From assembly GCA_018067045.1 (NCBI GenBank), contig JAGPVL010000009.1:1-64000 (forward strand): a stretch of 64,000 nt of DNA, written 5' to 3'. This DNA comes from Gammaproteobacteria bacterium (GTDB lineage Bacteria > Pseudomonadota > Gammaproteobacteria > Pseudomonadales > Alcanivoracaceae). A program made the translations under genes and the position numbers. Every line of letters begins with the position of its first letter. Within the stretch, counting starts at the first letter, position 1. Under the pieces are notes generated by a model. The model did no database searches, was not told where the DNA came from, and saw only the letters and a program-made list of their open reading frames with translations. Positions 1 to 64,000 of this stretch are shown in pieces.

Positions 1-86
1 GGGTTTGGGTTTGGGTTTGGGTTTGGGTTTGGGTTTGGGTTTGGGTTTGGGTTTGGGTTTGGGTTTGGGTTTGGGTTTGGGTTTGG
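1..86. repeat. TTTGGG hexanucleotide tandem repeat
   Basis: Fourteen perfect copies of GGGTTT run from the first base to about position 84, followed by GG, and then unique sequence starts. The tract is truncated by the window edge, so its true length is unknown. It is a simple sequence repeat; in frame it would encode Gly-Leu, which I do not take as coding. It lies directly beside a REP-like inverted pair. It could be a contig edge, a slippage-prone locus or an assembly artefact. Confidence 0.95.
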
Positions 87-98
87 ATCTAAGGCTGT

Positions 99-177
99 AT
101 CGCTTGCAAACAAACTCCTACAAGGGCATCAAATTATCAAACCGCAACAGCCTTGTGGGAGGCTGCTTGCAGGCGAT
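99..177. repeat. REP-like inverted pair
   Basis: Two copies of a roughly 27-bp unit face each other. The left copy (99-125) is the reverse orientation of CCTTGTRGGAG followed by TTTGTTTGCAAGCGAT, and the right copy (151-177) is the forward orientation with GGCTGCTTGCAGGCGAT. The same unit recurs near 34.6, 43.1, 53.2 and 59.6 kb. The structure (imperfect palindrome, paired inverted units, strictly intergenic) matches the REP/BIME style of repeats found in Pseudomonas-like gammaproteobacteria. Confidence 0.75.
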
Positions 178-225
178 TCTTTTAGCTGGAGGATCAAAGC
201 GCGCGAAGAAGTTACGCAGCGGGGA

Positions 226-759
226 TTACGAAAACACCAAATCCATCATGGCGATAAAGTCGGGAAAGAAATACAAACTGATCGCGACCAAAACGGCCGC
301 CGAGGCAACAAACAGCACGCGCACTAAAGAAGCCGATTTCGCTACCGGCGCGGACCGCTTCTCAATCAGCACTTTCGTTTCAACCCAGCCGCGCAGCAGT
401 TTAGCATTCCGACTATTCGCCTTATACGCAATGTCGGCAATATCACCAACGATCGGAACAAGACCAATAAAGAAATCCAGAACAATATTGACCAGCATTC
501 TTAACAGAACCCGTTTCGGCGCACCGAGACGATAGCCTTCGAAGAATAAATACAATGACATCAACGCGCCGATCACATCGCCGACAAGTGGAACCAAGCC
601 AATAATGCCTTCAATTCCGAAGCGCACGCCAATTACCGGAATGCGGAAACGACTGTCCGTCAACGTTGCAAAACGATCTAGCCGATCAAGGCCAGCTCTC
701 AAGACTTCCGCATCATTAGAAGACAATTTTGAGGAAGCGCCCGCAACATTTACCGACAT
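226..759 (-). CDS. DUF4112 domain membrane protein
   Basis: A 177-residue protein. Residues about 28-130 match the DUF4112 pattern: a DxRFRIP-like segment, then two related hydrophobic blocks with GLVPLVGD and GLVPIVGD, each ending in a small membrane-associated hairpin, which suggests an internal duplication. A final hydrophobic stretch near residues 150-170 looks like a transmembrane helix. GAGG lies about 10 bases before the ATG. The function of DUF4112 proteins is not established; they are small predicted inner-membrane proteins. It stands alone, followed upstream on the same strand by the Rieske gene, with 75 bases between, so weak co-transcription is possible. Confidence 0.8.
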   Translation of the reverse strand: MSVNVAGASSKLSSNDAEVLRAGLDRLDRFATLTDSRFRIPVIGVRFGIEGIIGLVPLVGDVIGALMSLYLFFEGYRLGAPKRVLLRMLVNIVLDFFIGLVPIVGDIADIAYKANSRNAKLLRGWVETKVLIEKRSAPVAKSASLVRVLFVASAAVLVAISLYFFPDFIAMMDLVFS

Positions 760-834
760 ACAACATTCGCCTCATAACCCATACAGCGACAATTATTCAA
801 CGACTTCAACCCAGCCATGCTTAATCAAAAACAG

Positions 835-1182
835 CTACTCAACAATAATAAACAGTTGGTCACCATCGACTTCAACAGGCCATGTTTTCAGCTTCTTTTC
901 GCCACGGACAACATTCAATAGCTGCACGCCAGGCGGGAAGCTCGCCCAAGCATCCACTTCGCCAGTACGGATATCAAACTTGGCGCGATGCAAAGGACAC
1001 TGGACACATTTATCGTCTAGGATCTTGCCGCGCTTTAACGGGGCAAAAACATGAGTGCAACGAGGCTGTGTTGCATAAAAACCGTCAGATAAATTAAACA
1101 TCAGAACGGCTTGATCGCCGGCCTGAATCAATCGGCTTTCGCCTTTTGGGATATCCGTTGTTTTACCCGCAGCAATCTTCAT
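835..1182 (-). CDS. Rieske [2Fe-2S] ferredoxin-like protein
   Basis: A 115-residue single-domain protein with the Rieske cluster ligands C42-x-H44 and C62-x2-H65 (RCTHVFAPL and CVQCPLHRAKFD), followed by the usual FDIRTGEV turn. It has no signal peptide or membrane anchor, so it is a soluble cytoplasmic electron carrier, like the small ferredoxins of dioxygenase systems or the NirD-like group rather than the cytochrome bc1 subunit. AGGGA sits 10 bases before the ATG. No oxygenase or reductase partner is adjacent; the neighbours are DUF4112 and speA, so its partner is unknown. Confidence 0.88.
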   Translation of the reverse strand: MKIAAGKTTDIPKGESRLIQAGDQAVLMFNLSDGFYATQPRCTHVFAPLKRGKILDDKCVQCPLHRAKFDIRTGEVDAWASFPPGVQLLNVVRGEKKLKTWPVEVDGDQLFIIVE

Positions 1183-1281
1183 GGCGTTTAATCCCTTTTG
1201 TTTTATTATTTATCACTAAAAGCAACTACCCGCACTCTATCTGAGCACACCCATCAATGCCACTTTAAACGAGAAAGGCCG

Positions 1282-3183
1282 TTATTCTTCAAGATAGGTG
1301 TAACCTGCCAGACCCTCACGAATCTCGCCCAGAAACTGCTGCCGCTCTGCGTTATCAAGCGCTGCATCTCGACAATGACCTTCTAGCGCACAGAGCAACT
1401 TATCTGGATCGAAATTCACGTAGCGCAACACACTACTGACCGTGTCGCCCTGAATTGCATGATCCAACACAATCTCGCCATTTTCACGCACCTCAACATC
1501 AACCGAATCGGTATCACCGAACAGGTTATGCATGTCTCCGAGAATTTCTTGGTACGCGCCAACCATAAAGATGCCCAGCTCGCCATTATGATTTTCCGGC
1601 AACGGCAAGGTTGTCTCCAAACCTTCACCATCAACGTACTGATCAATGCGGCCGTCCGAATCACAAGTAATATCTTGAAGTACCGCGCGCGAGCCAGTCT
1701 TCTCGTTTAATCCTGCAATCGGCAAAATCGGAAATATTTGGTCAATCCCCCATACATCAGGAATAGACTGGAAGAGTGAGAAATTAACAAACAGCTTGTC
1801 GGCCAACTTCTCATTTAGCTCATCAAGCAGCGCGCGCTGATGCTTACGAGTCGGATCGAGCTTCGCCCGAATCGCCAACTGACAATTCACATAAAGTTTC
1901 TCGCCAACCGCTCGTTCAGACAACGTAACCTGACCCGTGAGAAAACGTTGGTGAGCATCCTGCCAGCACGACAACACTTCTTGATAGGTTTCCAGTAAAT
2001 TCGTATTTGACACCTTCAGCGCTTCCGATAAATGCCAAAGTTGCTGTAATTCTGGTGCAACGTCCAAACCAAAATCTTTAGCTGGAAATTCAACCGGGCG
2101 GTTGCGCAATAATTCACTATCAATCACGTTAACTAATAGCACCGCATGATGTGCTGTCAGTGCACGACCTGATTCAGAAATAATATTGGGCATCGGCAAG
2201 CCGGATGACTCAGCGCTTTCTTTTAATGTTTGCACAATATGCCAAGCGTAATCGCTTACGCCATAATTCATCGAACAGGCGGAACGGGAACGTGTGCCTT
2301 CATAATCAACGCCAAGGCCACCGCCCACATCCATCGTATCGACCGCGGCACCCAACGTATGTAGCTCTTGGTAATAACGCGCCGCTTCGCGCATACCGGA
2401 TTTAATATCCTGAATATTGGCAACCTGCGAGCCCAGATGAAAATGCAACATGCGCACGCAATCTAAACGCCCTGCCCGCTGACAAATTTCGATTGCTTCA
2501 ATTAGCTGCGCAGCGGACAAGCCAAATTTCGATTTTTCGCCGCCGGAGTTCTGCCAGTTTCCTTTACCAACCGACATCAAACGAATACGCAAACCAATAC
2601 GCGGCGTAACGTTCAAGGCCTTCGCTTCTCGTAGAATCAATTCGAGTTCGGAAAGTTTTTCCACCACAATATGGACATGAAAGCCGAGGCGTTCACCCAT
2701 CAACGCCAAGCGCACGTACTCGCGATCTTTATAGCCGTTGCAAACAATGGTCGCGCCGGCGCCATGGGACAACGCCAACACCGCCAGTAACTCCGGCTTA
2801 GAGCCAGCCTCCAGCCCAACCGTCTCGCCGTCTTCGCCAGCGCGCAGAATTTCCGTCACCACACGCCGCTGCTGATTCACCTTAATCGGATAAACCGGCG
2901 TATAACCGCCGCCATAACCCTGCTCGGTGATCGCATGGCGAAACGCACCAGCAAGCACCTTTACCCGATTACGCAAAATACCCGAGAAGCGAACTAATAC
3001 TGGGCTACGCAGCCCAGTTGCTCGACACTGCGCCAACACTTCATCTAGGCGAGCAACCGGCCCGTGACTACTGCCGCACGGCTTTACGGTGACAAAACCT
3101 TCCGCATCAACGCCAAAATAGCCCTCACCCCAACGATCAACGTTGTATATACGCTGGGCGTTGCTGTTCTCGGCAATACTCAT
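1282..3183 (-). CDS. speA: Biosynthetic arginine decarboxylase
   Basis: Converts arginine to agmatine, the first step of the agmatine route to putrescine, using PLP. The 633-residue length matches SpeA of gammaproteobacteria (about 630-660). The PLP lysine lies in VYPIKVNQ near residue 84, the glycine-rich phosphate-binding region is in DVGGGLGVDYEGT, and the SESGRALTAHHAVL segment is typical of this fold III family. The start was taken at the internal ATG (3183) because GGAG lies 7 bases upstream; the longer reading frame from 3225 has no comparable site. It diverges from speE across a 491-base gap, which places two polyamine steps together. Agmatine ureohydrolase or deiminase genes are not in the window. 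Confidence 0.95.
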   Translation of the reverse strand: MSIAENSNAQRIYNVDRWGEGYFGVDAEGFVTVKPCGSSHGPVARLDEVLAQCRATGLRSPVLVRFSGILRNRVKVLAGAFRHAITEQGYGGGYTPVYPIKVNQQRRVVTEILRAGEDGETVGLEAGSKPELLAVLALSHGAGATIVCNGYKDREYVRLALMGERLGFHVHIVVEKLSELELILREAKALNVTPRIGLRIRLMSVGKGNWQNSGGEKSKFGLSAAQLIEAIEICQRAGRLDCVRMLHFHLGSQVANIQDIKSGMREAARYYQELHTLGAAVDTMDVGGGLGVDYEGTRSRSACSMNYGVSDYAWHIVQTLKESAESSGLPMPNIISESGRALTAHHAVLLVNVIDSELLRNRPVEFPAKDFGLDVAPELQQLWHLSEALKVSNTNLLETYQEVLSCWQDAHQRFLTGQVTLSERAVGEKLYVNCQLAIRAKLDPTRKHQRALLDELNEKLADKLFVNFSLFQSIPDVWGIDQIFPILPIAGLNEKTGSRAVLQDITCDSDGRIDQYVDGEGLETTLPLPENHNGELGIFMVGAYQEILGDMHNLFGDTDSVDVEVRENGEIVLDHAIQGDTVSSVLRYVNFDPDKLLCALEGHCRDAALDNAERQQFLGEIREGLAGYTYLEE

Positions 3184-3674
3184 GATGTCTCCGTTATAAA
3201 ACCTGTGCCTTAGTATAAAGCCCATGCCATCAATGGCAGGGGCCTTGGCGAGCTACTTTGTCGCCATGGTAACTTAGTCGGCCTGTGAGTACGTTATACC
3301 GCGTGTTGATCACGCCTCATAAGGAGGACTTACAAGGAAAGCTCGCTAGGAAGCCATCACCAGCCAGCCTGTTCCTGCGCGCATTATTACAAAGCTTTGC
3401 CCTTGGCGGCATGAATATTTCAACCGCCCTAGGTCGCTCCATCACGCTACTCTCAGACACTTCTCGTGGCACTCATATTTGTACTCACCAAGCCAGCTTT
3501 GCTTGTCCCGATAATTTTGGCTCGTCGAGCGGATTTTACTCGCCTCACTGTGTTTTACTGGCCCCACTAATTTAATGGAAGCGACCCGTTTTAGTCGCTA
3601 GAATGCGCGCCGCAACGGGCACCTCAGCGCCGCTTGCCGCAGAAAACGCCAAATAACTGGCACAGGAGAGCCCC
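3184..3674. other. speA-speE divergent intergenic region
   Basis: A 491-base gap between two divergent polyamine genes, so it must carry both promoters. On the minus strand a TATACT hexamer lies about 30 bases upstream of the speA start, without a good -35 partner. A GTG-initiated reading frame of 96 codons (3285-3575) crosses the middle, but its composition (many Ser, Leu, His, Thr and no recognisable domain) does not look like a real protein. I see no riboswitch or clear operator. Confidence 0.5.
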
Positions 3675-4529
3675 ATGACCGAATCCAAGTGGTTTTTTGA
3701 ACATTTCGACAGTGCAGGTACCGCCTTTGGCTTGCGTTTAAAGCGCAAAGTCGAAGAAGTGCAAACCGAATACCAGCATATCGAAATGTGGGAAACGGAC
3801 ACCTTTGGCTACCTGATGACCATTGATGGCTGCACCATGGTGACCAGCCGCGACAACTTCCTCTACCACGAGATGATGTCGCACCCGGCGCTATTCGCCC
3901 ATGCCAACCCGAAGAACGTCGTCATCATCGGTGGCGGCGATTGCGGCACCTTGCGCGAAGTGCTCAAGCACCCCGGCGTTGAGACTGCCACGCAGATCGA
4001 CATCGATGAAATGGTGACACGTCTTTCGGAAAAGTATTTCCCCGAACTGTGCGAATCCAATGACGATCCGCGCGCCGAGCTATTGTTTATTGATGGCGTG
4101 AAGTGGATGCAGGAATGCGAAGCGGGCAGCGTCGACTTAATTATTGTCGACTCCACCGACCCGGTAGGCTTTGCGGAAGGTTTGTTTAAAACTGAGTTCT
4201 TCCGAGACTGCCATCGCGTTCTGCGCGACGGCGGCGTGATCGTGCAGCAATCGGAATCGCCATTGCTGCACAGCGGCAGCATTATTAAAGACTTGCATGT
4301 GAATATGCGCGAAGCGGGCTTCACCTCCACGCAAACACTTCCATTTCCGCAACCGGCGTACCCATCGGGCTGGTGGAGCTGCACCATGGCAGGGAAAGAT
4401 TGCGACGTGAATACGTTCCGCAAAGACGATTCCGCGAAGACAGAATTTGAAACACTGTATTACACCGCTGAAGCGCATCAAGGCGCGCTGCATTTGCCGC
4501 CGTTTATGCGCAAAGCGTTAGGGGAATAA
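3675..4529 (+). CDS. speE: Spermidine synthase (polyamine aminopropyltransferase)
   Basis: Transfers the aminopropyl group of decarboxylated S-adenosylmethionine to putrescine to make spermidine. The 284-residue length matches bacterial SpeE. Visible family landmarks are the N-terminal beta barrel, the substrate loop YHEMMSHPALFAH, the cofactor motif GGGDCGTLREVLKHPGV near residue 87 (many homologues have GGGDGG here) and the catalytic region DLIIVDSTDPVG near residue 155. A GGAGAG ribosome site is 6 bases before the ATG. It ends at a stem-loop (4537-4568). SpeD, which supplies the cofactor, is not in the window. Confidence 0.96.
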   Translation: MTESKWFFEHFDSAGTAFGLRLKRKVEEVQTEYQHIEMWETDTFGYLMTIDGCTMVTSRDNFLYHEMMSHPALFAHANPKNVVIIGGGDCGTLREVLKHPGVETATQIDIDEMVTRLSEKYFPELCESNDDPRAELLFIDGVKWMQECEAGSVDLIIVDSTDPVGFAEGLFKTEFFRDCHRVLRDGGVIVQQSESPLLHSGSIIKDLHVNMREAGFTSTQTLPFPQPAYPSGWWSCTMAGKDCDVNTFRKDDSAKTEFETLYYTAEAHQGALHLPPFMRKALGE

Positions 4530-4536
4530 GCGATTC

Positions 4537-4568
4537 AAGAGCTGCCCAGCACAAGCCGGGCAGCTCTT
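4537..4568 (+). terminator. Stem-loop downstream of speE
   Basis: An 11-bp perfect stem, AAGAGCTGCCC with GGGCAGCTCTT, and a 10-base loop, begins 8 bases after the speE stop. There is no immediate U run (the next bases are CGTCAGCGATTTTTT, with a delayed T tract), so it may act as a terminator or as a 3' end stabiliser. Confidence 0.6.
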
Positions 4569-4992
4569 CGTCAGCGATTTTTTACGGGAACGAATGCCGG
4601 CGATGGAACAGAGGGATCGACTCTCTCGCGAGAGAAAATCAATAAATACAGGGATGAACAAACTAACGATAGCGCAATAAACTCAATCATTATTCACGTC
4701 TCCGGTTAGTCGTCTAAATTAATACTGCGGCCTTACTCAATAGATCGTTAATCTATGTATAAGTTCCGACGCACAAAAGCATATGTCCTGCTCTCGATAC
4801 GAGCCATTAAACACTAACCATAAGACGCCGCGTCGCCAACGAAAGAAGTGTTAATTACCGTTACAAACACTATTAATGTGATATTAATCACTTTTTTCTC
4901 TTATTCGCAAAGCAAGACATCACACCGCGACGCCTATTGAGCCTATTTAAGGCGCCCGCCACTAAATTTATCTCACCCTAAATCCGATAGGA
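4569..4992. other. Convergent intergenic region with a CRP-like palindrome
   Basis: About 420 bases, AT-richer than the flanks, between two genes that end toward each other. No protein-like frame is visible. At 4877-4892 there is TGTGA-N6-TCACT, which fits the CRP/Vfr half-site spacing with one mismatch at the end. Because both neighbours end here, no promoter is expected, so the site may be chance or may serve an unannotated small RNA. Confidence 0.4.
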
Positions 4993-5670
4993 TCAACCAA
5001 GGCTCTCGCCATAACGACCGTTTATTTTTACATAAACTCCATATGCCAACGCCAACAGAATTGCCATAGAGCCCGGCACGACAAGAGCCATGAAACTGAT
5101 TTCGAGGTACAACAACGATCCAAGCGCACCGCCACCGATAAAGCCTCCAATAATAAGGCAGTACAGTCCGAGACGACGCCGATCCAACACATGACCGCGT
5201 AATTTCATTCCCAACATAATGCCGATATCCGTAAACAATCCGGTGACATGCGTCGTTCTTATCAAGGCGCCGCTATACGTTGTCACCAGCGCATTCTGTA
5301 AACCACAGGCCGCCGACGCGAGGTAATGCCCAGAAAGCGAGCCCTTCATCAGCATCACCATTGCAGCGAACAGCAACGCCCCCTCTAAGATCAAAGCAAA
5401 ACTGTAGTTACGCCCAAGCTTAAGCGCCGTATTCCCCACCAACACTCCGCTTAACGCCGACCCAACAATAAAACTGAGCAGTACGAACGCAAGATGAAGG
5501 ATATCAGAATTACCCTGTATCAAATCCGCACCTAGCAGCGTCGCGGTACCGGACAAATGTGATACCGCCTGATGCTGAAAACCCAACAGCCCAATGGCAT
5601 TCACACTACCTGCCAATACCGCGAGAAAAAAAGCGCCTAACTCAACCCACTTGGGTAATCTCGAAATCAC
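4993..5670 (-). CDS. DUF1275 (YoaK-like) membrane protein
   Basis: A 225-residue integral membrane protein with about six hydrophobic segments. The DUF1275 signatures are a first helix followed by GSVNAIGLLGFQHQAVSHLSG, which carries the GxxNA and SHxSG pattern, and the central segment CGLQNALVTTYSGALIRTTH with HVTGLFTDIG. The family's substrate is unknown; members are predicted small-molecule transporters or channels. I chose the GTG at 5668-5670 as start because AAGGAG lies 6 bases upstream; the TTG two codons earlier abuts the same site. It is co-directional with the LysR gene upstream, 50 bases away. Confidence 0.85.
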   Translation of the reverse strand: MISRLPKWVELGAFFLAVLAGSVNAIGLLGFQHQAVSHLSGTATLLGADLIQGNSDILHLAFVLLSFIVGSALSGVLVGNTALKLGRNYSFALILEGALLFAAMVMLMKGSLSGHYLASAACGLQNALVTTYSGALIRTTHVTGLFTDIGIMLGMKLRGHVLDRRRLGLYCLIIGGFIGGGALGSLLYLEISFMALVVPGSMAILLALAYGVYVKINGRYGESLG

Positions 5671-5720
5671 TGCCAACTCCTTTTATCCTAGCCAACGCCA
5701 AATAAAACGCTGCTTTGAAA

Positions 5721-6629
5721 CTACCTTAACCCGCGCACAAAAAGATCTCTCAACCATACGTGCGCCGCATCACTCTCTAGGTCTCGATGCCAATACAAGT
5801 ACAGCCCCATCGAAGGCAACGCCACGGGCAACTTACGGCTCACAAAACGATCGCCGCCCGCGAGTCGTTGCGCCAACATTTGCGGCAAGGTAAGCAGCAA
5901 GTCGGTGCCTGCCACCACCTCGAAAGCCGCTTGGTAGTGCTGGCAACGCAATCCCAGCTCGCGCTTTAAACCGAGCTGGGCCAAACCAAAATCCTCCAGC
6001 CCCGGCCCTCGTCGACGCGACGACACCAACACATGACGTGCGTCCAGATAGCGCTTGCTGGTTAACGTGCCATCCGCAAGCGGGTGCTCCTTGCGCATCA
6101 ATACGACCAAAGACGCATCCATTAGCGCCTGCTGCTGCACCTCTGCGGCAGAAGGCAGCTGCACATCCATGGCCATATCTAAGCGCCCAACCGCTAGCTC
6201 ACGGGCAAGGTCGCGGCGAGCAACGGTAACCGACTGAACCTCAATACCTGGCGCATATTGCTCGATATAGCGCATCAATGGCGGCAACACGCAGGCTTCT
6301 AGACCATCGCGCAAACCGAGCACAAAGGTACGGCGCGCACTACTAGGATCAAATGCCTGCTCACCGCTCAAGCAATGCTGCAGGCCACTCAGCGCCTCCC
6401 TGACAGGATCTGCCAAGCTGCGCGCACGCGGTGTCGCCACCATCTGGTGGCCACGACGCACAAAAAGCGGGTCGTCTAGGCGATCACGCAAACGCGCCAG
6501 CGCATGGCTCACGGCGGGCTGAGTCAAATTCAAACGGTTCGCCGCCCGGCTAATGCTGCCTTCACGGTAAATCGCTTCAAACACCACGAACAGGTTCAGG
6601 TCGATTCGAGTTATATTCTTTTCATTCAT
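5721..6629 (-). CDS. LysR-family transcriptional regulator
   Basis: A 302-residue regulator. Residues 9-66 form the winged helix-turn-helix (IDLNLFVVFEAIYREGSISR, then LNLTQPAVSHALARLRDRLDDPLFVRR), followed by a linker helix and a LysR substrate-binding domain resembling the LeuO/NodD/SyrM side of the family. It is transcribed divergently from the acyl-CoA dehydrogenase operon, the usual arrangement for a LysR protein and its target. A T-N11-A palindrome overlaps its own start codon (6628-6648), which suggests autorepression. No Shine-Dalgarno sequence is visible before the ATG. The inducer is unknown; an acyl or hydroxyacyl compound is an inference from the operon. Confidence 0.9.
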   Translation of the reverse strand: MNEKNITRIDLNLFVVFEAIYREGSISRAANRLNLTQPAVSHALARLRDRLDDPLFVRRGHQMVATPRARSLADPVREALSGLQHCLSGEQAFDPSSARRTFVLGLRDGLEACVLPPLMRYIEQYAPGIEVQSVTVARRDLARELAVGRLDMAMDVQLPSAAEVQQQALMDASLVVLMRKEHPLADGTLTSKRYLDARHVLVSSRRRGPGLEDFGLAQLGLKRELGLRCQHYQAAFEVVAGTDLLLTLPQMLAQRLAGGDRFVSRKLPVALPSMGLYLYWHRDLESDAAHVWLRDLFVRGLR

Positions 6630-6648
6630 AGTAGATGATAAACACTAT
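6628..6648. promoter_or_regulatory. Candidate LysR box (T-N11-A)
   Basis: ATAGT and ACTAT form a perfect 5-bp inverted repeat around 11 bases, which is exactly the T-N11-A core bound by LysR-type regulators. It overlaps the LysR ATG by two bases and lies about 180 bases upstream of the divergent acyl-CoA dehydrogenase. A second inverted pair, TTCATT and AATGAA, follows immediately. Confidence 0.5.
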
Positions 6649-6826
6649 TCATTGGATTAATGAAGCATCGCGTACCAGACTCCGCTATCGACAACTGCCA
6701 CGGCACTGCCAGATAGCGGCCACAGCGACTGATGTCTGGGCAGCCCAATCTGGCTACGCACAACAGACACCGCCTCATCACGCGGCATAACAAACACCGA
6801 AAGAGAATGCCAAAAAGGGGACAGCA

Positions 6827-8035
6827 ATGGATTTCTCACATTCAGCCAAAGCGGCAGACTATATCGCCCGCGCCGAGCGCTTTATGAAAGAAGAGATCGA
6901 GCCGCACGAGGAAGCGTATCACCGTGAATTGCAAAGCCTCGATGATCGCTGGGTGGTGCTGCCTATTATTGAAGAGCTTAAAACCAAAGCTCGTGAAGCT
7001 GGACTGTGGAACCTGTTTTTACCTGACCAGCAGCTTGGCGCAGGCCTTTCTGTCACCGACTACGCCAGCATCGCTGAAATTACCGGTCGCTCTGCCATCG
7101 CACCTGAGATCTTCAATTGCAACGCACCCGACACCGGCAATATGGAAGTGCTATACCACTACGGTAACGACGCGCAAAAAGCACAGTGGCTCACACCGCT
7201 ACTGGCAGGAAAAATACGTTCAGCGTTTTGCATGACAGAGCCTGGCGTGGCGTCGTCCGATGCCACCAACATGGAAGCCACGGCAATACTCGACGGCGAC
7301 GACGTGGTACTTAACGGGCGCAAATGGTGGACTACCGGCATTGGCCACCCAAATTGCGAAGTGATTATTTTCATGGGCCTCACCGACCCGACCGCCAATC
7401 GCCATGCGCAACACTCCATGGTACTCGTGCCAAAAAACAGCCCCGGCGTCACGGTGCCACGCATGCTTCAAACCATGGGCATGTACGACGAGCCTTATGG
7501 TCATGGTGAAGTGCATTTCGACAATGTACGGTTACCGCAGTCGGCGATTATTGCCGGCCCGGGTCGCGGCTTCGAGATTGCGCAGGGCAGACTGGGGCCA
7601 GGGCGTATTCATCATTGCATGCGCCTGATCGGGTTGGCCGAGTTGGCACTTAAGCTTGCATGTGAGCGAGCCACACAAAGAGTCGCCTTTGGCAAACCGC
7701 TGATTAACCTTGGCGGCAACCGTGAACGTATCGCCGACGCGCGCATGGCCATCGAGCAAGCACGTTTACTTGTGCTCAAGGCCGCATGGCTAATCGACAA
7801 CAAGGGCGTGTTTGCGGCAATGAGCGAGATCTCTCAAATCAAAGTTATTTGTCCCAACGTTGCTCAGAAAGTCATCGATATGTCTATGCAGCTTCACGGC
7901 GGCGGCGGCATGAGCAACGATTATCCGCTTGCCGCCGCGTGGACCATGGCCCGCGCGTTACGACTCGCCGACGGCCCTGATGAAGTTCATCGCGGATTAA
8001 TCGCAAAGTTTGAATTAATGAAATATAAAGGTTGA
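6827..8035 (+). CDS. Acyl-CoA dehydrogenase, ACAD10/11-like
   Basis: A 402-residue FAD enzyme with the acyl-CoA dehydrogenase signatures FCMTEPGVASSDATNMEA (near residue 130) and the C-terminal LHGGGGMSNDYPLA segment followed by DGPDEVHRG, where the glutamate is the expected catalytic or equivalent residue. The PDEVH ending and the APH-kinase neighbour point to the ACAD10/ACAD11 and LvaC group, which handles 4-hydroxy (phospho) acyl-CoA, rather than a plain beta-oxidation enzyme. GGGGA precedes the ATG. It is the first gene of a six-gene plus-strand run and is divergent from the LysR gene. The exact substrate is an inference. Confidence 0.9.
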   Translation: MDFSHSAKAADYIARAERFMKEEIEPHEEAYHRELQSLDDRWVVLPIIEELKTKAREAGLWNLFLPDQQLGAGLSVTDYASIAEITGRSAIAPEIFNCNAPDTGNMEVLYHYGNDAQKAQWLTPLLAGKIRSAFCMTEPGVASSDATNMEATAILDGDDVVLNGRKWWTTGIGHPNCEVIIFMGLTDPTANRHAQHSMVLVPKNSPGVTVPRMLQTMGMYDEPYGHGEVHFDNVRLPQSAIIAGPGRGFEIAQGRLGPGRIHHCMRLIGLAELALKLACERATQRVAFGKPLINLGGNRERIADARMAIEQARLLVLKAAWLIDNKGVFAAMSEISQIKVICPNVAQKVIDMSMQLHGGGGMSNDYPLAAAWTMARALRLADGPDEVHRGLIAKFELMKYKG

Positions 8036-8146
8036 GACATTCCGCTGGGGAATTGGATTTACTCCGGTGAGTGAATTCAACGCCAACTGCAGAACAACCG
8101 AAGTCCAAACGACATAACATGATGAGAACCAAACGAGGAAAATAGC

Positions 8147-8959
8147 GTGAGTAAACGAGTATTGATTACCGGCGGTGCATCGGGCCTTGGCAAATCATTA
8201 GCCGAACGATACCTCAAGAACGGCGACAGGGTGCTAATCACCGACATTCATGCAGAGCGCGGCGAGCAAGCGGTTTTTGAACTGAGCCCACTGGGCGACA
8301 TTCAGTTTGTCACCAGCAACACTACTGTCGATTCAGACTGGGACGCACTGGTCGCGTGGGTCGAGAAAAACTGGGGCGGCTTGGACGTCATCGTCAACAA
8401 CGCCGGCGTTGCAGCAAGCGGCCGCATCGACAAAATTTCAATGGACGATTGGGACTGGATCATTGATGTGAACTTAAAAGGCGTCGTGCGAGGATGCCGT
8501 GCCTTTACGCCAATGTTTAAAAAACAAAAGAGCGGCCAGATCGTCAACATTGCTTCCCTTGCCGCAGTGGCCAACGCGCCGACCATGAGTTCTTACAACG
8601 TCACCAAAGCAGGCGTGGTCTCGCTATCCGAAACATTGCGCCATGAACTCACGCCATACGGCATTGGCGTTACTGTTGTCTGCCCAAGCTTTTTCCAAAC
8701 CAATTTAGCGGAAACCATGCGCACTCCAGAACAGGGAATGGAAAATACCGTTAAGAAACTGCTCGCAGGAGGCAAACTTAGCGCAGAACAGGTCGCTAAA
8801 AAAATCGTCGATGGGGCTAACAAAAACACCTTTATGGTGCTGCCGCACTTAGAAGGTAAAGCGTTGCATTTGATTAAGCGCTATGCGCCATTCCTGTATA
8901 ACCTCGGTCTCGCCGACGCAGGTCGAAAATTAAAAGCCAAACTGGAACGTAACTCATGA
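8147..8959 (+). CDS. Short-chain dehydrogenase/reductase
   Basis: A 270-residue classical SDR. It has the cofactor motif TGGASGLG at residues 8-15, NNAG near residue 83, and the catalytic Ser...Tyr-x3-Lys in SSYNVTKAG near residue 150. A GTG start at 8147 is preceded by GAGG at 8 bases. It follows the acyl-CoA dehydrogenase after 111 bases and overlaps the kinase gene by 4 bases (ATGA), so the two are translationally coupled. In LvaD-like arrangements the SDR interconverts a keto and a hydroxy acid or acyl-CoA; that role is inferred here from context only. Confidence 0.9.
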   Translation: MSKRVLITGGASGLGKSLAERYLKNGDRVLITDIHAERGEQAVFELSPLGDIQFVTSNTTVDSDWDALVAWVEKNWGGLDVIVNNAGVAASGRIDKISMDDWDWIIDVNLKGVVRGCRAFTPMFKKQKSGQIVNIASLAAVANAPTMSSYNVTKAGVVSLSETLRHELTPYGIGVTVVCPSFFQTNLAETMRTPEQGMENTVKKLLAGGKLSAEQVAKKIVDGANKNTFMVLPHLEGKALHLIKRYAPFLYNLGLADAGRKLKAKLERNS

Positions 8960-10023
8960 GCGACGCGGCATTGTTGGACACAGCTAAAGCAGTACGCGAT
9001 GGCGAGTCCTTTGATGTCGCGCGCACAGATACTTGGCTTAAAGAACAAGTGAGTGGATTAATCGGTGCGCCGCAAGTCACCCAGTTTTCCGGCGGCGCAT
9101 CGAACCTCACCTACCTGCTAAAATATCAGAATCGTGAGCTGATTCTTCGCCGCCCACCGTTTGGTCATGTGCCGAAAGGCGCCCACGACATGGCTCGTGA
9201 ATTTCATATTCAGCAAGCGCTAAAGCCTGTCTATCCGGCCGTTCCTGACATGGTTGCCTTATGTCAGGACAGCGCGGTAATGGACAGTGACTTTTATGTC
9301 ATGGATCGCATTGTCGGCATCATTCCCCGCGCCAACTTACCGCGCGGCTTGCTGCTCAACGAATCACAAACTCGCGAACTATGTCTTGGCGTTATCGATA
9401 AGTTGATCGACTTACATCAGGTCGACCATCATTCTGCTGGACTAGCACAGCTCGGCAAAGGCGATGGCTACGTCGAACGTCAGATCGGCGGATGGTCCGG
9501 ACGTTACGGAAAATCAAAAACATGGAATGTGCCAGGCTGGTCTTATGTTATGGACTGGCTAAAAGCCAACATGCCGAACGATATTGCCAACGTCATTATT
9601 CACAATGATTTTCGCTTCGATAATGTCGTGCTCGATGCCGACAACCCGATGAATATTATCGGCGTGCTCGACTGGGAAATGGCCACACTCGGCGACCCGC
9701 TCATGGATCTCGGTAATACGCTCGCTTACTGGGTCGAGTCCGATGACGACAAAATATTGCAATCACTGCGACGCCAACCGACACACCTCCCTGGCATGCT
9801 CACCCGCCAGCAGGTCGTCGAGTACTACTGCGATAGAACCGGCTTCAAAACAGACAACTGGGCGTTTTATGAGGTTTACGGTTTATTCCGATTGGCCGTT
9901 ATTATTCAGCAAATTTATTATCGCTATCATAACAAGCAAACACGTAACCCAGCGTTCAAACACTTTTGGCTAGCCAACCATTACCTTCATTGGCGTTGCA
10001 AGCGGGTTATGAAGAACAAGTAG
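8956..10023 (+). CDS. APH-family phosphotransferase (LvaA/ACAD10-like kinase)
   Basis: A 355-residue protein kinase-fold enzyme of the aminoglycoside phosphotransferase family. It shows the SGGASNLTYLL nucleotide loop near residue 46, the catalytic loop HNDFRFDNVVLD near residue 216 (Asp and Asn) and the metal-binding DWEMATLGDPLMDLG. In this subfamily the substrate is a 4-hydroxyacyl-CoA, not an antibiotic: characterised relatives are LvaA of levulinate catabolism and the APH domain of ACAD10/11, which phosphorylate the gamma hydroxyl before elimination. Coupling to the SDR and the ACAD gene supports that reading. It is unlikely to confer drug resistance. Confidence 0.88.
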   Translation: MSDAALLDTAKAVRDGESFDVARTDTWLKEQVSGLIGAPQVTQFSGGASNLTYLLKYQNRELILRRPPFGHVPKGAHDMAREFHIQQALKPVYPAVPDMVALCQDSAVMDSDFYVMDRIVGIIPRANLPRGLLLNESQTRELCLGVIDKLIDLHQVDHHSAGLAQLGKGDGYVERQIGGWSGRYGKSKTWNVPGWSYVMDWLKANMPNDIANVIIHNDFRFDNVVLDADNPMNIIGVLDWEMATLGDPLMDLGNTLAYWVESDDDKILQSLRRQPTHLPGMLTRQQVVEYYCDRTGFKTDNWAFYEVYGLFRLAVIIQQIYYRYHNKQTRNPAFKHFWLANHYLHWRCKRVMKNK

Positions 10024-10077
10024 CATGGCTGCGCCAACAGGCATAAGCCGAACAACACCTTCACTATTGGATAAACA

Positions 10078-10839
10078 ATGGCAGCGATTTATTTGATCCG
10101 CCATGGTCAAGCGTCCTGGGGAAAACGAGACTACGACGCGCTCTCCGACCAAGGCATTGAGCAGGCAAAGATTCTCGGCGAGGCTCTCGCGCAACGTATC
10201 GGCACCGCCGACGCTGTTTTTTGTGGCGGCATGAAAAGACACCGACAAACCGCGCAATATGCTTTAACAACGATGCTCGGTAAAAAAATTGCCGAGCAAT
10301 CAGGTGGCGACAATGAACACTGGCGCGAAGACTGCCGCTGGGACGAGTACGATCATCAAGAGCTCATCGTTCGACACAAACCTCTGTATAAAAGCCATGT
10401 CGTGATGCTCGCGGATCTTGCCCGCACATTACGGCCACGAGAGGCGTTCCAAGAGATGTTCGAACATGCACTGAATCGCTGGGTAAACCAAGATCATGAA
10501 TACAAAGAGAGTTGGAGCGAATTTACCCGTCGCGTCAATGATGGTCTCGCCGATTTGGCCGCCGCAAGTCATACAGAGAAAAGCAGCACCGAAAAAACGT
10601 TACCTCCGAATGACTATAGAACCCATAACACCTTGGTGTTTACGTCAGGCGGCGCCATTAGTGCCGTCGTTAAAAGCCTGTGGAATATGCCAGACACTGA
10701 GTGGATGCGCCTTAATCGTGTCATTGCGAACGCCAGCATTACCAAGATTGTTGTCGGCAAACGCGGGCTGTCATTGAGTACTTTTAATGAGCACGCGCAT
10801 TTTGAAGGTGAGCAACGCAGTATGCTGAGCTACCGCTAG
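10078..10839 (+). CDS. Histidine phosphatase family protein
   Basis: A 253-residue protein of the phosphoglycerate-mutase-like superfamily. The catalytic RHG is at residues 8-10 (YLIRHGQASWG), with the second arginine-containing segment GMKRHRQTAQYAL near residue 50 and the late histidine region TSGGAISAVVKSLW near residue 190. It lies 54 bases after the kinase gene on the same strand, so a phosphatase partners a kinase in one operon. It may hydrolyse a phospho-acyl intermediate or a by-product; this is inferred, and a general sugar phosphatase cannot be excluded. Confidence 0.85.
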   Translation: MAAIYLIRHGQASWGKRDYDALSDQGIEQAKILGEALAQRIGTADAVFCGGMKRHRQTAQYALTTMLGKKIAEQSGGDNEHWREDCRWDEYDHQELIVRHKPLYKSHVVMLADLARTLRPREAFQEMFEHALNRWVNQDHEYKESWSEFTRRVNDGLADLAAASHTEKSSTEKTLPPNDYRTHNTLVFTSGGAISAVVKSLWNMPDTEWMRLNRVIANASITKIVVGKRGLSLSTFNEHAHFEGEQRSMLSYR

Positions 10840-10936
10840 CACTCGGCAAACTCGGTGAAACTGCAACAAAGATAAGAAGTCGGCACGCAGGTATTTTGAA
10901 TGCCGCAATACACGTCAATCTTTTAGGGAGAACATC

Positions 10937-11683
10937 ATGCGCAAGACGATACTCATTACTGGTGCCAGCTCAGGGCTAGGTCGCGGCATGGCACGCGTGT
11001 TCGCTGGCAAAGGTCATAATCTGGCGCTGTGCGCACGACGTACGGACCGGCTAGAAGAGCTCAAAGCCGAACTCGAAGCTGCTCACCCTAGTATTCGTAT
11101 CTCTATCCAAGCGCTCGATGTTTTAAATTACGATCAGGTCTTCTCCGTTTTTAAAGCCTTCCAACAAGATTTCGGCACAATTGATCGCATTATTATCAAC
11201 GCCGGCATGGGCAAGGGGCAGCCGATCGGTACCGGCTATTTTTATGCCAATCAACAAACCGCCGAAACCAACTTCGTTGCTGCGTTAGCGCAATGCGAAG
11301 CAGCCATGGAAATCTTCCGCGCTCAGAATGACGGCCATCTCGTCATGATCTCATCGATGAGCGCCATGCGCGGCATGCCCAAAAACCTGACCACCTACGC
11401 CGCCACTAAAGCGGGCGTTGCCGCGCTGGCCGAAGGCATACGCGCAGAAATGATCGGTAAGCCGATCAAGATCAGCACCATTTATCCAGGCTACATTCGC
11501 TCAGAAATTAATGAAAAGGTGAAAAACACGCCCTTCATGATTGATACCGAGACCGGCTGCCACTTACTCGCCGCAGCAATCGACAAGGAACCCAATAATG
11601 CCAGCGTGCCGGCGTGGCCTTGGCGGCCACTGGGCTTCCTGATGCGCCACCTGCCCTTGAACGTCGTCGCAAAAATGGGCTAG
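10937..11683 (+). CDS. Short-chain dehydrogenase/reductase
   Basis: A 248-residue classical SDR with ITGASSGLGRG at residues 6-16, the ARRTDR segment that suggests NADP preference, NAGMG near residue 90, and TTYAATKAGVAAL near residue 150 carrying Tyr-x3-Lys. GGGAGA lies upstream of the ATG at a good distance. The C-terminal WRPLGFLMRHLPLNVVAKMG tail is typical of the SDR group found beside acyl-CoA operons in marine gammaproteobacteria. It is only distantly related to the SDR at 8147, so it is not a recent duplicate. Confidence 0.88.
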   Translation: MRKTILITGASSGLGRGMARVFAGKGHNLALCARRTDRLEELKAELEAAHPSIRISIQALDVLNYDQVFSVFKAFQQDFGTIDRIIINAGMGKGQPIGTGYFYANQQTAETNFVAALAQCEAAMEIFRAQNDGHLVMISSMSAMRGMPKNLTTYAATKAGVAALAEGIRAEMIGKPIKISTIYPGYIRSEINEKVKNTPFMIDTETGCHLLAAAIDKEPNNASVPAWPWRPLGFLMRHLPLNVVAKMG

Positions 11684-11746
11684 AGGCCTATCCAGCGGGA
11701 CGCGCGGGCGCTAACCTGCCCGTCCCGTGGATGGACTCACAATATT

Positions 11747-12535
11747 ATGACGATTACGGCCCAATCATTCGTTTCGTGCCGGTCTCAACGTAGGCCTCAG
11801 GCGCAGTCTCTGCCGGCCTCTTTATGGCGACGTACCGCCAAACGACTAGCAGTAGTCCTGCTTGCCCTCAGCGCATCCTCTATTGCGACCGCATCGGATG
11901 ACTGGGAAATCACTCGTGACGGCGAGTTCCGTAACGAGGTCAGCACGTGGTCCCGCACTATTCCAAACCAACAAATCAAAGCGTTCCGTGGTCGCGTGGA
12001 TGTTCCCCATACGTTGCTCGAAGTATTGTCCGTTCTCGCCGACATTGAGCGTTATTCGAAATGGGTTTTTCAGTGCGATCGTGCCGCTCACCTCAGCAAC
12101 CTCGGCGAGGATATCGTCTATCTCCATATTCGCGGCATCTGGCCTGTCGACGATCGTGATGTTGTCACCCGCTCACGTATCATCCAAGACCCAGACACTC
12201 TCACCGTGACAGTGCATTCATGGGCCGACGACAGCACCACGCATCCACTGCCGAAAAAAACCGTGCGCATGCCTGAACTCGAAAATCTTTTTATTCTAGA
12301 ACCGCTAAGCGACGGCTGGACGCGCGTTACATTTCAAACGTTCGTTGATCCCGGTGGGTCGATACCCAAATGGCTTGCTAATTTCGTTGCTACCCGCGCA
12401 CCATTAGATACATTACGAGATCTGACTGACCGACTTAAACGGCCGCAATATAAGATCACTGATCTGGAACAATTGCCGTTTGTGCTACCCGGCATGGATA
12501 CGATGACTTTTCCAAAACAAAAACCTCGGGGTTAA
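11747..12535 (+). CDS. START-domain lipid-binding protein
   Basis: A 262-residue protein. Residues about 32-50 form a hydrophobic signal or anchor (LAVVLLALSASSIATA), preceded by a long arginine-rich N-terminus. Residues about 60-235 fit a START/Bet v1-like lipid-binding fold: a WSRTIPNQQIKAFRGRVDVP strand, the DIERYSKWVFQC segment and the IWPVDDRDVVTRSRI segment, as in bacterial StAR-related proteins. It would be periplasmic and bind a hydrophobic ligand such as a sterol, lipid or acyl chain. It closes the acyl-CoA operon, 63 bases after the SDR, and the convergent terminator at 12641-12672 follows. Confidence 0.8.
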   Translation: MTITAQSFVSCRSQRRPQAQSLPASLWRRTAKRLAVVLLALSASSIATASDDWEITRDGEFRNEVSTWSRTIPNQQIKAFRGRVDVPHTLLEVLSVLADIERYSKWVFQCDRAAHLSNLGEDIVYLHIRGIWPVDDRDVVTRSRIIQDPDTLTVTVHSWADDSTTHPLPKKTVRMPELENLFILEPLSDGWTRVTFQTFVDPGGSIPKWLANFVATRAPLDTLRDLTDRLKRPQYKITDLEQLPFVLPGMDTMTFPKQKPRG

Positions 12536-12640
12536 CCGTAAAGCGCCGCATAATATTTCGGCGCTGGTAAGCGCCTAGCTGCGGGGAAATATTTTGGATG
12601 TCGATTAAGTAAATACCTTCCCAACAAAAAAAGCAGAAAC

Positions 12641-12672
12641 AAAAAGGGGCGCCAACGGCGCCCCTTTTTTTC
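12641..12672. terminator. Bidirectional intrinsic terminator
   Basis: GGGGCGCC-AAC-GGCGCCCC forms an 8-bp GC stem at 12646-12664, preceded by five A and followed by eight T. It can end transcription of the START gene on the plus strand and of amtB on the minus strand. Confidence 0.9.
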
Positions 12673-12692
12673 ACCAAAATCTATCTGATAAA

Positions 12693-13964
12693 TTACTTAC
12701 CAGTAAATTCCGGATACGCTTCCTGACCACACTCAGTCAGATCAACGCCTTCATACTCTTCTTCTTCAGTGACACGCAGACCCGCAATCACTTTGATCAA
12801 GCCCCAGACGACCAAGCTCGCGCCAAACACCCAAACAAAGATAGTGCCCGCACCGATCAACTGGCCAAGGTAAGTTGCACCGCTTTCTTTTTCACCCGCG
12901 TCATTGAACACTGCATAGTTAGTCACTGGCACCAGCATCAGACCAAGGAAACCAACCACACCGTGAACCGAAATGGCGCCGACAGGATCATCAATTTTGA
13001 GCTTATCGAGCGTCAAGATTGAGAACACAACCAAAGCACCACCCATCGCACCGAACAATGTTGCCACGAGCGGTGTAGGTGTAGATGGCTCAGCGGTGAT
13101 TGCAACCAGACCAGCCAATGCGCCGTTCAACAACATGGTCAAATCCGCTTTGCCGAACAGTACGCGGCCAACCAACAGCGCGGCAATCGCACCGCCAGCC
13201 GCTGCAGCATTGGTATTCATAAACACAATCGCTACCGCGTTTGAGCTTTCTACTGAAGCAGTTGCCAACACAGAGCCGCCGTTAAAGCCGAACCAACCCA
13301 TCCACAAAATAAACGTACCGAGGGTCGCTAACGGCAGGTTTGCACCTGGAATGGCGTTGATTTCGCCATTTTTGCCGTACTTGCCTTTACGTGCGCCAAG
13401 CAACAGTACGCCAGCCAATGCCGCCGATGCGCCCGCCATGTGGACAATACCGGAACCAGCAAAGTCACTAAAGCCAAGCTCACCCAAGTTGTACATGCCA
13501 AACACGTCGGCACCGCCCCACGTCCAAGAACCTTCGAGTGGATAGATGACAGCAGTCATTACCACAGCAAACGCTAGGAATGCCCACAGCTTCATACGCT
13601 CAGCCACCGCGCCAGAAACAATTGACATCGCGGTTGCCACAAACACCACTTGGAAGAAGAAGTCAGCGGAAGGCGCATAGGTTGCCGCTTCTTCTGCGCC
13701 GGCAACGCCGTCACCCATAATCCCGCTGAGGAAAAATTCCAGGCCGTCGCCATACATGATTGAGTAGCCGCAAATCATGTACATGGTGCAAGCGATTGCA
13801 TACAACGCGACGTTTTTCGTGAGAATCTCAGTCGTGTTTTTAGCACGAACCAAGCCGGCCTCAAGCATGGCAAAACCAGCTGCCATCCACATTACCAGCG
13901 CGCCGCACACCAAGAAGTAAAAGGTGTCGAGCGCGTACTGCAATTCAAAAATACTATTTTCCAT
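12693..13964 (-). CDS. amtB: Ammonium transporter
   Basis: A 423-residue Amt/MEP/Rh channel with about eleven hydrophobic segments. Recognisable parts are AGFAMLEAGLVRAKN near residue 30, AGSGIVHMAGASAALAGVLLLGARKGKYG with the first pore histidine, and HGVVGFLGLM with the second. The cytoplasmic C-terminal tail, which PII proteins dock against, ends EEEEYEGVDLTECGQEAYPE. GGGAGG is 9 bases before the ATG. It follows glnK (54 bases) in the conserved glnK-amtB order and should be induced on nitrogen limitation from the sigma-54 type site upstream of glnK. Confidence 0.96.
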   Translation of the reverse strand: MENSIFELQYALDTFYFLVCGALVMWMAAGFAMLEAGLVRAKNTTEILTKNVALYAIACTMYMICGYSIMYGDGLEFFLSGIMGDGVAGAEEAATYAPSADFFFQVVFVATAMSIVSGAVAERMKLWAFLAFAVVMTAVIYPLEGSWTWGGADVFGMYNLGELGFSDFAGSGIVHMAGASAALAGVLLLGARKGKYGKNGEINAIPGANLPLATLGTFILWMGWFGFNGGSVLATASVESSNAVAIVFMNTNAAAAGGAIAALLVGRVLFGKADLTMLLNGALAGLVAITAEPSTPTPLVATLFGAMGGALVVFSILTLDKLKIDDPVGAISVHGVVGFLGLMLVPVTNYAVFNDAGEKESGATYLGQLIGAGTIFVWVFGASLVVWGLIKVIAGLRVTEEEEYEGVDLTECGQEAYPEFTGK

Positions 13965-14018
13965 GGTGAATTCCTCCCATAGGAATCATAAAAACTAAAT
14001 GCCCAGAATAGATGACGG

Positions 14019-14366
<348 letters not shown>

Positions 14367-14451
14367 CTAATATGGCTTGCGCCCAGCTCTAAATGGCTTG
14401 CGCCTTACCTGTCCGTTTATGCAGAGGAATACCCTCTGGTGGTTGGTATAT

Positions 14452-14468
14452 CGCAAGCTCTATGCCAA
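14452..14468 (-). promoter_or_regulatory. Sigma-54 type promoter for glnK-amtB
   Basis: Read on the minus strand the sequence is TTGGCATAGAGCTTGCG, which keeps the GG-N10-GC spacing of the -24/-12 consensus TGGCAC-N5-TTGC with one change. Transcription would start near 14440, leaving a leader of about 80 bases. NtrC-dependent sigma-54 control of glnK-amtB is established in other gammaproteobacteria, so context supports the call. Confidence 0.75.
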
Positions 14469-14690
14469 CCTGACATCGCCTTTCTAAATCAAACACTTAT
14501 CCGTTCATTAAATTAAAAATGGGCAACATCGCAGAAAAGCTGTGCACAACAAACGGGCACGCACATTTTCAGTGCGTCATCCTGATGCACTGAAAATAGC
14601 CGCCAGCTGATCACGCAAAGATTGCCGCGCAGGCAGGGAGTTAGCCGAAACACCGTGCTAGACTTGCGCCACGTAATAGGAATGCCAGAC

Positions 14691-14942
14691 ATGAATGACC
14701 AACCCTTTATTGATCGCATCATGGCGGAGCTTAGCCAACGCCTACCGGCTGGCCTTGGCCAGCTCAAAGGTGAAGTGGAAGCCAATGCCCGCGCAGTGCT
14801 GCGCGAGGCGGTATCGCGACTCGACCTGATCAATCGCGAAGAATTTGATATTCAGCAACAGGTACTGCTGCGCACCCGCGAGAAGCTGGAAGCACTAGAG
14901 AAAGACGTCAAAGAACTGGAGCGCCAACTGGCCGACCAGTGA
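14691..14942 (+). CDS. ubiK: UbiK accessory factor (BMFP family)
   Basis: An 83-residue small helical protein. It matches the membrane-fusogenic BMFP/UbiK family: an N-terminal helix (MNDQPFIDRIMAELSQRLP), a VLREAVSRLDLINREEFDIQ-like middle and a C-terminal coiled coil (LRTREKLEALEKDVKELERQ). In E. coli it binds UbiJ and helps ubiquinone synthesis under oxygen. I chose the ATG at 14691 because the family starts there; an in-frame start at 14622 would add residues that do not resemble the family. Its stop overlaps the ATG of the ankyrin gene (TGATG). Confidence 0.88.
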   Translation: MNDQPFIDRIMAELSQRLPAGLGQLKGEVEANARAVLREAVSRLDLINREEFDIQQQVLLRTREKLEALEKDVKELERQLADQ

Positions 14943-16906
14943 TGCGATTTGCTCCTCCCTTTACGCTTATTCGCGCACCTTTTTTGGCGTCCCTGCTGGC
15001 ACTTAGCTGGCCCGGCACGGGCGTGGCTGCTGAATCTCTCTTTTCCGCCGTTTGCCAAAGCACCGACGCCATTCGCGCCGCGCTCGAAAGTGGTGCGCCC
15101 GTCGACAGCCGTAATGCTCAAGGCGAAACACCCTTGCACGCTCTCTATCGCTGCGGCATCGCCGCCGACGATCCGGCCTTTCACGAAGCCACTCGCGAGC
15201 TTATCGATGCCGGCGTCGATCTCAGCGCCACCGATACTCAAGGCCGCAGCGCCGTACACGCCGCACTGGAATCCAGCGCCGGCCACAAGAGTGCCGTAAA
15301 CCTCTACATCGATGGCGCGCGCCTGATGCTCGCGCGCAGCGCCGACCCAGCATTAGCAGACAACCAAGGCATCACCCCATTGCACCTAGCTGCTGCCGAA
15401 CCTGCTGCGCAGGTCAGCCAGCTACTGCTAGACCTTGGCGTAGACAGCCAGGTTACCGATGCCCAAGGCTATCTGCCGCTGTGGTACGCCCTTACCGGCG
15501 ACAATAATCTTGATACTTTTGCTCTGCTGCTCAATCAACTGAGCGACGCAGACGTCGCGCAAACCGGAGCCGAGCTAGGCGCCCTCGCCGCCCAGCGACA
15601 GCACTACAGCAAAGTCGATCTGCTTATTCAGCGCATACCAACACTGCAACTGCCCAACGACGCACTCACTCAAACCTTAGCTGTCGCGCTTTGGCAGGGC
15701 GCTCCCGTTCCATTGCTTGAGCGCCTTGTTGGCGCCGGTGCAAAGGCAGACTCGCTGCAACAAAGCCAACCCCGCGACCTTGCCTGGCGCCTCGCATCGC
15801 TTGACCGAGCAGCAGAGCTGCAGTGGCTGCTTGAGCACGGCTGGCAGATTAACGCCCTACCTTCTAGCGGCTACCCCAGCCTTTATTTTGCTGACGCGCC
15901 AACCACCGCGCGACTACTGGTCGCCGGTGCAAACCCCAGTCCAACTGAACCGCTCTACTATAGCGGCACATTGTTAACCCCAACCGACTCTGCGCCACCG
16001 GAATACGGCAACATCAGAGATTGGAAGAGTCGCAGGCGTAGTGAGCATTTACTTAATGCCGGCTACTCCCCCTCAAAAGATGGACTCGGGCGCACGGATT
16101 TGGCCCTCGCCATTGGCGCAGACGATCTTTGGCTGGTTCAGCAACTACTAATGCGTACACCGATCAGCGCTAGTGCCGCCATTACGGATAAGAATGCCGA
16201 CAGCCCCGCCAAACTCATTGCGCTGGCGCTGCAGCAAGGCCGCTTGCCACTACTGCAAACGATATTGCGCGCCATCACCCCAAGCACCGTCCGCACCACC
16301 TTTGCTGCACATCCTGAGATCATCACAACTTACACTCTCACTGATGCACCGGACCCTGTGCTCTTCGAAACGCTACTCATCGCTGGCGCGGACGCCAATA
16401 GCCTCGACGGCACTGGCTCGCCAGTACTGCATCTGGCCGCACGCCAGCAACGCTGGTCAATCGTCGAACTCCTGCTCAACCACGGCGCCGACCCACTACA
16501 ACGCAATGCACACGGCTGCACATTACGCTGCTATGAATGGTCAATGCCGGAAGTATTACAAACCCGCCTACACCAACCCGATGCGTTTACCTGGCAGGCA
16601 CCCGAAATAGACCACAAAGCAACGGCGTTCTTTGCCGTCGCCATGGTGCCGACACTGGCACTTTGGTTGTTAACGGTAGCGTGGAGATTGGCGACACGAC
16701 GGCCACTGATCGGGCCGACGTTATGGCTACTGGCGGCGCTTGTTAGCGCCGTACTGGCGGGAGCTGCGCTATTTTATCGCTGCGATCCTTGCGTACTGCA
16801 AACGCCGTCTTTGCAACTGGCGCTCACCGCTCTCATCGCGTCCTGCGGTTACCTGCTATGCGTGATACAGGCTTATCTCCTTCAACAGCGGGCCAAACGC
16901 TCGTGA
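14942..16906 (+). CDS. Secreted or membrane ankyrin-repeat protein
   Basis: A 654-residue protein. An N-terminal signal segment (LIRAPFLASLLALSWPGTGVAA) is followed by ankyrin repeats, clearest at GETPLHALYRCG, GRSAVHAALESS, GITPLHLAAAEPAAQVSQLL and SPVLHLAARQQRWSIVELLL. Three hydrophobic helices close the protein (residues about 560-650: MVPTLALWLLTVAWRLA, LWLLAALVSAVLAGAALFY, LALTALIASCGYLLCV). It is probably inner-membrane anchored with a large periplasmic repeat domain. Its ATG overlaps the ubiK stop, so it is coupled to that gene, although no functional link is known. Partner and role are unknown. Confidence 0.82.
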   Translation: MRFAPPFTLIRAPFLASLLALSWPGTGVAAESLFSAVCQSTDAIRAALESGAPVDSRNAQGETPLHALYRCGIAADDPAFHEATRELIDAGVDLSATDTQGRSAVHAALESSAGHKSAVNLYIDGARLMLARSADPALADNQGITPLHLAAAEPAAQVSQLLLDLGVDSQVTDAQGYLPLWYALTGDNNLDTFALLLNQLSDADVAQTGAELGALAAQRQHYSKVDLLIQRIPTLQLPNDALTQTLAVALWQGAPVPLLERLVGAGAKADSLQQSQPRDLAWRLASLDRAAELQWLLEHGWQINALPSSGYPSLYFADAPTTARLLVAGANPSPTEPLYYSGTLLTPTDSAPPEYGNIRDWKSRRRSEHLLNAGYSPSKDGLGRTDLALAIGADDLWLVQQLLMRTPISASAAITDKNADSPAKLIALALQQGRLPLLQTILRAITPSTVRTTFAAHPEIITTYTLTDAPDPVLFETLLIAGADANSLDGTGSPVLHLAARQQRWSIVELLLNHGADPLQRNAHGCTLRCYEWSMPEVLQTRLHQPDAFTWQAPEIDHKATAFFAVAMVPTLALWLLTVAWRLATRRPLIGPTLWLLAALVSAVLAGAALFYRCDPCVLQTPSLQLALTALIASCGYLLCVIQAYLLQQRAKRS

Positions 16907-16907
16907 T

Positions 16908-17372
16908 TTAATCGTAACTCGCCACTGACACCTGACTGCCGTGTTTCGGCTCAAGGCGCTGTGCACTCCAAATCGGACCGCACATGCGGGCAACATGCTC
17001 TTGACCTGCACTCCAGCCGGCATCTTCTCTTTGCTGAAAACTGGAAACAAACGTCAATGCGTCCGGCGAACAAGACACGGCATTTAGCACATCACGCGTG
17101 AGCCATGCGCGCGGATGTGCTTGCTGCTCTCGCTCATGAATTAATGCCCAGCGCGCTGACAGTTGTTCGGTCTGCACCGCCACCGCCTCAACACCCTGCT
17201 GCACACCATGCAGCCACACTTGGCAAAGATCGCTATCGACATCACTCCGACAAGCAGCCTCAACGCGCGTTTCAATAGCAAGATATTGATTTAGCTGACG
17301 CTGCTCAGCGGAATCAGCATGCAATAAAGAGATGGGTAGAAGACTCACAAGCACAATCGTAATGGCTTTCAT
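16908..17372 (-). CDS. Secreted hypothetical protein, four cysteines
   Basis: A 154-residue protein with a clear signal peptide (MKAITIVLVSLLPISLLHA, cleaved before DS). The mature part is mostly helical and contains four cysteines (AACRSD, DLCQVW, VSCSPD, RMCGPIW) that could form two disulfides in the periplasm. The DLCQVWLHGV and PRAWLTRDVLNAV segments are faintly like Rap1a/Tai immunity-fold proteins, but I would not assign it. It ends one base after the convergent ankyrin gene, so the two genes are tail to tail. Not recognised. Confidence 0.65.
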   Translation of the reverse strand: MKAITIVLVSLLPISLLHADSAEQRQLNQYLAIETRVEAACRSDVDSDLCQVWLHGVQQGVEAVAVQTEQLSARWALIHEREQQAHPRAWLTRDVLNAVSCSPDALTFVSSFQQREDAGWSAGQEHVARMCGPIWSAQRLEPKHGSQVSVASYD

Positions 17373-17790
17373 CGTTCCTGCTCCTTGGCATGTTGCGCCC
17401 TGTCGTCACAAACCTTTCATTACGACATTAATGTTTGTGTACTTAAGGCGCTTCGACGGCGTAATCCTTCGCCGACCAATTTCAAGACAAATAGATTGCA
17501 CTCCCGTACGCCAACGCGGCAATAGCCAATATCCTACAAATCCTGCGCATTTTTACCCACTCTAATATCATCGCCATCGAGACAACGCTAAGCGCCGGAA
17601 AAGTAAGGACGTTCTATGCAGGAACACGAAAATTATCTGACGTAAAAAGACTCCGCCGCCACCTGCGAGCCGACGAGCGGCGCGCCGGACGACACATTAT
17701 TCCTGAGACGCCGCGCAAACATCGATACGCCAGATACTACGCATCTTCCACGTCATCTCGAACACTTCCTTATATACACATAAAAAGACA
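17373..17790. other. Intergenic region, no clear gene
   Basis: About 420 bases between the secreted hypothetical gene, whose promoter should lie here on the minus strand, and the terminator of the next minus-strand gene. No convincing reading frame is present. A 9-codon frame starting ATGCAGGAACACG near 17616 has a weak AAGGACG in front, but there is nothing to show it is real. Confidence 0.4.
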
Positions 17791-17834
17791 GGTGTAAAAA
17801 AATGGGAGGCAAACGCCTCCCCTTTTTTTACACC
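17791..17834. terminator. Long intrinsic terminator
   Basis: A 44-base palindrome: GGTGTAAAAAAA and TTTTTTTACACC flank the GC stem GGGAGGC-AAAC-GCCTCCC. It has a T run on both strands and lies 25 bases after the stop of the minus-strand gene at 17859, so it should end that transcript; it would work in both directions. Confidence 0.9.
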
Positions 17835-17858
17835 AAAAATATAAATTTCTAAGAGACG

Positions 17859-18887
17859 TTATTTTCCTTTATACAATGCAGAAGCGCGCGCAATGACATC
17901 ATTATAGGCGCCCGCTAATTTTAACGCTTCAGCTTCAACTTCCGCATCATTAGATTCAATGACACGCTCTGAAGAATTCTTTTGGATACCTGCTCCACCA
18001 ACCGCGCGGAATACGGCTCCCAATGCATTCGCTGCTTTAGGTGACGTGTCTTTAGCGCTTACCAACTTTCCGCCAGCAACTCCGGTGTTTTTTCCATAAG
18101 CCTTTTCTTTAAATGCCATACCACTTCCCGCTAATTTAGGGTTCAAATAGTAGGCAGTGACATTGCCGAGAGAGACCAAAGGACCGGAGCTCACTTCGGC
18201 GCTCGCACGATCACCAAAGAGACTCTTCTTACCTTCCGCAGCAAAGTACATGGTGTTAATAGTATAAGTAGGAATAAATAAATTTACTTTTTCTGCTTTA
18301 ACGACTTTTCGCATGGCCCAAGCGGGACCCGTAATTCCGTACTTCAAAAACTGCTGGCCTTCTGGCACCGCAATAATAAAACCATTTCCCGAGCTGTCGG
18401 CCATGCCAACCCCCATGAACTTTCCGTCTTTCTTTTCTATTTTTATTCCTTGTCCGAGTTCCTCATCCTTTTCCCACTTAAGTTTTTGGTAAGCTTTAGT
18501 ATCTTTAACGTCATCAAATGTAATGACGTTCCAGCCTTCGGCTCGCATGCTCTCAATTAAATCCTTGTGGATTTTAGTGGCCAGATCCTGAGCAATTTTT
18601 GGATCTACTGAAGATGCCAATGTTGAGCGAGCTTGTGCGGTTTGTGTTTTACTGCCAAAGCCGCCAGTTTCAGCAACCACGCCCTGAGTTCCCCAGTTTT
18701 GCAATTTCACTTCCACAAAAGGAACAAGAATGGTGTCAGATTTCTTAAAATATTTAAGCTTACCAAAATCAATTTGTTTGTTCGGCTGGTCAAATATTGC
18801 ATTGCCTGAAAGATCCTTCTCAGGACCCGCCCAAACAATTGAAGTAGTGGCCAAAAGTGCCACTGAAAGAAAATGAGTGATGCGCAT
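17859..18887 (-). CDS. Secreted protein of unknown function
   Basis: A 342-residue protein with a signal peptide ending SIVWA before GPEKDLSGNAIF. The mature protein has no cysteine, an N-terminal beta strand region (DTILVPFVEVKLQNWGTQGV), a helical segment (DPKIAQDLATKIHKDLIESM) followed by GWNVITFDDV, and a small-residue rich C-terminal third (ANALGAVFRAVGGAGIQKNS). The order, a short strand and then a domain with a DLIESMRAEGWNVI-like helix, recalls periplasmic lipoprotein-type assembly factors, but I recognise no family. Its codon use is more AT-rich than its neighbours. It is monocistronic, with its own terminator downstream and a 446-base gap upstream. Confidence 0.75.
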   Translation of the reverse strand: MRITHFLSVALLATTSIVWAGPEKDLSGNAIFDQPNKQIDFGKLKYFKKSDTILVPFVEVKLQNWGTQGVVAETGGFGSKTQTAQARSTLASSVDPKIAQDLATKIHKDLIESMRAEGWNVITFDDVKDTKAYQKLKWEKDEELGQGIKIEKKDGKFMGVGMADSSGNGFIIAVPEGQQFLKYGITGPAWAMRKVVKAEKVNLFIPTYTINTMYFAAEGKKSLFGDRASAEVSSGPLVSLGNVTAYYLNPKLAGSGMAFKEKAYGKNTGVAGGKLVSAKDTSPKAANALGAVFRAVGGAGIQKNSSERVIESNDAEVEAEALKLAGAYNDVIARASALYKGK

Positions 18888-19333
18888 CGATGTACTCTCC
18901 TTAGTTATAATAGGTATAGGTGATACTACTGACTAGAAAACTGGATATGCATAGGAGACCAGTCAAAAGGCAGGATCTGCGTACTTGATTACACCGCTCT
19001 ATCGCGATTAACCGCTTAATATTGCACCGCCAACAAGATCGCCTAGTTATTAGATTAACCGCACAGTAAAATAGCGACAGCCAGCCTCCCCGTGACCTTC
19101 CCCCAAAACCTATACTGTTCCTGCAATATTACTTGCGCCAAATGCAGGAACAGTCAGATTCTTATTTTTACGCGACGCACCAAAATCTTGCAAGAATAAA
19201 AAAACACTTCGACTTACAGCCCAACGGGCGGCAAACGTACAGTCGTATACACGGTAGCTTTTACACTCGTCCTCCCAATTCGCGCCCTTTTAACACATCG
19301 AGAACGCACTCAATCTGACGGGGTTAAACCGCC
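18888..19333. other. Divergent intergenic region with an inverted repeat
   Basis: A 446-base gap between the secreted unknown (minus) and comM (plus). It contains a perfect 12-bp inverted repeat, ACTGTTCCTGCA at 19114-19125 with TGCAGGAACAGT at 19143-19154, around a 17-base spacer. It could be a transcribed hairpin in the comM leader or an operator. No convincing gene is seen; a 61-codon frame at 19133 has no protein-like character. Confidence 0.5.
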
Positions 19334-20812
19334 ATGGCCATTTCACTTATACGTACCCGCGCCCAAGTCGGCGTACAGGCGCCACCGGTGCAAGTGGAAA
19401 CGCATCTCGGCCCAGGCCTCCCCGCCTTTAATATTGTCGGATTACCGGAGGCCGCAGTACGTGAAAGCCGCGATCGGGTTCGGTCCGCCATCGTTAACAG
19501 CGGCTTTCAGTTTCCGCAGCAGCGCATCACCGTCAATCTCGCCCCCGCCGACCTACCCAAAGTCGGAGGCCGTTTCGATTTACCAATTGCACTCGGGATT
19601 TTGGCCGCGACCAAACAACTGCCCGCGCATAGCGAGAGCATGGAGTATCTCGGCGAGCTCGCTCTATCTGGTGCGCTGCGCCCGATTCAAGGCGTGCTGC
19701 CCGCGGCACTGGCCTGCGGAAAGGCCGATTACGCATTAATGATTCCGTACGATAACGGCACCGAAGCGTCACTGTGCCGGCAAACGGAAATTTTCGCCGC
19801 GCAGTCATTGCTCGAAGTGTGCGCACATTGGAGCAAGCAAACGCTTCTGCAACCGTTACAACACCAAACGCCGCGTCATCACACCGCCGCCGGCGCATGC
19901 TTGTCACAAGTACGCGGACAATTACAAGCACGGCGCGCGCTCGAGATTGCCGCCAGCGGCGGCCACTCGCTACTGATGAGCGGCCCACCCGGCAGCGGAA
20001 AAAGTATGCTCGCCAGTCGACTGCCTTCTTTGCTGCCGCCACTGCAAGAAGAAGAGGCACTGGAAGTCGCCTCGGTGCATTCATTACATCGTAGTCGCGC
20101 TGCTGACGACTTTTATCAACGGCCTTTTCGCGCGCCACACCATACCGCCTCAGCCGTCGCTCTGGTCGGCGGTGGTAGCAACCCTCGCCCCGGCGAAATA
20201 TCACTGGCCCATCGCGGCATACTTTTTCTCGACGAGCTGCCCGAGTTTGATCGCAAAGTCTTGGAGGTACTGCGCGAGCCACTGGAAACAGGTGAAGTGA
20301 GTATTGCCCGCGCAACCCGTCAAGCTACCTTTCCAGCGCGCTTTCAATTAATTGCTGCAATGAATCCCTGTCCGTGTGGTTACCTCGGCAACCCAGAAAA
20401 AAGCTGTGGCTACCACTGCGACAAAGCCAAACGCTATCAAGGAAAAATCTCCGGGCCTTTTCTGGATCGTATCGACCTGCAACTCGAAGTACAGGCGGTT
20501 CGCGCCGACGAACTGATGGCCCACGACGTCGGCGAATCCAGCGAATTGGTGCGCAGGCGGGTCAAAGCAACACAACAAAGACAACTCAAAAGACAGGGAA
20601 AGCTCAACCACTTACTTGATATTGACGAACTCAAACCGATTATCGATCAACACCGCGACTGGCTTATGCATGTGCTCGACAGCCTGAGCATTTCCGCTCG
20701 CGCCCTCCACCGCACCGCACGGGTTGCACGCACCTTAGCCGACATGGCGGATCTCGAAGCGGTAACACAGACACAACTGCAAGAAGCGTTAGGTTTTCGC
20801 ATCAGCCATTGA
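19334..20812 (+). CDS. comM: ComM/YifB family AAA+ ATPase
   Basis: A 492-residue Mg-chelatase-like AAA+ protein. The N-terminal ChlI-like domain (VQVETHLGPGLPAFNIVGL and RVRSAIVNSGFQFPQQRITV) is followed by Walker A GPPGSGKSMLASRLP near residue 217, Walker B GILFLDELPEF near 295, the MNPCPCGYLGNPEKSCGYHC cysteine loop and the C-terminal lid. In naturally competent gammaproteobacteria ComM is the hexameric helicase that drives branch migration of incoming DNA during transformation. Length and motifs are complete. It stands alone here, with no competence genes nearby. Confidence 0.95.
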   Translation: MAISLIRTRAQVGVQAPPVQVETHLGPGLPAFNIVGLPEAAVRESRDRVRSAIVNSGFQFPQQRITVNLAPADLPKVGGRFDLPIALGILAATKQLPAHSESMEYLGELALSGALRPIQGVLPAALACGKADYALMIPYDNGTEASLCRQTEIFAAQSLLEVCAHWSKQTLLQPLQHQTPRHHTAAGACLSQVRGQLQARRALEIAASGGHSLLMSGPPGSGKSMLASRLPSLLPPLQEEEALEVASVHSLHRSRAADDFYQRPFRAPHHTASAVALVGGGSNPRPGEISLAHRGILFLDELPEFDRKVLEVLREPLETGEVSIARATRQATFPARFQLIAAMNPCPCGYLGNPEKSCGYHCDKAKRYQGKISGPFLDRIDLQLEVQAVRADELMAHDVGESSELVRRRVKATQQRQLKRQGKLNHLLDIDELKPIIDQHRDWLMHVLDSLSISARALHRTARVARTLADMADLEAVTQTQLQEALGFRISH

Positions 20813-20960
20813 TTCCGGTGCGCTCATGCCGAGTATGCAAGCTTCTTTCCACCCTATTCTCTTAGGCAAATTCGCTTAAGATTTCCGCAGGAAGGAAATA
20901 GAAGAACAAATCGCATACTATCAACGCTTCAATAATTCACGCCCGACGGACTCGCAATCG

Positions 20961-22130
20961 ATGGCTAGAATATTATTTGCATGGGAGCTCGGCGAAGGCG
21001 TAGGGCACTTGGTTCCACTCAGGCCGGTACTCGAAGAATTGGTCGCTCAAGGGCATACGATTTTGGTCGCGGCAACTGATATTCGCTCTGCGCAATCCGT
21101 GCTCCGACATCTCACTGACGTTTTTGTACAAGCACCAATGAACGTCGACACTCGTTTTGAGCTAGGCAGAATGTCCGAAGGGGTCGCCGATCTGCTCACC
21201 TTGAACGGCTATAGCGATGCCACGAGTTTGCGCGGACGCCATACTGCATGGTGCGCACTCGCCGCATTACTGAAACCTGATTTGATTATTGCCGAGCATA
21301 GCCCCGGCGCCTTGCTCATGGCACGCGCACTGTCGATCCCCGCCGTGCACGCCGGCACCGGTTTTACCCTGCCACCGGAGCAACGACCCATGCTGTTTCC
21401 TGGCTTTGAAGCCGCGGCGAATATTCCACGCGAAGATCAACTTTTACACAGCTTTAACGCTTTGATTGCAGAAACTGGCGGACAGCCGCTGGTATTACTT
21501 GCCGACTTATATAATCGCGTCGCAAAACGTTTCCTGCTGACCTTTGCAGAACTCGACCAGCTTGGTCCGCGGCGAGGGGTAAACTACCTAGGCGCAGACG
21601 TGCCGACGCAAGGCGAGATACCCAGCTGGCCAGACGGCGGCAGCAAAGTGTTTGCTTACCTCAAACCCTTTCCCGCCCTCGAACAATTTCTTGATGCCGC
21701 CACATCACTCAAGATATCACTGCTGATGGTGCCGGATCGCATCAACCCCGCCATCCTAAAAAAATATCAAGCCAGCAATATTCGTTTCGTTACTCAACGA
21801 CAAAGCATGCAAGCCATTATTGAATCTGCCGATTTAATTGCATTCAATGGTAACCATGGTACCGCCACTGCAGGCCTGCTTGGCGGCGTACCAATGCTCG
21901 CGTTCCCTCTTCACCAAGAACAAGAGGCCTGCACACGACGTTTAGCCGATTCAAATCTCGGCATCGGCATGCTGCGCAATCGCCCAGGCAAAGTGCAACC
22001 GCTCATGGAATCGTTACTTAACAACACCCAGCAAAAGGAAAACAGTCTCGCTGTGGCGCAGCAGTATAAAAAATTCCGTTATCAGAACAGCATCGACTGG
22101 ATGCTCAACGAGCTTAGCGAGTTACTGTGA
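20961..22130 (+). CDS. UGT/MurG-like glycosyltransferase, first of two paralogues
   Basis: A 389-residue GT-B fold enzyme without a signal peptide. The N-terminal strand and glycine-rich loop (RILFAWELGEGVGHLVPLRP) and the C-terminal donor-binding segment (FNGNHGTATAGLLGGVPMLA followed by FPLHQEQE) follow the glycosyltransferase family 1/28 pattern, where NHGT replaces the more common HGGxGT. It would transfer a nucleotide-activated sugar to an unknown acceptor in the cytoplasm. It is clearly related to the gene at 27505. Its stop overlaps the GTG start of the GMC oxidoreductase (GTGA), so the two are translationally coupled. Confidence 0.82.
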   Translation: MARILFAWELGEGVGHLVPLRPVLEELVAQGHTILVAATDIRSAQSVLRHLTDVFVQAPMNVDTRFELGRMSEGVADLLTLNGYSDATSLRGRHTAWCALAALLKPDLIIAEHSPGALLMARALSIPAVHAGTGFTLPPEQRPMLFPGFEAAANIPREDQLLHSFNALIAETGGQPLVLLADLYNRVAKRFLLTFAELDQLGPRRGVNYLGADVPTQGEIPSWPDGGSKVFAYLKPFPALEQFLDAATSLKISLLMVPDRINPAILKKYQASNIRFVTQRQSMQAIIESADLIAFNGNHGTATAGLLGGVPMLAFPLHQEQEACTRRLADSNLGIGMLRNRPGKVQPLMESLLNNTQQKENSLAVAQQYKKFRYQNSIDWMLNELSELL

Positions 22131-23569
22131 TTAATCGCCGCCAATTTTTACAATCCGCCGGCTGGGCCTTGGCCGCATCCCCCGTTGTAAGCATCCTCGG
22201 TTGTACGCAAAAGCTGGCCGCCGAGTACGTCATCATTGGCTCGGGGCCAGCAGGTATTGCCCTCGCCGACACGCTCGCGCAAGCAGGTAAACAGGTACTG
22301 GTATTAGAAGGCGGGACACGGCAAACCGATACAGCACTACAGTCCATGCACGATGTCGAAGCCGGCCAATGGGGACTGCCTTACAACCTCGGCTGGGCAA
22401 CACAGCGCGTGCTTGGCGGCACCACGAATCTTTGGCAAAGCCATTCGCCGCGCCCGCTAGAAGAGGAACTGGCCAGCCAAACACTGCGCGGCTTTGGCGA
22501 AGACTGGCCGCTAACACTGAACACACTTACGCCATGGCTAGCATCCTCTGAACGCTGGCTACACGTTCGCCCTGCTCAGCCCCAACTCAATCCCTCGCTG
22601 CCTAAAAACCCCTATATTGATACCAGCACAGCACTCAGCGAACTGCTGAGCGGTAAGGGTTACACCCATCTCGAAGCGGGCGCCTACGGCATGGTCTCTG
22701 GCGAGGGCGCCGACGCCTTGCGATTGCTCGACGATGGCGAGATCGATCGCGTCGCGGCACTCAACACCGTCGCCGTTCGCCCCGGCACTATTGCGCGCCG
22801 CATCCGCATGACCGGCGAACGCGCCGTTGGCGTGGAATGCGCAGACCTCAAAGGAAACGCTTTCTTCGTCGAAGCGGGCACCGTGATCGTCTGTGGCGGC
22901 GGCATACAAACGCCACGGTTACTCTGGAATAGCGGCGTCGGCAACCACAGCGATTGGCTAGGCGCTGGCTTTATGGAGCACCCCGGCATGCAAATCTACG
23001 GACACCGCGCGGCGCCATTACTGCCACCCGGCGTTCCCGAAACCCATATCCACGTGCGCGACATGCTCTACGATCCAGCCCATAACGGACTCGGCGGCAC
23101 TTTGCTGCATGTTGGCTTAAAACCCGGCGCCCCGAACCGCGAGTACACCATGGTGGAGGTATTATTCGAACAAGCGCCCGACCGGCGTAACCGCATTCTG
23201 CCGGGCAATAAAAAGGATGCGCTCGGCGACCCGATTCCGCGTATCGACTACCGCCTAACAGAACTGGATCTCGCCACCATTCAACGCGGCCAACAGCTCC
23301 AGCACACCCTCGCCGAACGCATCGGCAGCGTCGACAACACGAGCGCACTGCGTACCGGCTCCCATCACCTACTAGGCGCCACGCGCATGGCAGCGAACCC
23401 AGCCAACGGCGTTGTCGACACCGATTTACGCGTCTGGGGCACAGACAATCTGTATGTCGCCAGCAGCAGCACCTTCCCCACCGGCCTAACCGTGCCTCCC
23501 ACACTGATCGTCGTCGCGCTCGCCCAACGGCTGGCGCAGCATCTGGCGATGCTCAAAGCCCACCCTTGA
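22127..23569 (+). CDS. Tat-exported GMC oxidoreductase, probable lipoprotein
   Basis: A 480-residue FAD enzyme of the glucose-methanol-choline family. The N-terminus NRRQFLQSAGWALAASPVV is a twin-arginine signal (RR at residues 4-5) ending in SILGC, which looks like a lipobox with Cys26, so the enzyme is probably folded with FAD in the cytoplasm, exported and lipid-anchored. The dinucleotide motif IIGSGPAGIALADTL is near residue 36, and the GMC C-terminal signature is at residues about 405-470 (GSHHLLGATRM, then VVDTDLRVWGTDNLYVASSS). It may oxidise an alcohol group of a glycosylated or lipid substrate in the periplasm. The GTG start overlaps the preceding glycosyltransferase stop. Confidence 0.88.
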   Translation: MINRRQFLQSAGWALAASPVVSILGCTQKLAAEYVIIGSGPAGIALADTLAQAGKQVLVLEGGTRQTDTALQSMHDVEAGQWGLPYNLGWATQRVLGGTTNLWQSHSPRPLEEELASQTLRGFGEDWPLTLNTLTPWLASSERWLHVRPAQPQLNPSLPKNPYIDTSTALSELLSGKGYTHLEAGAYGMVSGEGADALRLLDDGEIDRVAALNTVAVRPGTIARRIRMTGERAVGVECADLKGNAFFVEAGTVIVCGGGIQTPRLLWNSGVGNHSDWLGAGFMEHPGMQIYGHRAAPLLPPGVPETHIHVRDMLYDPAHNGLGGTLLHVGLKPGAPNREYTMVEVLFEQAPDRRNRILPGNKKDALGDPIPRIDYRLTELDLATIQRGQQLQHTLAERIGSVDNTSALRTGSHHLLGATRMAANPANGVVDTDLRVWGTDNLYVASSSTFPTGLTVPPTLIVVALAQRLAQHLAMLKAHP

Positions 23570-23730
23570 TATACCAAGCCACTTGTCGCACAAATCACAG
23601 TAAAAGTGTGTAGCAGTTCACATTTAGTGATCAAACCCCTACTATCCGTTGCTGGAGCACTTTTTACATTCGCTAGGGCGCTCACTTCACGCTACGGCGG
23701 AAATCAGAGCAATAATAAAAGGGATCTACA

Positions 23731-24921
23731 ATGAAACCACTTCAACGCAGACCGCTATACCTAGCGATCCGTGCCGTCACCGTCGCTGGCGGCATGACGC
23801 TCGCCGCAACGCCGGCGCTAGCAGGCTTCAGTGAAGTCACTACCAACAATCCATTTGCTGCCATTACTTCCGGCACAACAGGCGTGTCACTTACCCTGAC
23901 AGACCTCGATAGCGACGGTGATCTCGACGCGCTGGTATGGCATCGGGCGCATGACGATGTATTTCCTTTTTACTCGTCTGATATAAGCCTGTATGAAAAT
24001 ACTGGCACTCGCACTGAAGCCGTCTTTACACAGGTGCAAGACTTTAGCGGTTACGGCTACGGCGGTGACAACTTCGATGCAAACCCGTTTACCTACGACT
24101 GGGGCGGCTCAAGCTATGGCCACCCGGTCAGTGCTGGGGACTTAAACCAAGACGGTCTCGATGATTTTGTTGGCGGCAATGCGAATGTCGACAGCCTCGG
24201 TTTTCTGCATGGCATCAGCGTGAATGATGGCTACGGCCAAGCTACAGATTTAGACAATCGGTACGACGAATCGTCCGGCAACTCAATGTTCTACGGCACC
24301 AACATCATGCCGTACGGCGACGCGTATGGTTACGGTAGCCCATTGCTACTGGACCTCGATAACGATACCGATACCGACATTATCACCAGCTCTAACGGCT
24401 TTCTCTTTGCCTTCCAAAACAACGGCGTAGACATGTCCAATGTGCTGCAGCTTGCGCAACTACAGGGCCCTGCTCACCCCTTTGTCGGCGGCGCCACACT
24501 CGCCCTTGGCAACGCCTACCTCGGCGCGCCCATGGCGGCAGGCGATCTCGACAACGACGGTGATCTCGATATTTTATTGGGTGTCGCATACGGACCCGAG
24601 AATTTGCGTTACTTCATCAATACTGGCTCAACCTCCACGGCCCAGTTTGAAGAGAAAACCTTTGCAGACCTCGACGTCAGCACCACCATTGCGGCGGCCC
24701 CAGCGACCGGCGACATCGACGGCGATGGCGACGACGACGTAGTGGTCGTTGAACAACAGGCATCCGGCCCCGCGACCTTTAGGCTGTTCCTAAATGATGG
24801 CGCCGTTACCAGAACTGTACCAATATCATCATCTAGCAGCGGAGGCGGCATCGGCGGCGCTTTGCTGGGCGTGTTTGCGGGTGCAGCCATGCTGCGGCGC
24901 AGAAAATTAAAAAAATCCTAA
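23731..24921 (+). CDS. Secreted FG-GAP/VCBS repeat protein with GlyGly-CTERM tail (1)
   Basis: A 396-residue protein. A signal peptide ends at PALAG. Five FG-GAP-like, calcium-binding repeats follow, seen as TDLDSDGDLDAL, GDLNQDGLDDFV, LDLDNDTDTDII, GDLDNDGDLDIL and GDIDGDGDDDVV, which would build a beta-propeller. The C-terminus has the three-part sorting tail: serines and glycines (SSSSSGGGIGG), a hydrophobic helix and RRRKLKKS, as in GlyGly-CTERM proteins that are processed by a rhombosortase and leave through type II secretion. It is a tandem paralogue of the gene at 25020 and has its own terminator. No rhombosortase gene is in the window. Confidence 0.88.
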   Translation: MKPLQRRPLYLAIRAVTVAGGMTLAATPALAGFSEVTTNNPFAAITSGTTGVSLTLTDLDSDGDLDALVWHRAHDDVFPFYSSDISLYENTGTRTEAVFTQVQDFSGYGYGGDNFDANPFTYDWGGSSYGHPVSAGDLNQDGLDDFVGGNANVDSLGFLHGISVNDGYGQATDLDNRYDESSGNSMFYGTNIMPYGDAYGYGSPLLLDLDNDTDTDIITSSNGFLFAFQNNGVDMSNVLQLAQLQGPAHPFVGGATLALGNAYLGAPMAAGDLDNDGDLDILLGVAYGPENLRYFINTGSTSTAQFEEKTFADLDVSTTIAAAPATGDIDGDGDDDVVVVEQQASGPATFRLFLNDGAVTRTVPISSSSSGGGIGGALLGVFAGAAMLRRRKLKKS

Positions 24922-24930
24922 GAAAATAAA

Positions 24931-24961
24931 AAAGGCGGCAATGAATTGCCGCCTTTTTTTT
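24931..24961 (+). terminator. Intrinsic terminator after the first FG-GAP gene
   Basis: GGCGGCAATGAATTGCCGCC forms an 8-bp stem at 24934-24953, flanked by A on the left and eight T on the right, 12 bases after the stop codon. Confidence 0.92.
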
Positions 24962-25019
24962 CACTATTGAAACAACAAAGATTAACAGTCATTTACCAAA
25001 ACATTCCCTGGGGAAACCG

Positions 25020-26246
25020 ATGACAACATTTTCTAAAACACCACTGAGCAAAGCGGTGCGTGCTGCGGCCATAACCGGCGGCATCGCTCTGACCTCAACA
25101 GCGGCATTCGCCGCCTACCAAGAAATCACAGTAGACAATCCGTTTGCCACCATCACCTCAACCGGCACTTTCCCTTCTATCGTCATGACGGATCTGGATG
25201 CCGATGGGGACCTAGATGCTCTCATCCTGCACAACAGCTCAACCGGCATCAGCCCTTATTTCGGCGCGAGCGCCGTATGGGAAAATACCGGCAGCGCTTC
25301 GGCGCCCGAATTTACCCAAGTTAGAAACCAAGACAATCCATCCTACGGCACCGGTGAGAACATCACCCTCAATCCATTTGTCGACGATTTCACCGGTTAC
25401 TACGGCCACCCCGTGACCGCAGCCGACTACGATCAAGACGGCGACCTCGACTTCTTTGGCGGCCAATCATCCTACGCCAGTAGCGGCGACCAAATGGTCT
25501 TTTTCCGCACCCAGTCAGATGCTTACGGCGTGGCAACCGGCGCCGACCGCTTCGACATTTATGAGGGCCGCGATAACACCGCCATCCCATCTGCTGGCAA
25601 CCCTTTTTACGGCACCCAATTCTTGCCTTCCGCAGGCACCAATTATAGCTATGGCTCGGTGGCCGTCGGCGACTTAAATCGCGATGACGCAGTCGATATT
25701 ATCAGCACCGATATGAACAATATGCGCCTGTTTATGAATGCCGGCGTCGACACTTCACCGTATGGCGGCTTCAACATCTTTAATGAAGTCAGTGGCGCTG
25801 CAGGCGCACTAGAAAACGTCTCTAATGGCTACGGAGCCTTTGGCACAGCCTATTACGGCGCGCCAATCACGCTGCACGATGTCGATAATGACGGTGATTT
25901 AGATCTCATCATGGGAACACGTTTCCCGGCGCCGATGCGCTTGTTCCGAAATATCGGTACCGCGTCAACAGCCGACTTTGAAGAAGTTATCAACACCTCT
26001 CGAGGCATTGATGTCACCAGCAGCGGCTGGGCCTTCCCTGCGTTTGCCGATATGGATAACGACGGCGACGCCGATTTAATTGTCATAGCACTCGACGCAT
26101 TCAACTCGAACGCCCAGTCGATTCGTTACTTTGAAAATACTACGCCGCGAGGGACTACACCGGCCGCGTCATCGTCCGGCGGCACTATGAGCTTCGGCGG
26201 GTTAATGATTGCGTTAGGCTTGTTGCTCACGCGACGCCGCAAATAA
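25020..26246 (+). CDS. Secreted FG-GAP/VCBS repeat protein with GlyGly-CTERM-like tail (2)
   Basis: A 408-residue paralogue of the preceding gene. It has a signal peptide ending STAAFAA, then YQEITVDNPFATIT, which matches FSEVTTNNPFAAIT of the first copy. Repeats include TDLDADGDLDAL, ADYDQDGDLDFF, GDLNRDDAVDII, HDVDNDGDLDLI and ADMDNDGDADLI. The tail is SSSGGTMSFGG, then LMIALGLLL, then TRRRK. Both proteins keep the same order of parts, so they arose by duplication and have since diverged. They may be surface or extracellular beta-propellers that bind a glycan or protein. A terminator separates them, so expression can differ. Confidence 0.87.
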   Translation: MTTFSKTPLSKAVRAAAITGGIALTSTAAFAAYQEITVDNPFATITSTGTFPSIVMTDLDADGDLDALILHNSSTGISPYFGASAVWENTGSASAPEFTQVRNQDNPSYGTGENITLNPFVDDFTGYYGHPVTAADYDQDGDLDFFGGQSSYASSGDQMVFFRTQSDAYGVATGADRFDIYEGRDNTAIPSAGNPFYGTQFLPSAGTNYSYGSVAVGDLNRDDAVDIISTDMNNMRLFMNAGVDTSPYGGFNIFNEVSGAAGALENVSNGYGAFGTAYYGAPITLHDVDNDGDLDLIMGTRFPAPMRLFRNIGTASTADFEEVINTSRGIDVTSSGWAFPAFADMDNDGDADLIVIALDAFNSNAQSIRYFENTTPRGTTPAASSSGGTMSFGGLMIALGLLLTRRRK

Positions 26247-26301
26247 CACCGAGCACCTTTAGTGCCCGCTCGAAAAGCGGTATAAGTAATAATAGGCCGG
26301 T

Positions 26302-26332
26302 AAAAAAGCGTCCGACATTCGGGCGCTTTTTT
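26302..26332 (+). terminator. Intrinsic terminator after the second FG-GAP gene
   Basis: AAAAGCGTCCG-ACATT-CGGGCGCTTTTTT forms an 11-bp stem with one G-T pair and a T run, 55 bases after the stop codon. Confidence 0.88.
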
Positions 26333-26365
26333 ACATCTAACGCAAAACAAACAATTCGGATGGTC

Positions 26366-27505
26366 ATGACACGCATCGTCATCAGCGGAACAGGATTTAT
26401 CGGCCGCGGCCTCGCCCTCGCGCTGTGCCAACAGCCGCGCTTTGCGTTAACCGGTATTTATACGCGTCGACGGCCTAGCGATGTTGAGCACCCAACAGCA
26501 GAGCTGCTCAGCAACGATCTATCCCACTGCCTTAGTGACTGCGATATTTTGGTCGAGTGCAGCGGCGATGTTCTGCATGCCTGCGATGTGATTGATGCGG
26601 CGCACCAACGCAACATCCCCGTTGTCACCATGAACTCAGAGTTTCACGTCACCGTCGGCAGCGCGTTTCTCGACAGCGGCTATCTTACTGAAGCCGAAGG
26701 CGACCAGCCCGGCTGCCTCGCCGCTCTGCATCGGCGTGTCACCGCCATGGGTTTCGAACCGGTTGTGCTCGGCAACATTAAGGGCTTTTTAAATCACACG
26801 CCGACCGCCGAAGACATGAAAATGTGGTCGCAAAAGCAGGGCATTAGCCTCGATCAGGTTACGGCATTTACCGATGGCACAAAGATTCAAATCGAACAGG
26901 CGTTCGTTGCCAATGGCTTAGGTGCGAACATTCTGCAAGACGGCCTTGCCGGGCCAAGCAGCGCCCAATTACAAGACGCCGCTAAGCTACTGGCGCAACG
27001 TGCCGAGCAAGAACAGTGCGCGCCGATTAGCGATTACGTTTTGAATGCCGGCGGCCCACCCGGCGTGTTTATCGTTGCACGACACGAGCAAGCACAGCAG
27101 CCATTGCTGCAGTATCTAAAACTCGGCGAAGGGCCGTTTTATTTCTTACTGCAACCCTTTCATCTTTGCCATTTAGAAATACTTCACACGCTCGATGCTG
27201 TTGTGGCAGAAGCCAAACCGCTACTCAACAATGGTCGCACACCAACGGTTGGCGTTGTCGCCGTCGCAAAGCAACCGATTCACGCTGGCGACACACTTGA
27301 GCGCGCTATCGGCAGCTTTACATTACGCGGTGAAGCTCGCATGTTCTGTGAACATGAAAAGTACGTGCCGATTGGTCTACTCCAACACGTCACCTTTACG
27401 CACGATATTCCCGCAGGCGCCGCCGTAGAATGGCAACATGTTACGCTTCCCCATTCACGCGCACTGATTCTGTTTAGACAGCTTCTCGACAAGAGCATTC
27501 AGTAA
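26366..27505 (+). CDS. NAD(P)-dependent dehydrogenase with SAF domain
   Basis: A 379-residue protein. The N-terminus is a Rossmann domain (RIVISGTGFIGRGLALAL) of the Gfo/Idh/homoserine-dehydrogenase type; the middle includes DILVECSGDVLHACDVIDAA. The last 70 residues form a SAF domain (VVAVAKQPIHAGDTLERAIG and GLLQHVTFTHDIPAGAAVEW), like the antifreeze-like domain of sialic acid synthases. Similar two-domain proteins occur in sugar-biosynthesis loci, but their reaction is not established. The ATG at 26366 was preferred over 26360. Its stop overlaps the start of the next glycosyltransferase by one base (TAATG), so they form one unit. Confidence 0.75.
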   Translation: MTRIVISGTGFIGRGLALALCQQPRFALTGIYTRRRPSDVEHPTAELLSNDLSHCLSDCDILVECSGDVLHACDVIDAAHQRNIPVVTMNSEFHVTVGSAFLDSGYLTEAEGDQPGCLAALHRRVTAMGFEPVVLGNIKGFLNHTPTAEDMKMWSQKQGISLDQVTAFTDGTKIQIEQAFVANGLGANILQDGLAGPSSAQLQDAAKLLAQRAEQEQCAPISDYVLNAGGPPGVFIVARHEQAQQPLLQYLKLGEGPFYFLLQPFHLCHLEILHTLDAVVAEAKPLLNNGRTPTVGVVAVAKQPIHAGDTLERAIGSFTLRGEARMFCEHEKYVPIGLLQHVTFTHDIPAGAAVEWQHVTLPHSRALILFRQLLDKSIQ

Positions 27506-28701
27506 TGGCAAAACTCGTTATCGGCTGGGAACTTGGCAATGGCATGGGGCACATAATGCCCTTGCGCATGATCGCCGAATCTCTGTTGAAGCGCAGCCAC
27601 CACATCACCTTTATTGTTCGCGATGTTAGCAGTGCCGAAAAGGCGCTGCGCGGCCTTCCTGTGAAATGGATGCAAGCGCCGCAAGTGCGCTATCAGCCAT
27701 GGGAAATGACGCGCACGGATTGCTACTCACAGTTTCTCGGCAATATCGGCTTTCGCGATATCGACAAACTGCATGCCAGCACGCAAGGCTGGATTAGCCT
27801 ATTACGACTACTTAAGCCGGACGCGGCTTTACTCGAATTTGCGCCCTCGGCCATGCTCGCCTGCCATATCGAAAACATCCCCACCGTCCTGCAAGGCAAT
27901 GGCTTCTTTTGTCCGCCCGCAGACAATCCAGATCAGTTCGGCATCATGCAGAAGAAGCTACCCGACGAAATGCGGGCTGCGGAAGACGCCGCCCTACTTG
28001 ATAGTGTTAATGCCGTTATTGCCATCTACCAAGGAAAACCGTTTTCCCATATCAGCGAACTGTATGCTGGCGCCAGCGCGACATTACTGACAACGTTTCA
28101 GCCCCTCGATCATTTTGAACGTAAAGACAGTACCGATTTTTATGGTGTCTGGGTGCCAACACAATCCGCTCACGCAAGCTGGCCCAAAGGCGACGGAAAG
28201 CGAATTTTTGCCTACCTCACGGCGCGCCCCGGAGTCGATAACGTCCTCAAGATGCTAGCGGCTTCGAACCTACCGACACTAATTTATTGCAACGGACTCA
28301 GCGGAAAATATCGCATACCCTTTGTATCGGAACGCTGCCACTTTATCGACAGCCTCGTTGATATACGAGAGCTGGCCAAACGAGCAGACTTCGGCATTTT
28401 TCACGGAAACCATTCGACTTCTGCGCTCTTTTTACTGCACGGCGTGCCGTCACTGCAGATCCCTCTGTATATGGAACAACTGATGTTCGCGCAGCGTATT
28501 AAAGCGATCGGCGCCGGCGAAATCGCCACGCTAGACCAGCCACAACGCATCGCCGCAGCGCTTAACGCGCTACTCACCACCAGTGACTATAAAACGCAAG
28601 CCGATAAATTCGCTGAAGATAACAAGCACTTCGATCAGGAAAAACAGATTTGTCGCGCCGCCAATCGCGTTGAGGCCGTTCTAAAAAATATTGAGCGATA
28701 G
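27505..28701 (+). CDS. UGT/MurG-like glycosyltransferase, second paralogue
   Basis: A 398-residue GT-B fold protein, paralogue of the gene at 20961. LVIGWELGNGMGHIMPLRMI aligns with ILFAWELGEGVGHLVPLRPV, and the donor site reads FHGNHSTSALFLLHGVPSLQ then IPLYMEQ. It would be cytoplasmic. Two diverged paralogues in one locus suggest two sequential glycosylation steps or two acceptors. It is coupled to the SAF-domain dehydrogenase and is followed after 23 bases by the radical SAM gene. Confidence 0.82.
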   Translation: MAKLVIGWELGNGMGHIMPLRMIAESLLKRSHHITFIVRDVSSAEKALRGLPVKWMQAPQVRYQPWEMTRTDCYSQFLGNIGFRDIDKLHASTQGWISLLRLLKPDAALLEFAPSAMLACHIENIPTVLQGNGFFCPPADNPDQFGIMQKKLPDEMRAAEDAALLDSVNAVIAIYQGKPFSHISELYAGASATLLTTFQPLDHFERKDSTDFYGVWVPTQSAHASWPKGDGKRIFAYLTARPGVDNVLKMLAASNLPTLIYCNGLSGKYRIPFVSERCHFIDSLVDIRELAKRADFGIFHGNHSTSALFLLHGVPSLQIPLYMEQLMFAQRIKAIGAGEIATLDQPQRIAAALNALLTTSDYKTQADKFAEDNKHFDQEKQICRAANRVEAVLKNIER

Positions 28702-28724
28702 CGCTTCGTAAACAAGGATTTCTT

Positions 28725-29711
28725 ATGCACATCCGCTTTGCACAGATCGAACCAACCACCCGCTGTAATTATACCTGCGGCTTTTGTGTTGGCCGACATA
28801 TGCCACAAACAGACTTGGCATTACAGAATTTCCAACGATTCATTGATTCCGTAGAAGGCCTTGAAGCGATCGAGCTGCAAGGCGAAGGAGAGCCTCTCCT
28901 TCACACAGACTTTTTTTCCATGATCGATATCGCTAGAGCGAAATTCCCAAACATAGAAATATCAATGATCACCAATGGCTCGATGTTCACCACGGACAAT
29001 ATCGAAAAACTACTGGCAGCCAAGGTTGGTCGAATATTTGTCTCGGCAGAGTCCGTCGATGACGAAAACTTTCAAAAGATACGTGGCGGAAAGCTGGAAC
29101 GGGTGCGACGTGGCATTCGCGCGTTGTTGGCGGAGCGCAACCAGCGCCAGCTGAAACATCCAATACTGGGCTTAAGCATTACCGTGTTGCGCAGCACGGC
29201 AGGTGAATTACACGAAGCCATTCCGAGCTTCTATCAGCAGCTAGGCCTTGATGGCGGCATCAACATACAGCCGCTACAGAACATGCCGCAATACAGCGAG
29301 CATTACAGTCACGACATGCTATCGCAACGCCTAGATAAGGCCTCGTCAGATATCGCCAACACCGCCTTACAAACAAGCGTCGCCCTGAAGAAGGCGATAA
29401 GTGATAGAGGGAAAACTTTAGCAACAGGATTCTACGAAAGGCTCTACTCAAGCGTAGACAGTCGTTTGGAATGCCCATGGCTTGCCAATGGCGCCTATAT
29501 GACAACAGAGGGAACGTTTGTTGCCTGCTGCCATGTCAAAGACTATAACAAGTACGGCATGGGCAACTTAGAGGATGCCGGAAAAATTAGCGAGAATAGA
29601 AAGGCACTACAAAAGACGTTAGCGAACGGCGCCATACCCGAGCAATGTGCCGGTTGCACCGTCGCTCGAAATATTGTCCGCAACAACCGAATCGTTAATC
29701 GCAACATTTAG
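28725..29711 (+). CDS. Radical SAM/SPASM-like protein
   Basis: A 328-residue radical SAM enzyme. The 4Fe-4S motif CxxxCxxC is at C14, C18 and C21 (TTRCNYTCGFC), followed by ELQGEGEPLLH and MITNGSM, the usual glycine-rich S-adenosylmethionine site and strand 4. The C-terminal quarter has further cysteines (RLECPW, VACCHVKD, EQCAGCTVAR) that form a SPASM-like domain for auxiliary clusters. Such enzymes modify peptides, sugars or other small molecules; the substrate here is unknown. ATG follows AAGGATT. It overlaps the end of rmlC on the opposite strand by 4 bases. Confidence 0.88.
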   Translation: MHIRFAQIEPTTRCNYTCGFCVGRHMPQTDLALQNFQRFIDSVEGLEAIELQGEGEPLLHTDFFSMIDIARAKFPNIEISMITNGSMFTTDNIEKLLAAKVGRIFVSAESVDDENFQKIRGGKLERVRRGIRALLAERNQRQLKHPILGLSITVLRSTAGELHEAIPSFYQQLGLDGGINIQPLQNMPQYSEHYSHDMLSQRLDKASSDIANTALQTSVALKKAISDRGKTLATGFYERLYSSVDSRLECPWLANGAYMTTEGTFVACCHVKDYNKYGMGNLEDAGKISENRKALQKTLANGAIPEQCAGCTVARNIVRNNRIVNRNI

Positions 29712-30259
29712 TCGAACAAATCCGCTTTGCTAAATTCCACACCCTGTTGATCTCTTGTTGAGATCATTGGCGCGATGCCGTTCGCAAAAGGCCACCCTAT
29801 GGCCAGATCTGTATCGTTCCATTTAATCGTACGCTCTAACTCCGGCGCGTACCGATCGGTGCATTTATAATGCACTTTTGCGGCCTGCTCACCGAGAACA
29901 TAGAATCCGTGCGCGAAGCCCGGCGGCACCCAAAGCATCTTATGATTCGTGTCACTCAATTCAACCGAGAAGTGCTGGCCAAACGTTGCCGAGCTTTTGC
30001 GTAGATCGACAATCAAATCCCATATTCGTCCAGAAAACACACTGATTAACTTGCCTTGCGGCTTGTCGACCTGATAGTGCAAGCCGCGCAATACACCCGT
30101 ATGGGAGTAGCTGTAATTATCTTGGCAAAAGCGCTGATCAAATCCCTGTTCTTCTAGCGCCGCCTCATTCCACGACTCATAGAAAAAACCTCGCTCATCG
30201 GAAAAGATATCTGGCGTCAGAATTAACGCATCGGCCAATCGGGTTTTCTCGATTTTCAT
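29708..30259 (-). CDS. rmlC: dTDP-4-dehydrorhamnose 3,5-epimerase
   Basis: A 183-residue cupin enzyme that epimerises C3 and C5 of dTDP-4-keto-6-deoxyglucose. SDERGFFYESW, the catalytic histidine H61 in RGLHYQ, LSDTNHKMLWVPPGFAHGFY and YKCTDRY are diagnostic, and the length is typical. Start at 30259, coupled to rmlB by an ATGA overlap; a longer frame from 30322 would lie inside rmlB. It is tail to tail with the radical SAM gene with a 4-base overlap. RmlA and RmlD are not in the window, so the pathway must be completed elsewhere, or the product is not rhamnose. Confidence 0.95.
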   Translation of the reverse strand: MKIEKTRLADALILTPDIFSDERGFFYESWNEAALEEQGFDQRFCQDNYSYSHTGVLRGLHYQVDKPQGKLISVFSGRIWDLIVDLRKSSATFGQHFSVELSDTNHKMLWVPPGFAHGFYVLGEQAAKVHYKCTDRYAPELERTIKWNDTDLAIGWPFANGIAPMISTRDQQGVEFSKADLFD

Positions 30260-31338
30260 AACGAACTCTTCTTTCCCGCACGCATAAGGGCATTGCCATC
30301 CGCCAGCAAGCGCTCGGACCACTGATGATTATTGAGGTACCATGACACCGTTTTTTCGAGCGCCTGCTCAAACGTATAGGTTGGCGCAAAGCCGATGTTC
30401 GCCATTAACTTGCTTGCATCAATGGCATAGCGCACATCATGGCCAGGCCTATCAACGACATGCTCAATTAGCTCAGCATACGCTCGCTGAACGTTGGCGC
30501 TATCCGTTGTATCGATTGGCCTAAGCCGATCCAAAATCGAACATATCGCTTTCACTACATCGATGTTTTTCTGTTCACAATGCGCACCGACCAAATAGGT
30601 TTCACCCACGATGCCAGACTCCAACACGGCCAACAATGCGCGGGCGTGATCTTCAACATATATCCAATCTCGAATCTGGCTACCGCTGCCGTAAACGGGA
30701 ATCTTTTGCCCTGACAGTGCCCGCAGAATCGTTAACGGAATTAATTTCTCTGGATACTGATAGGGGCCAAAATTATTGGAACAGTTGGTCACAACAATAG
30801 GCAAGCCGTACGTTCTATGCCAAGCACGAACTAGATGATCCGCCGCGGCCTTCGTTGCCGCATAAGGCGAACTCGGCTGATACTGGCTGTCTTCGTCAAA
30901 CTTTCCTTGCTGCGCACCGAGATCACCAAACACCTCATCCGTTGATACGTGTAAAAATCGAAAACGTGCCCGATCGGATTCTGGCAGCGCCTGCCAGTGC
31001 TTTCTTGCCACTTCAAGTAAGGTAAAGGTGCCGACAATATTGCTTTGCAGAAAGACAGAGGGGGCATCAATAGAACGGTCTACATGGGACTCCGCAGCAA
31101 GGTGAATCACCGCATCCGGACGGTGCTCTGAAAAAATATTCTCAAGAGATCTTCTCTCACAGATATCTTGTTGATAAAAGTGATATCGATGAGAAAAGTC
31201 ATCACGGCAAACCGAGTTGTGAGCCGACGCATAACTTAACTTGTCGATACTAATCACGCTATGCGCGGTATTCGTCAGCAAGAAGTCGACCACCGCTGTG
31301 CCTATAAAACCCGCCCCGCCTGTGACAATAATCTTCAT
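30256..31338 (-). CDS. rmlB: dTDP-glucose 4,6-dehydratase
   Basis: A 360-residue extended SDR that makes dTDP-4-keto-6-deoxyglucose. It has VTGGAGFIGTAVV at residues 5-17, HVSTDEVFGDLG with the catalytic Asp-Glu pair, and the Tyr-x3-Lys site SPYAATKAAADHL. The start at 31338 has GAG 9 bases upstream and gives the family length; two upstream in-frame ATGs add only a few residues or an unsupported tail. With rmlC it gives the first two steps from dTDP-glucose to a 6-deoxy sugar, plausibly the donor for the glycosyltransferases across the convergent junction. Confidence 0.95.
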   Translation of the reverse strand: MKIIVTGGAGFIGTAVVDFLLTNTAHSVISIDKLSYASAHNSVCRDDFSHRYHFYQQDICERRSLENIFSEHRPDAVIHLAAESHVDRSIDAPSVFLQSNIVGTFTLLEVARKHWQALPESDRARFRFLHVSTDEVFGDLGAQQGKFDEDSQYQPSSPYAATKAAADHLVRAWHRTYGLPIVVTNCSNNFGPYQYPEKLIPLTILRALSGQKIPVYGSGSQIRDWIYVEDHARALLAVLESGIVGETYLVGAHCEQKNIDVVKAICSILDRLRPIDTTDSANVQRAYAELIEHVVDRPGHDVRYAIDASKLMANIGFAPTYTFEQALEKTVSWYLNNHQWSERLLADGNALMRAGKKSSL

Positions 31339-31424
31339 GAACATGCACTCTTTAACCACATCAGTCTTCAAATCAACCACGTTTCATCTTCGCCATCATC
31401 TTCACTATGCCACAATCCAAATGC

Positions 31425-32192
31425 TTATAACGTTGAGCAAAGATGCGCTCCGTCAACCGCCAACACCGACCCACTCATATAGCTCGATGCATCTGACGCC
31501 AACAGCAACAACGGCCCGTCGAGTTCGGAAAGATTGCCGATACGTTTATATGGAATGCGCTTTATCATTTTCTCGCCAAGTGGGGACTGCATGTACTCGC
31601 GGTTTATCTCGGTCAGAAAATAGCCAGGGCAAATGGCATTGCAGCGAATATTGTCGCGCGCATAGTCCAACGCGATCGCCTTCGTCAGCTGTACAACGGC
31701 GGCCTTCGACGCCACATACGCCGGAATGTGGCCACTCACTCGCAAGCCGAGCACCGAAGCAATATTAATAATGTTGCCTGCTTGCTTGGCGGCACGCCAT
31801 CGCTGTACGGCAAACTTACTCACCATCCACACACCTTTGAGATTGGTGTCGACGACAGCATCCCAGTCAGGCTCGGACAAGACGTCCACCGCGCCCACCA
31901 CATTCATGCCGGCATTATTCACGACTACGTCAATGTGCGGCACTCGCTCATGCATTTCTGCAAAAGCCCGCTCAATACTGCCGTGATCAGCAACATCCAT
32001 CTGCACGACACTGACCTGACGGCCCAGCGTACGCGCTTGCGTCGCAACAGCATCGAGCTTCTCAGTGCGCCGCGCCGCCAGCACTAGGTTGGCCCCAGCG
32101 GCGGCCAGCACCACCGCAAAATGGGCACCAAGTCCACTGGATGCGCCCGTCACCAAGACTGTTTTCCCTGCGAGCGAAAACAATGTCTCCAT
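31425..32192 (-). CDS. Short-chain dehydrogenase/reductase
   Basis: A 255-residue classical SDR with VTGASSGLGAHFA at residues 14-26, AARRTEK (NADP type), NNAGMNVVG near residue 91, the serine in IINIASVLGLRVSG and Tyr-x3-Lys in PAYVASKAAVVQL. GGAG is 8 bases before the ATG. It is 86 bases upstream of rmlB on the same strand and probably in the same transcript, though it is a generic 3-oxoacyl reductase-like SDR and not an RmlD. Its substrate is unknown. Confidence 0.88.
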   Translation of the reverse strand: METLFSLAGKTVLVTGASSGLGAHFAVVLAAAGANLVLAARRTEKLDAVATQARTLGRQVSVVQMDVADHGSIERAFAEMHERVPHIDVVVNNAGMNVVGAVDVLSEPDWDAVVDTNLKGVWMVSKFAVQRWRAAKQAGNIINIASVLGLRVSGHIPAYVASKAAVVQLTKAIALDYARDNIRCNAICPGYFLTEINREYMQSPLGEKMIKRIPYKRIGNLSELDGPLLLLASDASSYMSGSVLAVDGAHLCSTL

Positions 32193-32487
32193 CAGAATCT
32201 CCTTTCTATGGCGCGCTCATCAACCCACACCCGAGCGGCCTGCCGACCTTTTCATAAGACGAAACTCCGCCACAGACTCTATGTCTGCCACGTATACCAT
32301 CGCTAACTGCACGTAATATACACAACCCGCCACAGCAGTTCCGGTCGGAGTGTATTTCGAGACAAGCGAGCCAACCAAATAACATCGCCTGATCAACGGA
32401 CACTGAAGCAAGGTCGTTCGACTGCTATGATGCCTCCCTTTTTGTCATCACCATATTTCATCCACCGTTTATTACCTAGGGCATGCC

Positions 32488-34497
32488 ATGAACAACCTGA
32501 ACCCTCGCCAGCTTGAAGCCGCTCGCTTTGCCGACGGCCCCTTGCTGGTGTTGGCAGGCGCAGGCTCGGGCAAGACTAGTGTGATCACTCGCAAGATCGC
32601 ATGGCTTATTCAAGTGCGTGGCATGAACGCACGCCATATAGCCGCCGTGACCTTTACCAATAAAGCCGCCCGCGAAATGAAGCAGCGGGTCGCGTCGCTG
32701 GCAGAACGACACGAAGTGCGCGGCCTGATCGTCTCAACCTTTCACAACCTTGGTCTGCGCATCCTCAAACAGGAAATGAAGTCGGCGGGCTTGCGGCGCG
32801 GCTTTTCGATTCTAGATCAATCCGATAGCCGCGAACTGCTCAAGGATTTACTCCACCGCGGCGATTCAGAACGCGACGTTCAAGCCGCCGAAGTGATTCA
32901 CCACCGTATTTCGCAATGGAAAAACGATCTCATCTCCGCTGAACAAGCGGTATCGGCGGCCGAAGACGACGATGACTTACGCGCCGCTATCGCCTACGGC
33001 GAATACAACCGCATGCTACGTGCCTGCAACGCAGTCGATTTCGACGATTTGATTCAATTGCCAGTAAACCTTTTTGTTAGCCATCCCGAAATACTGGAGA
33101 AATGGCGCAACCGTATTCGCTATTTATTGGTGGATGAATATCAGGATACCAACAGCGCCCAGTACGAACTGGTGAAGCTCTTGGTTCTGCCAATGGGCAA
33201 GTTCACCGTGGTAGGCGATGACGATCAATCCATTTATGCCTGGCGTGGTGCTCGCCCGGAAAACCTGAATCAATTGCAGGAAGATTTTCCCAACCTAAAA
33301 GTGGTAAAGCTTGAGCAAAACTATCGCTCAACTGGTCGCATTCTCAAGGCTGCTAACGCAGTGATCGCTAACAACCCACATATGTTTGAAAAGGCTCTGT
33401 GGTCTGAGTACGGCTTTGGCGAACCGATTCGTATGTCGCAGCTGCGTGACGATGAAGCAGAAGTGGAATGGATCGCTGGCGATATTTTGCACCGCCGTCT
33501 AACCCGCGGATTGGAGTGGAAAGATTTCGCCGTCTTGTATCGCGGCAACTTTCAATCGCGCTTGCTCGAAATGAAGCTGCAAAGCATGCAGATTCCCTAC
33601 AAGGTCTCCGGCGGGAAAAGCTTCTTTGCTCGTCCTGAAATCAAAGACCTTATGTGCTACCTGCGTCTTCTGGTCAACCCGGATGACGACAACGCGTTCT
33701 TGCGGATTATTAATACTCCGCGCCGTGAGATTGGTCCGGCGACGCTGGAGAAGCTCGCCAACTGGGCCACGAAACGCCAGCAAGGCTTGTACCATGTGGC
33801 CGACGACTTTGCCTTGCAGGAAATGCTTGGCAACAAACCTGCGCAACGGCTCAACGAATTTAAAAGCTGGCTCGATGCTAAGCGTCAGTTCTGTTTCGGC
33901 GAAAACAGCCTGCAAGCGGTTAAAGAGCTGATTTCCGATATGGATTACGAAGGCTGGGTGGCTCAGCAAGCGGGCAATCCGCGTATTGCCGAAAAGCGCA
34001 TCGCGAATATTTGGATTCTGGTAAAAAGTATCGAGCGCATGCTCGATAAAGACGAAGACTCTGATCTCGAATCCGTGATCGCTAAGCTCGTCCTCATCGA
34101 CATGCTCGAACAGCAGGATGACGAAGACAACTCTGATCGCGTCCAAATGCTCACACTGCACGCATCAAAAGGACTGGAGTTTCCGCATGTCTATTTGATG
34201 GGCGTCGAAGAAGAATTACTTCCTCACCGCACCAGCATCGAAGAAGATAATATCACCGAAGAGCGGCGCCTTATGTATGTCGGCATCACTCGCGCTAGAC
34301 AGAGTCTTACCATGACGCAAGCCATGGTGCGCAAACAGTATGGTGAGAAAGTGGCGACATCGATCAGCCGCTTTGTCGCGGAGATGCCACACGACGATAT
34401 TGAATATATTGGTGAAGGCGCTGTAATTGATGAAAGCAAAGATGATCAAGTTGCCGAAGATACGCTCGCGGCACTTAAAGCCATGCTGAACGGCTGA
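32488..34497 (+). CDS. rep: ATP-dependent DNA helicase Rep
   Basis: A 669-residue superfamily 1A helicase, near the E. coli Rep length of 673. All motifs are visible: Walker A AGAGSGKT at 23-30, motif Ia FTNKAAREMKQRV, motif II LVDEYQDTNSAQYELV near residue 215, motif III GDDDQSIYAWRGA, motif IV EQNYRS, motif V HASKGLEFPHVYL and motif VI MYVGITRARQ. It moves 3' to 5' on single strands and clears proteins ahead of replication forks. It is monocistronic; the next 300 bases hold REP-like repeats. Confidence 0.96.
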   Translation: MNNLNPRQLEAARFADGPLLVLAGAGSGKTSVITRKIAWLIQVRGMNARHIAAVTFTNKAAREMKQRVASLAERHEVRGLIVSTFHNLGLRILKQEMKSAGLRRGFSILDQSDSRELLKDLLHRGDSERDVQAAEVIHHRISQWKNDLISAEQAVSAAEDDDDLRAAIAYGEYNRMLRACNAVDFDDLIQLPVNLFVSHPEILEKWRNRIRYLLVDEYQDTNSAQYELVKLLVLPMGKFTVVGDDDQSIYAWRGARPENLNQLQEDFPNLKVVKLEQNYRSTGRILKAANAVIANNPHMFEKALWSEYGFGEPIRMSQLRDDEAEVEWIAGDILHRRLTRGLEWKDFAVLYRGNFQSRLLEMKLQSMQIPYKVSGGKSFFARPEIKDLMCYLRLLVNPDDDNAFLRIINTPRREIGPATLEKLANWATKRQQGLYHVADDFALQEMLGNKPAQRLNEFKSWLDAKRQFCFGENSLQAVKELISDMDYEGWVAQQAGNPRIAEKRIANIWILVKSIERMLDKDEDSDLESVIAKLVLIDMLEQQDDEDNSDRVQMLTLHASKGLEFPHVYLMGVEEELLPHRTSIEEDNITEERRLMYVGITRARQSLTMTQAMVRKQYGEKVATSISRFVAEMPHDDIEYIGEGAVIDESKDDQVAEDTLAALKAMLNG

Positions 34498-34514
34498 GGG
34501 TATTGGTGAAAGGA

Positions 34515-34764
34515 ATCGCCTGCAAGCAGCCTCCCACAAGGCTTTATTTTATTGCGAGGGCGCAGAATTATTGCAGTGCTTGCGCAGGAGCTTGCGTAGG
34601 GAGGAGCTTGCCATGCAAGCGAATCAGCCTTTCAAATAACACACTAGAAAGATCAAAAAAGAAAACAAGAGCTTGCCCCCACGAAAGGCGCATTGCCTTG
34701 TGGGAGCTTGCTTGCAAGCGATCAGCATGGCCGCAGAAACATCGCTTGCAAGCAAGCTCCCACA
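34515..34764. repeat. Cluster of four REP-like units
   Basis: Downstream of rep lie four copies of the GCTTGCAAGC unit: 34515-34541 (reverse), 34597-34624 (forward, degenerate) and a near-perfect inverted pair at 34696-34722 (forward) and 34741-34764 (reverse) separated by 18 bases. The pair CCTTGTGGGAGCTTGCTTGC... and its inverse could fold into one long hairpin in RNA. The units are intergenic and may affect the 3' ends of rep and of the cytochrome gene. Confidence 0.8.
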
Positions 34765-34792
34765 TAGATCAAAACATTAAAGCATCAGACAC

Positions 34793-34821
34793 AAAAAAGC
34801 CGGCATTACGCCGGCCTTTTT
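34793..34821. terminator. Intrinsic terminator for the cytochrome c gene
   Basis: GCCGGC-ATTAC-GCCGGC at 34799-34815 with six A to the left and five T to the right. On the minus strand it follows the cytochrome stop codon by 23 bases; it also faces the plus-strand transcript from rep. Confidence 0.9.
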
Positions 34822-34844
34822 AGCAGCATTTCGACTAAACGAAA

Positions 34845-35297
34845 TTACTTGCTGCCTTCAATCATGTGCTCAACTGCAGCAGTAATTTCTTCATCTGAGC
34901 AAGTCATGCACATGCCTTTCGGCGGCATTGCATTCAAACCGTGAATCGCATGCTTAACCAAAGTCGCTTCACCCTGGGCAATACGTGGCTTCCATGCAGC
35001 AACGTCACCAACCTTCGGTGCGCCCGCTGCGCCTGTAGCATGGCAAGCCATGCACGAAGCATTATAAACATCAACGCCGCTACGTGGGCCGCTCGCAACA
35101 GCTTCTGCCGCTGTACCGCACTCTTCGCCGTCGATACAGACTGAACCTGTTGGCTTAATCCGCTCTGCGGTCGCGCGATCGCTCAAAATGGAGCGCTCAC
35201 CCAATGGGTAGGGCGAAATTTCTTTTGTGCTCTTGGCCACAACCGCGCCAGAAACCAAAACTAGGGATGCTACTAATAACAGAGAAATCTTTTTCAC
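34845..35297 (-). CDS. Cytochrome c5-like protein
   Basis: A 150-residue periplasmic cytochrome. Signal peptide: MKKISLLLVASLVLVSGAVVA. The haem motif is CMACH (NASCMACHATG) and the distal methionine is probably in NAMPPKGMCMTCS, where two extra cysteines give the CxxC pair seen in cytochrome c5. A second pair, VCIDGEEC, lies in the region before the haem. I start at the GTG (35295-35297) because GAGGTG sits 7 bases upstream; the ATG seven codons earlier has no such site. It is a likely electron carrier; the partner is not identified. Confidence 0.87.
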   Translation of the reverse strand: MKKISLLLVASLVLVSGAVVAKSTKEISPYPLGERSILSDRATAERIKPTGSVCIDGEECGTAAEAVASGPRSGVDVYNASCMACHATGAAGAPKVGDVAAWKPRIAQGEATLVKHAIHGLNAMPPKGMCMTCSDEEITAAVEHMIEGSK

Positions 35298-35425
35298 AAT
35301 AACCACCTCAAATGCCAATCAGGCGTCGACGGCGCGCATTATAACCATGACGGACAGGGAATACACGTCTCGTGGAAACCCCAGCTGGATTCCCTCATCG
35401 CAGACTAGCGCTAAAAGCTGCCCAG

Positions 35426-38077
35426 TTAGGCGTCCGCGAGGTCGCCAACATCAAAATGGGGCAGCGACAGCAAGAATCGACTGCCCTCACCCGGCTGACT
35501 GGTCACGCTAATATCGCCGCCATGGCGCTCGCTCACGACCTTGACGAAACGCAAGCCAAGACCAGCGCCACGAATCTTCGCCGCCGTTTCGCTCGGCGCA
35601 CGGCTATAGCGATCAAACACCTGCTCTACAAACTCCGGCGCAATGCCCACTCCACGGTCACGCACCGCTACTTCCACCCGTGCGGGCACTTCAGCGCTCG
35701 CCTTGGTGACAGATAGAGTGACATCGACGCTATTACCCGGATGACTGTATTTCACGGCATTGGTCAGCAGGTTCAGCATCAGGCGCTCCAACAACTCGTG
35801 ATTACCACGCACCCAAACATCGTCGCGGGGGTCATAATGAAAGCGAATGGTGATGTCGCGCTCGGCCGCTTGCGGCTGCACCTGCTCTAAGGCACTTTCC
35901 ACCACCGGCAGCATATCCAGCTGCGCCAACTCAACCTGCTCTAAGGCCTCGACACGCGCCAGCTGCAAAAACTGCTCCGAAATATTCAGGTTCTTGCGTG
36001 CATGCAGATCAATGCTGTCGAGAAACGCGGTGATGTTCTTACCCTGCTCGGTATGGCGCATCTTCTCTGCCAGCGCCATTACCGAGATCATCGGCGAACG
36101 TAAATCATGGGAGAGGTAGTCGAGCAGCTCAGTACGCGTACGCAAGGCGCTCTTGATGACGGTGACGTCTTTTAGCGTGACGATCAGTACACGTCCAGGC
36201 CGGACACCCGCATCGACTGACGCCAGCTCCAGCATCAGCTCAGCGCCATCATGACGACGACATTCCTGCTCGACATGGCCATCGGCCATCGCCGCACCAA
36301 TCAGCGTAGGCCAATCAAGCTGCTCACCAAGCCACGTCAGCCCGTGAGCAAGATCGAGCAAATGAAGGCCATCGACCTGCTCAGTGGTGATGTCGAGCCA
36401 TGCCAATGCGCGCGAGTTTGCATATAACAAGCTACCGCAGGCGTCGCACATCAACACCCCTTCACGTAGCTGATCAAGGCTGGCATTAAAGAAATGCGTT
36501 AACGCTTGCTGGCGCATTTCTTCGTCAGCAGCGCGCTCGATATAATGCTCAACGATTTCATAGGCCGCGCCGCCAGCAGGTGCCGCAGAATTGACACGAT
36601 TGATCATCGCCACCATCCAGCCCTGCAACGCTTGGCTGGCCTGCGTGTCACGCCATAGCACGCTTAACTCATAGTGCTGATGACCTCGCAAAAAACAAAA
36701 GTGCCCAGCGCGGCTCGATTGCCAGCTACGCTCAGGCACCTTGATGCCGCCAGTTTGCACTGCACCACCACGCTGTTCCAAACGCCAAGCGTCAACCGGC
36801 AGCACGCGTTCAAGCATACGAATCAACGGCGCCATCGACACCGTTTCACTTAAGCGGCGGTTCAAATCGGTATAGCGAGATAGACGCGATAGCGCGGCGC
36901 GCAAATAATCTAAGGTGTATTCGAGCCGTCGCCACGTCCACAGCGGATATGCCACTACCGTCACCAGTAACGGCGCGCCCGGCGGCATCCATAGATGAAA
37001 CTGACGCAGCAATATAAACACCAACGCCAATGTGAGCGCCATCACCCCTGCCACCATTGGCATGCCCCACCGAGGCGGAATAATCGGCAACAACAAAGGC
37101 GCCAGTAGCGCAATCACCAATGTCGTCACGACAATCGCGGTGTCGCCCATGCGTTCAATAAATTGGCCGCTAAGCAGCGCATCGTAAATGTTCGCATTCA
37201 CTTCCACGCCGGGCATCAACTGGCCGCTGACCGTCAACGGTGTCACCAGCAAATCGCCAAGACCCGCCGCCGTCGCGCCGATCATAATGGTACGGCCCGC
37301 TAACAGCTGCGGTAGCACGCGGCCTTTAATCACATCCACTGCCGACACCTGAGGATAAGAACCCGCATCGCCACCGAAGGGAATAAAGCGCTGATACTGT
37401 CGAACATTGGCGAGGGTGCCGCGATGGGAGGAAGGCTGCGCAGGATATTTCTCTGCGATCCTCTTACCCTTATTGGGCGCCGCATCAGGCGCCACATCAT
37501 TTAGCATGGCCAGAGTAATATGAGGCCACCACGGCTGACCGATACCGGAGCGTAAAAACACTGAACGCACAACGCCGTCGCTATCCATCTCTAAATCAAC
37601 ATGACCCATGGCGCGAGCACGAGACGCAAAGCGGCGGTGCGGCAATAACTCAACCAGCTGGCCACCCGCGGTTTGCTGCTCGATGTGCACGGGCAAATAA
37701 ACTTGCCCATGTCGCTCAAGCGCCTCACCAAGCAGAACGTCTGAGGCGGGTCGGGACAAATCAGGCTCAGTCAGCAATAAATCCAACAGAACCGGGCCAC
37801 TGCCATATTCATGGAGCCGGTCAATCAGCTCTGCCAACCGCGCCCTATCCCACGGCCAGCGCCCCAGCTCACGCAAGCTAAATTCATCAATACCCACAAT
37901 AACCAGCTCGGTTTCTCGCTCCACCGGCTGGCGCTGCATCATGCTGTCGTAGATATAACGATCAAGGAAGGTCGGTGCCTGCATGAGCACAAGCACCATA
38001 GCAAACACCGCAATCACCAAGGTGACCAACAAGTGCTCTAGATAGAAACGACGCTGATGGCGCGTACGCAAAGACAT
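35426..38077 (-). CDS. CHASE2-domain sensor histidine kinase
   Basis: An 883-residue membrane kinase. It has one N-terminal helix (VTLVIAVFAMVLVLM), a CHASE2 periplasmic sensor (residues about 35-330; VIVGIDEFSLRELGRWPW is the CHASE2 start), three more helices (about 335-430), a PAS-like region (about 555-640), then the dimerisation helix with His657 in YLSHDLRSPM, the N box LLTNAVKYSHPGN and G boxes DRGVGIAPEF and GAGLGLRFV. Start at 38077: AAGGA lies 9 bases upstream and the previous gene ends 11 bases before. It is the last gene of an operon with a response regulator and a LysM-FecR protein. The signal is unknown. Confidence 0.92.
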   Translation of the reverse strand: MSLRTRHQRRFYLEHLLVTLVIAVFAMVLVLMQAPTFLDRYIYDSMMQRQPVERETELVIVGIDEFSLRELGRWPWDRARLAELIDRLHEYGSGPVLLDLLLTEPDLSRPASDVLLGEALERHGQVYLPVHIEQQTAGGQLVELLPHRRFASRARAMGHVDLEMDSDGVVRSVFLRSGIGQPWWPHITLAMLNDVAPDAAPNKGKRIAEKYPAQPSSHRGTLANVRQYQRFIPFGGDAGSYPQVSAVDVIKGRVLPQLLAGRTIMIGATAAGLGDLLVTPLTVSGQLMPGVEVNANIYDALLSGQFIERMGDTAIVVTTLVIALLAPLLLPIIPPRWGMPMVAGVMALTLALVFILLRQFHLWMPPGAPLLVTVVAYPLWTWRRLEYTLDYLRAALSRLSRYTDLNRRLSETVSMAPLIRMLERVLPVDAWRLEQRGGAVQTGGIKVPERSWQSSRAGHFCFLRGHQHYELSVLWRDTQASQALQGWMVAMINRVNSAAPAGGAAYEIVEHYIERAADEEMRQQALTHFFNASLDQLREGVLMCDACGSLLYANSRALAWLDITTEQVDGLHLLDLAHGLTWLGEQLDWPTLIGAAMADGHVEQECRRHDGAELMLELASVDAGVRPGRVLIVTLKDVTVIKSALRTRTELLDYLSHDLRSPMISVMALAEKMRHTEQGKNITAFLDSIDLHARKNLNISEQFLQLARVEALEQVELAQLDMLPVVESALEQVQPQAAERDITIRFHYDPRDDVWVRGNHELLERLMLNLLTNAVKYSHPGNSVDVTLSVTKASAEVPARVEVAVRDRGVGIAPEFVEQVFDRYSRAPSETAAKIRGAGLGLRFVKVVSERHGGDISVTSQPGEGSRFLLSLPHFDVGDLADA

Positions 38078-38088
38078 TCGCCGCGTCC

Positions 38089-39186
38089 TTATAGGCCCAA
38101 CAGAAGGGCCGCCCCAACGAGGAAAATCCATAACCCGCGTAAATCTTTTTTCGCGGCTTCTGGCTCAACTACTACCGGGGCGGGTCTTACTAACGAAAAC
38201 GTCGTCGTTGCTTCAAAGCCCCGTATACCTGCCTCATCGACAGCGCGTACTACCAACGCATACTCACCCGCTTCAAGCGACGCCTGCCATTGTTGCAACT
38301 CTATCGGCTCACTGCGCAGTAAGCTGCCGTCCGCTTGATTGAATAACTCCACCCAATAGCGCTCTGCGCCCTCGACCGACGCCCACGTCACGGTAGCTTG
38401 TGGCCACTCGACGGCAGCCGTCGCCGTTGTTGCCGGCAGCAAGGGCACCGGCTCCGACGGCGGCTCGCCCGGCGCCGCCATGCTGGCGAAGCCTGCATCA
38501 ACTTGCTGGGTTTTTCCTTGTGCGGATAACGCCACGGCGCCATCGAGTACGCTGTTGCGAGTCACTTCTTCCTGATCGACTTCAACATCGAAACGCGTGC
38601 CACGCACCGCTGCCACAGCACTCGGTGTGACAATAATAAAACGACTACTGCCAGACGTTCGCGGCCGCACATAAGTGCGTAACTCGCCGCGCTCAAGACG
38701 CAGATTGGTGTCGACCATGCCCGTTTCTTGGAAACGACTATAACGGTCAAAAATAACCAACGATTCAGGCTTCACCAACAGCTCAGACTGATCAGCAAAC
38801 AACACCCGAACGCTGCTGTTGTCCCCCGTCTCAAGAGCATCGCCGGCATTGACCTCAATACCCTGCGTGGCCCGCTCCGCTTGACCGCCTTGCTTGCGGT
38901 AAAGCATCACCTCACCGATCACCGCGTGGACGCGAGCGGGTTCTGGGGCCTGTTTCAGCCATTCAGTAGGAATATTAAGAATAGCCCCAGGCGGAATCGC
39001 ACGGGGAGAAGAAATACCGTTGTACTGAGCGAGTTCTTTCCAACACTGGTTTGGATCTCGGGCAAAGTTTTCACACACCCGCCACAGCGAATCACCAGGA
39101 CGGAAGGTGTATTGCACATCCTCCGCCAGCACGGTTGTTGCTGTGATCAAACACCACAGCGCCAGCATCAGTCTGTGCATGCGCAT
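38089..39186 (-). CDS. LysM and FecR domain periplasmic protein
   Basis: A 365-residue exported protein. After a signal peptide (LMLALWCLITATTVLAE), residues about 25-75 are a LysM peptidoglycan-binding domain (YTFRPGDSLWRVCENFARDP), residues about 90-250 a FecR domain (YRKQGGQAER, GDALETGDNSSVRVLFADQS, VVAVRGTRFDVEV-like segment), and then a fibronectin-III-like module (VTWASVEGAERYWVELFNQA). A final hydrophobic helix (WIFLVGAALLLGL) anchors it. It begins within the stop of the response regulator (TAATG) and precedes the kinase by 11 bases. It may pass a cell-wall signal to the CHASE2 kinase; this is inference. Confidence 0.85.
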   Translation of the reverse strand: MRMHRLMLALWCLITATTVLAEDVQYTFRPGDSLWRVCENFARDPNQCWKELAQYNGISSPRAIPPGAILNIPTEWLKQAPEPARVHAVIGEVMLYRKQGGQAERATQGIEVNAGDALETGDNSSVRVLFADQSELLVKPESLVIFDRYSRFQETGMVDTNLRLERGELRTYVRPRTSGSSRFIIVTPSAVAAVRGTRFDVEVDQEEVTRNSVLDGAVALSAQGKTQQVDAGFASMAAPGEPPSEPVPLLPATTATAAVEWPQATVTWASVEGAERYWVELFNQADGSLLRSEPIELQQWQASLEAGEYALVVRAVDEAGIRGFEATTTFSLVRPAPVVVEPEAAKKDLRGLWIFLVGAALLLGL

Positions 39187-39887
39187 TACCCTTCTCCCTG
39201 GTCGCCTGCCTCTTCGAGTCGATAACCATGTTGGTACACGGTTTTGATCCGATAACCGTTTTCTGGGCGAATGTGCAGGCTGCGGCGAATACGGCTGACA
39301 TGAACGTCCACCGTGCGCGATTCAATCGGCATCATAATGCCCCACACCTTTTCGAGAAGGTGTGCCCGCGACAACAACTTGCCCACGTTCTGAAATAAGT
39401 AGCAGGCTAAATCAAAATCCTTGTCAGTCAGGCGAGCCACCTCACCGCCAACAAGAATTTGCCGCTTATCACGATCGACATGCCAATCGCCCAGCGTAAA
39501 CACCGCTTCATCATCATCCGAGGAAACCCCCGAACGACGACCCAACGCGTTTATTCTGGCCAACAGCTCTGCTTGGCTGACCGGCTTAACCATATAATCA
39601 TCTGCCCCATGCGAAAGCGCACCGACTATGGAAGGCTCGTCGTCTCGCTGGGTTGCAAACAGCACCGGCACTTTATTGCCCGATGCACGCAACTCTTCCA
39701 GTACCGCAAACCCACTCATGTCTGGCACTTCCCAATCGAGCAGTAGCAGATCAAAGGTTTCTCGGCGCAGCAGGGACATAAAGTCCCGGCCACTACTGAT
39801 ATGAGTGCATGAATGTCCCGCTTCAACTAACCAATGCCGCACCAATTCAGCTTGTGCAACATCATCTTCCAGATAGGCGATACGCAA
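39186..39887 (-). CDS. OmpR-family response regulator
   Basis: A 233-residue regulator. The receiver domain has the acidic pair ED7-8/D9, phosphoacceptor D51 (LLLLDWEVP) and the conserved Lys in MVKPVS; the C-terminal winged helix reads LTDKDFDLACYLFQNVGKLL and SRTVDVHVSRIRRSL. I start at the TTG (39885-39887) because AGGAG is 7 bases upstream and the protein then begins at strand 1; an ATG 27 bases earlier would lie upstream of that site. It is first in the operon RR, LysM-FecR, CHASE2 kinase and is the expected output of that kinase. Confidence 0.9.
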   Translation of the reverse strand: MRIAYLEDDVAQAELVRHWLVEAGHSCTHISSGRDFMSLLRRETFDLLLLDWEVPDMSGFAVLEELRASGNKVPVLFATQRDDEPSIVGALSHGADDYMVKPVSQAELLARINALGRRSGVSSDDDEAVFTLGDWHVDRDKRQILVGGEVARLTDKDFDLACYLFQNVGKLLSRAHLLEKVWGIMMPIESRTVDVHVSRIRRSLHIRPENGYRIKTVYQHGYRLEEAGDQGEG

Positions 39888-39961
39888 GGTCCATCTCCTT
39901 GTGGGGCAGAGCATAAAAGGGATGCTCTGATTACGTTGAAAAACAGTGTAAAACGATATCG

Positions 39962-40285
39962 CTAGGCGCTCGTATACTTAAGCCCTATAACACCGAGAAT
40001 TATTAAACCTGTAAAGGCAAATCTGGGCCACGTTGCTGGATCATTGAATAACAGCACACCAAAGATCGTGACGCCAACGGCACCAAGGCCTGTCCAGACA
40101 GCATACGCTGTACCAACCGAAATGCCGCGCATGGCATACGACAGCATTACCATATTGACTACTGTCAACACCGCTGCACAACTAATCGGCAGCCAGCCGG
40201 GGCTCACCTGCACCCACTTCATGCTCAACGCCCACGCGATTTCCACCAACACAGCGACAAGCAGCACCACCCAATAAATCGACAT
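39962..40285 (-). CDS. sugE: SMR-family small exporter, Gdx/SugE type
   Basis: A 107-residue, four-helix protein of the small multidrug resistance family. The essential glutamate is E15 (LVEIAWALSMKW), and GTAYAVWTGLGAVGVTIFGV is characteristic. The W-x-x-S-M-K pattern after the glutamate and the VGTAYAVWTGLGA motif favour the Gdx/SugE guanidinium exporter branch over EmrE. GGGAG precedes the ATG. I found no clear guanidine riboswitch in front of it. It functions as an antiparallel dimer and exchanges guanidinium for protons. Confidence 0.88.
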   Translation of the reverse strand: MSIYWVVLLVAVLVEIAWALSMKWVQVSPGWLPISCAAVLTVVNMVMLSYAMRGISVGTAYAVWTGLGAVGVTIFGVLLFNDPATWPRFAFTGLIILGVIGLKYTSA

Positions 40286-40367
40286 ATCTTCGCTCCCAAA
40301 ACGGGCTCACTAGCAATGCAGCGTCGGAAACCCGCAAGAGACGCCGCAGCGAAAGAATAGAAGCGCC

Positions 40368-40392
40368 CCACCAAAGTGCAAGCCTTTGGTGG
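40368..40392. other. Perfect hairpin between the SMR gene and tRNA locus
   Basis: CCACCAAAG, loop TGCAAGC, CTTTGGTGG: a 9-bp perfect stem in the 5' region of the SMR transcript, with no T run on either side. It could be a leader structure or a processing signal. Its loop carries TGCAAGC, part of the REP-like core. Confidence 0.55.
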
Positions 40393-40472
40393 ACGCTCGG
40401 CGACCAAAGCCGCTATTATTCGCACCCTTGCGATCAACCCGCGGTCTATCCGTTGCTGTTCGCCTGCATTCT

Positions 40473-40633
40473 TTGAAATGAAAAGTTCTGCACCCGTAGC
40501 TCAGCTGGGCGAAGCCGGAACAGAGAAAGCACAGCTTTCTCCCGGCGTAGCGACACGAGCATGCAAGCGAGTGGCCGGGCCCGACGCGTAGCGGCGGGGA
40601 GTACGAGCAGTGCAACGCACTGCCAAAGGGTGC
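40473..40633 (+). pseudogene. tRNA-Arg-like partial copy with a structured insert
   Basis: Bases 40473-40508 repeat exactly the 36 bases at 40653-40688: 17 bases of leader and the first 19 bases of tRNA-Arg(CCG), 180 bp upstream of the real gene. After CAGCTGG the copy leaves the tRNA sequence. About 120 bases later GGGTGC at 40628-40633 could pair with the acceptor GCACCC at 40490-40495. The stretch between has two perfect hairpins (40523-40541, GAGAAAGC-ACA-GCTTTCTC; 40607-40623, GCAGTGC-AAC-GCACTGC) and no anticodon arm. It cannot act as a normal tRNA; it is a truncated duplicate or a tRNA with a structured element inserted. Confidence 0.65.
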
Positions 40634-40669
40634 ATCATTTGCCCACGTTAGATTGAAATGAAAAGTTCT

Positions 40670-40746
40670 GCACCCGTAGCTCAGCTGGATAGAGTACTGC
40701 CCTCCGAAGGCAGGGGTCACAGGTTCGAATCCTGTCGGGTGCGCCA
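40670..40746 (+). tRNA. tRNA-Arg (anticodon CCG)
   Basis: A 77-base cloverleaf. The acceptor stem GCACCCG pairs with CGGGTGC, the D arm is GCTCAGCTGGATAGAGT, the anticodon arm is CTGCC-CTCCGAA-GGCAG with anticodon CCG, and the T arm is ACAGG-TTCGAAT-CCTGT. The discriminator G and CCA are encoded. It reads the arginine codon CGG. The antisense strand gives the often mis-annotated protein frame that contains [12 protein letters not shown], which is not a gene. Confidence 0.97.
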
Positions 40747-40841
40747 TTTCAAACGCCGTTTCATCCTCTTTCACCACACCCACACAGACCAAACCCGTAT
40801 GCCTCACTCCATGCATACACCAAAACAAAACAGATTAGGCG

Positions 40842-41690
40842 TTAATGTCTAATCTTCAACGAAAACGCCTCATCTTCTAACGACGTACTCGCAGGATCAA
40901 TGCGTGACTGCTCGCGCAAAGAGGTCATATATGACATCACATCATCCGCCTCCCGACGCATCGCCACGTCACCAATAAAGCCCTTCTCCAGCAACAGCTC
41001 ATCGGAATACCCAGGCAGCAAAATGCGATAATCCAGCCAATGGTGCATAGCTTCGTAGCGTCCAGATTCCGCTAACAGTCCGGTCAGACAGTTATCCGTC
41101 AGCGTATTATAAAATTCTGGGTGCGCCGTTAGCGTTTCCGCGTGACGCATATAATTTAGCAACAAGGCGCGGCCCTGCAGCATAGAACCGTTTAAACGAT
41201 ACAAATAAACGGGCTCTTTGCGAATATGCGAGCGCAAACCAATCACGTCCTGCTCGGTCGCCAATACAATAAACTTTGTGTAGTTACGGAAGGCGCCATC
41301 TACCGGCCCATAACGCGTTTGATCTTGACGCAAGCGCGCCTCCATCGACACAACTAGAAATTCACCATTCGCAAATTCAAAACTCGCAAAAGCATGCGCC
41401 AAGCCGTAAGCGCCGAAATGCGAAATACCAAACCACACATTTTTCAACTCAGACAGCATGTACTTCTTATCGAGATACCGCGCTTCGACTACCGCTCCAC
41501 TCCCGTCGTAGCGAAAATCCCTGACGTGACGCACAGACAGAATGTCGCCAGACACTCTAACCTCCGGCAATACCTGATACGACACCTTCCAATCGCCGTC
41601 TTGTGATGGCACGCGGCTAACAAAGTACAACGCATACACGAGCATCAATAACAGCACACTCAAGCCAACCGTTTTTTTCCGGCTCAGCAT
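40842..41690 (-). CDS. DUF4105 (Lnb N-terminal-like) membrane-anchored protein
   Basis: A 282-residue protein with an N-terminal signal anchor (LSVLLLMLVYALYFVSRV) and a periplasmic DUF4105 domain: WFGISHFGAYGLAHAFASFE, then GEFLVVSMEARLRQ, the Tyr-rich FRNYTKFIVLATEQD, and the conserved cysteine motif TDNCLTGLLAESG near residue 205. Related domains in lacto-N-biosidase-like and papain-like proteins suggest a peptidase-type fold with Cys and His, but no activity is established. A GTG one codon earlier is an equal start candidate (GGAG at 6 bases); I give the ATG. Confidence 0.8.
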   Translation of the reverse strand: MLSRKKTVGLSVLLLMLVYALYFVSRVPSQDGDWKVSYQVLPEVRVSGDILSVRHVRDFRYDGSGAVVEARYLDKKYMLSELKNVWFGISHFGAYGLAHAFASFEFANGEFLVVSMEARLRQDQTRYGPVDGAFRNYTKFIVLATEQDVIGLRSHIRKEPVYLYRLNGSMLQGRALLLNYMRHAETLTAHPEFYNTLTDNCLTGLLAESGRYEAMHHWLDYRILLPGYSDELLLEKGFIGDVAMRREADDVMSYMTSLREQSRIDPASTSLEDEAFSLKIRH

Positions 41691-42130
41691 CACCTCAATC
41701 TCCTTGTCTCATTGCGCTCCGTCCTTGCCAAACACCAGCATCCGGTGCGTTCCATTATCAGCCATTCCGCCTACCCCCAGAACTCAACTGAGGCGTTTCT
41801 CAACGGTTTTGTTCAGGCCACGCTACGTTATACCCAAGCAATCACCTTATTCCCACTATGGCAGTGCACGTCGTCAGCACTCGAACAACCACAGGCGATT
41901 TACTCTATCGGCATTGGTCAGTAGATAACGCCACCCGAACGCTCTCTATTCACGAAAAATTAAGGTTGCTTTGTATCCTCAAAAGCATCATACAAGGGGT
42001 TGCTTTGACGTTTTTCATTATTCCAGTGCGGCATTGATAGTACGATTAGAATTAGCGGTGTCGCCATAATCTACGGTAGAAAAAACACTAATCGCTAACG
42101 AGATGTCGTCAACGACACAGAGGCACTATC
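41691..42130. other. Divergent intergenic region, no clear gene
   Basis: About 440 bases between the DUF4105 gene and the methyltransferase. Two overlapping frames of about 70 codons (41704-41928 and 41712-41924) carry no domain and I do not call them. Two GGTTGCTTTG copies near 41965 and 41998 are the only repeat I notice. Both promoters should lie here. Confidence 0.4.
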
Positions 42131-42952
42131 ATGGATGCATCACGACCACTGGATTGGTCACACGCTCTGCTTAGCAAATTCCTTAGTCGTCACGCCAATT
42201 ATCCTGCGCGAGCGGAAACTCATATCCGTCTTGAAAATCGTCAATCATCAGGCAATCAGTCAACCAATAGCGTATCCGCGAGTCGCCCTCCAATGATTAA
42301 GGAAACGAATACAGTAAGCTGCCTGTTATGCGACGCAAGCACCGCTGCGCTATTCAAACAAATTGGCGAGCAAACATACCATCGCTGCGACAGCTGCCTA
42401 TTAACATTCCTCAATCCCGATCAGATGCCATCCATTGAGGTCGAACGCGCCACCTATGACATGCACGAAAACGATCCTGAGGATATTCATTACCGAGCGT
42501 TCTTACGCCGCGCCACCGATCCACTTGTAGAAAAACTTAAATCCGGCAGTTACGGGCTCGATTACGGTTGCGGCCCTGGCCCTGCCTTGGCGGCAATGAT
42601 GAGCGAGCGCGGCTTCGCGATGGAAGTTTATGACCCCATCTATGCAAATGACGAAGACGTACTCGAAGAAAACTACGATTTTATTACCTGCACCGAAGTG
42701 GCCGAACACTTCCATTCGCCTAAAAAAGAACTTGCCCAACTAGACCGCATGCTGGCTCCCGGCGGATGGCTCGCCATTATGACAAGCTGGCTGCATGACG
42801 ATATTGATTTTTCAACATGGCATTACCGTCGCGACCCAACCCACGTGTGTTTCTACCAACCTAAAACATTCGAATACTGGGCGCGTAACGCCGGTTGGTC
42901 GGCGCTATTCCCTGCAAACAATATTGTCTTGCTGCAAAAACCTTTCGATTAA
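42131..42952 (+). CDS. SAM-dependent methyltransferase with zinc-ribbon-like N-terminus
   Basis: A 273-residue class I methyltransferase. Residues about 57-90 carry two CxxC pairs (SCLLCDAS and RCDSCLLTF), a zinc-ribbon-like module common in this family. The SAM motif is LDYGCGPGPALAAMM near residue 142, followed by ITCTEVAEHFHSPKKELAQL and LAPGGWLAIMTS. The first 54 residues are basic and low in conservation, so an alternative start at 42293 is possible; I kept 42131 because GAGG lies 9 bases upstream. The target is unknown. Confidence 0.82.
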   Translation: MDASRPLDWSHALLSKFLSRHANYPARAETHIRLENRQSSGNQSTNSVSASRPPMIKETNTVSCLLCDASTAALFKQIGEQTYHRCDSCLLTFLNPDQMPSIEVERATYDMHENDPEDIHYRAFLRRATDPLVEKLKSGSYGLDYGCGPGPALAAMMSERGFAMEVYDPIYANDEDVLEENYDFITCTEVAEHFHSPKKELAQLDRMLAPGGWLAIMTSWLHDDIDFSTWHYRRDPTHVCFYQPKTFEYWARNAGWSALFPANNIVLLQKPFD

Positions 42953-42984
42953 GAAACGCTTGCGAAAATATTAAACCGCCACGC

Positions 42985-43202
42985 CTAGAGGAAGACTACC
43001 TGCAGGCGATTGGCATCGGTTTGAATCTGGCGCTGTTCGCTTGCAAGCAAGCTCCTACAAAAAACATCAAGCCGCTTGGCCTTGAGGAAAGCTGCCTGCA
43101 GGCGATAGGATTTGATTTGAATCTAGCGCTGTTCGCTTGCAAGCAAGCTCCTACAAAAAAGGTCAAGCCGCACTGCCTTGTGGGAGCTTGCTTGCAAGCG
43201 AT
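42985..43202. repeat. 96-bp direct repeat built of REP-like units
   Basis: Two copies of a roughly 90-base segment lie in direct order with an exact 96-bp offset, for example TTGAATCTRGCGCTGTTCGC at 43021 and 43117. Each copy has a left end CCTGCAGGCGAT and a right end with CGCTTGCAAGCAAGCTCCTACAA (43038-43060 and 43134-43156). A forward unit (43176-43202) then closes the array, which looks like a composite REP element that has duplicated. Confidence 0.8.
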
Positions 43203-43258
43203 AGACCTTTAATAGCAGCCGCCACCTGCAAGCCTACTTCCACAATAATTAGAAAACA

Positions 43259-43328
43259 AAAAGCCCGAACCTCCTCGACAACAATGCTTCTTTGCAGAAT
43301 CATTGTTGTCAATTCAGTTCAGGCTTTT
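43259..43328 (-). terminator. Two-tier hairpin terminator after the FecR gene
   Basis: An outer 12-base pair of arms (AAAAGCCCGAAC, 43259-43270, with GTTCAGGCTTTT, 43317-43328, one mismatch) encloses a perfect 10-bp inner stem (GACAACAATG, 43277-43286, with CATTGTTGTC, 43301-43310). Read on the minus strand the outer arm runs into CTTTTTG, so it suits the minus-strand FecR gene that ends at 43432. Confidence 0.7.
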
Positions 43329-43431
43329 CCTATCCCCCCAAGTAGCAGGGCAATAATCAGTTAAAACTTCCTACTGCCTTTTTAAAGCAGATTTAACATC
43401 CCGGCGTCCAACGAAACGTCATTAAGACGAC

Positions 43432-44916
43432 CTAAAGACCGGCCGGTGGCGCCTGAGCAGTAGCGCCCGCCTCGAATGCAGCGGTGCCAGAATAAAACTC
43501 ATTCGCCCCGCCACTTAACTCAATCGTTGTAATCAACCCTTGTCCATTGCCAACAAACGCACCGCCCATATTACCGCTATAAAAATCAGAACCATTATTT
43601 CCGCTTATCGCTAAGCCGCCCTGATATAGCTGACTAATACAACCACTAGTGCAATTGCCGACAATGGGCGCCAAGTCCGAAGTAAGATTGATATCAATGG
43701 CATCGAAGCCAAAGTTAACCGACACCGTACCGCCAGTAATGTGATGAACGAAACCGGCAGAATCATCGCGTAACGGCGTACCACCAACATAATTAAACGT
43801 CGCACTACCGTTCAATCCACTTGTTGCCATCGACTCACTAACAAGATTACTCGCCACCATATACTGCCAGACGCCAAATGCGACCGGCTGTTCACTCACT
43901 GCATCTGGGTCAAATACGCTGTAATCACTTTCCGCCCACTGGCCCCAGTTGATCGCAGAACCATTAGACAATAAACGATAGCCCGTACTGAACGGCGTAG
44001 CACCTGCATCCGCGGTATAAACAGATGTCACGAAATCACTATCTTGAATGGTCAGCCCCGTCAGTACACGGCCGGCGCCAGAACCGGCAAAAACATGATT
44101 AGACGTGCTAGTGGTTGGCTTCACGCCGTTATACGGAGACGTATTAACCACACCCATCGACGCCAATCTCACAAACGGCGCTTCGTTTGAGTTCAAGGAC
44201 TCTTCTAAACCTGTATTCAACTCTTCCGAAAACTCTAAGTCTTCCGCCTCAACAAATGTAATCGTGTCGGCCTCTGGGTTTTTAAATAGGCTCACTTTTT
44301 GCGGCACCAATATTGGGACGCCGCCAGCAGCCGGAATAAACACTACATCGCCAGGCTTCATTAAACGCTTGCCGCCTTCACCCGTCATTTCCACTGAGCC
44401 TTCTTCGAGCAAGACATAGGTACCGGGCTCTTCACCGGCATAACCTGGCAAGCCTTCGGGTGGAATATGAATCACTTGGTAAACCGTGCCGCGAATACCA
44501 ATGGTCGCAACGCTGGTTTTTTGTGTCACGTTATTGGGGTATTTTTTACCGATCGCGCCGGTAATCGAGCGCATCCAACCTGTAAACAACTGGCCAGCTT
44601 GTTCATAAAGGTCTTCTTCTTCGTTAAAGCTTTGTTTCTGAATCTGATAGTCACTGCTGCCACGCAACGCAATTAACGCGCCGTCGCTAAGACGGATTTG
44701 CGCCAACGCACCACGCCCCGTCACAACACGATCACCTTCAAAAATTTGCGCGCCGCTTTTGCCACCACGAGCACTCTCTAGCTCATCGACAATCGACACG
44801 ACACCACGTGAATACAAAATCTTTCCCGCTTCGACAGCTGCCTGCAATGGCATCGCCACTGCAAGTAAACCCAACAATAACCATTTACCCATATTCAATC
44901 GGCTGATCTGTTGCAT
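43432..44916 (-). CDS. Exported FecR-domain protein
   Basis: A 494-residue protein. A signal peptide (LLLGLLAVAMPLQA) is followed by a FecR-like domain at residues about 30-180 (YSRGVVSIVDELESARGGKS, GDRVVTGRGALAQIRLSDGA, SVATIGIRGTVYQVI). Beyond residue 220 the long C-terminal region is Gly, Ser, Asn and Thr rich with alternating strands (GFVHHITGGTVSVNFGF, GAFVGNGQGLITTIELSGG) and no known domain. FecR-like domains of this kind occur outside iron signalling, in envelope proteins. The gene lies 15 bases after the TPR/barrel gene and is probably co-transcribed. Confidence 0.82.
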   Translation of the reverse strand: MQQISRLNMGKWLLLGLLAVAMPLQAAVEAGKILYSRGVVSIVDELESARGGKSGAQIFEGDRVVTGRGALAQIRLSDGALIALRGSSDYQIQKQSFNEEEDLYEQAGQLFTGWMRSITGAIGKKYPNNVTQKTSVATIGIRGTVYQVIHIPPEGLPGYAGEEPGTYVLLEEGSVEMTGEGGKRLMKPGDVVFIPAAGGVPILVPQKVSLFKNPEADTITFVEAEDLEFSEELNTGLEESLNSNEAPFVRLASMGVVNTSPYNGVKPTTSTSNHVFAGSGAGRVLTGLTIQDSDFVTSVYTADAGATPFSTGYRLLSNGSAINWGQWAESDYSVFDPDAVSEQPVAFGVWQYMVASNLVSESMATSGLNGSATFNYVGGTPLRDDSAGFVHHITGGTVSVNFGFDAIDINLTSDLAPIVGNCTSGCISQLYQGGLAISGNNGSDFYSGNMGGAFVGNGQGLITTIELSGGANEFYSGTAAFEAGATAQAPPAGL

Positions 44917-44931
44917 AACTCAACCTCCCTA

Positions 44932-46275
44932 TTAGAAGTAGTAGTTCAAACCGGCGGTCAGCACGGTCTGATCATAAGTAAACGCATCCAGTGAAGACGA
45001 TTGGTCACGGTAAAGGGCCTGCCCTCTCACCTGCCAACGCTGCCCTGGGAACCAATCGTATAGCACCGACGCCGTGAAGCGGTCGTCATCACGCGCACCG
45101 GTTTGAATGGTAATCGCCTCGCCCAAACGGTAGTCGGCACGATAATCCGCGTGACTATAGCCCAACGCCGAACCTACTCGGTGCTTCGGCGCCAGCTTGT
45201 ACCAAGCCATGCCACGAATGCCATAAACCAAGGCATCACCGCCCGGACGATCATTATCCGCCGCCTCGTAGTCTAGGGTGAAGTCAAAACTCAAATCCCA
45301 CTCGCCGGCCGGCTTGTGCGTCACGCGACCCAACAAACGAGTCGCCATGTAACTATACTTATCCAAATCAAAGTCTAGCTGGCGCACGGTTAAGCCACTG
45401 ATAAAACGCGCATTCTCGTCAACATTCTGGCGCCACTGAACACCTGCTCCGTAGCTTTTATAGTAACTATCACCGTCGAGATTCAGGCCGGACAATTCAG
45501 CCGTTGCCGCCAGCTCACTGGCGCCATCGATATCTTTTACCCATTCAGCCACGCCACCGAGATAGTCCTGATCAAACTGCTCAGCCTCATCTTCATCGTT
45601 ACGGCGCAGCAGCAGGTTGCCACTCACCGTCACTACCTGATCAGCCGCGACCTGAAAACGATGCCAATAACCGCCTTTAACTCCGTAAAACAGCGAATCA
45701 ATCGCATCTAATGTTGCACCAGGGAAAAACTCTAACCCCTCTGGCCATGTGCCGACATTGCTGTCATCACCCAACTCTAGCCCAACATAACCGCCGTTAC
45801 GGCGCGGACCATTGTTGGCACGCTGACGATTTAATTCGGTATTCAACGCATCAATGCGCTTTTGCGCCTCCGCCGGCGGATTCATCTGCTCAAGCTTGTC
45901 GAGCTGCTCAGCCGCCGCGTCACGCTGACCAAGCTGCAAGTAAGCGGTCGCCAACTCCAGCCGTGCCCCCGCATGATTAGGCTCCTGTGCGACAACGCGC
46001 TCCAGAGCAAAGCTCGCCCGAGCAGCTTCGCCGGCACGCACGGCGCTCAGACCGAACCAATAATCAAACTTGGCATTGCCGGCAAAATCGAGCTCAGACG
46101 CCAACATGGTGTCGTAGGCTTTCTGTGCATTACCCTGCTTTAATTCGGACTGCGCCTGCGCAATCACCGGACCAGGATCTGCGGCAAATGCCGCTGACGG
46201 CATCACCATGACGGACTCTGCCAAAATGAATGCTGCAAAAAGAAAATAACCGCGAAAAGTGTGGCTCAGTGACAT
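44932..46275 (-). CDS. TPR plus outer-membrane beta-barrel protein, SLAM-like
   Basis: A 447-residue protein with a signal peptide ending SAAFA before ADPGPVIAQAQ. Residues about 35-145 form TPR helices (NAQKAYDTMLASELDFAGNA, AGARLELATAYLQLGQRDAA). Residues about 160-447 are a chain of alternating strands of 10-12 residues (WHRFQVAADQVVTVSGNLLL, FTASVLYDWFPGQRWQVRGQ) ending in LNYYF, a C-terminal aromatic that fits insertion into the outer membrane. This order of parts resembles surface lipoprotein assembly modulators (SLAM, DUF560 barrel). It is followed on the same strand by the FecR gene, a possible partner. No lipoprotein substrate is obvious. Confidence 0.8.
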   Translation of the reverse strand: MSLSHTFRGYFLFAAFILAESVMVMPSAAFAADPGPVIAQAQSELKQGNAQKAYDTMLASELDFAGNAKFDYWFGLSAVRAGEAARASFALERVVAQEPNHAGARLELATAYLQLGQRDAAAEQLDKLEQMNPPAEAQKRIDALNTELNRQRANNGPRRNGGYVGLELGDDSNVGTWPEGLEFFPGATLDAIDSLFYGVKGGYWHRFQVAADQVVTVSGNLLLRRNDEDEAEQFDQDYLGGVAEWVKDIDGASELAATAELSGLNLDGDSYYKSYGAGVQWRQNVDENARFISGLTVRQLDFDLDKYSYMATRLLGRVTHKPAGEWDLSFDFTLDYEAADNDRPGGDALVYGIRGMAWYKLAPKHRVGSALGYSHADYRADYRLGEAITIQTGARDDDRFTASVLYDWFPGQRWQVRGQALYRDQSSSLDAFTYDQTVLTAGLNYYF

Positions 46276-46329
46276 ACGGCGTCCTGCCCCATTAGCTATG
46301 AGTGAGTAATGTATTATTCGAAAGGTGAA

Positions 46330-46980
46330 TTATAGACACTTGGCCCAGAACTGCATGGGTTTCCTTGATGTCATCGATTCACCAATATCCAGCCAACTAA
46401 AACTGGTCACACCGTTCGGTATCGGCAGATACCCTCTGCCGCACCAAAATGATGTTAAGTCTCGACTATGCGCGGGCCGCCGCGGATGATCAACCGATCG
46501 CTGTACCGCGCAGAAAACGGCACGCTCAAACCCTTGTCGACGCGCATGTTCCTCCCGCTCGTTAAAAAACGCATGGCCAAGCCCCTTACCGCGATAATCC
46601 GCGGCCAAGACAGACTCACCAAAGTAAAAAATATCATTCAACGAGTCCGGCTGATCCTCGAACGGCGCCTGGAACGCCTTGTCCGCATGGATCAACGGCA
46701 GCCCACTGGAAGCGCCGATCAGCTCGCCGCCTTCGGCGCATGCGTCGTCCAGCGCCAACACCATCACGCTCGCTTCGCTACTGACATACGCCTGTAAATA
46801 ATCGCGCTCATAGGCAAGGTCACCGTCATATAAGTACGGCCACTCTCGAAACACCTCAATTCTCAAGCGCGCTAATTGGTCCAACCACGGCACAATCGCC
46901 TCTCCAGAAACGCACCGTAGAGATAAACCAAAGCCGGATGTTGATGTTTGGGGTGCAGAAGAGTCTCTCAACGTCGTCAT
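46330..46980 (-). CDS. GNAT-family N-acetyltransferase
   Basis: A 216-residue protein with the GNAT acetyl-CoA loop: FGESVLAADYRGKGLGHAFF near residue 110 contains the R/QxxGxG/A pattern (RGKGLG). The N-terminal part (AIVPWLDQLARLRIEVFREW) is the substrate side. Start at 46980, where AAGGA lies about 10 bases upstream; the longer frame to 47091 has no ribosome site. Similar orphans are annotated as acyl or amine acetyltransferases; no partner is evident. Confidence 0.8.
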   Translation of the reverse strand: MTTLRDSSAPQTSTSGFGLSLRCVSGEAIVPWLDQLARLRIEVFREWPYLYDGDLAYERDYLQAYVSSEASVMVLALDDACAEGGELIGASSGLPLIHADKAFQAPFEDQPDSLNDIFYFGESVLAADYRGKGLGHAFFNEREEHARRQGFERAVFCAVQRSVDHPRRPAHSRDLTSFWCGRGYLPIPNGVTSFSWLDIGESMTSRKPMQFWAKCL

Positions 46981-47143
46981 CTCGAAAGCTTCCTTACTGA
47001 TACTCGATAAGTTATTCATATGAATAACCGACACCGTAGAGCAACGAAAAGGACAGATCCAGACCGCGTCGACGGCCACCGACTTGTACAAACGGAGAAA
47101 AGAACAGAAGGGAAAGTACGCGGGAAGAAACCGTCTTCACTCT

Positions 47144-47193
47144 GGCGCGGTCACAGAGCCGCGCCTTGACGTAATGCCTCCGAAGAGGCGTTA
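47144..47193 (-). terminator. Paired hairpins after the TauE operon
   Basis: Directly after the TauE gene on the minus strand lie two stem-loops: 47172-47193 (GCCTC-TTCG-GAGGC on the minus strand, a UUCG tetraloop) and 47144-47165 (GGCGCGG-TCACAGAG-CCGCGCC as read on plus). There is no long U run, so they may be a terminator or a 3' processing barrier. Confidence 0.6.
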
Positions 47194-47204
47194 TCCAAGG
47201 ACAA

Positions 47205-47960
47205 TCAAGCCGTCACCAGAAACGGCATCAATGTGGCCGACAACAAACCAAGCGCCGCCACAACCAGCAATCGATAGATCCAGCGCCGAAAACCTAACTC
47301 ATCGATATGATGATGCAACTTGTCACCGAGAAAAATACCCAGCGGTATCAGCGGCAAATACATCAATATCTCTGTCCAGACGTCTGCCAAAGCGCCTTGG
47401 TAGGCAAACAGCAGCGTGAGCATCGAGTTCAACACAAACCATACAACGATCAAGGTGGCGCGAAATCGAGCCTTGTCTAAAGACATGCCCGCCAAACCAT
47501 AAACTAACAACGGCCCACCAGAAGCAAACCAGCCATGTGTCACCCCGGCACTGAACACAATGATGCGCGAAAGCCACAATGGCCGCGGCGCTATCGTTTG
47601 AACATTTTGTAACTTGCCCAGCTCACGCATTGCAAACCACAAAATAAGCACCGCAAAGAGCCCTTTCAGCAGCGCGCCTGCCAACAGCCCTCGAGTCGCA
47701 AATCCCACTAACGTACCGATAAGCATCGCCGGTAAGACCAACTTTCCGAGTAACGAAACATCAATCTGGCGTCGGTACTTATAGGCCAAAAAACCCGTCA
47801 TAAAAATATTCAACGGCACGAGAATAGTTTGCAGCCACTCAATTGGAAACAGCAATGCTCCCAATGATAATGCGATGACAATACTGCCAAAACCCGTCAT
47901 TGCCTCCGCAGTGTAGGCCAACAAAATAAAAACGCCGAGCAACACATGTGCATAGCTCAA
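47205..47960 (-). CDS. TauE/SafE family permease
   Basis: A 251-residue integral membrane protein with about eight helices. The TauE/SafE (TSUP) features are the AEAMTGFGSIVIALSLGALL start and its internal echo AGVTHGWFASGGPLLVYGLA, the two-fold repeat that defines the family. Members export or import sulfonates, sulfite or other organic anions. It is the last gene of a five-gene operon and overlaps the SDR gene by 4 bases, so it may move a substrate or product of that pathway; the ligand is unknown. Confidence 0.85.
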   Translation of the reverse strand: MSYAHVLLGVFILLAYTAEAMTGFGSIVIALSLGALLFPIEWLQTILVPLNIFMTGFLAYKYRRQIDVSLLGKLVLPAMLIGTLVGFATRGLLAGALLKGLFAVLILWFAMRELGKLQNVQTIAPRPLWLSRIIVFSAGVTHGWFASGGPLLVYGLAGMSLDKARFRATLIVVWFVLNSMLTLLFAYQGALADVWTEILMYLPLIPLGIFLGDKLHHHIDELGFRRWIYRLLVVAALGLLSATLMPFLVTA

Positions 47961-48805
47961 TGGATTAGCTCACTGGCGAAACGCTTGCTCATCATGCGTA
48001 GATACTGGCGCGGCCATAAGCGCCACAAACAACTTGCAAACCAAGACAATCGATCAGGGAAAATCCACGGCTTACGTCGAATCTCTCCATCAAGAATAAT
48101 ACCCGCCATCCACTCTGCACTGCGCATCGTTCCCGTTGTCGAACGAGGATGCATCGCCGGCTTTCCATCGCCACCGAGCGCATTTCGCTCAATAGGCGTC
48201 TCCAAAAAGGACGGATATACATTTAAGATATGAATACCTTTTTCTTTAACTTCACAACGTAGAACCTCAAAGAATTGTGACAACGCCGCTTTTGCCGAAC
48301 AATACGCCGCTCGACCGATAACCGGCATCCAGCCAGCCATAGAGCCAATATTAATAATCGTACCTTTAGAGCGCTCAAGTAATGGCAACGCCTCCATGGC
48401 CAATGCTACCGGCGCCTGCCAATCAACGGCCATCACTTTATTAAACACATCCGGGTGTGTGGCCTCTACCAACGATCGATGCGTGATGCCCGCGTTATTA
48501 ATCAGCACATCGAGTCCCGAAAATTCCTCCTCAACGCATCGCAGCATCTCGGTTCGAAAAACGGCATTCGTAATATCACCAATCCGTACTGCCACCCGAG
48601 CATTATCTTTCTCTCCTAGGCTTTTCTCCCCTCCATCCCTGCATTCACTTTTATCACGATCGAAACCATTCAATTGTGCTTCTCGCTCGGCCAATAATTG
48701 CGCATTCATGTCTACCAACAGCAAGGCATCACCGCGCAGATAACACTTCTGCGCAATCGCCCAGCCAAGGCCACTTGCTGCTCCGGTAATTAACACCACC
48801 TTCAT
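47957..48805 (-). CDS. Short-chain dehydrogenase/reductase
   Basis: A 282-residue SDR with LITGAASGLGWAIA at residues 5-18, DMNAQ as cofactor end of strand 2, INNAGITHRSLV near residue 110, the serine in GTIINIGSMAGW and Tyr-x3-Lys in AAYCSAKAALSQF. A short hydrophilic insert with ESQ/DKSECRDGGEKSLGEKD (residues about 50-68) is not usual for the family. It overlaps both neighbours by 4 bases, so it is coupled in the operon. Confidence 0.88.
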   Translation of the reverse strand: MKVVLITGAASGLGWAIAQKCYLRGDALLLVDMNAQLLAEREAQLNGFDRDKSECRDGGEKSLGEKDNARVAVRIGDITNAVFRTEMLRCVEEEFSGLDVLINNAGITHRSLVEATHPDVFNKVMAVDWQAPVALAMEALPLLERSKGTIINIGSMAGWMPVIGRAAYCSAKAALSQFFEVLRCEVKEKGIHILNVYPSFLETPIERNALGGDGKPAMHPRSTTGTMRSAEWMAGIILDGEIRRKPWIFPDRLSWFASCLWRLWPRQYLRMMSKRFASELIH

Positions 48806-49740
48806 AGCGAACCTCGGTTGCGAGCATGTTTGACAAAGAATTCAAACGCCTGCTTTGACGTCTTTTCTGGAATATAACCAAAATCGCTTTTGAGGCTTCG
48901 ATTATCGAGAACTGGACGATAACGCAAGAAGTTGACTTGGTTCGGACCATATCGACCAACGCGCAACAACTTTCCAATCGCTAAAATCGATTTAAGTAAC
49001 GGTGCCGATATGGACATAACCGGTTTATGTAAAATATTTGCCAGCTCTGATACCGCCAGACATCCGTCTCCAGCCACGTTAAAAATACCGTCACTCTCTT
49101 CGAGCACACCCTTCTCAATAATGGACACCAAATCCTGATCCCAAATGAAGACAAACGGTGCGGCACTGCCGCGAATGGCAATAAGCTTCTTCCTGCGAAA
49201 CAGATTCGTAATCAGGTTGTTGGTGTGCTCACCTAGCACAGTTCCGACGCGCAGAACTAACTGGGACAGCTCGGGGAAATTGCGACGATAGTCCGCCAGC
49301 ATTTCTTCGACCAAACGTTTGTGATGGGAATAGGCGAATTCTGGATTTCCTCGTAGGGCGCAAGATTCTGTTAGCCATTCAGGGTTATCTGCATAATATC
49401 CGTAGGCCGCGCCGGAACTGGTAACGGTAATATGCCGAACGCCCGCGTTGACACAGGCCACCAAAACATTTCGAGTACCGTTCACGTCGATATCATAATC
49501 TCGCTGCCGATCACCACTGTCCTCTAGAACAGCTGCCAAGTGAACAACATGCGTGATCTTTCGGTTTGCCATAAATGACGCTAAGGCGGGATCGCGAATA
49601 TCCATTGCCAGCAATGGAAACCCTGCGCGCAGATCCGAGCGCAGATCAATACCGGTCACCTCAAACTGAGTCAGCAGTCTCGCCGCCAACTGCCTGCCGA
49701 TATAGCCACCAGCACCTGTAATTAAAATATGTGTTTTCAT
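48802..49740 (-). CDS. NAD-dependent epimerase/dehydratase (3-beta-HSD-like)
   Basis: A 312-residue extended SDR with ITGAGGYIGRQLAARLL at residues 6-22, VVHLAAVLED near residue 70, VTSSGAAYGYYADN near 112 and Tyr-x3-Lys in AYSHHKRLVEEML. It is related to sugar epimerases and to 3-beta-hydroxysteroid dehydrogenases; the neighbouring BASS transporter and flavin monooxygenase make a steroid or terpenoid substrate plausible, but that is inference. It overlaps the genes on both sides by 4 bases. Confidence 0.87.
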   Translation of the reverse strand: MKTHILITGAGGYIGRQLAARLLTQFEVTGIDLRSDLRAGFPLLAMDIRDPALASFMANRKITHVVHLAAVLEDSGDRQRDYDIDVNGTRNVLVACVNAGVRHITVTSSGAAYGYYADNPEWLTESCALRGNPEFAYSHHKRLVEEMLADYRRNFPELSQLVLRVGTVLGEHTNNLITNLFRRKKLIAIRGSAAPFVFIWDQDLVSIIEKGVLEESDGIFNVAGDGCLAVSELANILHKPVMSISAPLLKSILAIGKLLRVGRYGPNQVNFLRYRPVLDNRSLKSDFGYIPEKTSKQAFEFFVKHARNRGSL

Positions 49741-50666
49741 AGTGGCACCTTATTATTCAACAGTTCTGGCGCATACGAATCCGGATCTCTGCGTGACCAG
49801 AAATACGCTAATGACAAACCAGATATGAGATGCCAAACACCCCAGCATGCGGCAATCAAAATCATGCCTGATGAGTTTGGAAAGAAGGTAAAGAGGATCG
49901 TTAAGCCAAGACCGGAGTTCTGAATGCCAACCTCCATTGTCACCGCTCGCCGCTCAGCAATATTGAGTTTCGCGACGCGAGCGGAAAGCGCACCAATACT
50001 TAGCGCGATAAAGTTATGGGCAATAACCAGAGGCACTACCATAGCCATCGCGTCCGCTAGCAACGCGCGGTTTTTGATAAAAGCCAACGCTACAAAAATC
50101 AGAAAAACAGACAATGACGCAATGCGCATCGGCTTATCAGACCTCAACGCCAGATGGGGATAACGACGCCCAACAAACATACCCAGCGCGATCGGAACGC
50201 CGAGCACGAGCACAACTAAACCGAGAAGCTGCCATGGCGACACAGAGATATCAGTCAGAATGGTACGCGTAGATGGATTGAGCCAACCATAAAAAGCAAA
50301 GTTGAACGGCGTCATGACTACCGCCGCCAACGAAGAAATGGCGGTCATCGTCACGGAAACTGCCACGCTACCGCGTCCGATCCACGTCATAATGTTTGAG
50401 AATGTTCCACCTGGGCAAGACGCCACCAGAATCATACCCAATGCCAATTCTGGATCGATATTGAACAGCCACGTTAGCCCACACGTTAATGCAGGCAGCA
50501 ACATAAACTGGGCAATCAAACCAATAACAGGCGCCTTAGGGGATGTTAACAATCGCGCGAAGTCTGCCACCTTTAATTGCAATGACACGCCAAACATCAT
50601 TGCAGCGATGGTCAGATTCAGTAACAGCAAATCACTACTACTAAATTGCATCGTGACGCCATCCAC
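49737..50666 (-). CDS. Bile acid:sodium symporter (BASS) family transporter
   Basis: A 309-residue membrane protein with about nine or ten helices. BASS hallmarks are the sodium-site segment LGMILVASCPGGTFSNIMTW and the later EVGIQNSGLGLTILFTFF with GIQNSGL. Bacterial members carry bile acids, pantoate, keto acids or other organic anions with sodium. Start: GTG at 50666 overlaps the monooxygenase stop by one base; an ATG five codons later is an alternative. A member of a five-gene operon, likely importing that pathway's substrate. Confidence 0.88.
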   Translation of the reverse strand: MDGVTMQFSSSDLLLLNLTIAAMMFGVSLQLKVADFARLLTSPKAPVIGLIAQFMLLPALTCGLTWLFNIDPELALGMILVASCPGGTFSNIMTWIGRGSVAVSVTMTAISSLAAVVMTPFNFAFYGWLNPSTRTILTDISVSPWQLLGLVVLVLGVPIALGMFVGRRYPHLALRSDKPMRIASLSVFLIFVALAFIKNRALLADAMAMVVPLVIAHNFIALSIGALSARVAKLNIAERRAVTMEVGIQNSGLGLTILFTFFPNSSGMILIAACWGVWHLISGLSLAYFWSRRDPDSYAPELLNNKVPL

Positions 50667-51997
50667 TACGCTGTCTCAACGTCAAACGAGACGGCATCGA
50701 TATCACGCTTTAATTGCCGCGTATGGGCCAGCACAGCATTGCGATATTCGTCTTTATTAACGTAATAAGCCATGCGATCTAGCTGCAAGTAATGATAACC
50801 GCCATCCAGCCTTTCATTCACACGTGTGCGCTTAGTCTCGTTGAATGATAGCGCTGCGTCAGTACCTTGCCGACGCTGAACAATATATAACGCCACCAAC
50901 TCTGCCTGTTCATTACGCCCCTCCCACCCGAGTCCGGTTGCCTCCACCATGCCCATCAGAAAAAGATTATCGTATTGCGGGTGGAACGCGTTGAGATAAA
51001 GCTGTGGCGCAGCGCCTTGCCAATTCAATAGTGTTTTATCAATAAATGGGTAATGCAAATCGTATCCGGTCGCTTGCACAATAATATCGTACTCTGCGGA
51101 ATCACCGTTTTTGAACGTCACTCTATTGCCATGGCATGTTTCGATATCGCCGCGCACTATTACATCGCCGTGGCCCGCGTAGTGTAATAATAGGGAGTTC
51201 ATTACCGGATGCGATTCATACAATCGATAGTCCGGATCCGGCAAACCGTAGTCAGAAGGCTTACCTAACAACGTGCGAATGAGTGCCGTATCAACCAACT
51301 GCTTAAGTCGACGTGGAAGTCGGATTTTTCCACCCAAACTATCGGTGGGTTTACCCATAATAAATTTTGGAAAAAAGTAATAGCCTCGTCGCACCGACAG
51401 ATCGACACTGGTCGCTCGATGCACTGCATCAATGGTAATGTCCGCACCAGAATTTCCACAGCCAACCATCAACACCCGCTTGCCGGAAAAAGCATCCGCA
51501 GATTTATACTCACTTGAATGCAGAACCTGCCCACTAAAATCACCGGGCAGATCAGGTTGATGTGGCTGATGCAAGGTGCCGTTGCAAATCATTACCCCGT
51601 CAAACGTATGCAATGAAGTTTCGCCACTGCGATCGTTGCAACGACGCGTTTCGACTTGCCATAAATCGCCAATCTTCTCCACACGAACCACTTCGGTGTT
51701 GAATTCATAATGGTCATACAGGCCGAAATGGCTGGCGTAATCACGAAAATATTTACGCAACTCACTATGATGCGGATAAGTGGCGACGTCTGCCGCCATC
51801 GGGAACTCAGCAAACTCCGTCATACGCTTTGACGAAATAAGGTGTGCCGACTCATACATAGTGCTGGTTGGGCTATCGATATCCCATAATCCACCGACGT
51901 CCGCATGAATCTCAAAGCCAGTAAATGCAATGCCGTATTTTTTTAGGTTACGCGCCATACTCAGCCCCATCGGGCCCGCGCCAATTATTGCGTACAT
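50666..51997 (-). CDS. Flavin-containing monooxygenase
   Basis: A 443-residue FMO/Baeyer-Villiger type enzyme. It has the FAD motif IIGAGPMGLSMARNL at residues 4-18, the family fingerprint FSGQVLHSSEYKSA (FxGxxxHxxxY, near residue 155), the NADPH motif VGCGNSGADITID near residue 172 and the ATGY segment VQATGYDLHYPF near residue 310. It oxygenates a soft nucleophile or a ketone with NADPH and O2. First gene of the operon, divergent from the AraC regulator, which presumably controls it. Confidence 0.92.
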   Translation of the reverse strand: MYAIIGAGPMGLSMARNLKKYGIAFTGFEIHADVGGLWDIDSPTSTMYESAHLISSKRMTEFAEFPMAADVATYPHHSELRKYFRDYASHFGLYDHYEFNTEVVRVEKIGDLWQVETRRCNDRSGETSLHTFDGVMICNGTLHQPHQPDLPGDFSGQVLHSSEYKSADAFSGKRVLMVGCGNSGADITIDAVHRATSVDLSVRRGYYFFPKFIMGKPTDSLGGKIRLPRRLKQLVDTALIRTLLGKPSDYGLPDPDYRLYESHPVMNSLLLHYAGHGDVIVRGDIETCHGNRVTFKNGDSAEYDIIVQATGYDLHYPFIDKTLLNWQGAAPQLYLNAFHPQYDNLFLMGMVEATGLGWEGRNEQAELVALYIVQRRQGTDAALSFNETKRTRVNERLDGGYHYLQLDRMAYYVNKDEYRNAVLAHTRQLKRDIDAVSFDVETA

Positions 51998-52102
51998 TTA
52001 CGCTCCGTTTATTTGGGGGAGCCTCTGAATAACTCCCTGTTTGTTGTCATACTCGTAAGACTAGGACTAACGTCGTATTCTGTAACCGCTGATTCGGGAC
52101 AT

Positions 52103-52157
52103 GTCCGCGTTAATACGGGACCTCCAGATATCAGCGCGGCAGAGTCCGCGTAATACG
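52103..52157. promoter_or_regulatory. Direct repeats, candidate AraC operator
   Basis: GTCCGCGTTAATACG (52103-52117) and GTCCGCGTAATACG (52144-52157) are direct repeats 41 bp apart, close to four helical turns. They lie between the divergent monooxygenase operon and the AraC gene, just where an AraC-type protein would bind as paired half-sites. Confidence 0.6.
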
Positions 52158-52200
52158 ACAAGCAATCTTGAAGGGAACTCAAAAGGATACTCACACCAGC

Positions 52201-53145
52201 ATGCATACGCCGACCGTCACCCTGCGCTTCAGCCAAGCGCTGATACAGGCCGCCGCCAAGCTCGGGCTTACGTTCGACTCACCGCCGAGCCACGAACGCG
52301 TACCAATAGACGTGCAAGACACCCTGTGGGAATCGCTCTGCTCACGAGCCAGCGACCCGCTGATCGGCGTTCAATTGGGCATGAATTTACAGGTAGGCCA
52401 TCTTGATGTGGCCGGCCTGTTAGTGATGAGCTGTGACACCTACGGTGAAGCCCTCGACGCACTGTTCGAGTACCTGCCGATCATCGGCGAAGGCGGGGAT
52501 GTACATGTTCGGCATGACGGTGCTGCCGTAGAGTTACATTACACGCCGCGCTTTACCGTGCGCCAAGCGGAGCGCGTGGAGTCCGTACTCAGCGGTATTC
52601 TGCACTTAGGTCGATGGAGTACCGGCGGACGCTTTCAGGTACTTTCCATGCATTTCCAACATGCCCCCCTCGACGACCCCAGTCGTTACCCTGGCTTGCT
52701 AGGCTGCCCAGTGTCATTTTCACAAAGCGGCAACTATCTGCGCTTCGAAAAAAGTGCTCTCGACCTCCCCCTGATTCAAGCGAATAGCGCCGTGCGCGAT
52801 CATCTGCGCGCCCTAGCCGATGAGACCTTGCGCCATCTTGGCGAACAAAGTCTCAGCGCGTCAGTAGCTGAATTAATTTGTCAGCACCCTCGCGCCGGAA
52901 AAGAACGCATCGCCGACCTTCTCGCCATTAGCGGCCGACACCTAACACGGCGCCTCGCTGACGAAGGATTGTCCTTTAAACAGTTGCGGGATCGTGAATT
53001 ATTAAAACTCGCCGAAGCAGGATTGGCTCGCGACGATAAAATCGCCGCCATCGCAGAAGCGTTAGGGTTTTCAGACGAAAGCGCCTTCGCCAAAGCATTT
53101 CGGCGCTGGACCGGGACGTCGCCCGCTCAGTTCCGTGATCGGTAA
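52201..53145 (+). CDS. AraC-family regulator with arabinose-binding-like domain
   Basis: A 314-residue regulator. The N-terminal part (VPIDVQDTLWESLCSRASDP, LGMNLQVGHLDVAGLLVMSC) is of the PF12625 arabinose-binding-domain type; the C-terminal 100 residues hold the double helix-turn-helix: KERIADLLAISGRHLTRRLA and IAAIAEALGFSDESAFAKAF with the final RRWTGTSPAQFR. The ATG at 52201 is preferred, though the AAAAGGA site is about 13 bases away; the upstream TTG frame has no site. It is divergent from the monooxygenase operon and presumably activates it. Confidence 0.88.
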   Translation: MHTPTVTLRFSQALIQAAAKLGLTFDSPPSHERVPIDVQDTLWESLCSRASDPLIGVQLGMNLQVGHLDVAGLLVMSCDTYGEALDALFEYLPIIGEGGDVHVRHDGAAVELHYTPRFTVRQAERVESVLSGILHLGRWSTGGRFQVLSMHFQHAPLDDPSRYPGLLGCPVSFSQSGNYLRFEKSALDLPLIQANSAVRDHLRALADETLRHLGEQSLSASVAELICQHPRAGKERIADLLAISGRHLTRRLADEGLSFKQLRDRELLKLAEAGLARDDKIAAIAEALGFSDESAFAKAFRRWTGTSPAQFRDR

Positions 53146-53200
53146 ACAGCAACATCTTCGCCGATAAACAGACTTCCACAGGAGGCCGTGCGACTTGATG

Positions 53201-53228
53201 CTTTGTGGAAGCCTGCTTGCAAGCGAAT
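53201..53228 (+). repeat. Single REP-like unit
   Basis: One forward copy, CTTTGTGGAAGCCTGCTTGC followed by AAGCGAAT, lies in the convergent gap between two AraC genes. A degenerate partner, CTTCCACAGGAGGCC, lies 25 bases before. Confidence 0.6.
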
Positions 53229-53289
53229 GGCGCAAACAAATACCGCGAAGACAATCACAGCAAGCAAAGACAAAAAGAATGGTGAGGCT

Positions 53290-54186
53290 TTATGAAGAGC
53301 GCACGACCTTCAGCTGACCCAACATTCCAATCGCGGATGGCATGGCATCAAACATTTCACGGGCGGTACGCAATAAGTGCGGCTGATCATAGAAACCCGA
53401 CAGCGCCGCCAGCTCAGCAAACTGCATGCCGGGCTTCCAGCAATACAACGCCTGCTGCATTTTTAAGTGAGCTAAATAACGGCGCATAGTGACGCCCATT
53501 TGTTGACTAAACAAATGCGTTAAACGCGAACTTGATAATGACGTCAACACTGCCAATTCAGCCAACTCTAAACGCTCAGGAAGGTTGTCGCGCAACCAAC
53601 CGCAAACTTGTTGCACACGCTCATCTAACACCGTGCAATCCGCTTGATCGGTCGCTAACGTTTGCAGCCATCGTTGCGCCGCCACAATGTCAGCGGCCTG
53701 CACGGCATCTTCCAATGTCTGAATATCAAGCTGCCCTGCTGATAACGGCATAAATTCGGAGCCACCCAACGCCGTCACCAAATGACGCCACATTGGCTCA
53801 TCGGGGTCCATATGAACAACCAACGTGCGGCCATCACCGCTATCCAGTGCTTGCTCAACTTCGGGCGCCACAATCGCCCCAGCCAATCGATGCCACTGGC
53901 CAGATATTTCAATATCCAAAGGGCCATCTAATCCGAACAGCAACGACGCCGCGACATGTTTGTGACGGCGATTGTGGATGCCGTTACTCAACAAAAGCCA
54001 ACGACCGGGCCATAAAAATATCGTGCCCTGTATCACCGAGTTAGTATTTTTCGATAGAGGAGGCGTTAAAGAAGTACTGGATAGAGGCGGCGCTGATAAT
54101 GACGCCAAGGAAGGGTCTTCAGCAGAGAGGTTTTGCCGTGTGGTGTCCTTTACGTGTTTCCCAGATTTCGTCGCTGACTTTTTCAC
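53290..54186 (-). CDS. AraC-family transcriptional regulator
   Basis: A 298-residue protein with a cupin-like or unknown N-terminal sensor and a C-terminal AraC DNA-binding domain (residues about 195-295). Helix-turn-helix 1 reads LELAELAVLTSLSSSRLTHL and helix-turn-helix 2 reads MQFAELAALSGFYDQPHLLR. The N-terminal 50 residues are Ser, Pro and Lys rich and probably disordered. Start is a GTG at 54184-54186 with a weak ribosome site; no other in-frame start fits. It is not closely related to the other AraC gene and its target is not evident. Confidence 0.85.
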   Translation of the reverse strand: MKKSATKSGKHVKDTTRQNLSAEDPSLASLSAPPLSSTSLTPPLSKNTNSVIQGTIFLWPGRWLLLSNGIHNRRHKHVAASLLFGLDGPLDIEISGQWHRLAGAIVAPEVEQALDSGDGRTLVVHMDPDEPMWRHLVTALGGSEFMPLSAGQLDIQTLEDAVQAADIVAAQRWLQTLATDQADCTVLDERVQQVCGWLRDNLPERLELAELAVLTSLSSSRLTHLFSQQMGVTMRRYLAHLKMQQALYCWKPGMQFAELAALSGFYDQPHLLRTAREMFDAMPSAIGMLGQLKVVRSS

Positions 54187-54291
54187 CGAATCATCACTCG
54201 CTCACTCGCCGATCGCGCCTAACCTGTTGTACCCCACCTTGCGCGGAATGACTACAGGGGGCACAACCGTTCGAGCTGACGAGCGTTAACG

Positions 54292-54786
54292 CTAATGGGG
54301 CAACGCGTGACGGGTGCGAATACCCAGTTTCGCGGCAATCTCCACCGAAACAAAAACCGGACCGACCAGTAAAAACACGAGGTCATCAGCAAAGCTTGGT
54401 TTCTTACCTTCCACCTTATGGCCATAAACCTGCACAGCCCAAGCAATCACCCACGTAATCACACTAATCCAGAGCAACGAGCCGCCGAAACGCTCAATGG
54501 CCACCACACCCGCTACCGACAACGCAAACCACGCCACCATCAACACAAACGTCGCGATCGATAAACGCAAATAGAATACGCCGGCCAACACACCCAGGGC
54601 CGTCGCCCCATTGACCCAATAAGCCACATTCGCTTCCAGTCCGAGCCACTGCCCAAGCGGCACCAACCACAACAACCCCAAGCTGGAAAAGAAAATTGCG
54701 GGCACACACACAAAGTGCACCAACTGATTAATCGGATTGCGGTGGCTTTCGCCATACGCGTCGAGAAACTGCCCTAGCGTGCGCAT
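54292..54786 (-). CDS. Mpo1-like (DUF962) membrane protein
   Basis: A 164-residue protein with four or five helices. The family signature is the N-terminal YGESHRNPINQLVHFVCVP, carrying the conserved histidines H15 and H24, and the C-terminal WAVQVYGHKVEGKKPSFADD with a third histidine. Yeast Mpo1 is an iron-dependent dioxygenase acting on 2-hydroxy fatty acids; bacterial members are probably related in chemistry, though this one is untested. No ligand partner is adjacent, except an enoyl-CoA hydratase 150 bases upstream on the same strand. Confidence 0.85.
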   Translation of the reverse strand: MRTLGQFLDAYGESHRNPINQLVHFVCVPAIFFSSLGLLWLVPLGQWLGLEANVAYWVNGATALGVLAGVFYLRLSIATFVLMVAWFALSVAGVVAIERFGGSLLWISVITWVIAWAVQVYGHKVEGKKPSFADDLVFLLVGPVFVSVEIAAKLGIRTRHALPH

Positions 54787-54939
54787 AACGGCACTCCTTT
54801 ATATTGTTTCTGAAGGATTTCTTTTATACGCCACAACATCAGCGTGTTTTAACGCATCGAATACAGCCAGTCTAGGACAGCAAAGAGCAGCGGCCTTGTA
54901 CTGAACGGCTACCGTTCACGCTTAGCGACGCGCTCATGA

Positions 54940-55803
54940 CTACTTTAACGGCGGCGTCGGCCAAAATGGTGTCTCTGGCATGTCTTCAGATACTTTGGCG
55001 GTAAACACCGGATCACGCTTCTCTAGGAATGCCCCAAAACCATCACGACCGTCCATGCGCTCGCTGGTAATGTACATCAAACGCGAATCCACCTGATGTG
55101 CATACATAGGGTGATCAAATGTCGGGTTACGCCACAACATCTTACGCGCCAAGGCCACCGATGTCGGAGCGCTTTTACGCATCAGCTTCTCCGCCAACGC
55201 GTAGGCCGCGTCCAACACCGATTCCTTCGGATGGATGCTTCTAATCAAGCCCGCCGCATGCCCTTCTTCCGCAGTAAAGATATCACCGGACATTACCCAC
55301 TCTAGCGCCTGCTGCATCCCCACTACACGGGGCAAAAACCAACTGGAACACGCTTCCGGCACAATGCCGCGCTGACTAAACACAAAGCCGAGCTTTGCCC
55401 CCGCTGACGCGATACGGAAATCCATGGGCAGCGTCATGGTGATGCCAATCCCCACTGCCGCGCCATTAATCGCGGCAATTACCGGCTTATCGCTGTCATA
55501 CAGCGCCAACGACAACTCGCCACCGGAATCACGAATTTCTTCAATATTGAGCTGCTCTTCTTGCGGAATATCATAGCCAAAAATATTGCCTTCAGGACGC
55601 ACCAATTCCATACCGGCACAAAAGGCTTTGCCCTCACCGGTCACCACGATGACACGCACGTCATCATCCGCATTAGCTCGCGCTAACGCATCGAGCATTT
55701 CGTCTTTCATGCGCAATGTCCACGCATTCATCCGCTCGGGACGGGACAGCGTGATCGTGAGAATACGATTTTCGACGCTATACCGAATGTCTTGATATTC
55801 CAT
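54940..55803 (-). CDS. Enoyl-CoA hydratase/isomerase family protein
   Basis: A 287-residue crotonase. It has the oxyanion hole segments GEGKAFCAGMEL near residue 62 and AAINGAAVGIGITMTLPMDF near residue 115. Residues SQRGIVPEACSSWFLPRVVG hold the usual catalytic glutamate region, with Glu in PEACSSW. Start at 55803 where GGAAGG lies 5 bases before the ATG; a longer frame from 55878 is unsupported. It hydrates or isomerises an enoyl-CoA; it may belong to fatty-acid oxidation. Isolated, with no operon partners. Confidence 0.9.
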   Translation of the reverse strand: MEYQDIRYSVENRILTITLSRPERMNAWTLRMKDEMLDALARANADDDVRVIVVTGEGKAFCAGMELVRPEGNIFGYDIPQEEQLNIEEIRDSGGELSLALYDSDKPVIAAINGAAVGIGITMTLPMDFRIASAGAKLGFVFSQRGIVPEACSSWFLPRVVGMQQALEWVMSGDIFTAEEGHAAGLIRSIHPKESVLDAAYALAEKLMRKSAPTSVALARKMLWRNPTFDHPMYAHQVDSRLMYITSERMDGRDGFGAFLEKRDPVFTAKVSEDMPETPFWPTPPLK

Positions 55804-55908
55804 GGTCCTTCCCGCCTCTTTATTCTTAATTCGGTTTGAGCTTAACCTCGCGAAACTAGGCTCAGGTTTGCTTGGCAAGATTAAGGTCTCACTTAATATC
55901 TTGCGTCA

Positions 55909-57150
55909 TTAACCCACTAGCCACGCACACGTTACGCTTGCCAATACGCACCATGCCACAACTGAGAGTGCAGACCAACGCCAAACACATAACAGTACAA
56001 ATCCTACCAAACCAATAACCAGATCAAACACATTGACTATGGCCGACACAAAAATGGGATCGTAAAGTGCTGCCGCAAGCAATCCAACCACCGCAGCATT
56101 TACCATCGCGATGGCGCTCGCTGCTGCCGAATTCGCTGCAATCATTCGCCAAAATGGCAACGCCGCGCCGATCAACAAGAAACCCGGTAAAAACATAAAC
56201 ACGAGTGCAACTAACGCCCCCATCCATGCACTCTGGCCCGTTGCAATAAGCCCACCGAGATACGCCGAGAAGGCGAACATCGGCCCCGGCATCGCCTGTG
56301 ACGCACCGTAGCCAGCAAGAAACGATTCTTTGCTGACCCAACCCGTCGTCACCACCGAATCCTCCAGCAACGGCAACACAACATGCCCGCCACCAAATAC
56401 CAACGCCCCAGCTTGATAAAAAGCATCCGCCACCGACAACAAGCCCGCTTCGCTGGAAGCCAGCATCGGCAAACCAATAAGCAACAGTACAAACAACAAC
56501 ATCAACGCACTGGCATGGCGCACGCCATAGTGAAGATTAAGTACCTCGACATGCCCCGGCTTCGCTCCGTCGAGCGCCATCGCATGCAGCTTAATAGCGC
56601 CTCCGAACTTGTATAAGCTCACGCCAACTAACGCACCGCCGCCAACAACAAACAACTGCATCGAAGAGTTTTCAGCAACAAGCAATACACCCGCTGCCAG
56701 CACGGCGATCAATCTCCGCGGCCAATCTGGGCACAGTTTTTTCGACATTCCCAAAACCGCATCCGCCACCACCGCGAACGCAACAATTTTTAATCCGTGG
56801 ATGGCCGCCTGCGCCATCTGCCCAGACAATAACGGCATAAACCATGCAAACGCCATTAACAACAAAGCAGATGGCAACGTAAAGGCTATGAACGCAGCAA
56901 TTGCACCGAGCCAACCGGCCCGCAACAAACCCAAACTAAAACCCAACTGACTGCTCGCCGGTCCCGGCAAAAACTGGCAGATCGCCAAAAGCTCGCCAAA
57001 CTGAGCATCCGTTAGCCAGCCCCGTCGCTCGACCAATTCTTTACGAAAGAACCCAAGGTGAGCCATCGGCCCACCAAACGACGTTAGCCCAAGTTTTAAA
57101 AACACAACAAAGACGTCAAAGGCGCCGTCCTTAGTGGAAGCTTTATCCAT
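55909..57150 (-). CDS. chrA: Chromate transporter ChrA
   Basis: A 413-residue membrane protein, the long form with two CHR domains. The first domain has LTSFGGPMAHLGFFRKELVE and the CQFLPGPASSQLGF motif; the second has GALVFGGGHVVLPLLEDSVV and YGASQAMPGPMFAFSAYLGG. The double GGPxxH/GGGHVV and PGP patterns are diagnostic of the CHR family. It exports chromate; other members may handle different anions. ChrB or a regulator is not next to it. Confidence 0.93.
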   Translation of the reverse strand: MDKASTKDGAFDVFVVFLKLGLTSFGGPMAHLGFFRKELVERRGWLTDAQFGELLAICQFLPGPASSQLGFSLGLLRAGWLGAIAAFIAFTLPSALLLMAFAWFMPLLSGQMAQAAIHGLKIVAFAVVADAVLGMSKKLCPDWPRRLIAVLAAGVLLVAENSSMQLFVVGGGALVGVSLYKFGGAIKLHAMALDGAKPGHVEVLNLHYGVRHASALMLLFVLLLIGLPMLASSEAGLLSVADAFYQAGALVFGGGHVVLPLLEDSVVTTGWVSKESFLAGYGASQAMPGPMFAFSAYLGGLIATGQSAWMGALVALVFMFLPGFLLIGAALPFWRMIAANSAAASAIAMVNAAVVGLLAAALYDPIFVSAIVNVFDLVIGLVGFVLLCVWRWSALSVVAWCVLASVTCAWLVG

Positions 57151-57185
57151 TACCCCGTTACACCTATCCTAGCTGGCTGCCGAAC

Positions 57186-57590
57186 TTACGTTCCCAAAAA
57201 ACGTGATTTCACATGATCGCTTGGCAACAAACACAACTCTCTACGGCCAAACAATGCATAACGATGCCGTGCAAATAATCTGTATAAATAATCTCGCAAG
57301 AATAGCGGGATGAACTTCAATACGCTTAGAACAGGCCAAGGCCAGGTTAAGTCTTTCACTATTTCAAACGCTGCAGAAGAAAACACATAACATTGACCCT
57401 TCTTAATCAGCAAAATCGTATCCATGCTTACACTATCAATATTATATTTCTCCATTATCTGAGCGGCTACGTTACTTTGCATGGCGGCAAAGACAAAAAT
57501 GGCCTGCGGATCTCGCTTAATGATGAAGTTCACTGCACCGTGGCAGAAATTGCACTCTCCATCAAATATCACCACATGCCGGTCACACAT
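57186..57590 (-). CDS. DCC-family thiol-disulfide oxidoreductase-like protein
   Basis: A 134-residue DUF393 protein with the defining DxxCxxC at D10-C13-C16 (VIFDGECNFCHGAVN), a RDPQAIFVFAAMQSN segment and a C-terminal YRLFARHRYALFGRRELCLL helix. The family has a thioredoxin-like fold and is proposed to act in thiol-disulfide exchange, but no physiological role is settled. The start is fixed by ATGTGTGACC with no strong ribosome site. It sits between chrA and the small membrane gene. Confidence 0.88.
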   Translation of the reverse strand: MCDRHVVIFDGECNFCHGAVNFIIKRDPQAIFVFAAMQSNVAAQIMEKYNIDSVSMDTILLIKKGQCYVFSSAAFEIVKDLTWPWPVLSVLKFIPLFLRDYLYRLFARHRYALFGRRELCLLPSDHVKSRFLGT

Positions 57591-57627
57591 AAATGTTCTT
57601 CTTTAAATGTCTATTTAATTTAAGGCA

Positions 57628-58176
57628 CTAATTAGTGCGATCAGGCCCTAAAGATCGCGATTTATCCGCAGGAGAAATTTGCTGAGCCATACGCTGCTTA
57701 TCTCGGATTTTCTGCACCTTCTCCTCGAAACTTTCCTGCTCTTTAAGGCGGTGAGATTGTAGACCCTGGCGCAACCCCAGCATTCTTAAAGTATGCGCCG
57801 CCAACGCAGCCAAAAAGCACAACACCCACACAACAGAGCCTAAGACTAATCCAGCTGATATGCTCTGCGTGACAAATGCCACATAAACTCCCGCGACAAC
57901 GGAAAATAGCATGTTGGGTAGAAAACGCTTTTCCGCACCGGATAGCGCCCCAAACACAAAGCCCATCATTACAGCGAATGCAGCGCACACATACGCTTTA
58001 AGCAACGGAGAATCGAACAGCGCGGACAGGTAATCCGCCTTCTGGGCAGGCTCAATGCCTGACTGAACAAGAGTAAACCAACCAACGGCCATGAAAGGGT
58101 GCAACACCTCCCCCGCAAAGCTAATTGTCGATAAACAAACTACGCCTACTATTGCAGACTTTAGCCTTTGACTCAC
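57628..58176 (-). CDS. Small membrane protein of unknown function
   Basis: A 182-residue protein with four hydrophobic helices (LKSAIVGVVCLSTISFA, VCAAFAVMMGFVFGALSG, FSVVAGVYVAFVTQSIS, LVLGSVVWVLCFLAALAAHT) and a charged C-terminal tail likely to form a coiled coil (HRLKEQESFEEKVQKIRDKQ). Not recognised. It precedes the DCC gene by 37 bases on the same strand, so co-transcription is likely. Confidence 0.65.
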   Translation of the reverse strand: MSQRLKSAIVGVVCLSTISFAGEVLHPFMAVGWFTLVQSGIEPAQKADYLSALFDSPLLKAYVCAAFAVMMGFVFGALSGAEKRFLPNMLFSVVAGVYVAFVTQSISAGLVLGSVVWVLCFLAALAAHTLRMLGLRQGLQSHRLKEQESFEEKVQKIRDKQRMAQQISPADKSRSLGPDRTN

Positions 58177-58453
58177 ATCTTCCTCCGCTTCAACGGCGCT
58201 TAACGTTTGCTCGCGCTGCGATGCAACTATCGAGACTAGTAATACGCCTTAAACTAATTCACTCTCGCAATCATGCTTGTGGGAAAATCACCCCTTACAC
58301 GCCGCCTCACCCTGGGAGCCTTTGAATAGCTCATTGTGCACTTTGGCTTTTCGGCTCTTACTGGCTCCACACACGACTCGCAAACCAATATTCGTTAATA
58401 CCGAAAAGCACTATACAGACCATCCCGCGTACCAAGCGTAAAAGGAAAGCACC

Positions 58454-59470
58454 ATGAAAGCAGTAGGATTAACCGAATATTTGTCCATTGATGACAAAAA
58501 CAGCTTACGCGATATCGAACTATCAATGCCGGTTGCCGCGGGCCGAGACATATTGGTGAAGGTTAAAGCTATCTCTGTAAACCCTGTGGACACGAAGGTA
58601 CGTAGCCCAAAAGATGTGACCGAAAAAACACCGCGTATTCTTGGCTGGGATGCTTCCGGTACGATCGTCGCCGTGGGCGAATCGGTCACGGCGTACCAAA
58701 TCGGCGACGATGTGTTTTATGCCGGCGACATAACCCGCCCTGGCTGCAATGCAGAATTTCATTTGGTGGATGAGCGTATAGTCGGCCATAAACCTTCCAC
58801 CCTTTCTCATGCAGAAGCGGCCGCGCTCCCCCTAACAAGCATTACCGCTTGGGAAGCATTATTCGACCGACTTCGTATCAAAGAATCAGACAGCACCGAT
58901 AATCGTAAGAGCATTCTGATTATTGGCGGCGCCGGTGGCGTAGGCTCTATTGCCATTCAATTGGCAAAGAAGATTGCCGGCTTAACAGTCATCGCCACCG
59001 CCTCACGAGAAGAAACAATCAGTTGGTGTAAGGACTTGGGCGCGGACCTAGTGGTAAATCATCGCAACAACCTCCTAACCGAACTCAGTGCAATAAAATA
59101 CCCTACTGTTGATTATATCCTGTGCCTAAACGATACCGACGGCCATTGGTCGGCAATGTCTCAGCTGATTACACCTCAGGGAACGATCTGCACTATTGTC
59201 GAAAATCAGCATCCATTAGACATGAGTGAACTGAAAACCAAGAGCGCCACATTTGTGTGGGAATTCCTGTTTACGCGATCAATGTATCAAACCGACGACA
59301 TGGCGTCGCAACGGGACCTATTAAACAATATCTCAAAGTTGATAGATGAGGGAATATTGCGCACAACCCTAACGCAAACGTTTACCCCTATTAATGCAGA
59401 GAACCTTCGCAACGCGCATGGCATAGTTGAGAAAGGGAAATCCATTGGCAAGATCGTGATTGCCAACTAA
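58454..59470 (+). CDS. Zinc-less alcohol dehydrogenase/quinone reductase-like protein
   Basis: A 338-residue medium-chain dehydrogenase. The N-terminal GroES-like domain (ILVKVKAISVNPVDTKVRSP, RILGWDASGTIVAVGESV) is followed by the NADPH-binding GGAGGVGSIAIQLAKKIA near residue 156. The family's catalytic zinc cysteine and histidine are not seen, which places it with zinc-independent quinone oxidoreductase/ZADH members. AAGGAAAG lies before the ATG. Its 3' end meets a perfect palindrome that should be its terminator. Substrate unknown; carbonyl reduction is likely. Confidence 0.9.
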   Translation: MKAVGLTEYLSIDDKNSLRDIELSMPVAAGRDILVKVKAISVNPVDTKVRSPKDVTEKTPRILGWDASGTIVAVGESVTAYQIGDDVFYAGDITRPGCNAEFHLVDERIVGHKPSTLSHAEAAALPLTSITAWEALFDRLRIKESDSTDNRKSILIIGGAGGVGSIAIQLAKKIAGLTVIATASREETISWCKDLGADLVVNHRNNLLTELSAIKYPTVDYILCLNDTDGHWSAMSQLITPQGTICTIVENQHPLDMSELKTKSATFVWEFLFTRSMYQTDDMASQRDLLNNISKLIDEGILRTTLTQTFTPINAENLRNAHGIVEKGKSIGKIVIAN

Positions 59471-59574
59471 AACGCCGCTAAATAACTCCCCGCCCGCTCG
59501 GAGCAACTTCGACAAGATAGGCGCCTTGTAAGAACGCCGCTGCAAAAAGCCCTAGTGGCTAAGATAGTCATATC

Positions 59575-59606
59575 AAAGATTCGCTTGCAAGCAAGCGAAT
59601 CTTTTT
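59575..59606. terminator. REP-derived bidirectional terminator
   Basis: AAGATTCGCTTGC and GCAAGCGAATCTT form a perfect 13-bp stem around a two-base AA centre, followed by TTTT. The core GCTTGCAAGC is the REP-like unit, and the T run on the right suits the plus-strand dehydrogenase; on the minus strand the AAA-rich left side gives a weaker run for doeC. Confidence 0.85.
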
Positions 59607-59634
59607 CCAGCTCGGGAAGGCTTTGAGTCATTCG

Positions 59635-61020
59635 CTATAAAGCAGGGCCCACCCAAATCTGTTTCGCGTTTACAAATTCCTTAATCCCATGCGGTCCTAA
59701 TTCTCGTCCGTAGCCGGAACGCTTAATGCCCCCACTTGGTAAACGCGGATCAGTTTTAACAATACCGTTTACCGAAACCTGGCCCAACTCCATTCGCCGG
59801 GCTATCGCTTCGCCTCGTGCTGATGTGGTCCATACACTTCCCGCCAAACCAAACTCTGAATCATTCGCTATTTTGAGCGCATGCTCATCATTGTCGGCCT
59901 TCATAACCACCGCAACCGGGCCAAATGTTTCTTCGCAACCTGCCGCCATATCATTGGTGACATCGACCAGTAACGTGACGGGATAAAAGTACCCGTCGCC
60001 TTCCGGAAGAGCGCCGCCCAATAAACAGCGAGCCCCCTTTTTTACACTCTCTTGCACCTGACGGTGAAGAGCCTGGCGGAGATCATCACGTGCGATAGGC
60101 CCAACATCTGTCGTTTCATCTGCTGGGTTACCCATTTTGAGCGCCGCAAGCGACGCACGCAGCAGCTCAACAAATCGATCATAAACCGGCGCTTCGACAA
60201 TAATACGCTTAGCCGCTATGCACGATTGTCCTGCGTTAATCATGCGAGAAATCGTTACCGTTTTCACCGCTGCCTCTATATTGGCGTCTGCCAAGACAAT
60301 ACAGGGATCTGATCCACCTAATTCCAGCACCGCCGATTTAATTTCTGACGCGGCTACCGCAGCCACCTTCGCACCGGCAAGACTTGAGCCGGTGAAAGAC
60401 ACAGCTTGAACACGCCGATCACGAATAACGCTTTCAACCTGTTCATTGGCTAATGGCAAATTTTGCATTACGCCCGGCGGCGCTCCCACTGCGTCGAAGG
60501 CACCAATAATCGCTTTAGCGCAACCGGATACATGCGGATCATGCTTCATCAAACAAGTATTCCCCGCCATCAATGCTGGGGCGCAGAATCGAAACGCCAA
60601 CCAGAACGGCGCATTCCACGGCAAGATACCAAGTACGGCACCAAGGGGCTGATATTGAACATAGCTATGTTGGGCGTCGGAATTAATGGATTCCGTCGCC
60701 AAATAGGATTCGGCATGACGTGCATAATGTTCCGCGCACAGCGCCGCCTTATTAACTTCCGCGCGCGCTTCTTTGATCGGCTTTCCCATTTCCAATGTCA
60801 TGATAGGCGCTAGCGTCTCGACGTTTTCACGCATATAACTCGCCACCGCCAATAATAAGTCGCCCCGTTCAGCAAAGGTCAATTCTTGCCACGCTGGAAA
60901 CGCTGCGACGGCTTGCCCCATGACTTGTTCTAAATGCAGTGCATCCAGTGGCGGCGTTTTACTGATAATCTTTCCGTTGGTGGGATCGGTCGCAACTAAT
61001 GCCTCTGGTATCGCTGACAT
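59635..61020 (-). CDS. doeC: Aldehyde dehydrogenase of ectoine degradation (DoeC)
   Basis: A 461-residue NAD(P)-dependent aldehyde dehydrogenase of the succinate-semialdehyde type. The motifs are LPWNAPFWLAFRFCAPALMA near residue 130, FTGSSLAGAKVAAVA, ELGGSDPCIVLADA with the catalytic Glu, NAGQSCIAAKRIIVE with catalytic Cys near residue 268, and the C-terminal SGIKRSGYGRELG. In the doe operon it oxidises aspartate-semialdehyde to aspartate, the last step of ectoine catabolism; that role rests on the operon, because sequence alone would only give an SSADH-like enzyme. Confidence 0.88.
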   Translation of the reverse strand: MSAIPEALVATDPTNGKIISKTPPLDALHLEQVMGQAVAAFPAWQELTFAERGDLLLAVASYMRENVETLAPIMTLEMGKPIKEARAEVNKAALCAEHYARHAESYLATESINSDAQHSYVQYQPLGAVLGILPWNAPFWLAFRFCAPALMAGNTCLMKHDPHVSGCAKAIIGAFDAVGAPPGVMQNLPLANEQVESVIRDRRVQAVSFTGSSLAGAKVAAVAASEIKSAVLELGGSDPCIVLADANIEAAVKTVTISRMINAGQSCIAAKRIIVEAPVYDRFVELLRASLAALKMGNPADETTDVGPIARDDLRQALHRQVQESVKKGARCLLGGALPEGDGYFYPVTLLVDVTNDMAAGCEETFGPVAVVMKADNDEHALKIANDSEFGLAGSVWTTSARGEAIARRMELGQVSVNGIVKTDPRLPSGGIKRSGYGRELGPHGIKEFVNAKQIWVGPAL

Positions 61021-61071
61021 ATCTGTCTCCTATCAAGGGACCCATCGAAGATGAATTTGAATAACGGCATC

Positions 61072-62301
61072 CTATTTCTTTGTGGCGTCCTGAATAGGCG
61101 ATACCGGATTTGAAACTCCCAAGCGCTTTTGCGACTCTTCCGGCTTGCACACCATGTCGCGGTCCATCGTAAAAAAGGATTCGCAGCCCGTCGCCGTCAC
61201 GCGAATAGTGTCAGAGATTCCCACCGTTTTATCGCCATCCACTCCCCACATCCACGGAATCAAATGAAATGTCATTCCTTCGCGCAAGAACGCCGAATTC
61301 CCTTGCTTCAAACTGATGATGTAGCCCTCGTCCCAGCTCGGCGGAAAGGCAATACCAATCGAATAGCCAGAACGCGTAATGAGCCGCGCGCCCACATCAT
61401 TCTCAGTAATAATTTGCCGCATCAGATTATCGGCATCCGACACAGTCAGTCCGGGCCGAATAGCTTTATGGATTTCCGTCAACGCCAACTTCATGCGCTC
61501 TTGCGCCTTGTACATCGAGTCGGATAATTCATCGAGCACGACGGTACGCATCATTGCGGTGTGATAACGGCGATAGCAACCACCGACCTCCATAAATACA
61601 TGTTCTCCGGGCTGAACAATCCGCCCTTCCCACGTGGCATGTCCGATCATCGAGCGAGGGCCAGACACCACATACGGCATCACCGCTGGCGCCTCTCCGC
61701 CGGCGCGGAACATTGCCGCACTAATCTCCGCTGCAATTTCATTTTCAGTGACGCCTGCGCGACACGCTTCGATACCTGCACGCATACCGGCCTCTGTAGC
61801 ACGAGCGGATTTCTTCATCACTTCAATTTCGACTTCGGATTTACACACACGCCCTTCTTCTACAATGCCAAAGCAGTCAATTAACTTGCCATCTGTAAAC
61901 GTCGTATGGATAGCGTCTTGGTGATATGCAGGGAAGAAGTAGCTATTTCGCTCATAGCCAATGCACTTACCTTTAAGGCCGAACTCACGAAAGCTCTGCA
62001 CCAACATTTGAATGGCATCGCCGGTATCGGGGTATGGCCGCGCGATCTCAACCCAGGTGCGGTGATACACATTGGTCGCCTCTAGCTCACGAGTGATCAT
62101 GAATGGCTCGCCTGATAACGGCACAACCAATGCTTGGAAGAACGAATAACCCGTTGTTTGATAATCCGTCAGGTACATCAAGTTTTCAGGATCGGTGATC
62201 ACCACTGCATCAAGTAGCCGCTCCTTCATACGACTGCGAAGATCGTTCAATCGGCGCTCATACTCTGCAAACGGAAACGTCATATCTTCACGATATTTCA
62301 T
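61072..62301 (-). CDS. doeA: Ectoine hydrolase (M24 family), DoeA
   Basis: A 409-residue protein of the creatinase/prolidase (M24) fold. The N-terminal domain (YERRLNDLRSRMKERLLDAV, YLTDYQTTGYSFFQALVVPL) and the C-terminal pita-bread domain (KSEVEIEVMKKSARATEAGM, PGEHVFMEVGGCYRRYHTAM, FPPSWDEGYIISLKQGNSAF) fit ectoine hydrolase. It opens the ring of ectoine to N-acetyl-diaminobutyrate. GAGG lies 8 bases before the ATG. Together with doeB, doeC and doeD it makes a complete route. Confidence 0.9.
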   Translation of the reverse strand: MKYREDMTFPFAEYERRLNDLRSRMKERLLDAVVITDPENLMYLTDYQTTGYSFFQALVVPLSGEPFMITRELEATNVYHRTWVEIARPYPDTGDAIQMLVQSFREFGLKGKCIGYERNSYFFPAYHQDAIHTTFTDGKLIDCFGIVEEGRVCKSEVEIEVMKKSARATEAGMRAGIEACRAGVTENEIAAEISAAMFRAGGEAPAVMPYVVSGPRSMIGHATWEGRIVQPGEHVFMEVGGCYRRYHTAMMRTVVLDELSDSMYKAQERMKLALTEIHKAIRPGLTVSDADNLMRQIITENDVGARLITRSGYSIGIAFPPSWDEGYIISLKQGNSAFLREGMTFHLIPWMWGVDGDKTVGISDTIRVTATGCESFFTMDRDMVCKPEESQKRLGVSNPVSPIQDATKK

Positions 62302-62341
62302 ATTATGACCTCACGCTTCTACTCACGACATTCTCGTGAAA

Positions 62342-63613
62342 CTAATCCAATACGTTAGCAAACGCTTGCGCCAACAGCTCGAGGCCTTCGTTTAGGTCGT
62401 CATCGGGGATTGTTAAGGGCGGAATAAGCTTAACCACTCTACCGCCCGATCCACATGGACCCATCAACAGACCTAGCTGAAAACATTGCCCTGAAATCTT
62501 CTTCGCGACCGCACCGTCGCGTACATCGATAGCTTGCATCATGCCCTTGCCGCGCACTTGAAACTCATGGCCCGAGTACTTATCCGCAAGATCCTCCAAA
62601 AACTTCCGGAGTACCGCGCCCTTTCTTTTTACTTCATTCATCAAGACATCGTCTCGGAAGTATTCCAAACCAATTCGCCCAGCAATGAATGATAAGTTCT
62701 GTCCGCGAAATGTGCCGGTATGCTCACCCGGCGACCAATGTTTGTCGTGTTCTGCTTTAACGAGATTCATAGCTATCGGCGTACCAAAGCCACCTAGCCC
62801 TTTGGCCAAACAAATAATGTCAGGATCAATATCCATCCCATCAAAACTGAAATAGCTGCCGGTTCTGCCGCAGCCCGCTTGGATATCATCTATAATCAGC
62901 AACGCGCCGAGATCGTTCGCCAACTTTTGTAGTGCTTGTAGCCATGCCTTGCTGGCGATATTGACACCGCCTTCCGCTTGAATGGATTCAACAATAAACG
63001 CCGCAGGAGCCTCTAGGCCCGAAGATGGATCCTGAAACTGCGCACGCAAATAATCCAACGATCCAACGCCGCCGCCGAGCTCGCTTCCGCCGCCGGGATC
63101 ATCGCAACCAAACGGATAATGCATTACGTGCTCAAGCGGTACGCCCGATGCGTTACGGAAATAACTGTTCGCCGTACACGCCAATGCGCCCAAGGTCATA
63201 CCATGAAAAGCGCGATTAAATGCAACAACCGTACGCCGCCCCGTCACCCGTCTCGCCAGTTTTAGTGCAACCTCAACCGCGTTGGTTCCAGTCGGGCCCA
63301 TGAACTGCATCTTGTATTCCATGCCGCGAGGTTTTAGTACGTGTTCAGCGAAGGCGCTAATAAATGCGCGCTTCGCGCTGGTGTACATATCCAAACTATG
63401 GGCAATTCCGTCGTTCTGAATGTACTCAATCAACGCTTCTTTCATCAGCGGATTGTTGTGGCCAAAATTGAGTACGCCTGCCCCGGCAAAGAAATCGATA
63501 AACGATTTACCCGATTCATCGACCTGACGCGCGTTTGACGCCGACACAAAGACCGTTGGATAAGCGCGACAATAGCCACGAATCTCAGACTCCCACTTTT
63601 CGAACACTTGCAT
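62342..63613 (-). CDS. doeD: Diaminobutyrate aminotransferase of ectoine degradation (DoeD)
   Basis: A 423-residue class III PLP aminotransferase. The PLP lysine is in ICLAKGLGGFGTPIA near residue 268 and the metal/cofactor pocket is in LIIDDIQAGCGRTG; GTFRGQNLSFIAG and MGPTGTNAVEVALKLARRVT are shared with EctB-type diaminobutyrate aminotransferases. It removes the amino group of 2,4-diaminobutyrate to give aspartate-semialdehyde. A synthetic EctB is possible by sequence alone, but ectA and ectC are absent and the neighbours are degradative. Confidence 0.9.
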   Translation of the reverse strand: MQVFEKWESEIRGYCRAYPTVFVSASNARQVDESGKSFIDFFAGAGVLNFGHNNPLMKEALIEYIQNDGIAHSLDMYTSAKRAFISAFAEHVLKPRGMEYKMQFMGPTGTNAVEVALKLARRVTGRRTVVAFNRAFHGMTLGALACTANSYFRNASGVPLEHVMHYPFGCDDPGGGSELGGGVGSLDYLRAQFQDPSSGLEAPAAFIVESIQAEGGVNIASKAWLQALQKLANDLGALLIIDDIQAGCGRTGSYFSFDGMDIDPDIICLAKGLGGFGTPIAMNLVKAEHDKHWSPGEHTGTFRGQNLSFIAGRIGLEYFRDDVLMNEVKRKGAVLRKFLEDLADKYSGHEFQVRGKGMMQAIDVRDGAVAKKISGQCFQLGLLMGPCGSGGRVVKLIPPLTIPDDDLNEGLELLAQAFANVLD

Positions 63614-63739
63614 GGCGTTTCTCCTATTACAGGTCTCACTAGCGTCTTCACGGTTGCCAACACGTCGTTGGCATCACGTTTCTTTTAATGTCTTCTCCAA
63701 GATCTCTCTCACGACACGTTTATTCATCGATAAAAACTG

Positions 63740-64000
63740 TTACTCCGGTATCGGCGCGCCGGCTAAACGAGCGTACACGCGGCCCATATGTCGAATTAAA
63801 TTATCGTTGAAATCGTATCGAGGGCTATGGCAGGGTGCTGCGTGACCGTTGTTATCATCGGCCCCCACGAGCGCATAAGCCCCTGGAATGACATTGAGGT
63901 AGTAGCTGAAATCTTCGGAGGCCATAATCGGCATCGCTGTATCGCGGCTATGCCAAGAAGCGCCAAATTCGGCCTCTAATGCGTGGCGATAATTTGCCGC
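63740..64000 (-). CDS. doeB: N-acetyl-diaminobutyrate deacetylase DoeB, C-terminal part
   Basis: The last 86 residues of an M20 family amidohydrolase, cut by the window edge: the frame is open to base 64000 (AANYRHALEAEFGASWHSRD). MPIMASEDFSYYL with the M20 segment SEDFSYYL and a C-terminal HSPRYDFNDN metal-ligand region match DoeB, which removes acetate from N-acetyl-diaminobutyrate. The start lies outside the window. It is the first gene of the doe operon, 126 bases before doeD. Confidence 0.85.
   Translation of the reverse strand, partial: AANYRHALEAEFGASWHSRDTAMPIMASEDFSYYLNVIPGAYALVGADDNNGHAAPCHSPRYDFNDNLIRHMGRVYARLAGAPIPE

Follow-up and report, generated by a model that had tools for sequence, protein, structure and literature searches.

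A conserved gene cassette of the Alcanivoracaceae, here carried by a marine-type bacterium, most likely serves to glycosylate one or two surface proteins. In the window, by which we mean the whole 64,000-nucleotide stretch analyzed here (assembly GCA_018067045.1, contig JAGPVL010000009.1, positions 1 to 64,000), it comprises two glycosyltransferases (GT1 and GT2), a GMC lipoprotein, two FG-GAP proteins, a DXR-like oxidoreductase (DLO), and a radical SAM protein (Table 1). Of 46 genomes of the family, six have the core order GT1-GMC-FG-GAP-(FG-GAP)-(DXR-like oxidoreductase)-GT2-(radical SAM), a recurrence that marks the block as more than a chance arrangement. On balance, we lean toward reading the core GT1-GMC-FG-GAP-GT2, together with DLO, as a dedicated surface-protein glycosylation cassette. 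The basis for this reading is conservation, co-occurrence, export signals, fold, the pairing of glycosyltransferase and surface-protein genes, and a partial Tyr-Gly enrichment; every catalytic step, the donor, the acceptor, and the order of events we infer.

Table 1. Features of the cassette region, numbered from the first base of the window
Feature	Position	Strand	Support or remark
GT1, GT1-type (UGT-like, GT-B fold) glycosyltransferase, long-branch paralogue of GT2	20961..22130	+	Orthologues in five further genomes
GMC, Tat-exported lipoprotein, FAD oxidoreductase	22127..23569	+	GMC_oxred_C, E 1.4e-21
FG-GAP protein 1, an FG-GAP repeat protein with a sorting-type tail at the C terminus and, by eye, a signal peptide	23731..24921	+	FG-GAP_3
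FG-GAP protein 2: same build as protein 1	25020..26246	+	FG-GAP_3
DLO, DXR-II-like NAD(P)-dependent oxidoreductase	26360..27505	+	DRL_cat, E 3e-39; start probably 26366
GT2, GT1-type glycosyltransferase	27505..28701	+	Model pLDDT 94.3, GT-B fold
Radical SAM/SPASM-like protein, accessory	28725..29711	+	Radical_SAM, 2.3e-16
rmlC (dTDP-4-dehydrorhamnose 3,5-epimerase)	29708..30322	-	TIGR model above cut-off; true start probably internal
rmlB (dTDP-glucose 4,6-dehydratase)	30256..31380	-	TIGR model above cut-off
SDR oxidoreductase, outside cassette	31425..32192	-	Chromosomal backbone; lies downstream of yifB in relatives

All named reading frames are open at the positions in Table 1, and the gene arrangement given in the preliminary description is borne out by them: GT1 overlaps GMC by 4 bases and DLO overlaps GT2 by 1 base, the radical SAM frame begins 23 bases after GT2, and rmlC converges on it from the minus strand. 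Tail-bearing FG-GAP proteins, one or two per cassette, lie between both glycosyltransferases in all six cassette genomes, as had been noted for the window, and the neighborhood check proposed at that time gave the same picture, with the gene pairs co-occurring with FG-GAP genes in 6/6 cassette genomes. The idea of a single system also survives its refutation test: the cassette is not unique to one genome, and the ten proteins scanned in the flanks of three other cassettes had housekeeping or unrelated roles and included no O-antigen protein. The distribution is patchy and spans three genera; Alcanivorax jadensis T9 and Alcanivorax sp. DP30 are among the carriers. The core order has stayed the same at other chromosomal places, even as identity among the GT and GMC proteins fell to 58-67%; the window copy occupies a variable gap between yifB and the SDR gene, and in none of the four other cassette genomes with yifB placed is the cassette beside it. 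Rfam and tRNA scans returned a single tRNA-Arg and otherwise no lead, and sequence composition gave none.

The borders first drawn around the locus held for the core and failed beyond it. The SDR gene was found in all seven yifB loci fetched from relatives, followed by rep after 0.2-3.1 kb in five, and we reject this chromosomal backbone gene as part of the system. The rmlBC pair adjoins the cassette in the window genome and in 0/5 other cassettes, and the assembly of the window genome (96% complete) has no rmlD match to TIGR01214 at E≤1e-30; for these two reasons a role of rmlBC as the sugar source is unsupported. The radical SAM gene is present in four of the six cassette genomes and missing from two.

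GT1 and GT2 belong to an unstudied GT1-fold family. They are 29% identical to each other, in agreement with the earlier view of them as paralogues, and GT1 has orthologues of 58-64% identity in five further genomes. Their labels are drawn from weak family-model matches (E 5e-4 to 1e-9) together with the model fold, Pfam and NCBIfam scores being under the curated cut-offs except that of UDPGT for GT2 (20.3 versus 19.5). A GT-B fold with the GT1 donor-site region and an N-terminal His were found, as in GT1-type enzymes, and His16 and Glu324 are invariant in 37 of 37 sequences. No signal peptide was seen by eye in either protein. By structure, the GT2 model comes close to GT1 enzymes that glycosylate natural products and phenols (query TM 0.61-0.72 among the 50 matches listed).

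All six GMC orthologues keep the Arg-Arg pair and, in the lipobox, Cys26 unchanged. A scan of 390 genomes from the order (E≤1e-60, four candidates scored per genome) found GMC in four, each of which carries the cassette. The two FG-GAP proteins of the window are 42% identical. Seven of the ten cassette FG-GAP proteins match the GlyGly-CTERM model TIGR03501 at E≤10, weakly (best E 0.043). Rhombosortase scored above cut-off in 11/11 family genomes tested and is not specific to the cassette, since these include cassette-less genomes. To our knowledge, most partner proteins of this kind (FG-GAP propellers and PEP-CTERM proteins) have no assigned function. Three GlyGly-CTERM proteins are given for Alcanivorax borkumensis in the portion of the source at hand (PMC3237569).

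DLO had been labeled a SAF dehydrogenase; it matches the DXR-like DRL_cat domain, and a separate SAF match was not returned. Its gene is present in 6/6 cassette genomes, in two of which it is unlinked to the cassette, and in 0/40 other genomes of the family. The nearest structure is 3upl, which we take to be Brucella DRL, and alignment to it places Ile and Gln at Thr229 and Arg320. These are the key DXR-II positions, DLO1 enzymes characteristically have Ile at 229, and the DLO families are termed previously uncharacterised, according to the accessible part of one report (PMC3847144). Canonical DXR is present in 7/7 genomes tested, which, together with the Ile and Gln, argues against a role of DLO in the MEP pathway, and we rejected that assignment. 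In three of six DLO places examined in other genomes (of 25 listed), sugar-nucleotide genes adjoin it.

Beyond the cassette, genes of the glycosyltransferase family repeatedly, though not always, adjoin unrelated exported proteins: PEP-CTERM, autotransporter, two-partner-secretion (TPS), and RTX proteins, with SapC proteins also among the partners. These relatives were the best 80 of 98, representing 77 distinct loci. Among 110 adjacent ORFs (those of <100 amino acids and four of >1,200, from L045, L068, L113, and L126, being left out), PEP-CTERM proteins numbered 9 and autotransporter domains 7; among 110 control ORFs five or six genes away, drawn at random from 169, neither class was listed with at least two members. 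Strict sorting tails lie within one gene of the glycosyltransferase in 7 of 62 clusters, compared to a null mean of 1.6 and maximum of 6 in 5,000 draws, and in both held-out plasmid loci the glycosyltransferase is adjoined by such an exported protein, a TPS-domain protein in one (L291, from Pseudomonas sp. FeN3W) and an RTX protein in the other. A signal-peptide heuristic gave a weak contrast (46/114 versus 136/466), and in a tally by eye 25 of 63 clusters lacked a surface protein at a distance of two genes or less, some of the other 38 being uncertain. ORFs were called with a simple longest-ORF picker, which produces spurious ORFs in GC-rich contigs and so dilutes the neighbor counts; the family tree is a quick one with companion labels assigned by eye, the cassette rows (L056 to L061) being labeled "none." An adjoining gene for an exported protein, a trait of dedicated cytoplasmic glycosyltransferases, was found in all six cassettes, although such adjacency does not prove an enzyme-substrate relationship.

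The partner proteins offer a leading candidate for the acceptor site, suggested by their composition, in the dipeptide Tyr-Gly. FG-GAP proteins 1 and 2 rank first and second in Tyr-Gly enrichment among 320 sampled ORFs of their own genome (9 versus 1.9 and 8 versus 1.8). The glycosyltransferase is adjoined by the most Tyr-Gly-enriched ORF of its locus in 23 of 58 clusters (of 63, the cassette included), where chance gives 9.4, and Tyr-Gly came first among the 400 dipeptides in this test, the next reaching 17; the motif was picked post hoc, partly on the same loci that showed the enrichment. NxS/T sequons were rejected as the acceptor, their count in 18 partner proteins (70 versus 63.5) showing no enrichment.

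There is close to an even chance that the Tyr-Gly enrichment has instead a structural or cross-linking cause, such as beta-repeat geometry or tyrosine adhesion, with the glycosyltransferases acting on other residues or targets. FG-GAP repeats open with an aromatic-Gly pair and some Tyr-Gly sit there, but removal of the repeat-derived ones from ten FG-GAP proteins still left 49 versus 19.4. SapC, RTX, and several autotransporter loci have no Tyr-Gly enrichment, nor has one of the two PEP-CTERM partners at L051 (rank 107 of 267); in the mixed partner set, 97 of 159 Tyr-Gly come from one giant protein, and Thr-Ile scores above Tyr-Gly when ORFs of at least 1,300 amino acids are excluded. Controls matched by class were few, eight unpartnered tail proteins with 11 versus 8.9. 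In the mixed partner set and in the comparison with own-genome and unpartnered ORFs, the G450 partner, read as two overlapping stretches, appears twice. Against a structural cause, exported-like ORFs with no partner glycosyltransferase show no enrichment (232 versus 222.8 expected in 254 ORFs from five genomes). Furthermore, the enrichment is common to unrelated partner folds, a comparison that leaves out the L125 partner. The enrichment returned in one of two held-out partners, the TPS protein (15 versus 4.6), and not in the Sphingobium RTX protein (7 versus 5.5).

In the mechanism that we propose for the cassette, DLO would make or tailor a sugar donor in the cytoplasm, and GT1 and GT2, also cytoplasmic, would transfer sugars to the FG-GAP proteins ahead of Sec export, with Tyr-Gly motifs as the putative acceptors. 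The Tat-exported GMC lipoprotein may oxidize the glycan in the periplasm, sugar oxidation being predicted from its nearest structures, and rhombosortase would process the C-terminal tails, keeping the proteins surface-bound. An optional tailoring step could come from the radical SAM enzyme. Tentatively, and with the likelihood leaning against it, this can be widened to a third and widespread cytoplasmic class of GT1-fold enzymes dedicated to Gram-negative exported proteins and akin to the glycosyltransferases of phenols and macrolides. These would place sugars on the Tyr of Tyr-Gly in proteins of the PEP-CTERM, GlyGly-CTERM, and two-partner-secretion kinds and in some autotransporters, with the DXR-like oxidoreductase helping to build the Alcanivoracaceae glycan and a periplasmic flavoenzyme completing it.

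We consider it unlikely that the glycosyltransferases, in the manner of UGT-like GT1 enzymes in natural-product pathways, build a glycolipid or a secreted small glycoside, which GMC would oxidize in the periplasm and which the FG-GAP proteins would merely bind or display. In favor of this, the fold and nearest structures of the glycosyltransferases are those of small-molecule GT1 enzymes, and FAD glucose and fructose dehydrogenases are the solved structures closest to GMC in sequence. However, FG-GAP genes lie between the glycosyltransferases in every cassette, a glycolipid pathway does not account for the unrelated exported proteins that recur beside the family elsewhere, and the cassette has no lipid synthesis gene. 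The preliminary description had left decoration of the FG-GAP proteins and a glycolipid side by side; its interpretation is partly supported, and decoration is now the better backed of the two, because the FG-GAP genes are constant companions and the family lies beside other exported proteins elsewhere.

It is improbable that the modified target is the C-terminal sorting anchor (a glycerophosphoethanolamine-type end from rhombosortase, or an exosortase equivalent) rather than the protein body. GlyGly-CTERM-like and PEP-CTERM partners both have sorting tails, rhombosortase is present, and anchor chemistry is described for VesB in the part of the source available (PMC6219818), but the autotransporter, TPS, RTX, and SapC partners are not tail-sorted, and the glycosyltransferases, with no signal peptide seen, would be on the opposite side of the membrane from sorting. 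A genome-island coincidence, in which functionally unrelated surface and metabolic genes were co-inherited, would suit the variable yifB-SDR gap and the patchy spread, but is very improbable given a core order kept despite divergence and differing chromosomal places and a DLO gene that tracks the cassette even where unlinked.

If the protein-glycosylation reading is true, it adds a third, unrelated cytoplasmic glycosyltransferase class used with several export routes, a short acceptor motif open to direct testing, and a genetic context for the DLO oxidoreductases; the family may represent a further bacterial route of surface decoration. Two classes of cytoplasmic glycosyltransferase are named for type 5 secreted proteins in the available text of one article (PMC8151025), and for PEP-CTERM systems the portion of another at hand mentions only exopolysaccharide-type glycosyltransferases (PMC1569441). 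Among the titles and abstract openings listed from an open-access library, no GT1-type enzyme adjoining PEP-CTERM, autotransporter, or FG-GAP genes was found.

Several known systems share parts of this arrangement. GlyGly-CTERM/rhombosortase sorting has the tail type (a weak model match) and a genome rhombosortase in common with it, and no dedicated glycosyltransferase is described with that system in the accessible part of its report (PMC3237569). DLO1 and DLO2 share the catalytic domain and the nearest structure, 3upl, with the DLO of the cassette, which here is tied to a probable glycosylation cassette. GT1 natural-product enzymes (YjiC, UGT109A1, oleandomycin GTs, CalG, and GtfD) are alike in fold and in the C-terminal donor-site region, but at 12-18% identity and with small-molecule acceptors; we know of none that adjoin exported-protein genes. 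Paenibacillus S-layer proteins are Tyr-O-glycosylated, so that Tyr is a sugar acceptor on a surface protein as it may be here, although that Gram-positive oligosaccharide transfer uses other enzymes. In HMW1C-like NGT systems, according to the text available (PMC8151025), a cytoplasmic glycosyltransferase gene likewise adjoins the gene of its exported substrate, which is modified before export, and these enzymes serve TPS adhesins, as TPS-domain proteins are partners here; however, the window enzymes have no NGT-type model match at E≤1e-3 and a GT1/UGT-like fold instead, and their partners extend beyond TPS and are not enriched in NxS/T. Bacterial autotransporter heptosyltransferases (BAHT), in the same partial source (PMC8151025), are likewise dedicated to O-glycosylating exported surface proteins in the cytoplasm, and autotransporters are partners here too, but no BAHT-type match was found at E≤1e-3, and the candidate acceptor is Tyr rather than Ser/Thr. 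On the best reading, by analogy, the cassette would work like HMW1C or the autotransporter heptosyltransferases, through enzymes of an unrelated family.

The reading frames named in the preliminary description are all open and placed as it stated, and its family labels are supported by family models, weakly so for the two glycosyltransferases (GTs), which share 29% identity. The "SAF dehydrogenase" is an oxidoreductase whose family match is DRL_cat, the DXR-like catalytic domain. GT2 was matched in 7 of the 94 genomes searched, own genome counted, and in six of these, all from the window's own family, the two GTs lie 4 to 7 kb apart (start to start); the gene pairs are thus not peculiar to the window genome, a case that had been set against a single system. 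Constant in all six cassettes are GT1, the GMC protein, one or two FG-GAP proteins and GT2. Two genomes (G005 and G011) have a single FG-GAP gene and lack the DXR-like gene at the cassette, and the radical SAM gene was not found anywhere in G013 and G023 (E≤1e-30). Across 390 genomes of the order, the GMC protein was detected at E≤1e-60 in four, each of them a cassette genome, and its Arg-Arg pair and Cys26 are kept in all six orthologues.

The earlier borders were too wide: rmlBC is present in none of the five other cassettes, and SDR is chromosomal backbone, kept downstream of yifB in all seven relatives' loci fetched (L151-L155, L158, L159). rep follows 0.2 to 3.1 kb past SDR in five of them; no rep match was seen within the following 3.1 and 4.6 kb of L153 and L155. 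In the window, the cassette and rmlBC occupy the variable yifB-SDR gap; yifB was placed in four other cassette genomes, and in all four the cassette is located elsewhere. rmlD was not found in the window genome, though it is present in G005, G011 and G028. No O-antigen gene was seen among ten proteins encoded at the flanks of three other cassettes; these comprise an RNA helicase-type protein, a phosphoesterase, an rRNA dimethylase, PdxA, a nitronate monooxygenase, a short-chain dehydrogenase, a VIT/VWA protein, an EamA transporter and two without clear family.

Features of the window and of loci (L) opened in relatives
Feature	Position	Remark
Repeat opening contig C44	1-86	14.3 perfect GGGTTT copies; contig-end artefact or real repeat
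yifB-SDR gap	20813-31424	Variable among relatives; filled by other genes in G001
Cassette	20961-29711	Plus strand
GMC gene	22127-23569	Putative Tat-exported lipoprotein oxidoreductase
DXR-like gene	26360-27505	
rmlB and rmlC	29708-31380	Without detectable rmlD; their keto-sugar may go elsewhere
SDR gene	31425-32192	
LysM-FecR protein, CHASE2-type histidine kinase, OmpR-type regulator	35426-39914	Consecutive (names by eye); kinase stays near rep in several relatives
Tandem repeat	42983-43204	96-base unit x 2.3, 83% matches
ORFs after GT2 in G023 and G013	L024:15651-17780; L026:16017-18092	VIT/VWA-domain protein on the opposite strand in G023; ORF at the corresponding place in G013 has a GG-type tail
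GMC oxidoreductase and small Tat-type partner genes	L046:6147-8347; L050:5692-7726	Close to GT; partner gluconate-dehydrogenase-subunit-3-like (by eye)
Second GT copy of G450	L055:9491-10959	Split across two ORFs; probably broken or mis-sequenced
Single ORF	L064:10001-13522	GT, TPR repeats and sulfotransferase domain

Beyond the family, the GT tends to sit beside surface proteins. It was matched at E≤1e-25 in 11 of 274 genomes sampled class-wide, own genome counted, and an exported surface protein adjoins it in seven of the other ten (by eye, partly by homology): a PEP-CTERM protein in L046, L049, L051 and L054, a giant TPS-domain protein in L045, an autotransporter-like barrel in L050 and a haemagglutinin-like protein (by eye) in L052, with SapC and FecR farther away. 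L047, L048 and L053 have no surface protein, or none clear, beside the GT. A scan of named genomes gave 77 GT loci (best 80 of 98 relatives), with a mild bias from the three PEP-CTERM-linked GTs in its pattern alignment. PEP or GG sorting tails end 20 of 282 ORFs within two of the GT versus 2 of the 581 ORFs lying at least four away, in counts that are not dereplicated and include the cassettes. Clustered at 60% identity, 85 loci gave 63 clusters, in which Pfam assigned 9 of 110 GT-adjacent ORFs to PEP-CTERM, 7 to autotransporters, 4 to Calx-beta and 2 to RTX; none of these was listed with two or more members among 110 control ORFs. Autotransporter homologues lie near the GT in 16 loci (>5 kb away in two) and SapC in nine. 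On a quick GT tree, companion class, as labeled by us, changes 24 times versus 47 in shuffles, so companions track GT subfamilies yet have been repeatedly exchanged. Two plasmid records, opened only after the idea had formed, both fit the pattern: a filamentous-haemagglutinin-type protein lies 35 bases past the GT in Pseudomonas sp. FeN3W, and a 1,287-residue RTX protein lies just upstream of the GT, downstream of type I secretion genes, in Sphingobium sp. TomTYG64.

Several other arrangements were seen. A SapC-FecR-GT neighborhood recurs, mostly in Nevskiaceae (L052, L089, L105, L106, L107, L110, L112, L115, L122), in some loci also with haemagglutinin-like genes (by eye), and sulfotransferase-type genes adjoin the GT in L062, L063, L073 and L085. 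L059, a "Cellvibrionales UBA2511" contig, carries a GT2 near-identical by branch lengths to that of Alcanivorax jadensis and is probably misbinned.

In dipeptide counts, Tyr-Gly emerged unsought at the top for enrichment in three sets of partners, the exported proteins encoded beside the GT: 44 versus 11.8 expected in 6 FG-GAP proteins, 55 versus 24.8 in 14 PEP-CTERM proteins, and 159 versus 54.6 in 15 others, most of these last from one giant protein. Controls (n=425) gave 326 versus 297.7, and 254 unpartnered exported-like ORFs showed no enrichment (232 versus 222.8); eight unpartnered tail proteins, too few to judge, gave 11 versus 8.9. With partners not preselected, the ORF with the strongest Tyr-Gly enrichment in its locus was the direct GT neighbor in 23 of 58 clusters, against 9.4 by chance; over 400 dipeptides this test has a mean of 9.3 (s.d. 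3.0), with the runner-up at 17. When ORFs of at least 1,300 residues were removed, the pooled score of Thr-Ile (5.7) slightly exceeded that of Tyr-Gly (5.2). In sampled stretches of single genomes, partners ranked 1 and 2 of 320 (own genome), 1 of 312 (G450), 3 and 5 of 320 (G013), 5 of 313 (G544), and 8 and 107 of 267 (G619). Ten FG-GAP proteins, repeat-start Tyr-Gly excluded, retained 49 versus 19.4. Of the held-out proteins, that of FeN3W, a TPS protein, has 15 versus 4.6, the highest in its locus, and the Sphingobium RTX protein shows no clear enrichment (7 versus 5.5). With results mixed in this way, Tyr-Gly is a strong lead as a candidate acceptor for part of the GT family, not a rule.

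The DXR-like gene is present in exactly the six GT2-bearing genomes of 46 in the family, a coincidence of 1 in 9.4 million (hypergeometric) were genomes independent; with just three genera involved, independence does not hold. In G005 and G011 the gene has a different chromosomal location, adjoining a sulfotransferase-type gene (L156 and L157; Pfam for L156). A role as a DXR of the MEP pathway was rejected: each of the seven genomes tested carries an ordinary DXR as well, and the alignment puts Ile and Gln at the positions of Thr229 and Arg320, key residues according to PMC3847144. Both points place the gene among the DLO enzymes. In a phylum-wide draw of 398 genomes, 25 further places were listed for it across 18 other genomes, and six of these, in four genomes, were opened. 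In L189 its neighborhood includes a glucose-1-phosphate cytidylyltransferase together with an NAD-dependent epimerase-type protein; elsewhere it adjoins an rmlC-type epimerase and then a PIG-L deacetylase (L190), and stands beside a fused glycosyltransferase-RmlD protein (L188); a MurJ-like gene is in its neighborhood in L186 (by eye), and L185 and L187 have no sugar gene near it (by eye). These sugar-type neighbors favor a part for it in making a sugar.

A GT2 structure model built from 37 sequences (pLDDT 94.3) has GT1 enzymes as its closest folds, with the elaiophylin GT, oleandomycin GTs, UGT109A1 and GtfD among the matches listed (50 matches; query TM 0.61-0.72, identity 12-18%). His16 and Glu324 are invariant in all 37 sequences, and such a His and Glu are expected of an inverting GT1 enzyme.

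We infer the sugar donor, the acceptor and the order of steps. The GMC protein would oxidize in the periplasm, as its Tat-lipoprotein signal and its nearest structures, sugar dehydrogenases, suggest. The FG-GAP proteins are likely retained at the surface, because a rhombosortase and sorting tails are present (PMC6219818; PMC3237569). For type 5 secreted proteins, PMC8151025 describes two classes of cytoplasmic glycosyltransferases, NGTs and BAHTs. The cassette would probably work like these, yet its GTs matched neither class at E≤1e-3, and the NGT sequon is not enriched in the partner proteins.
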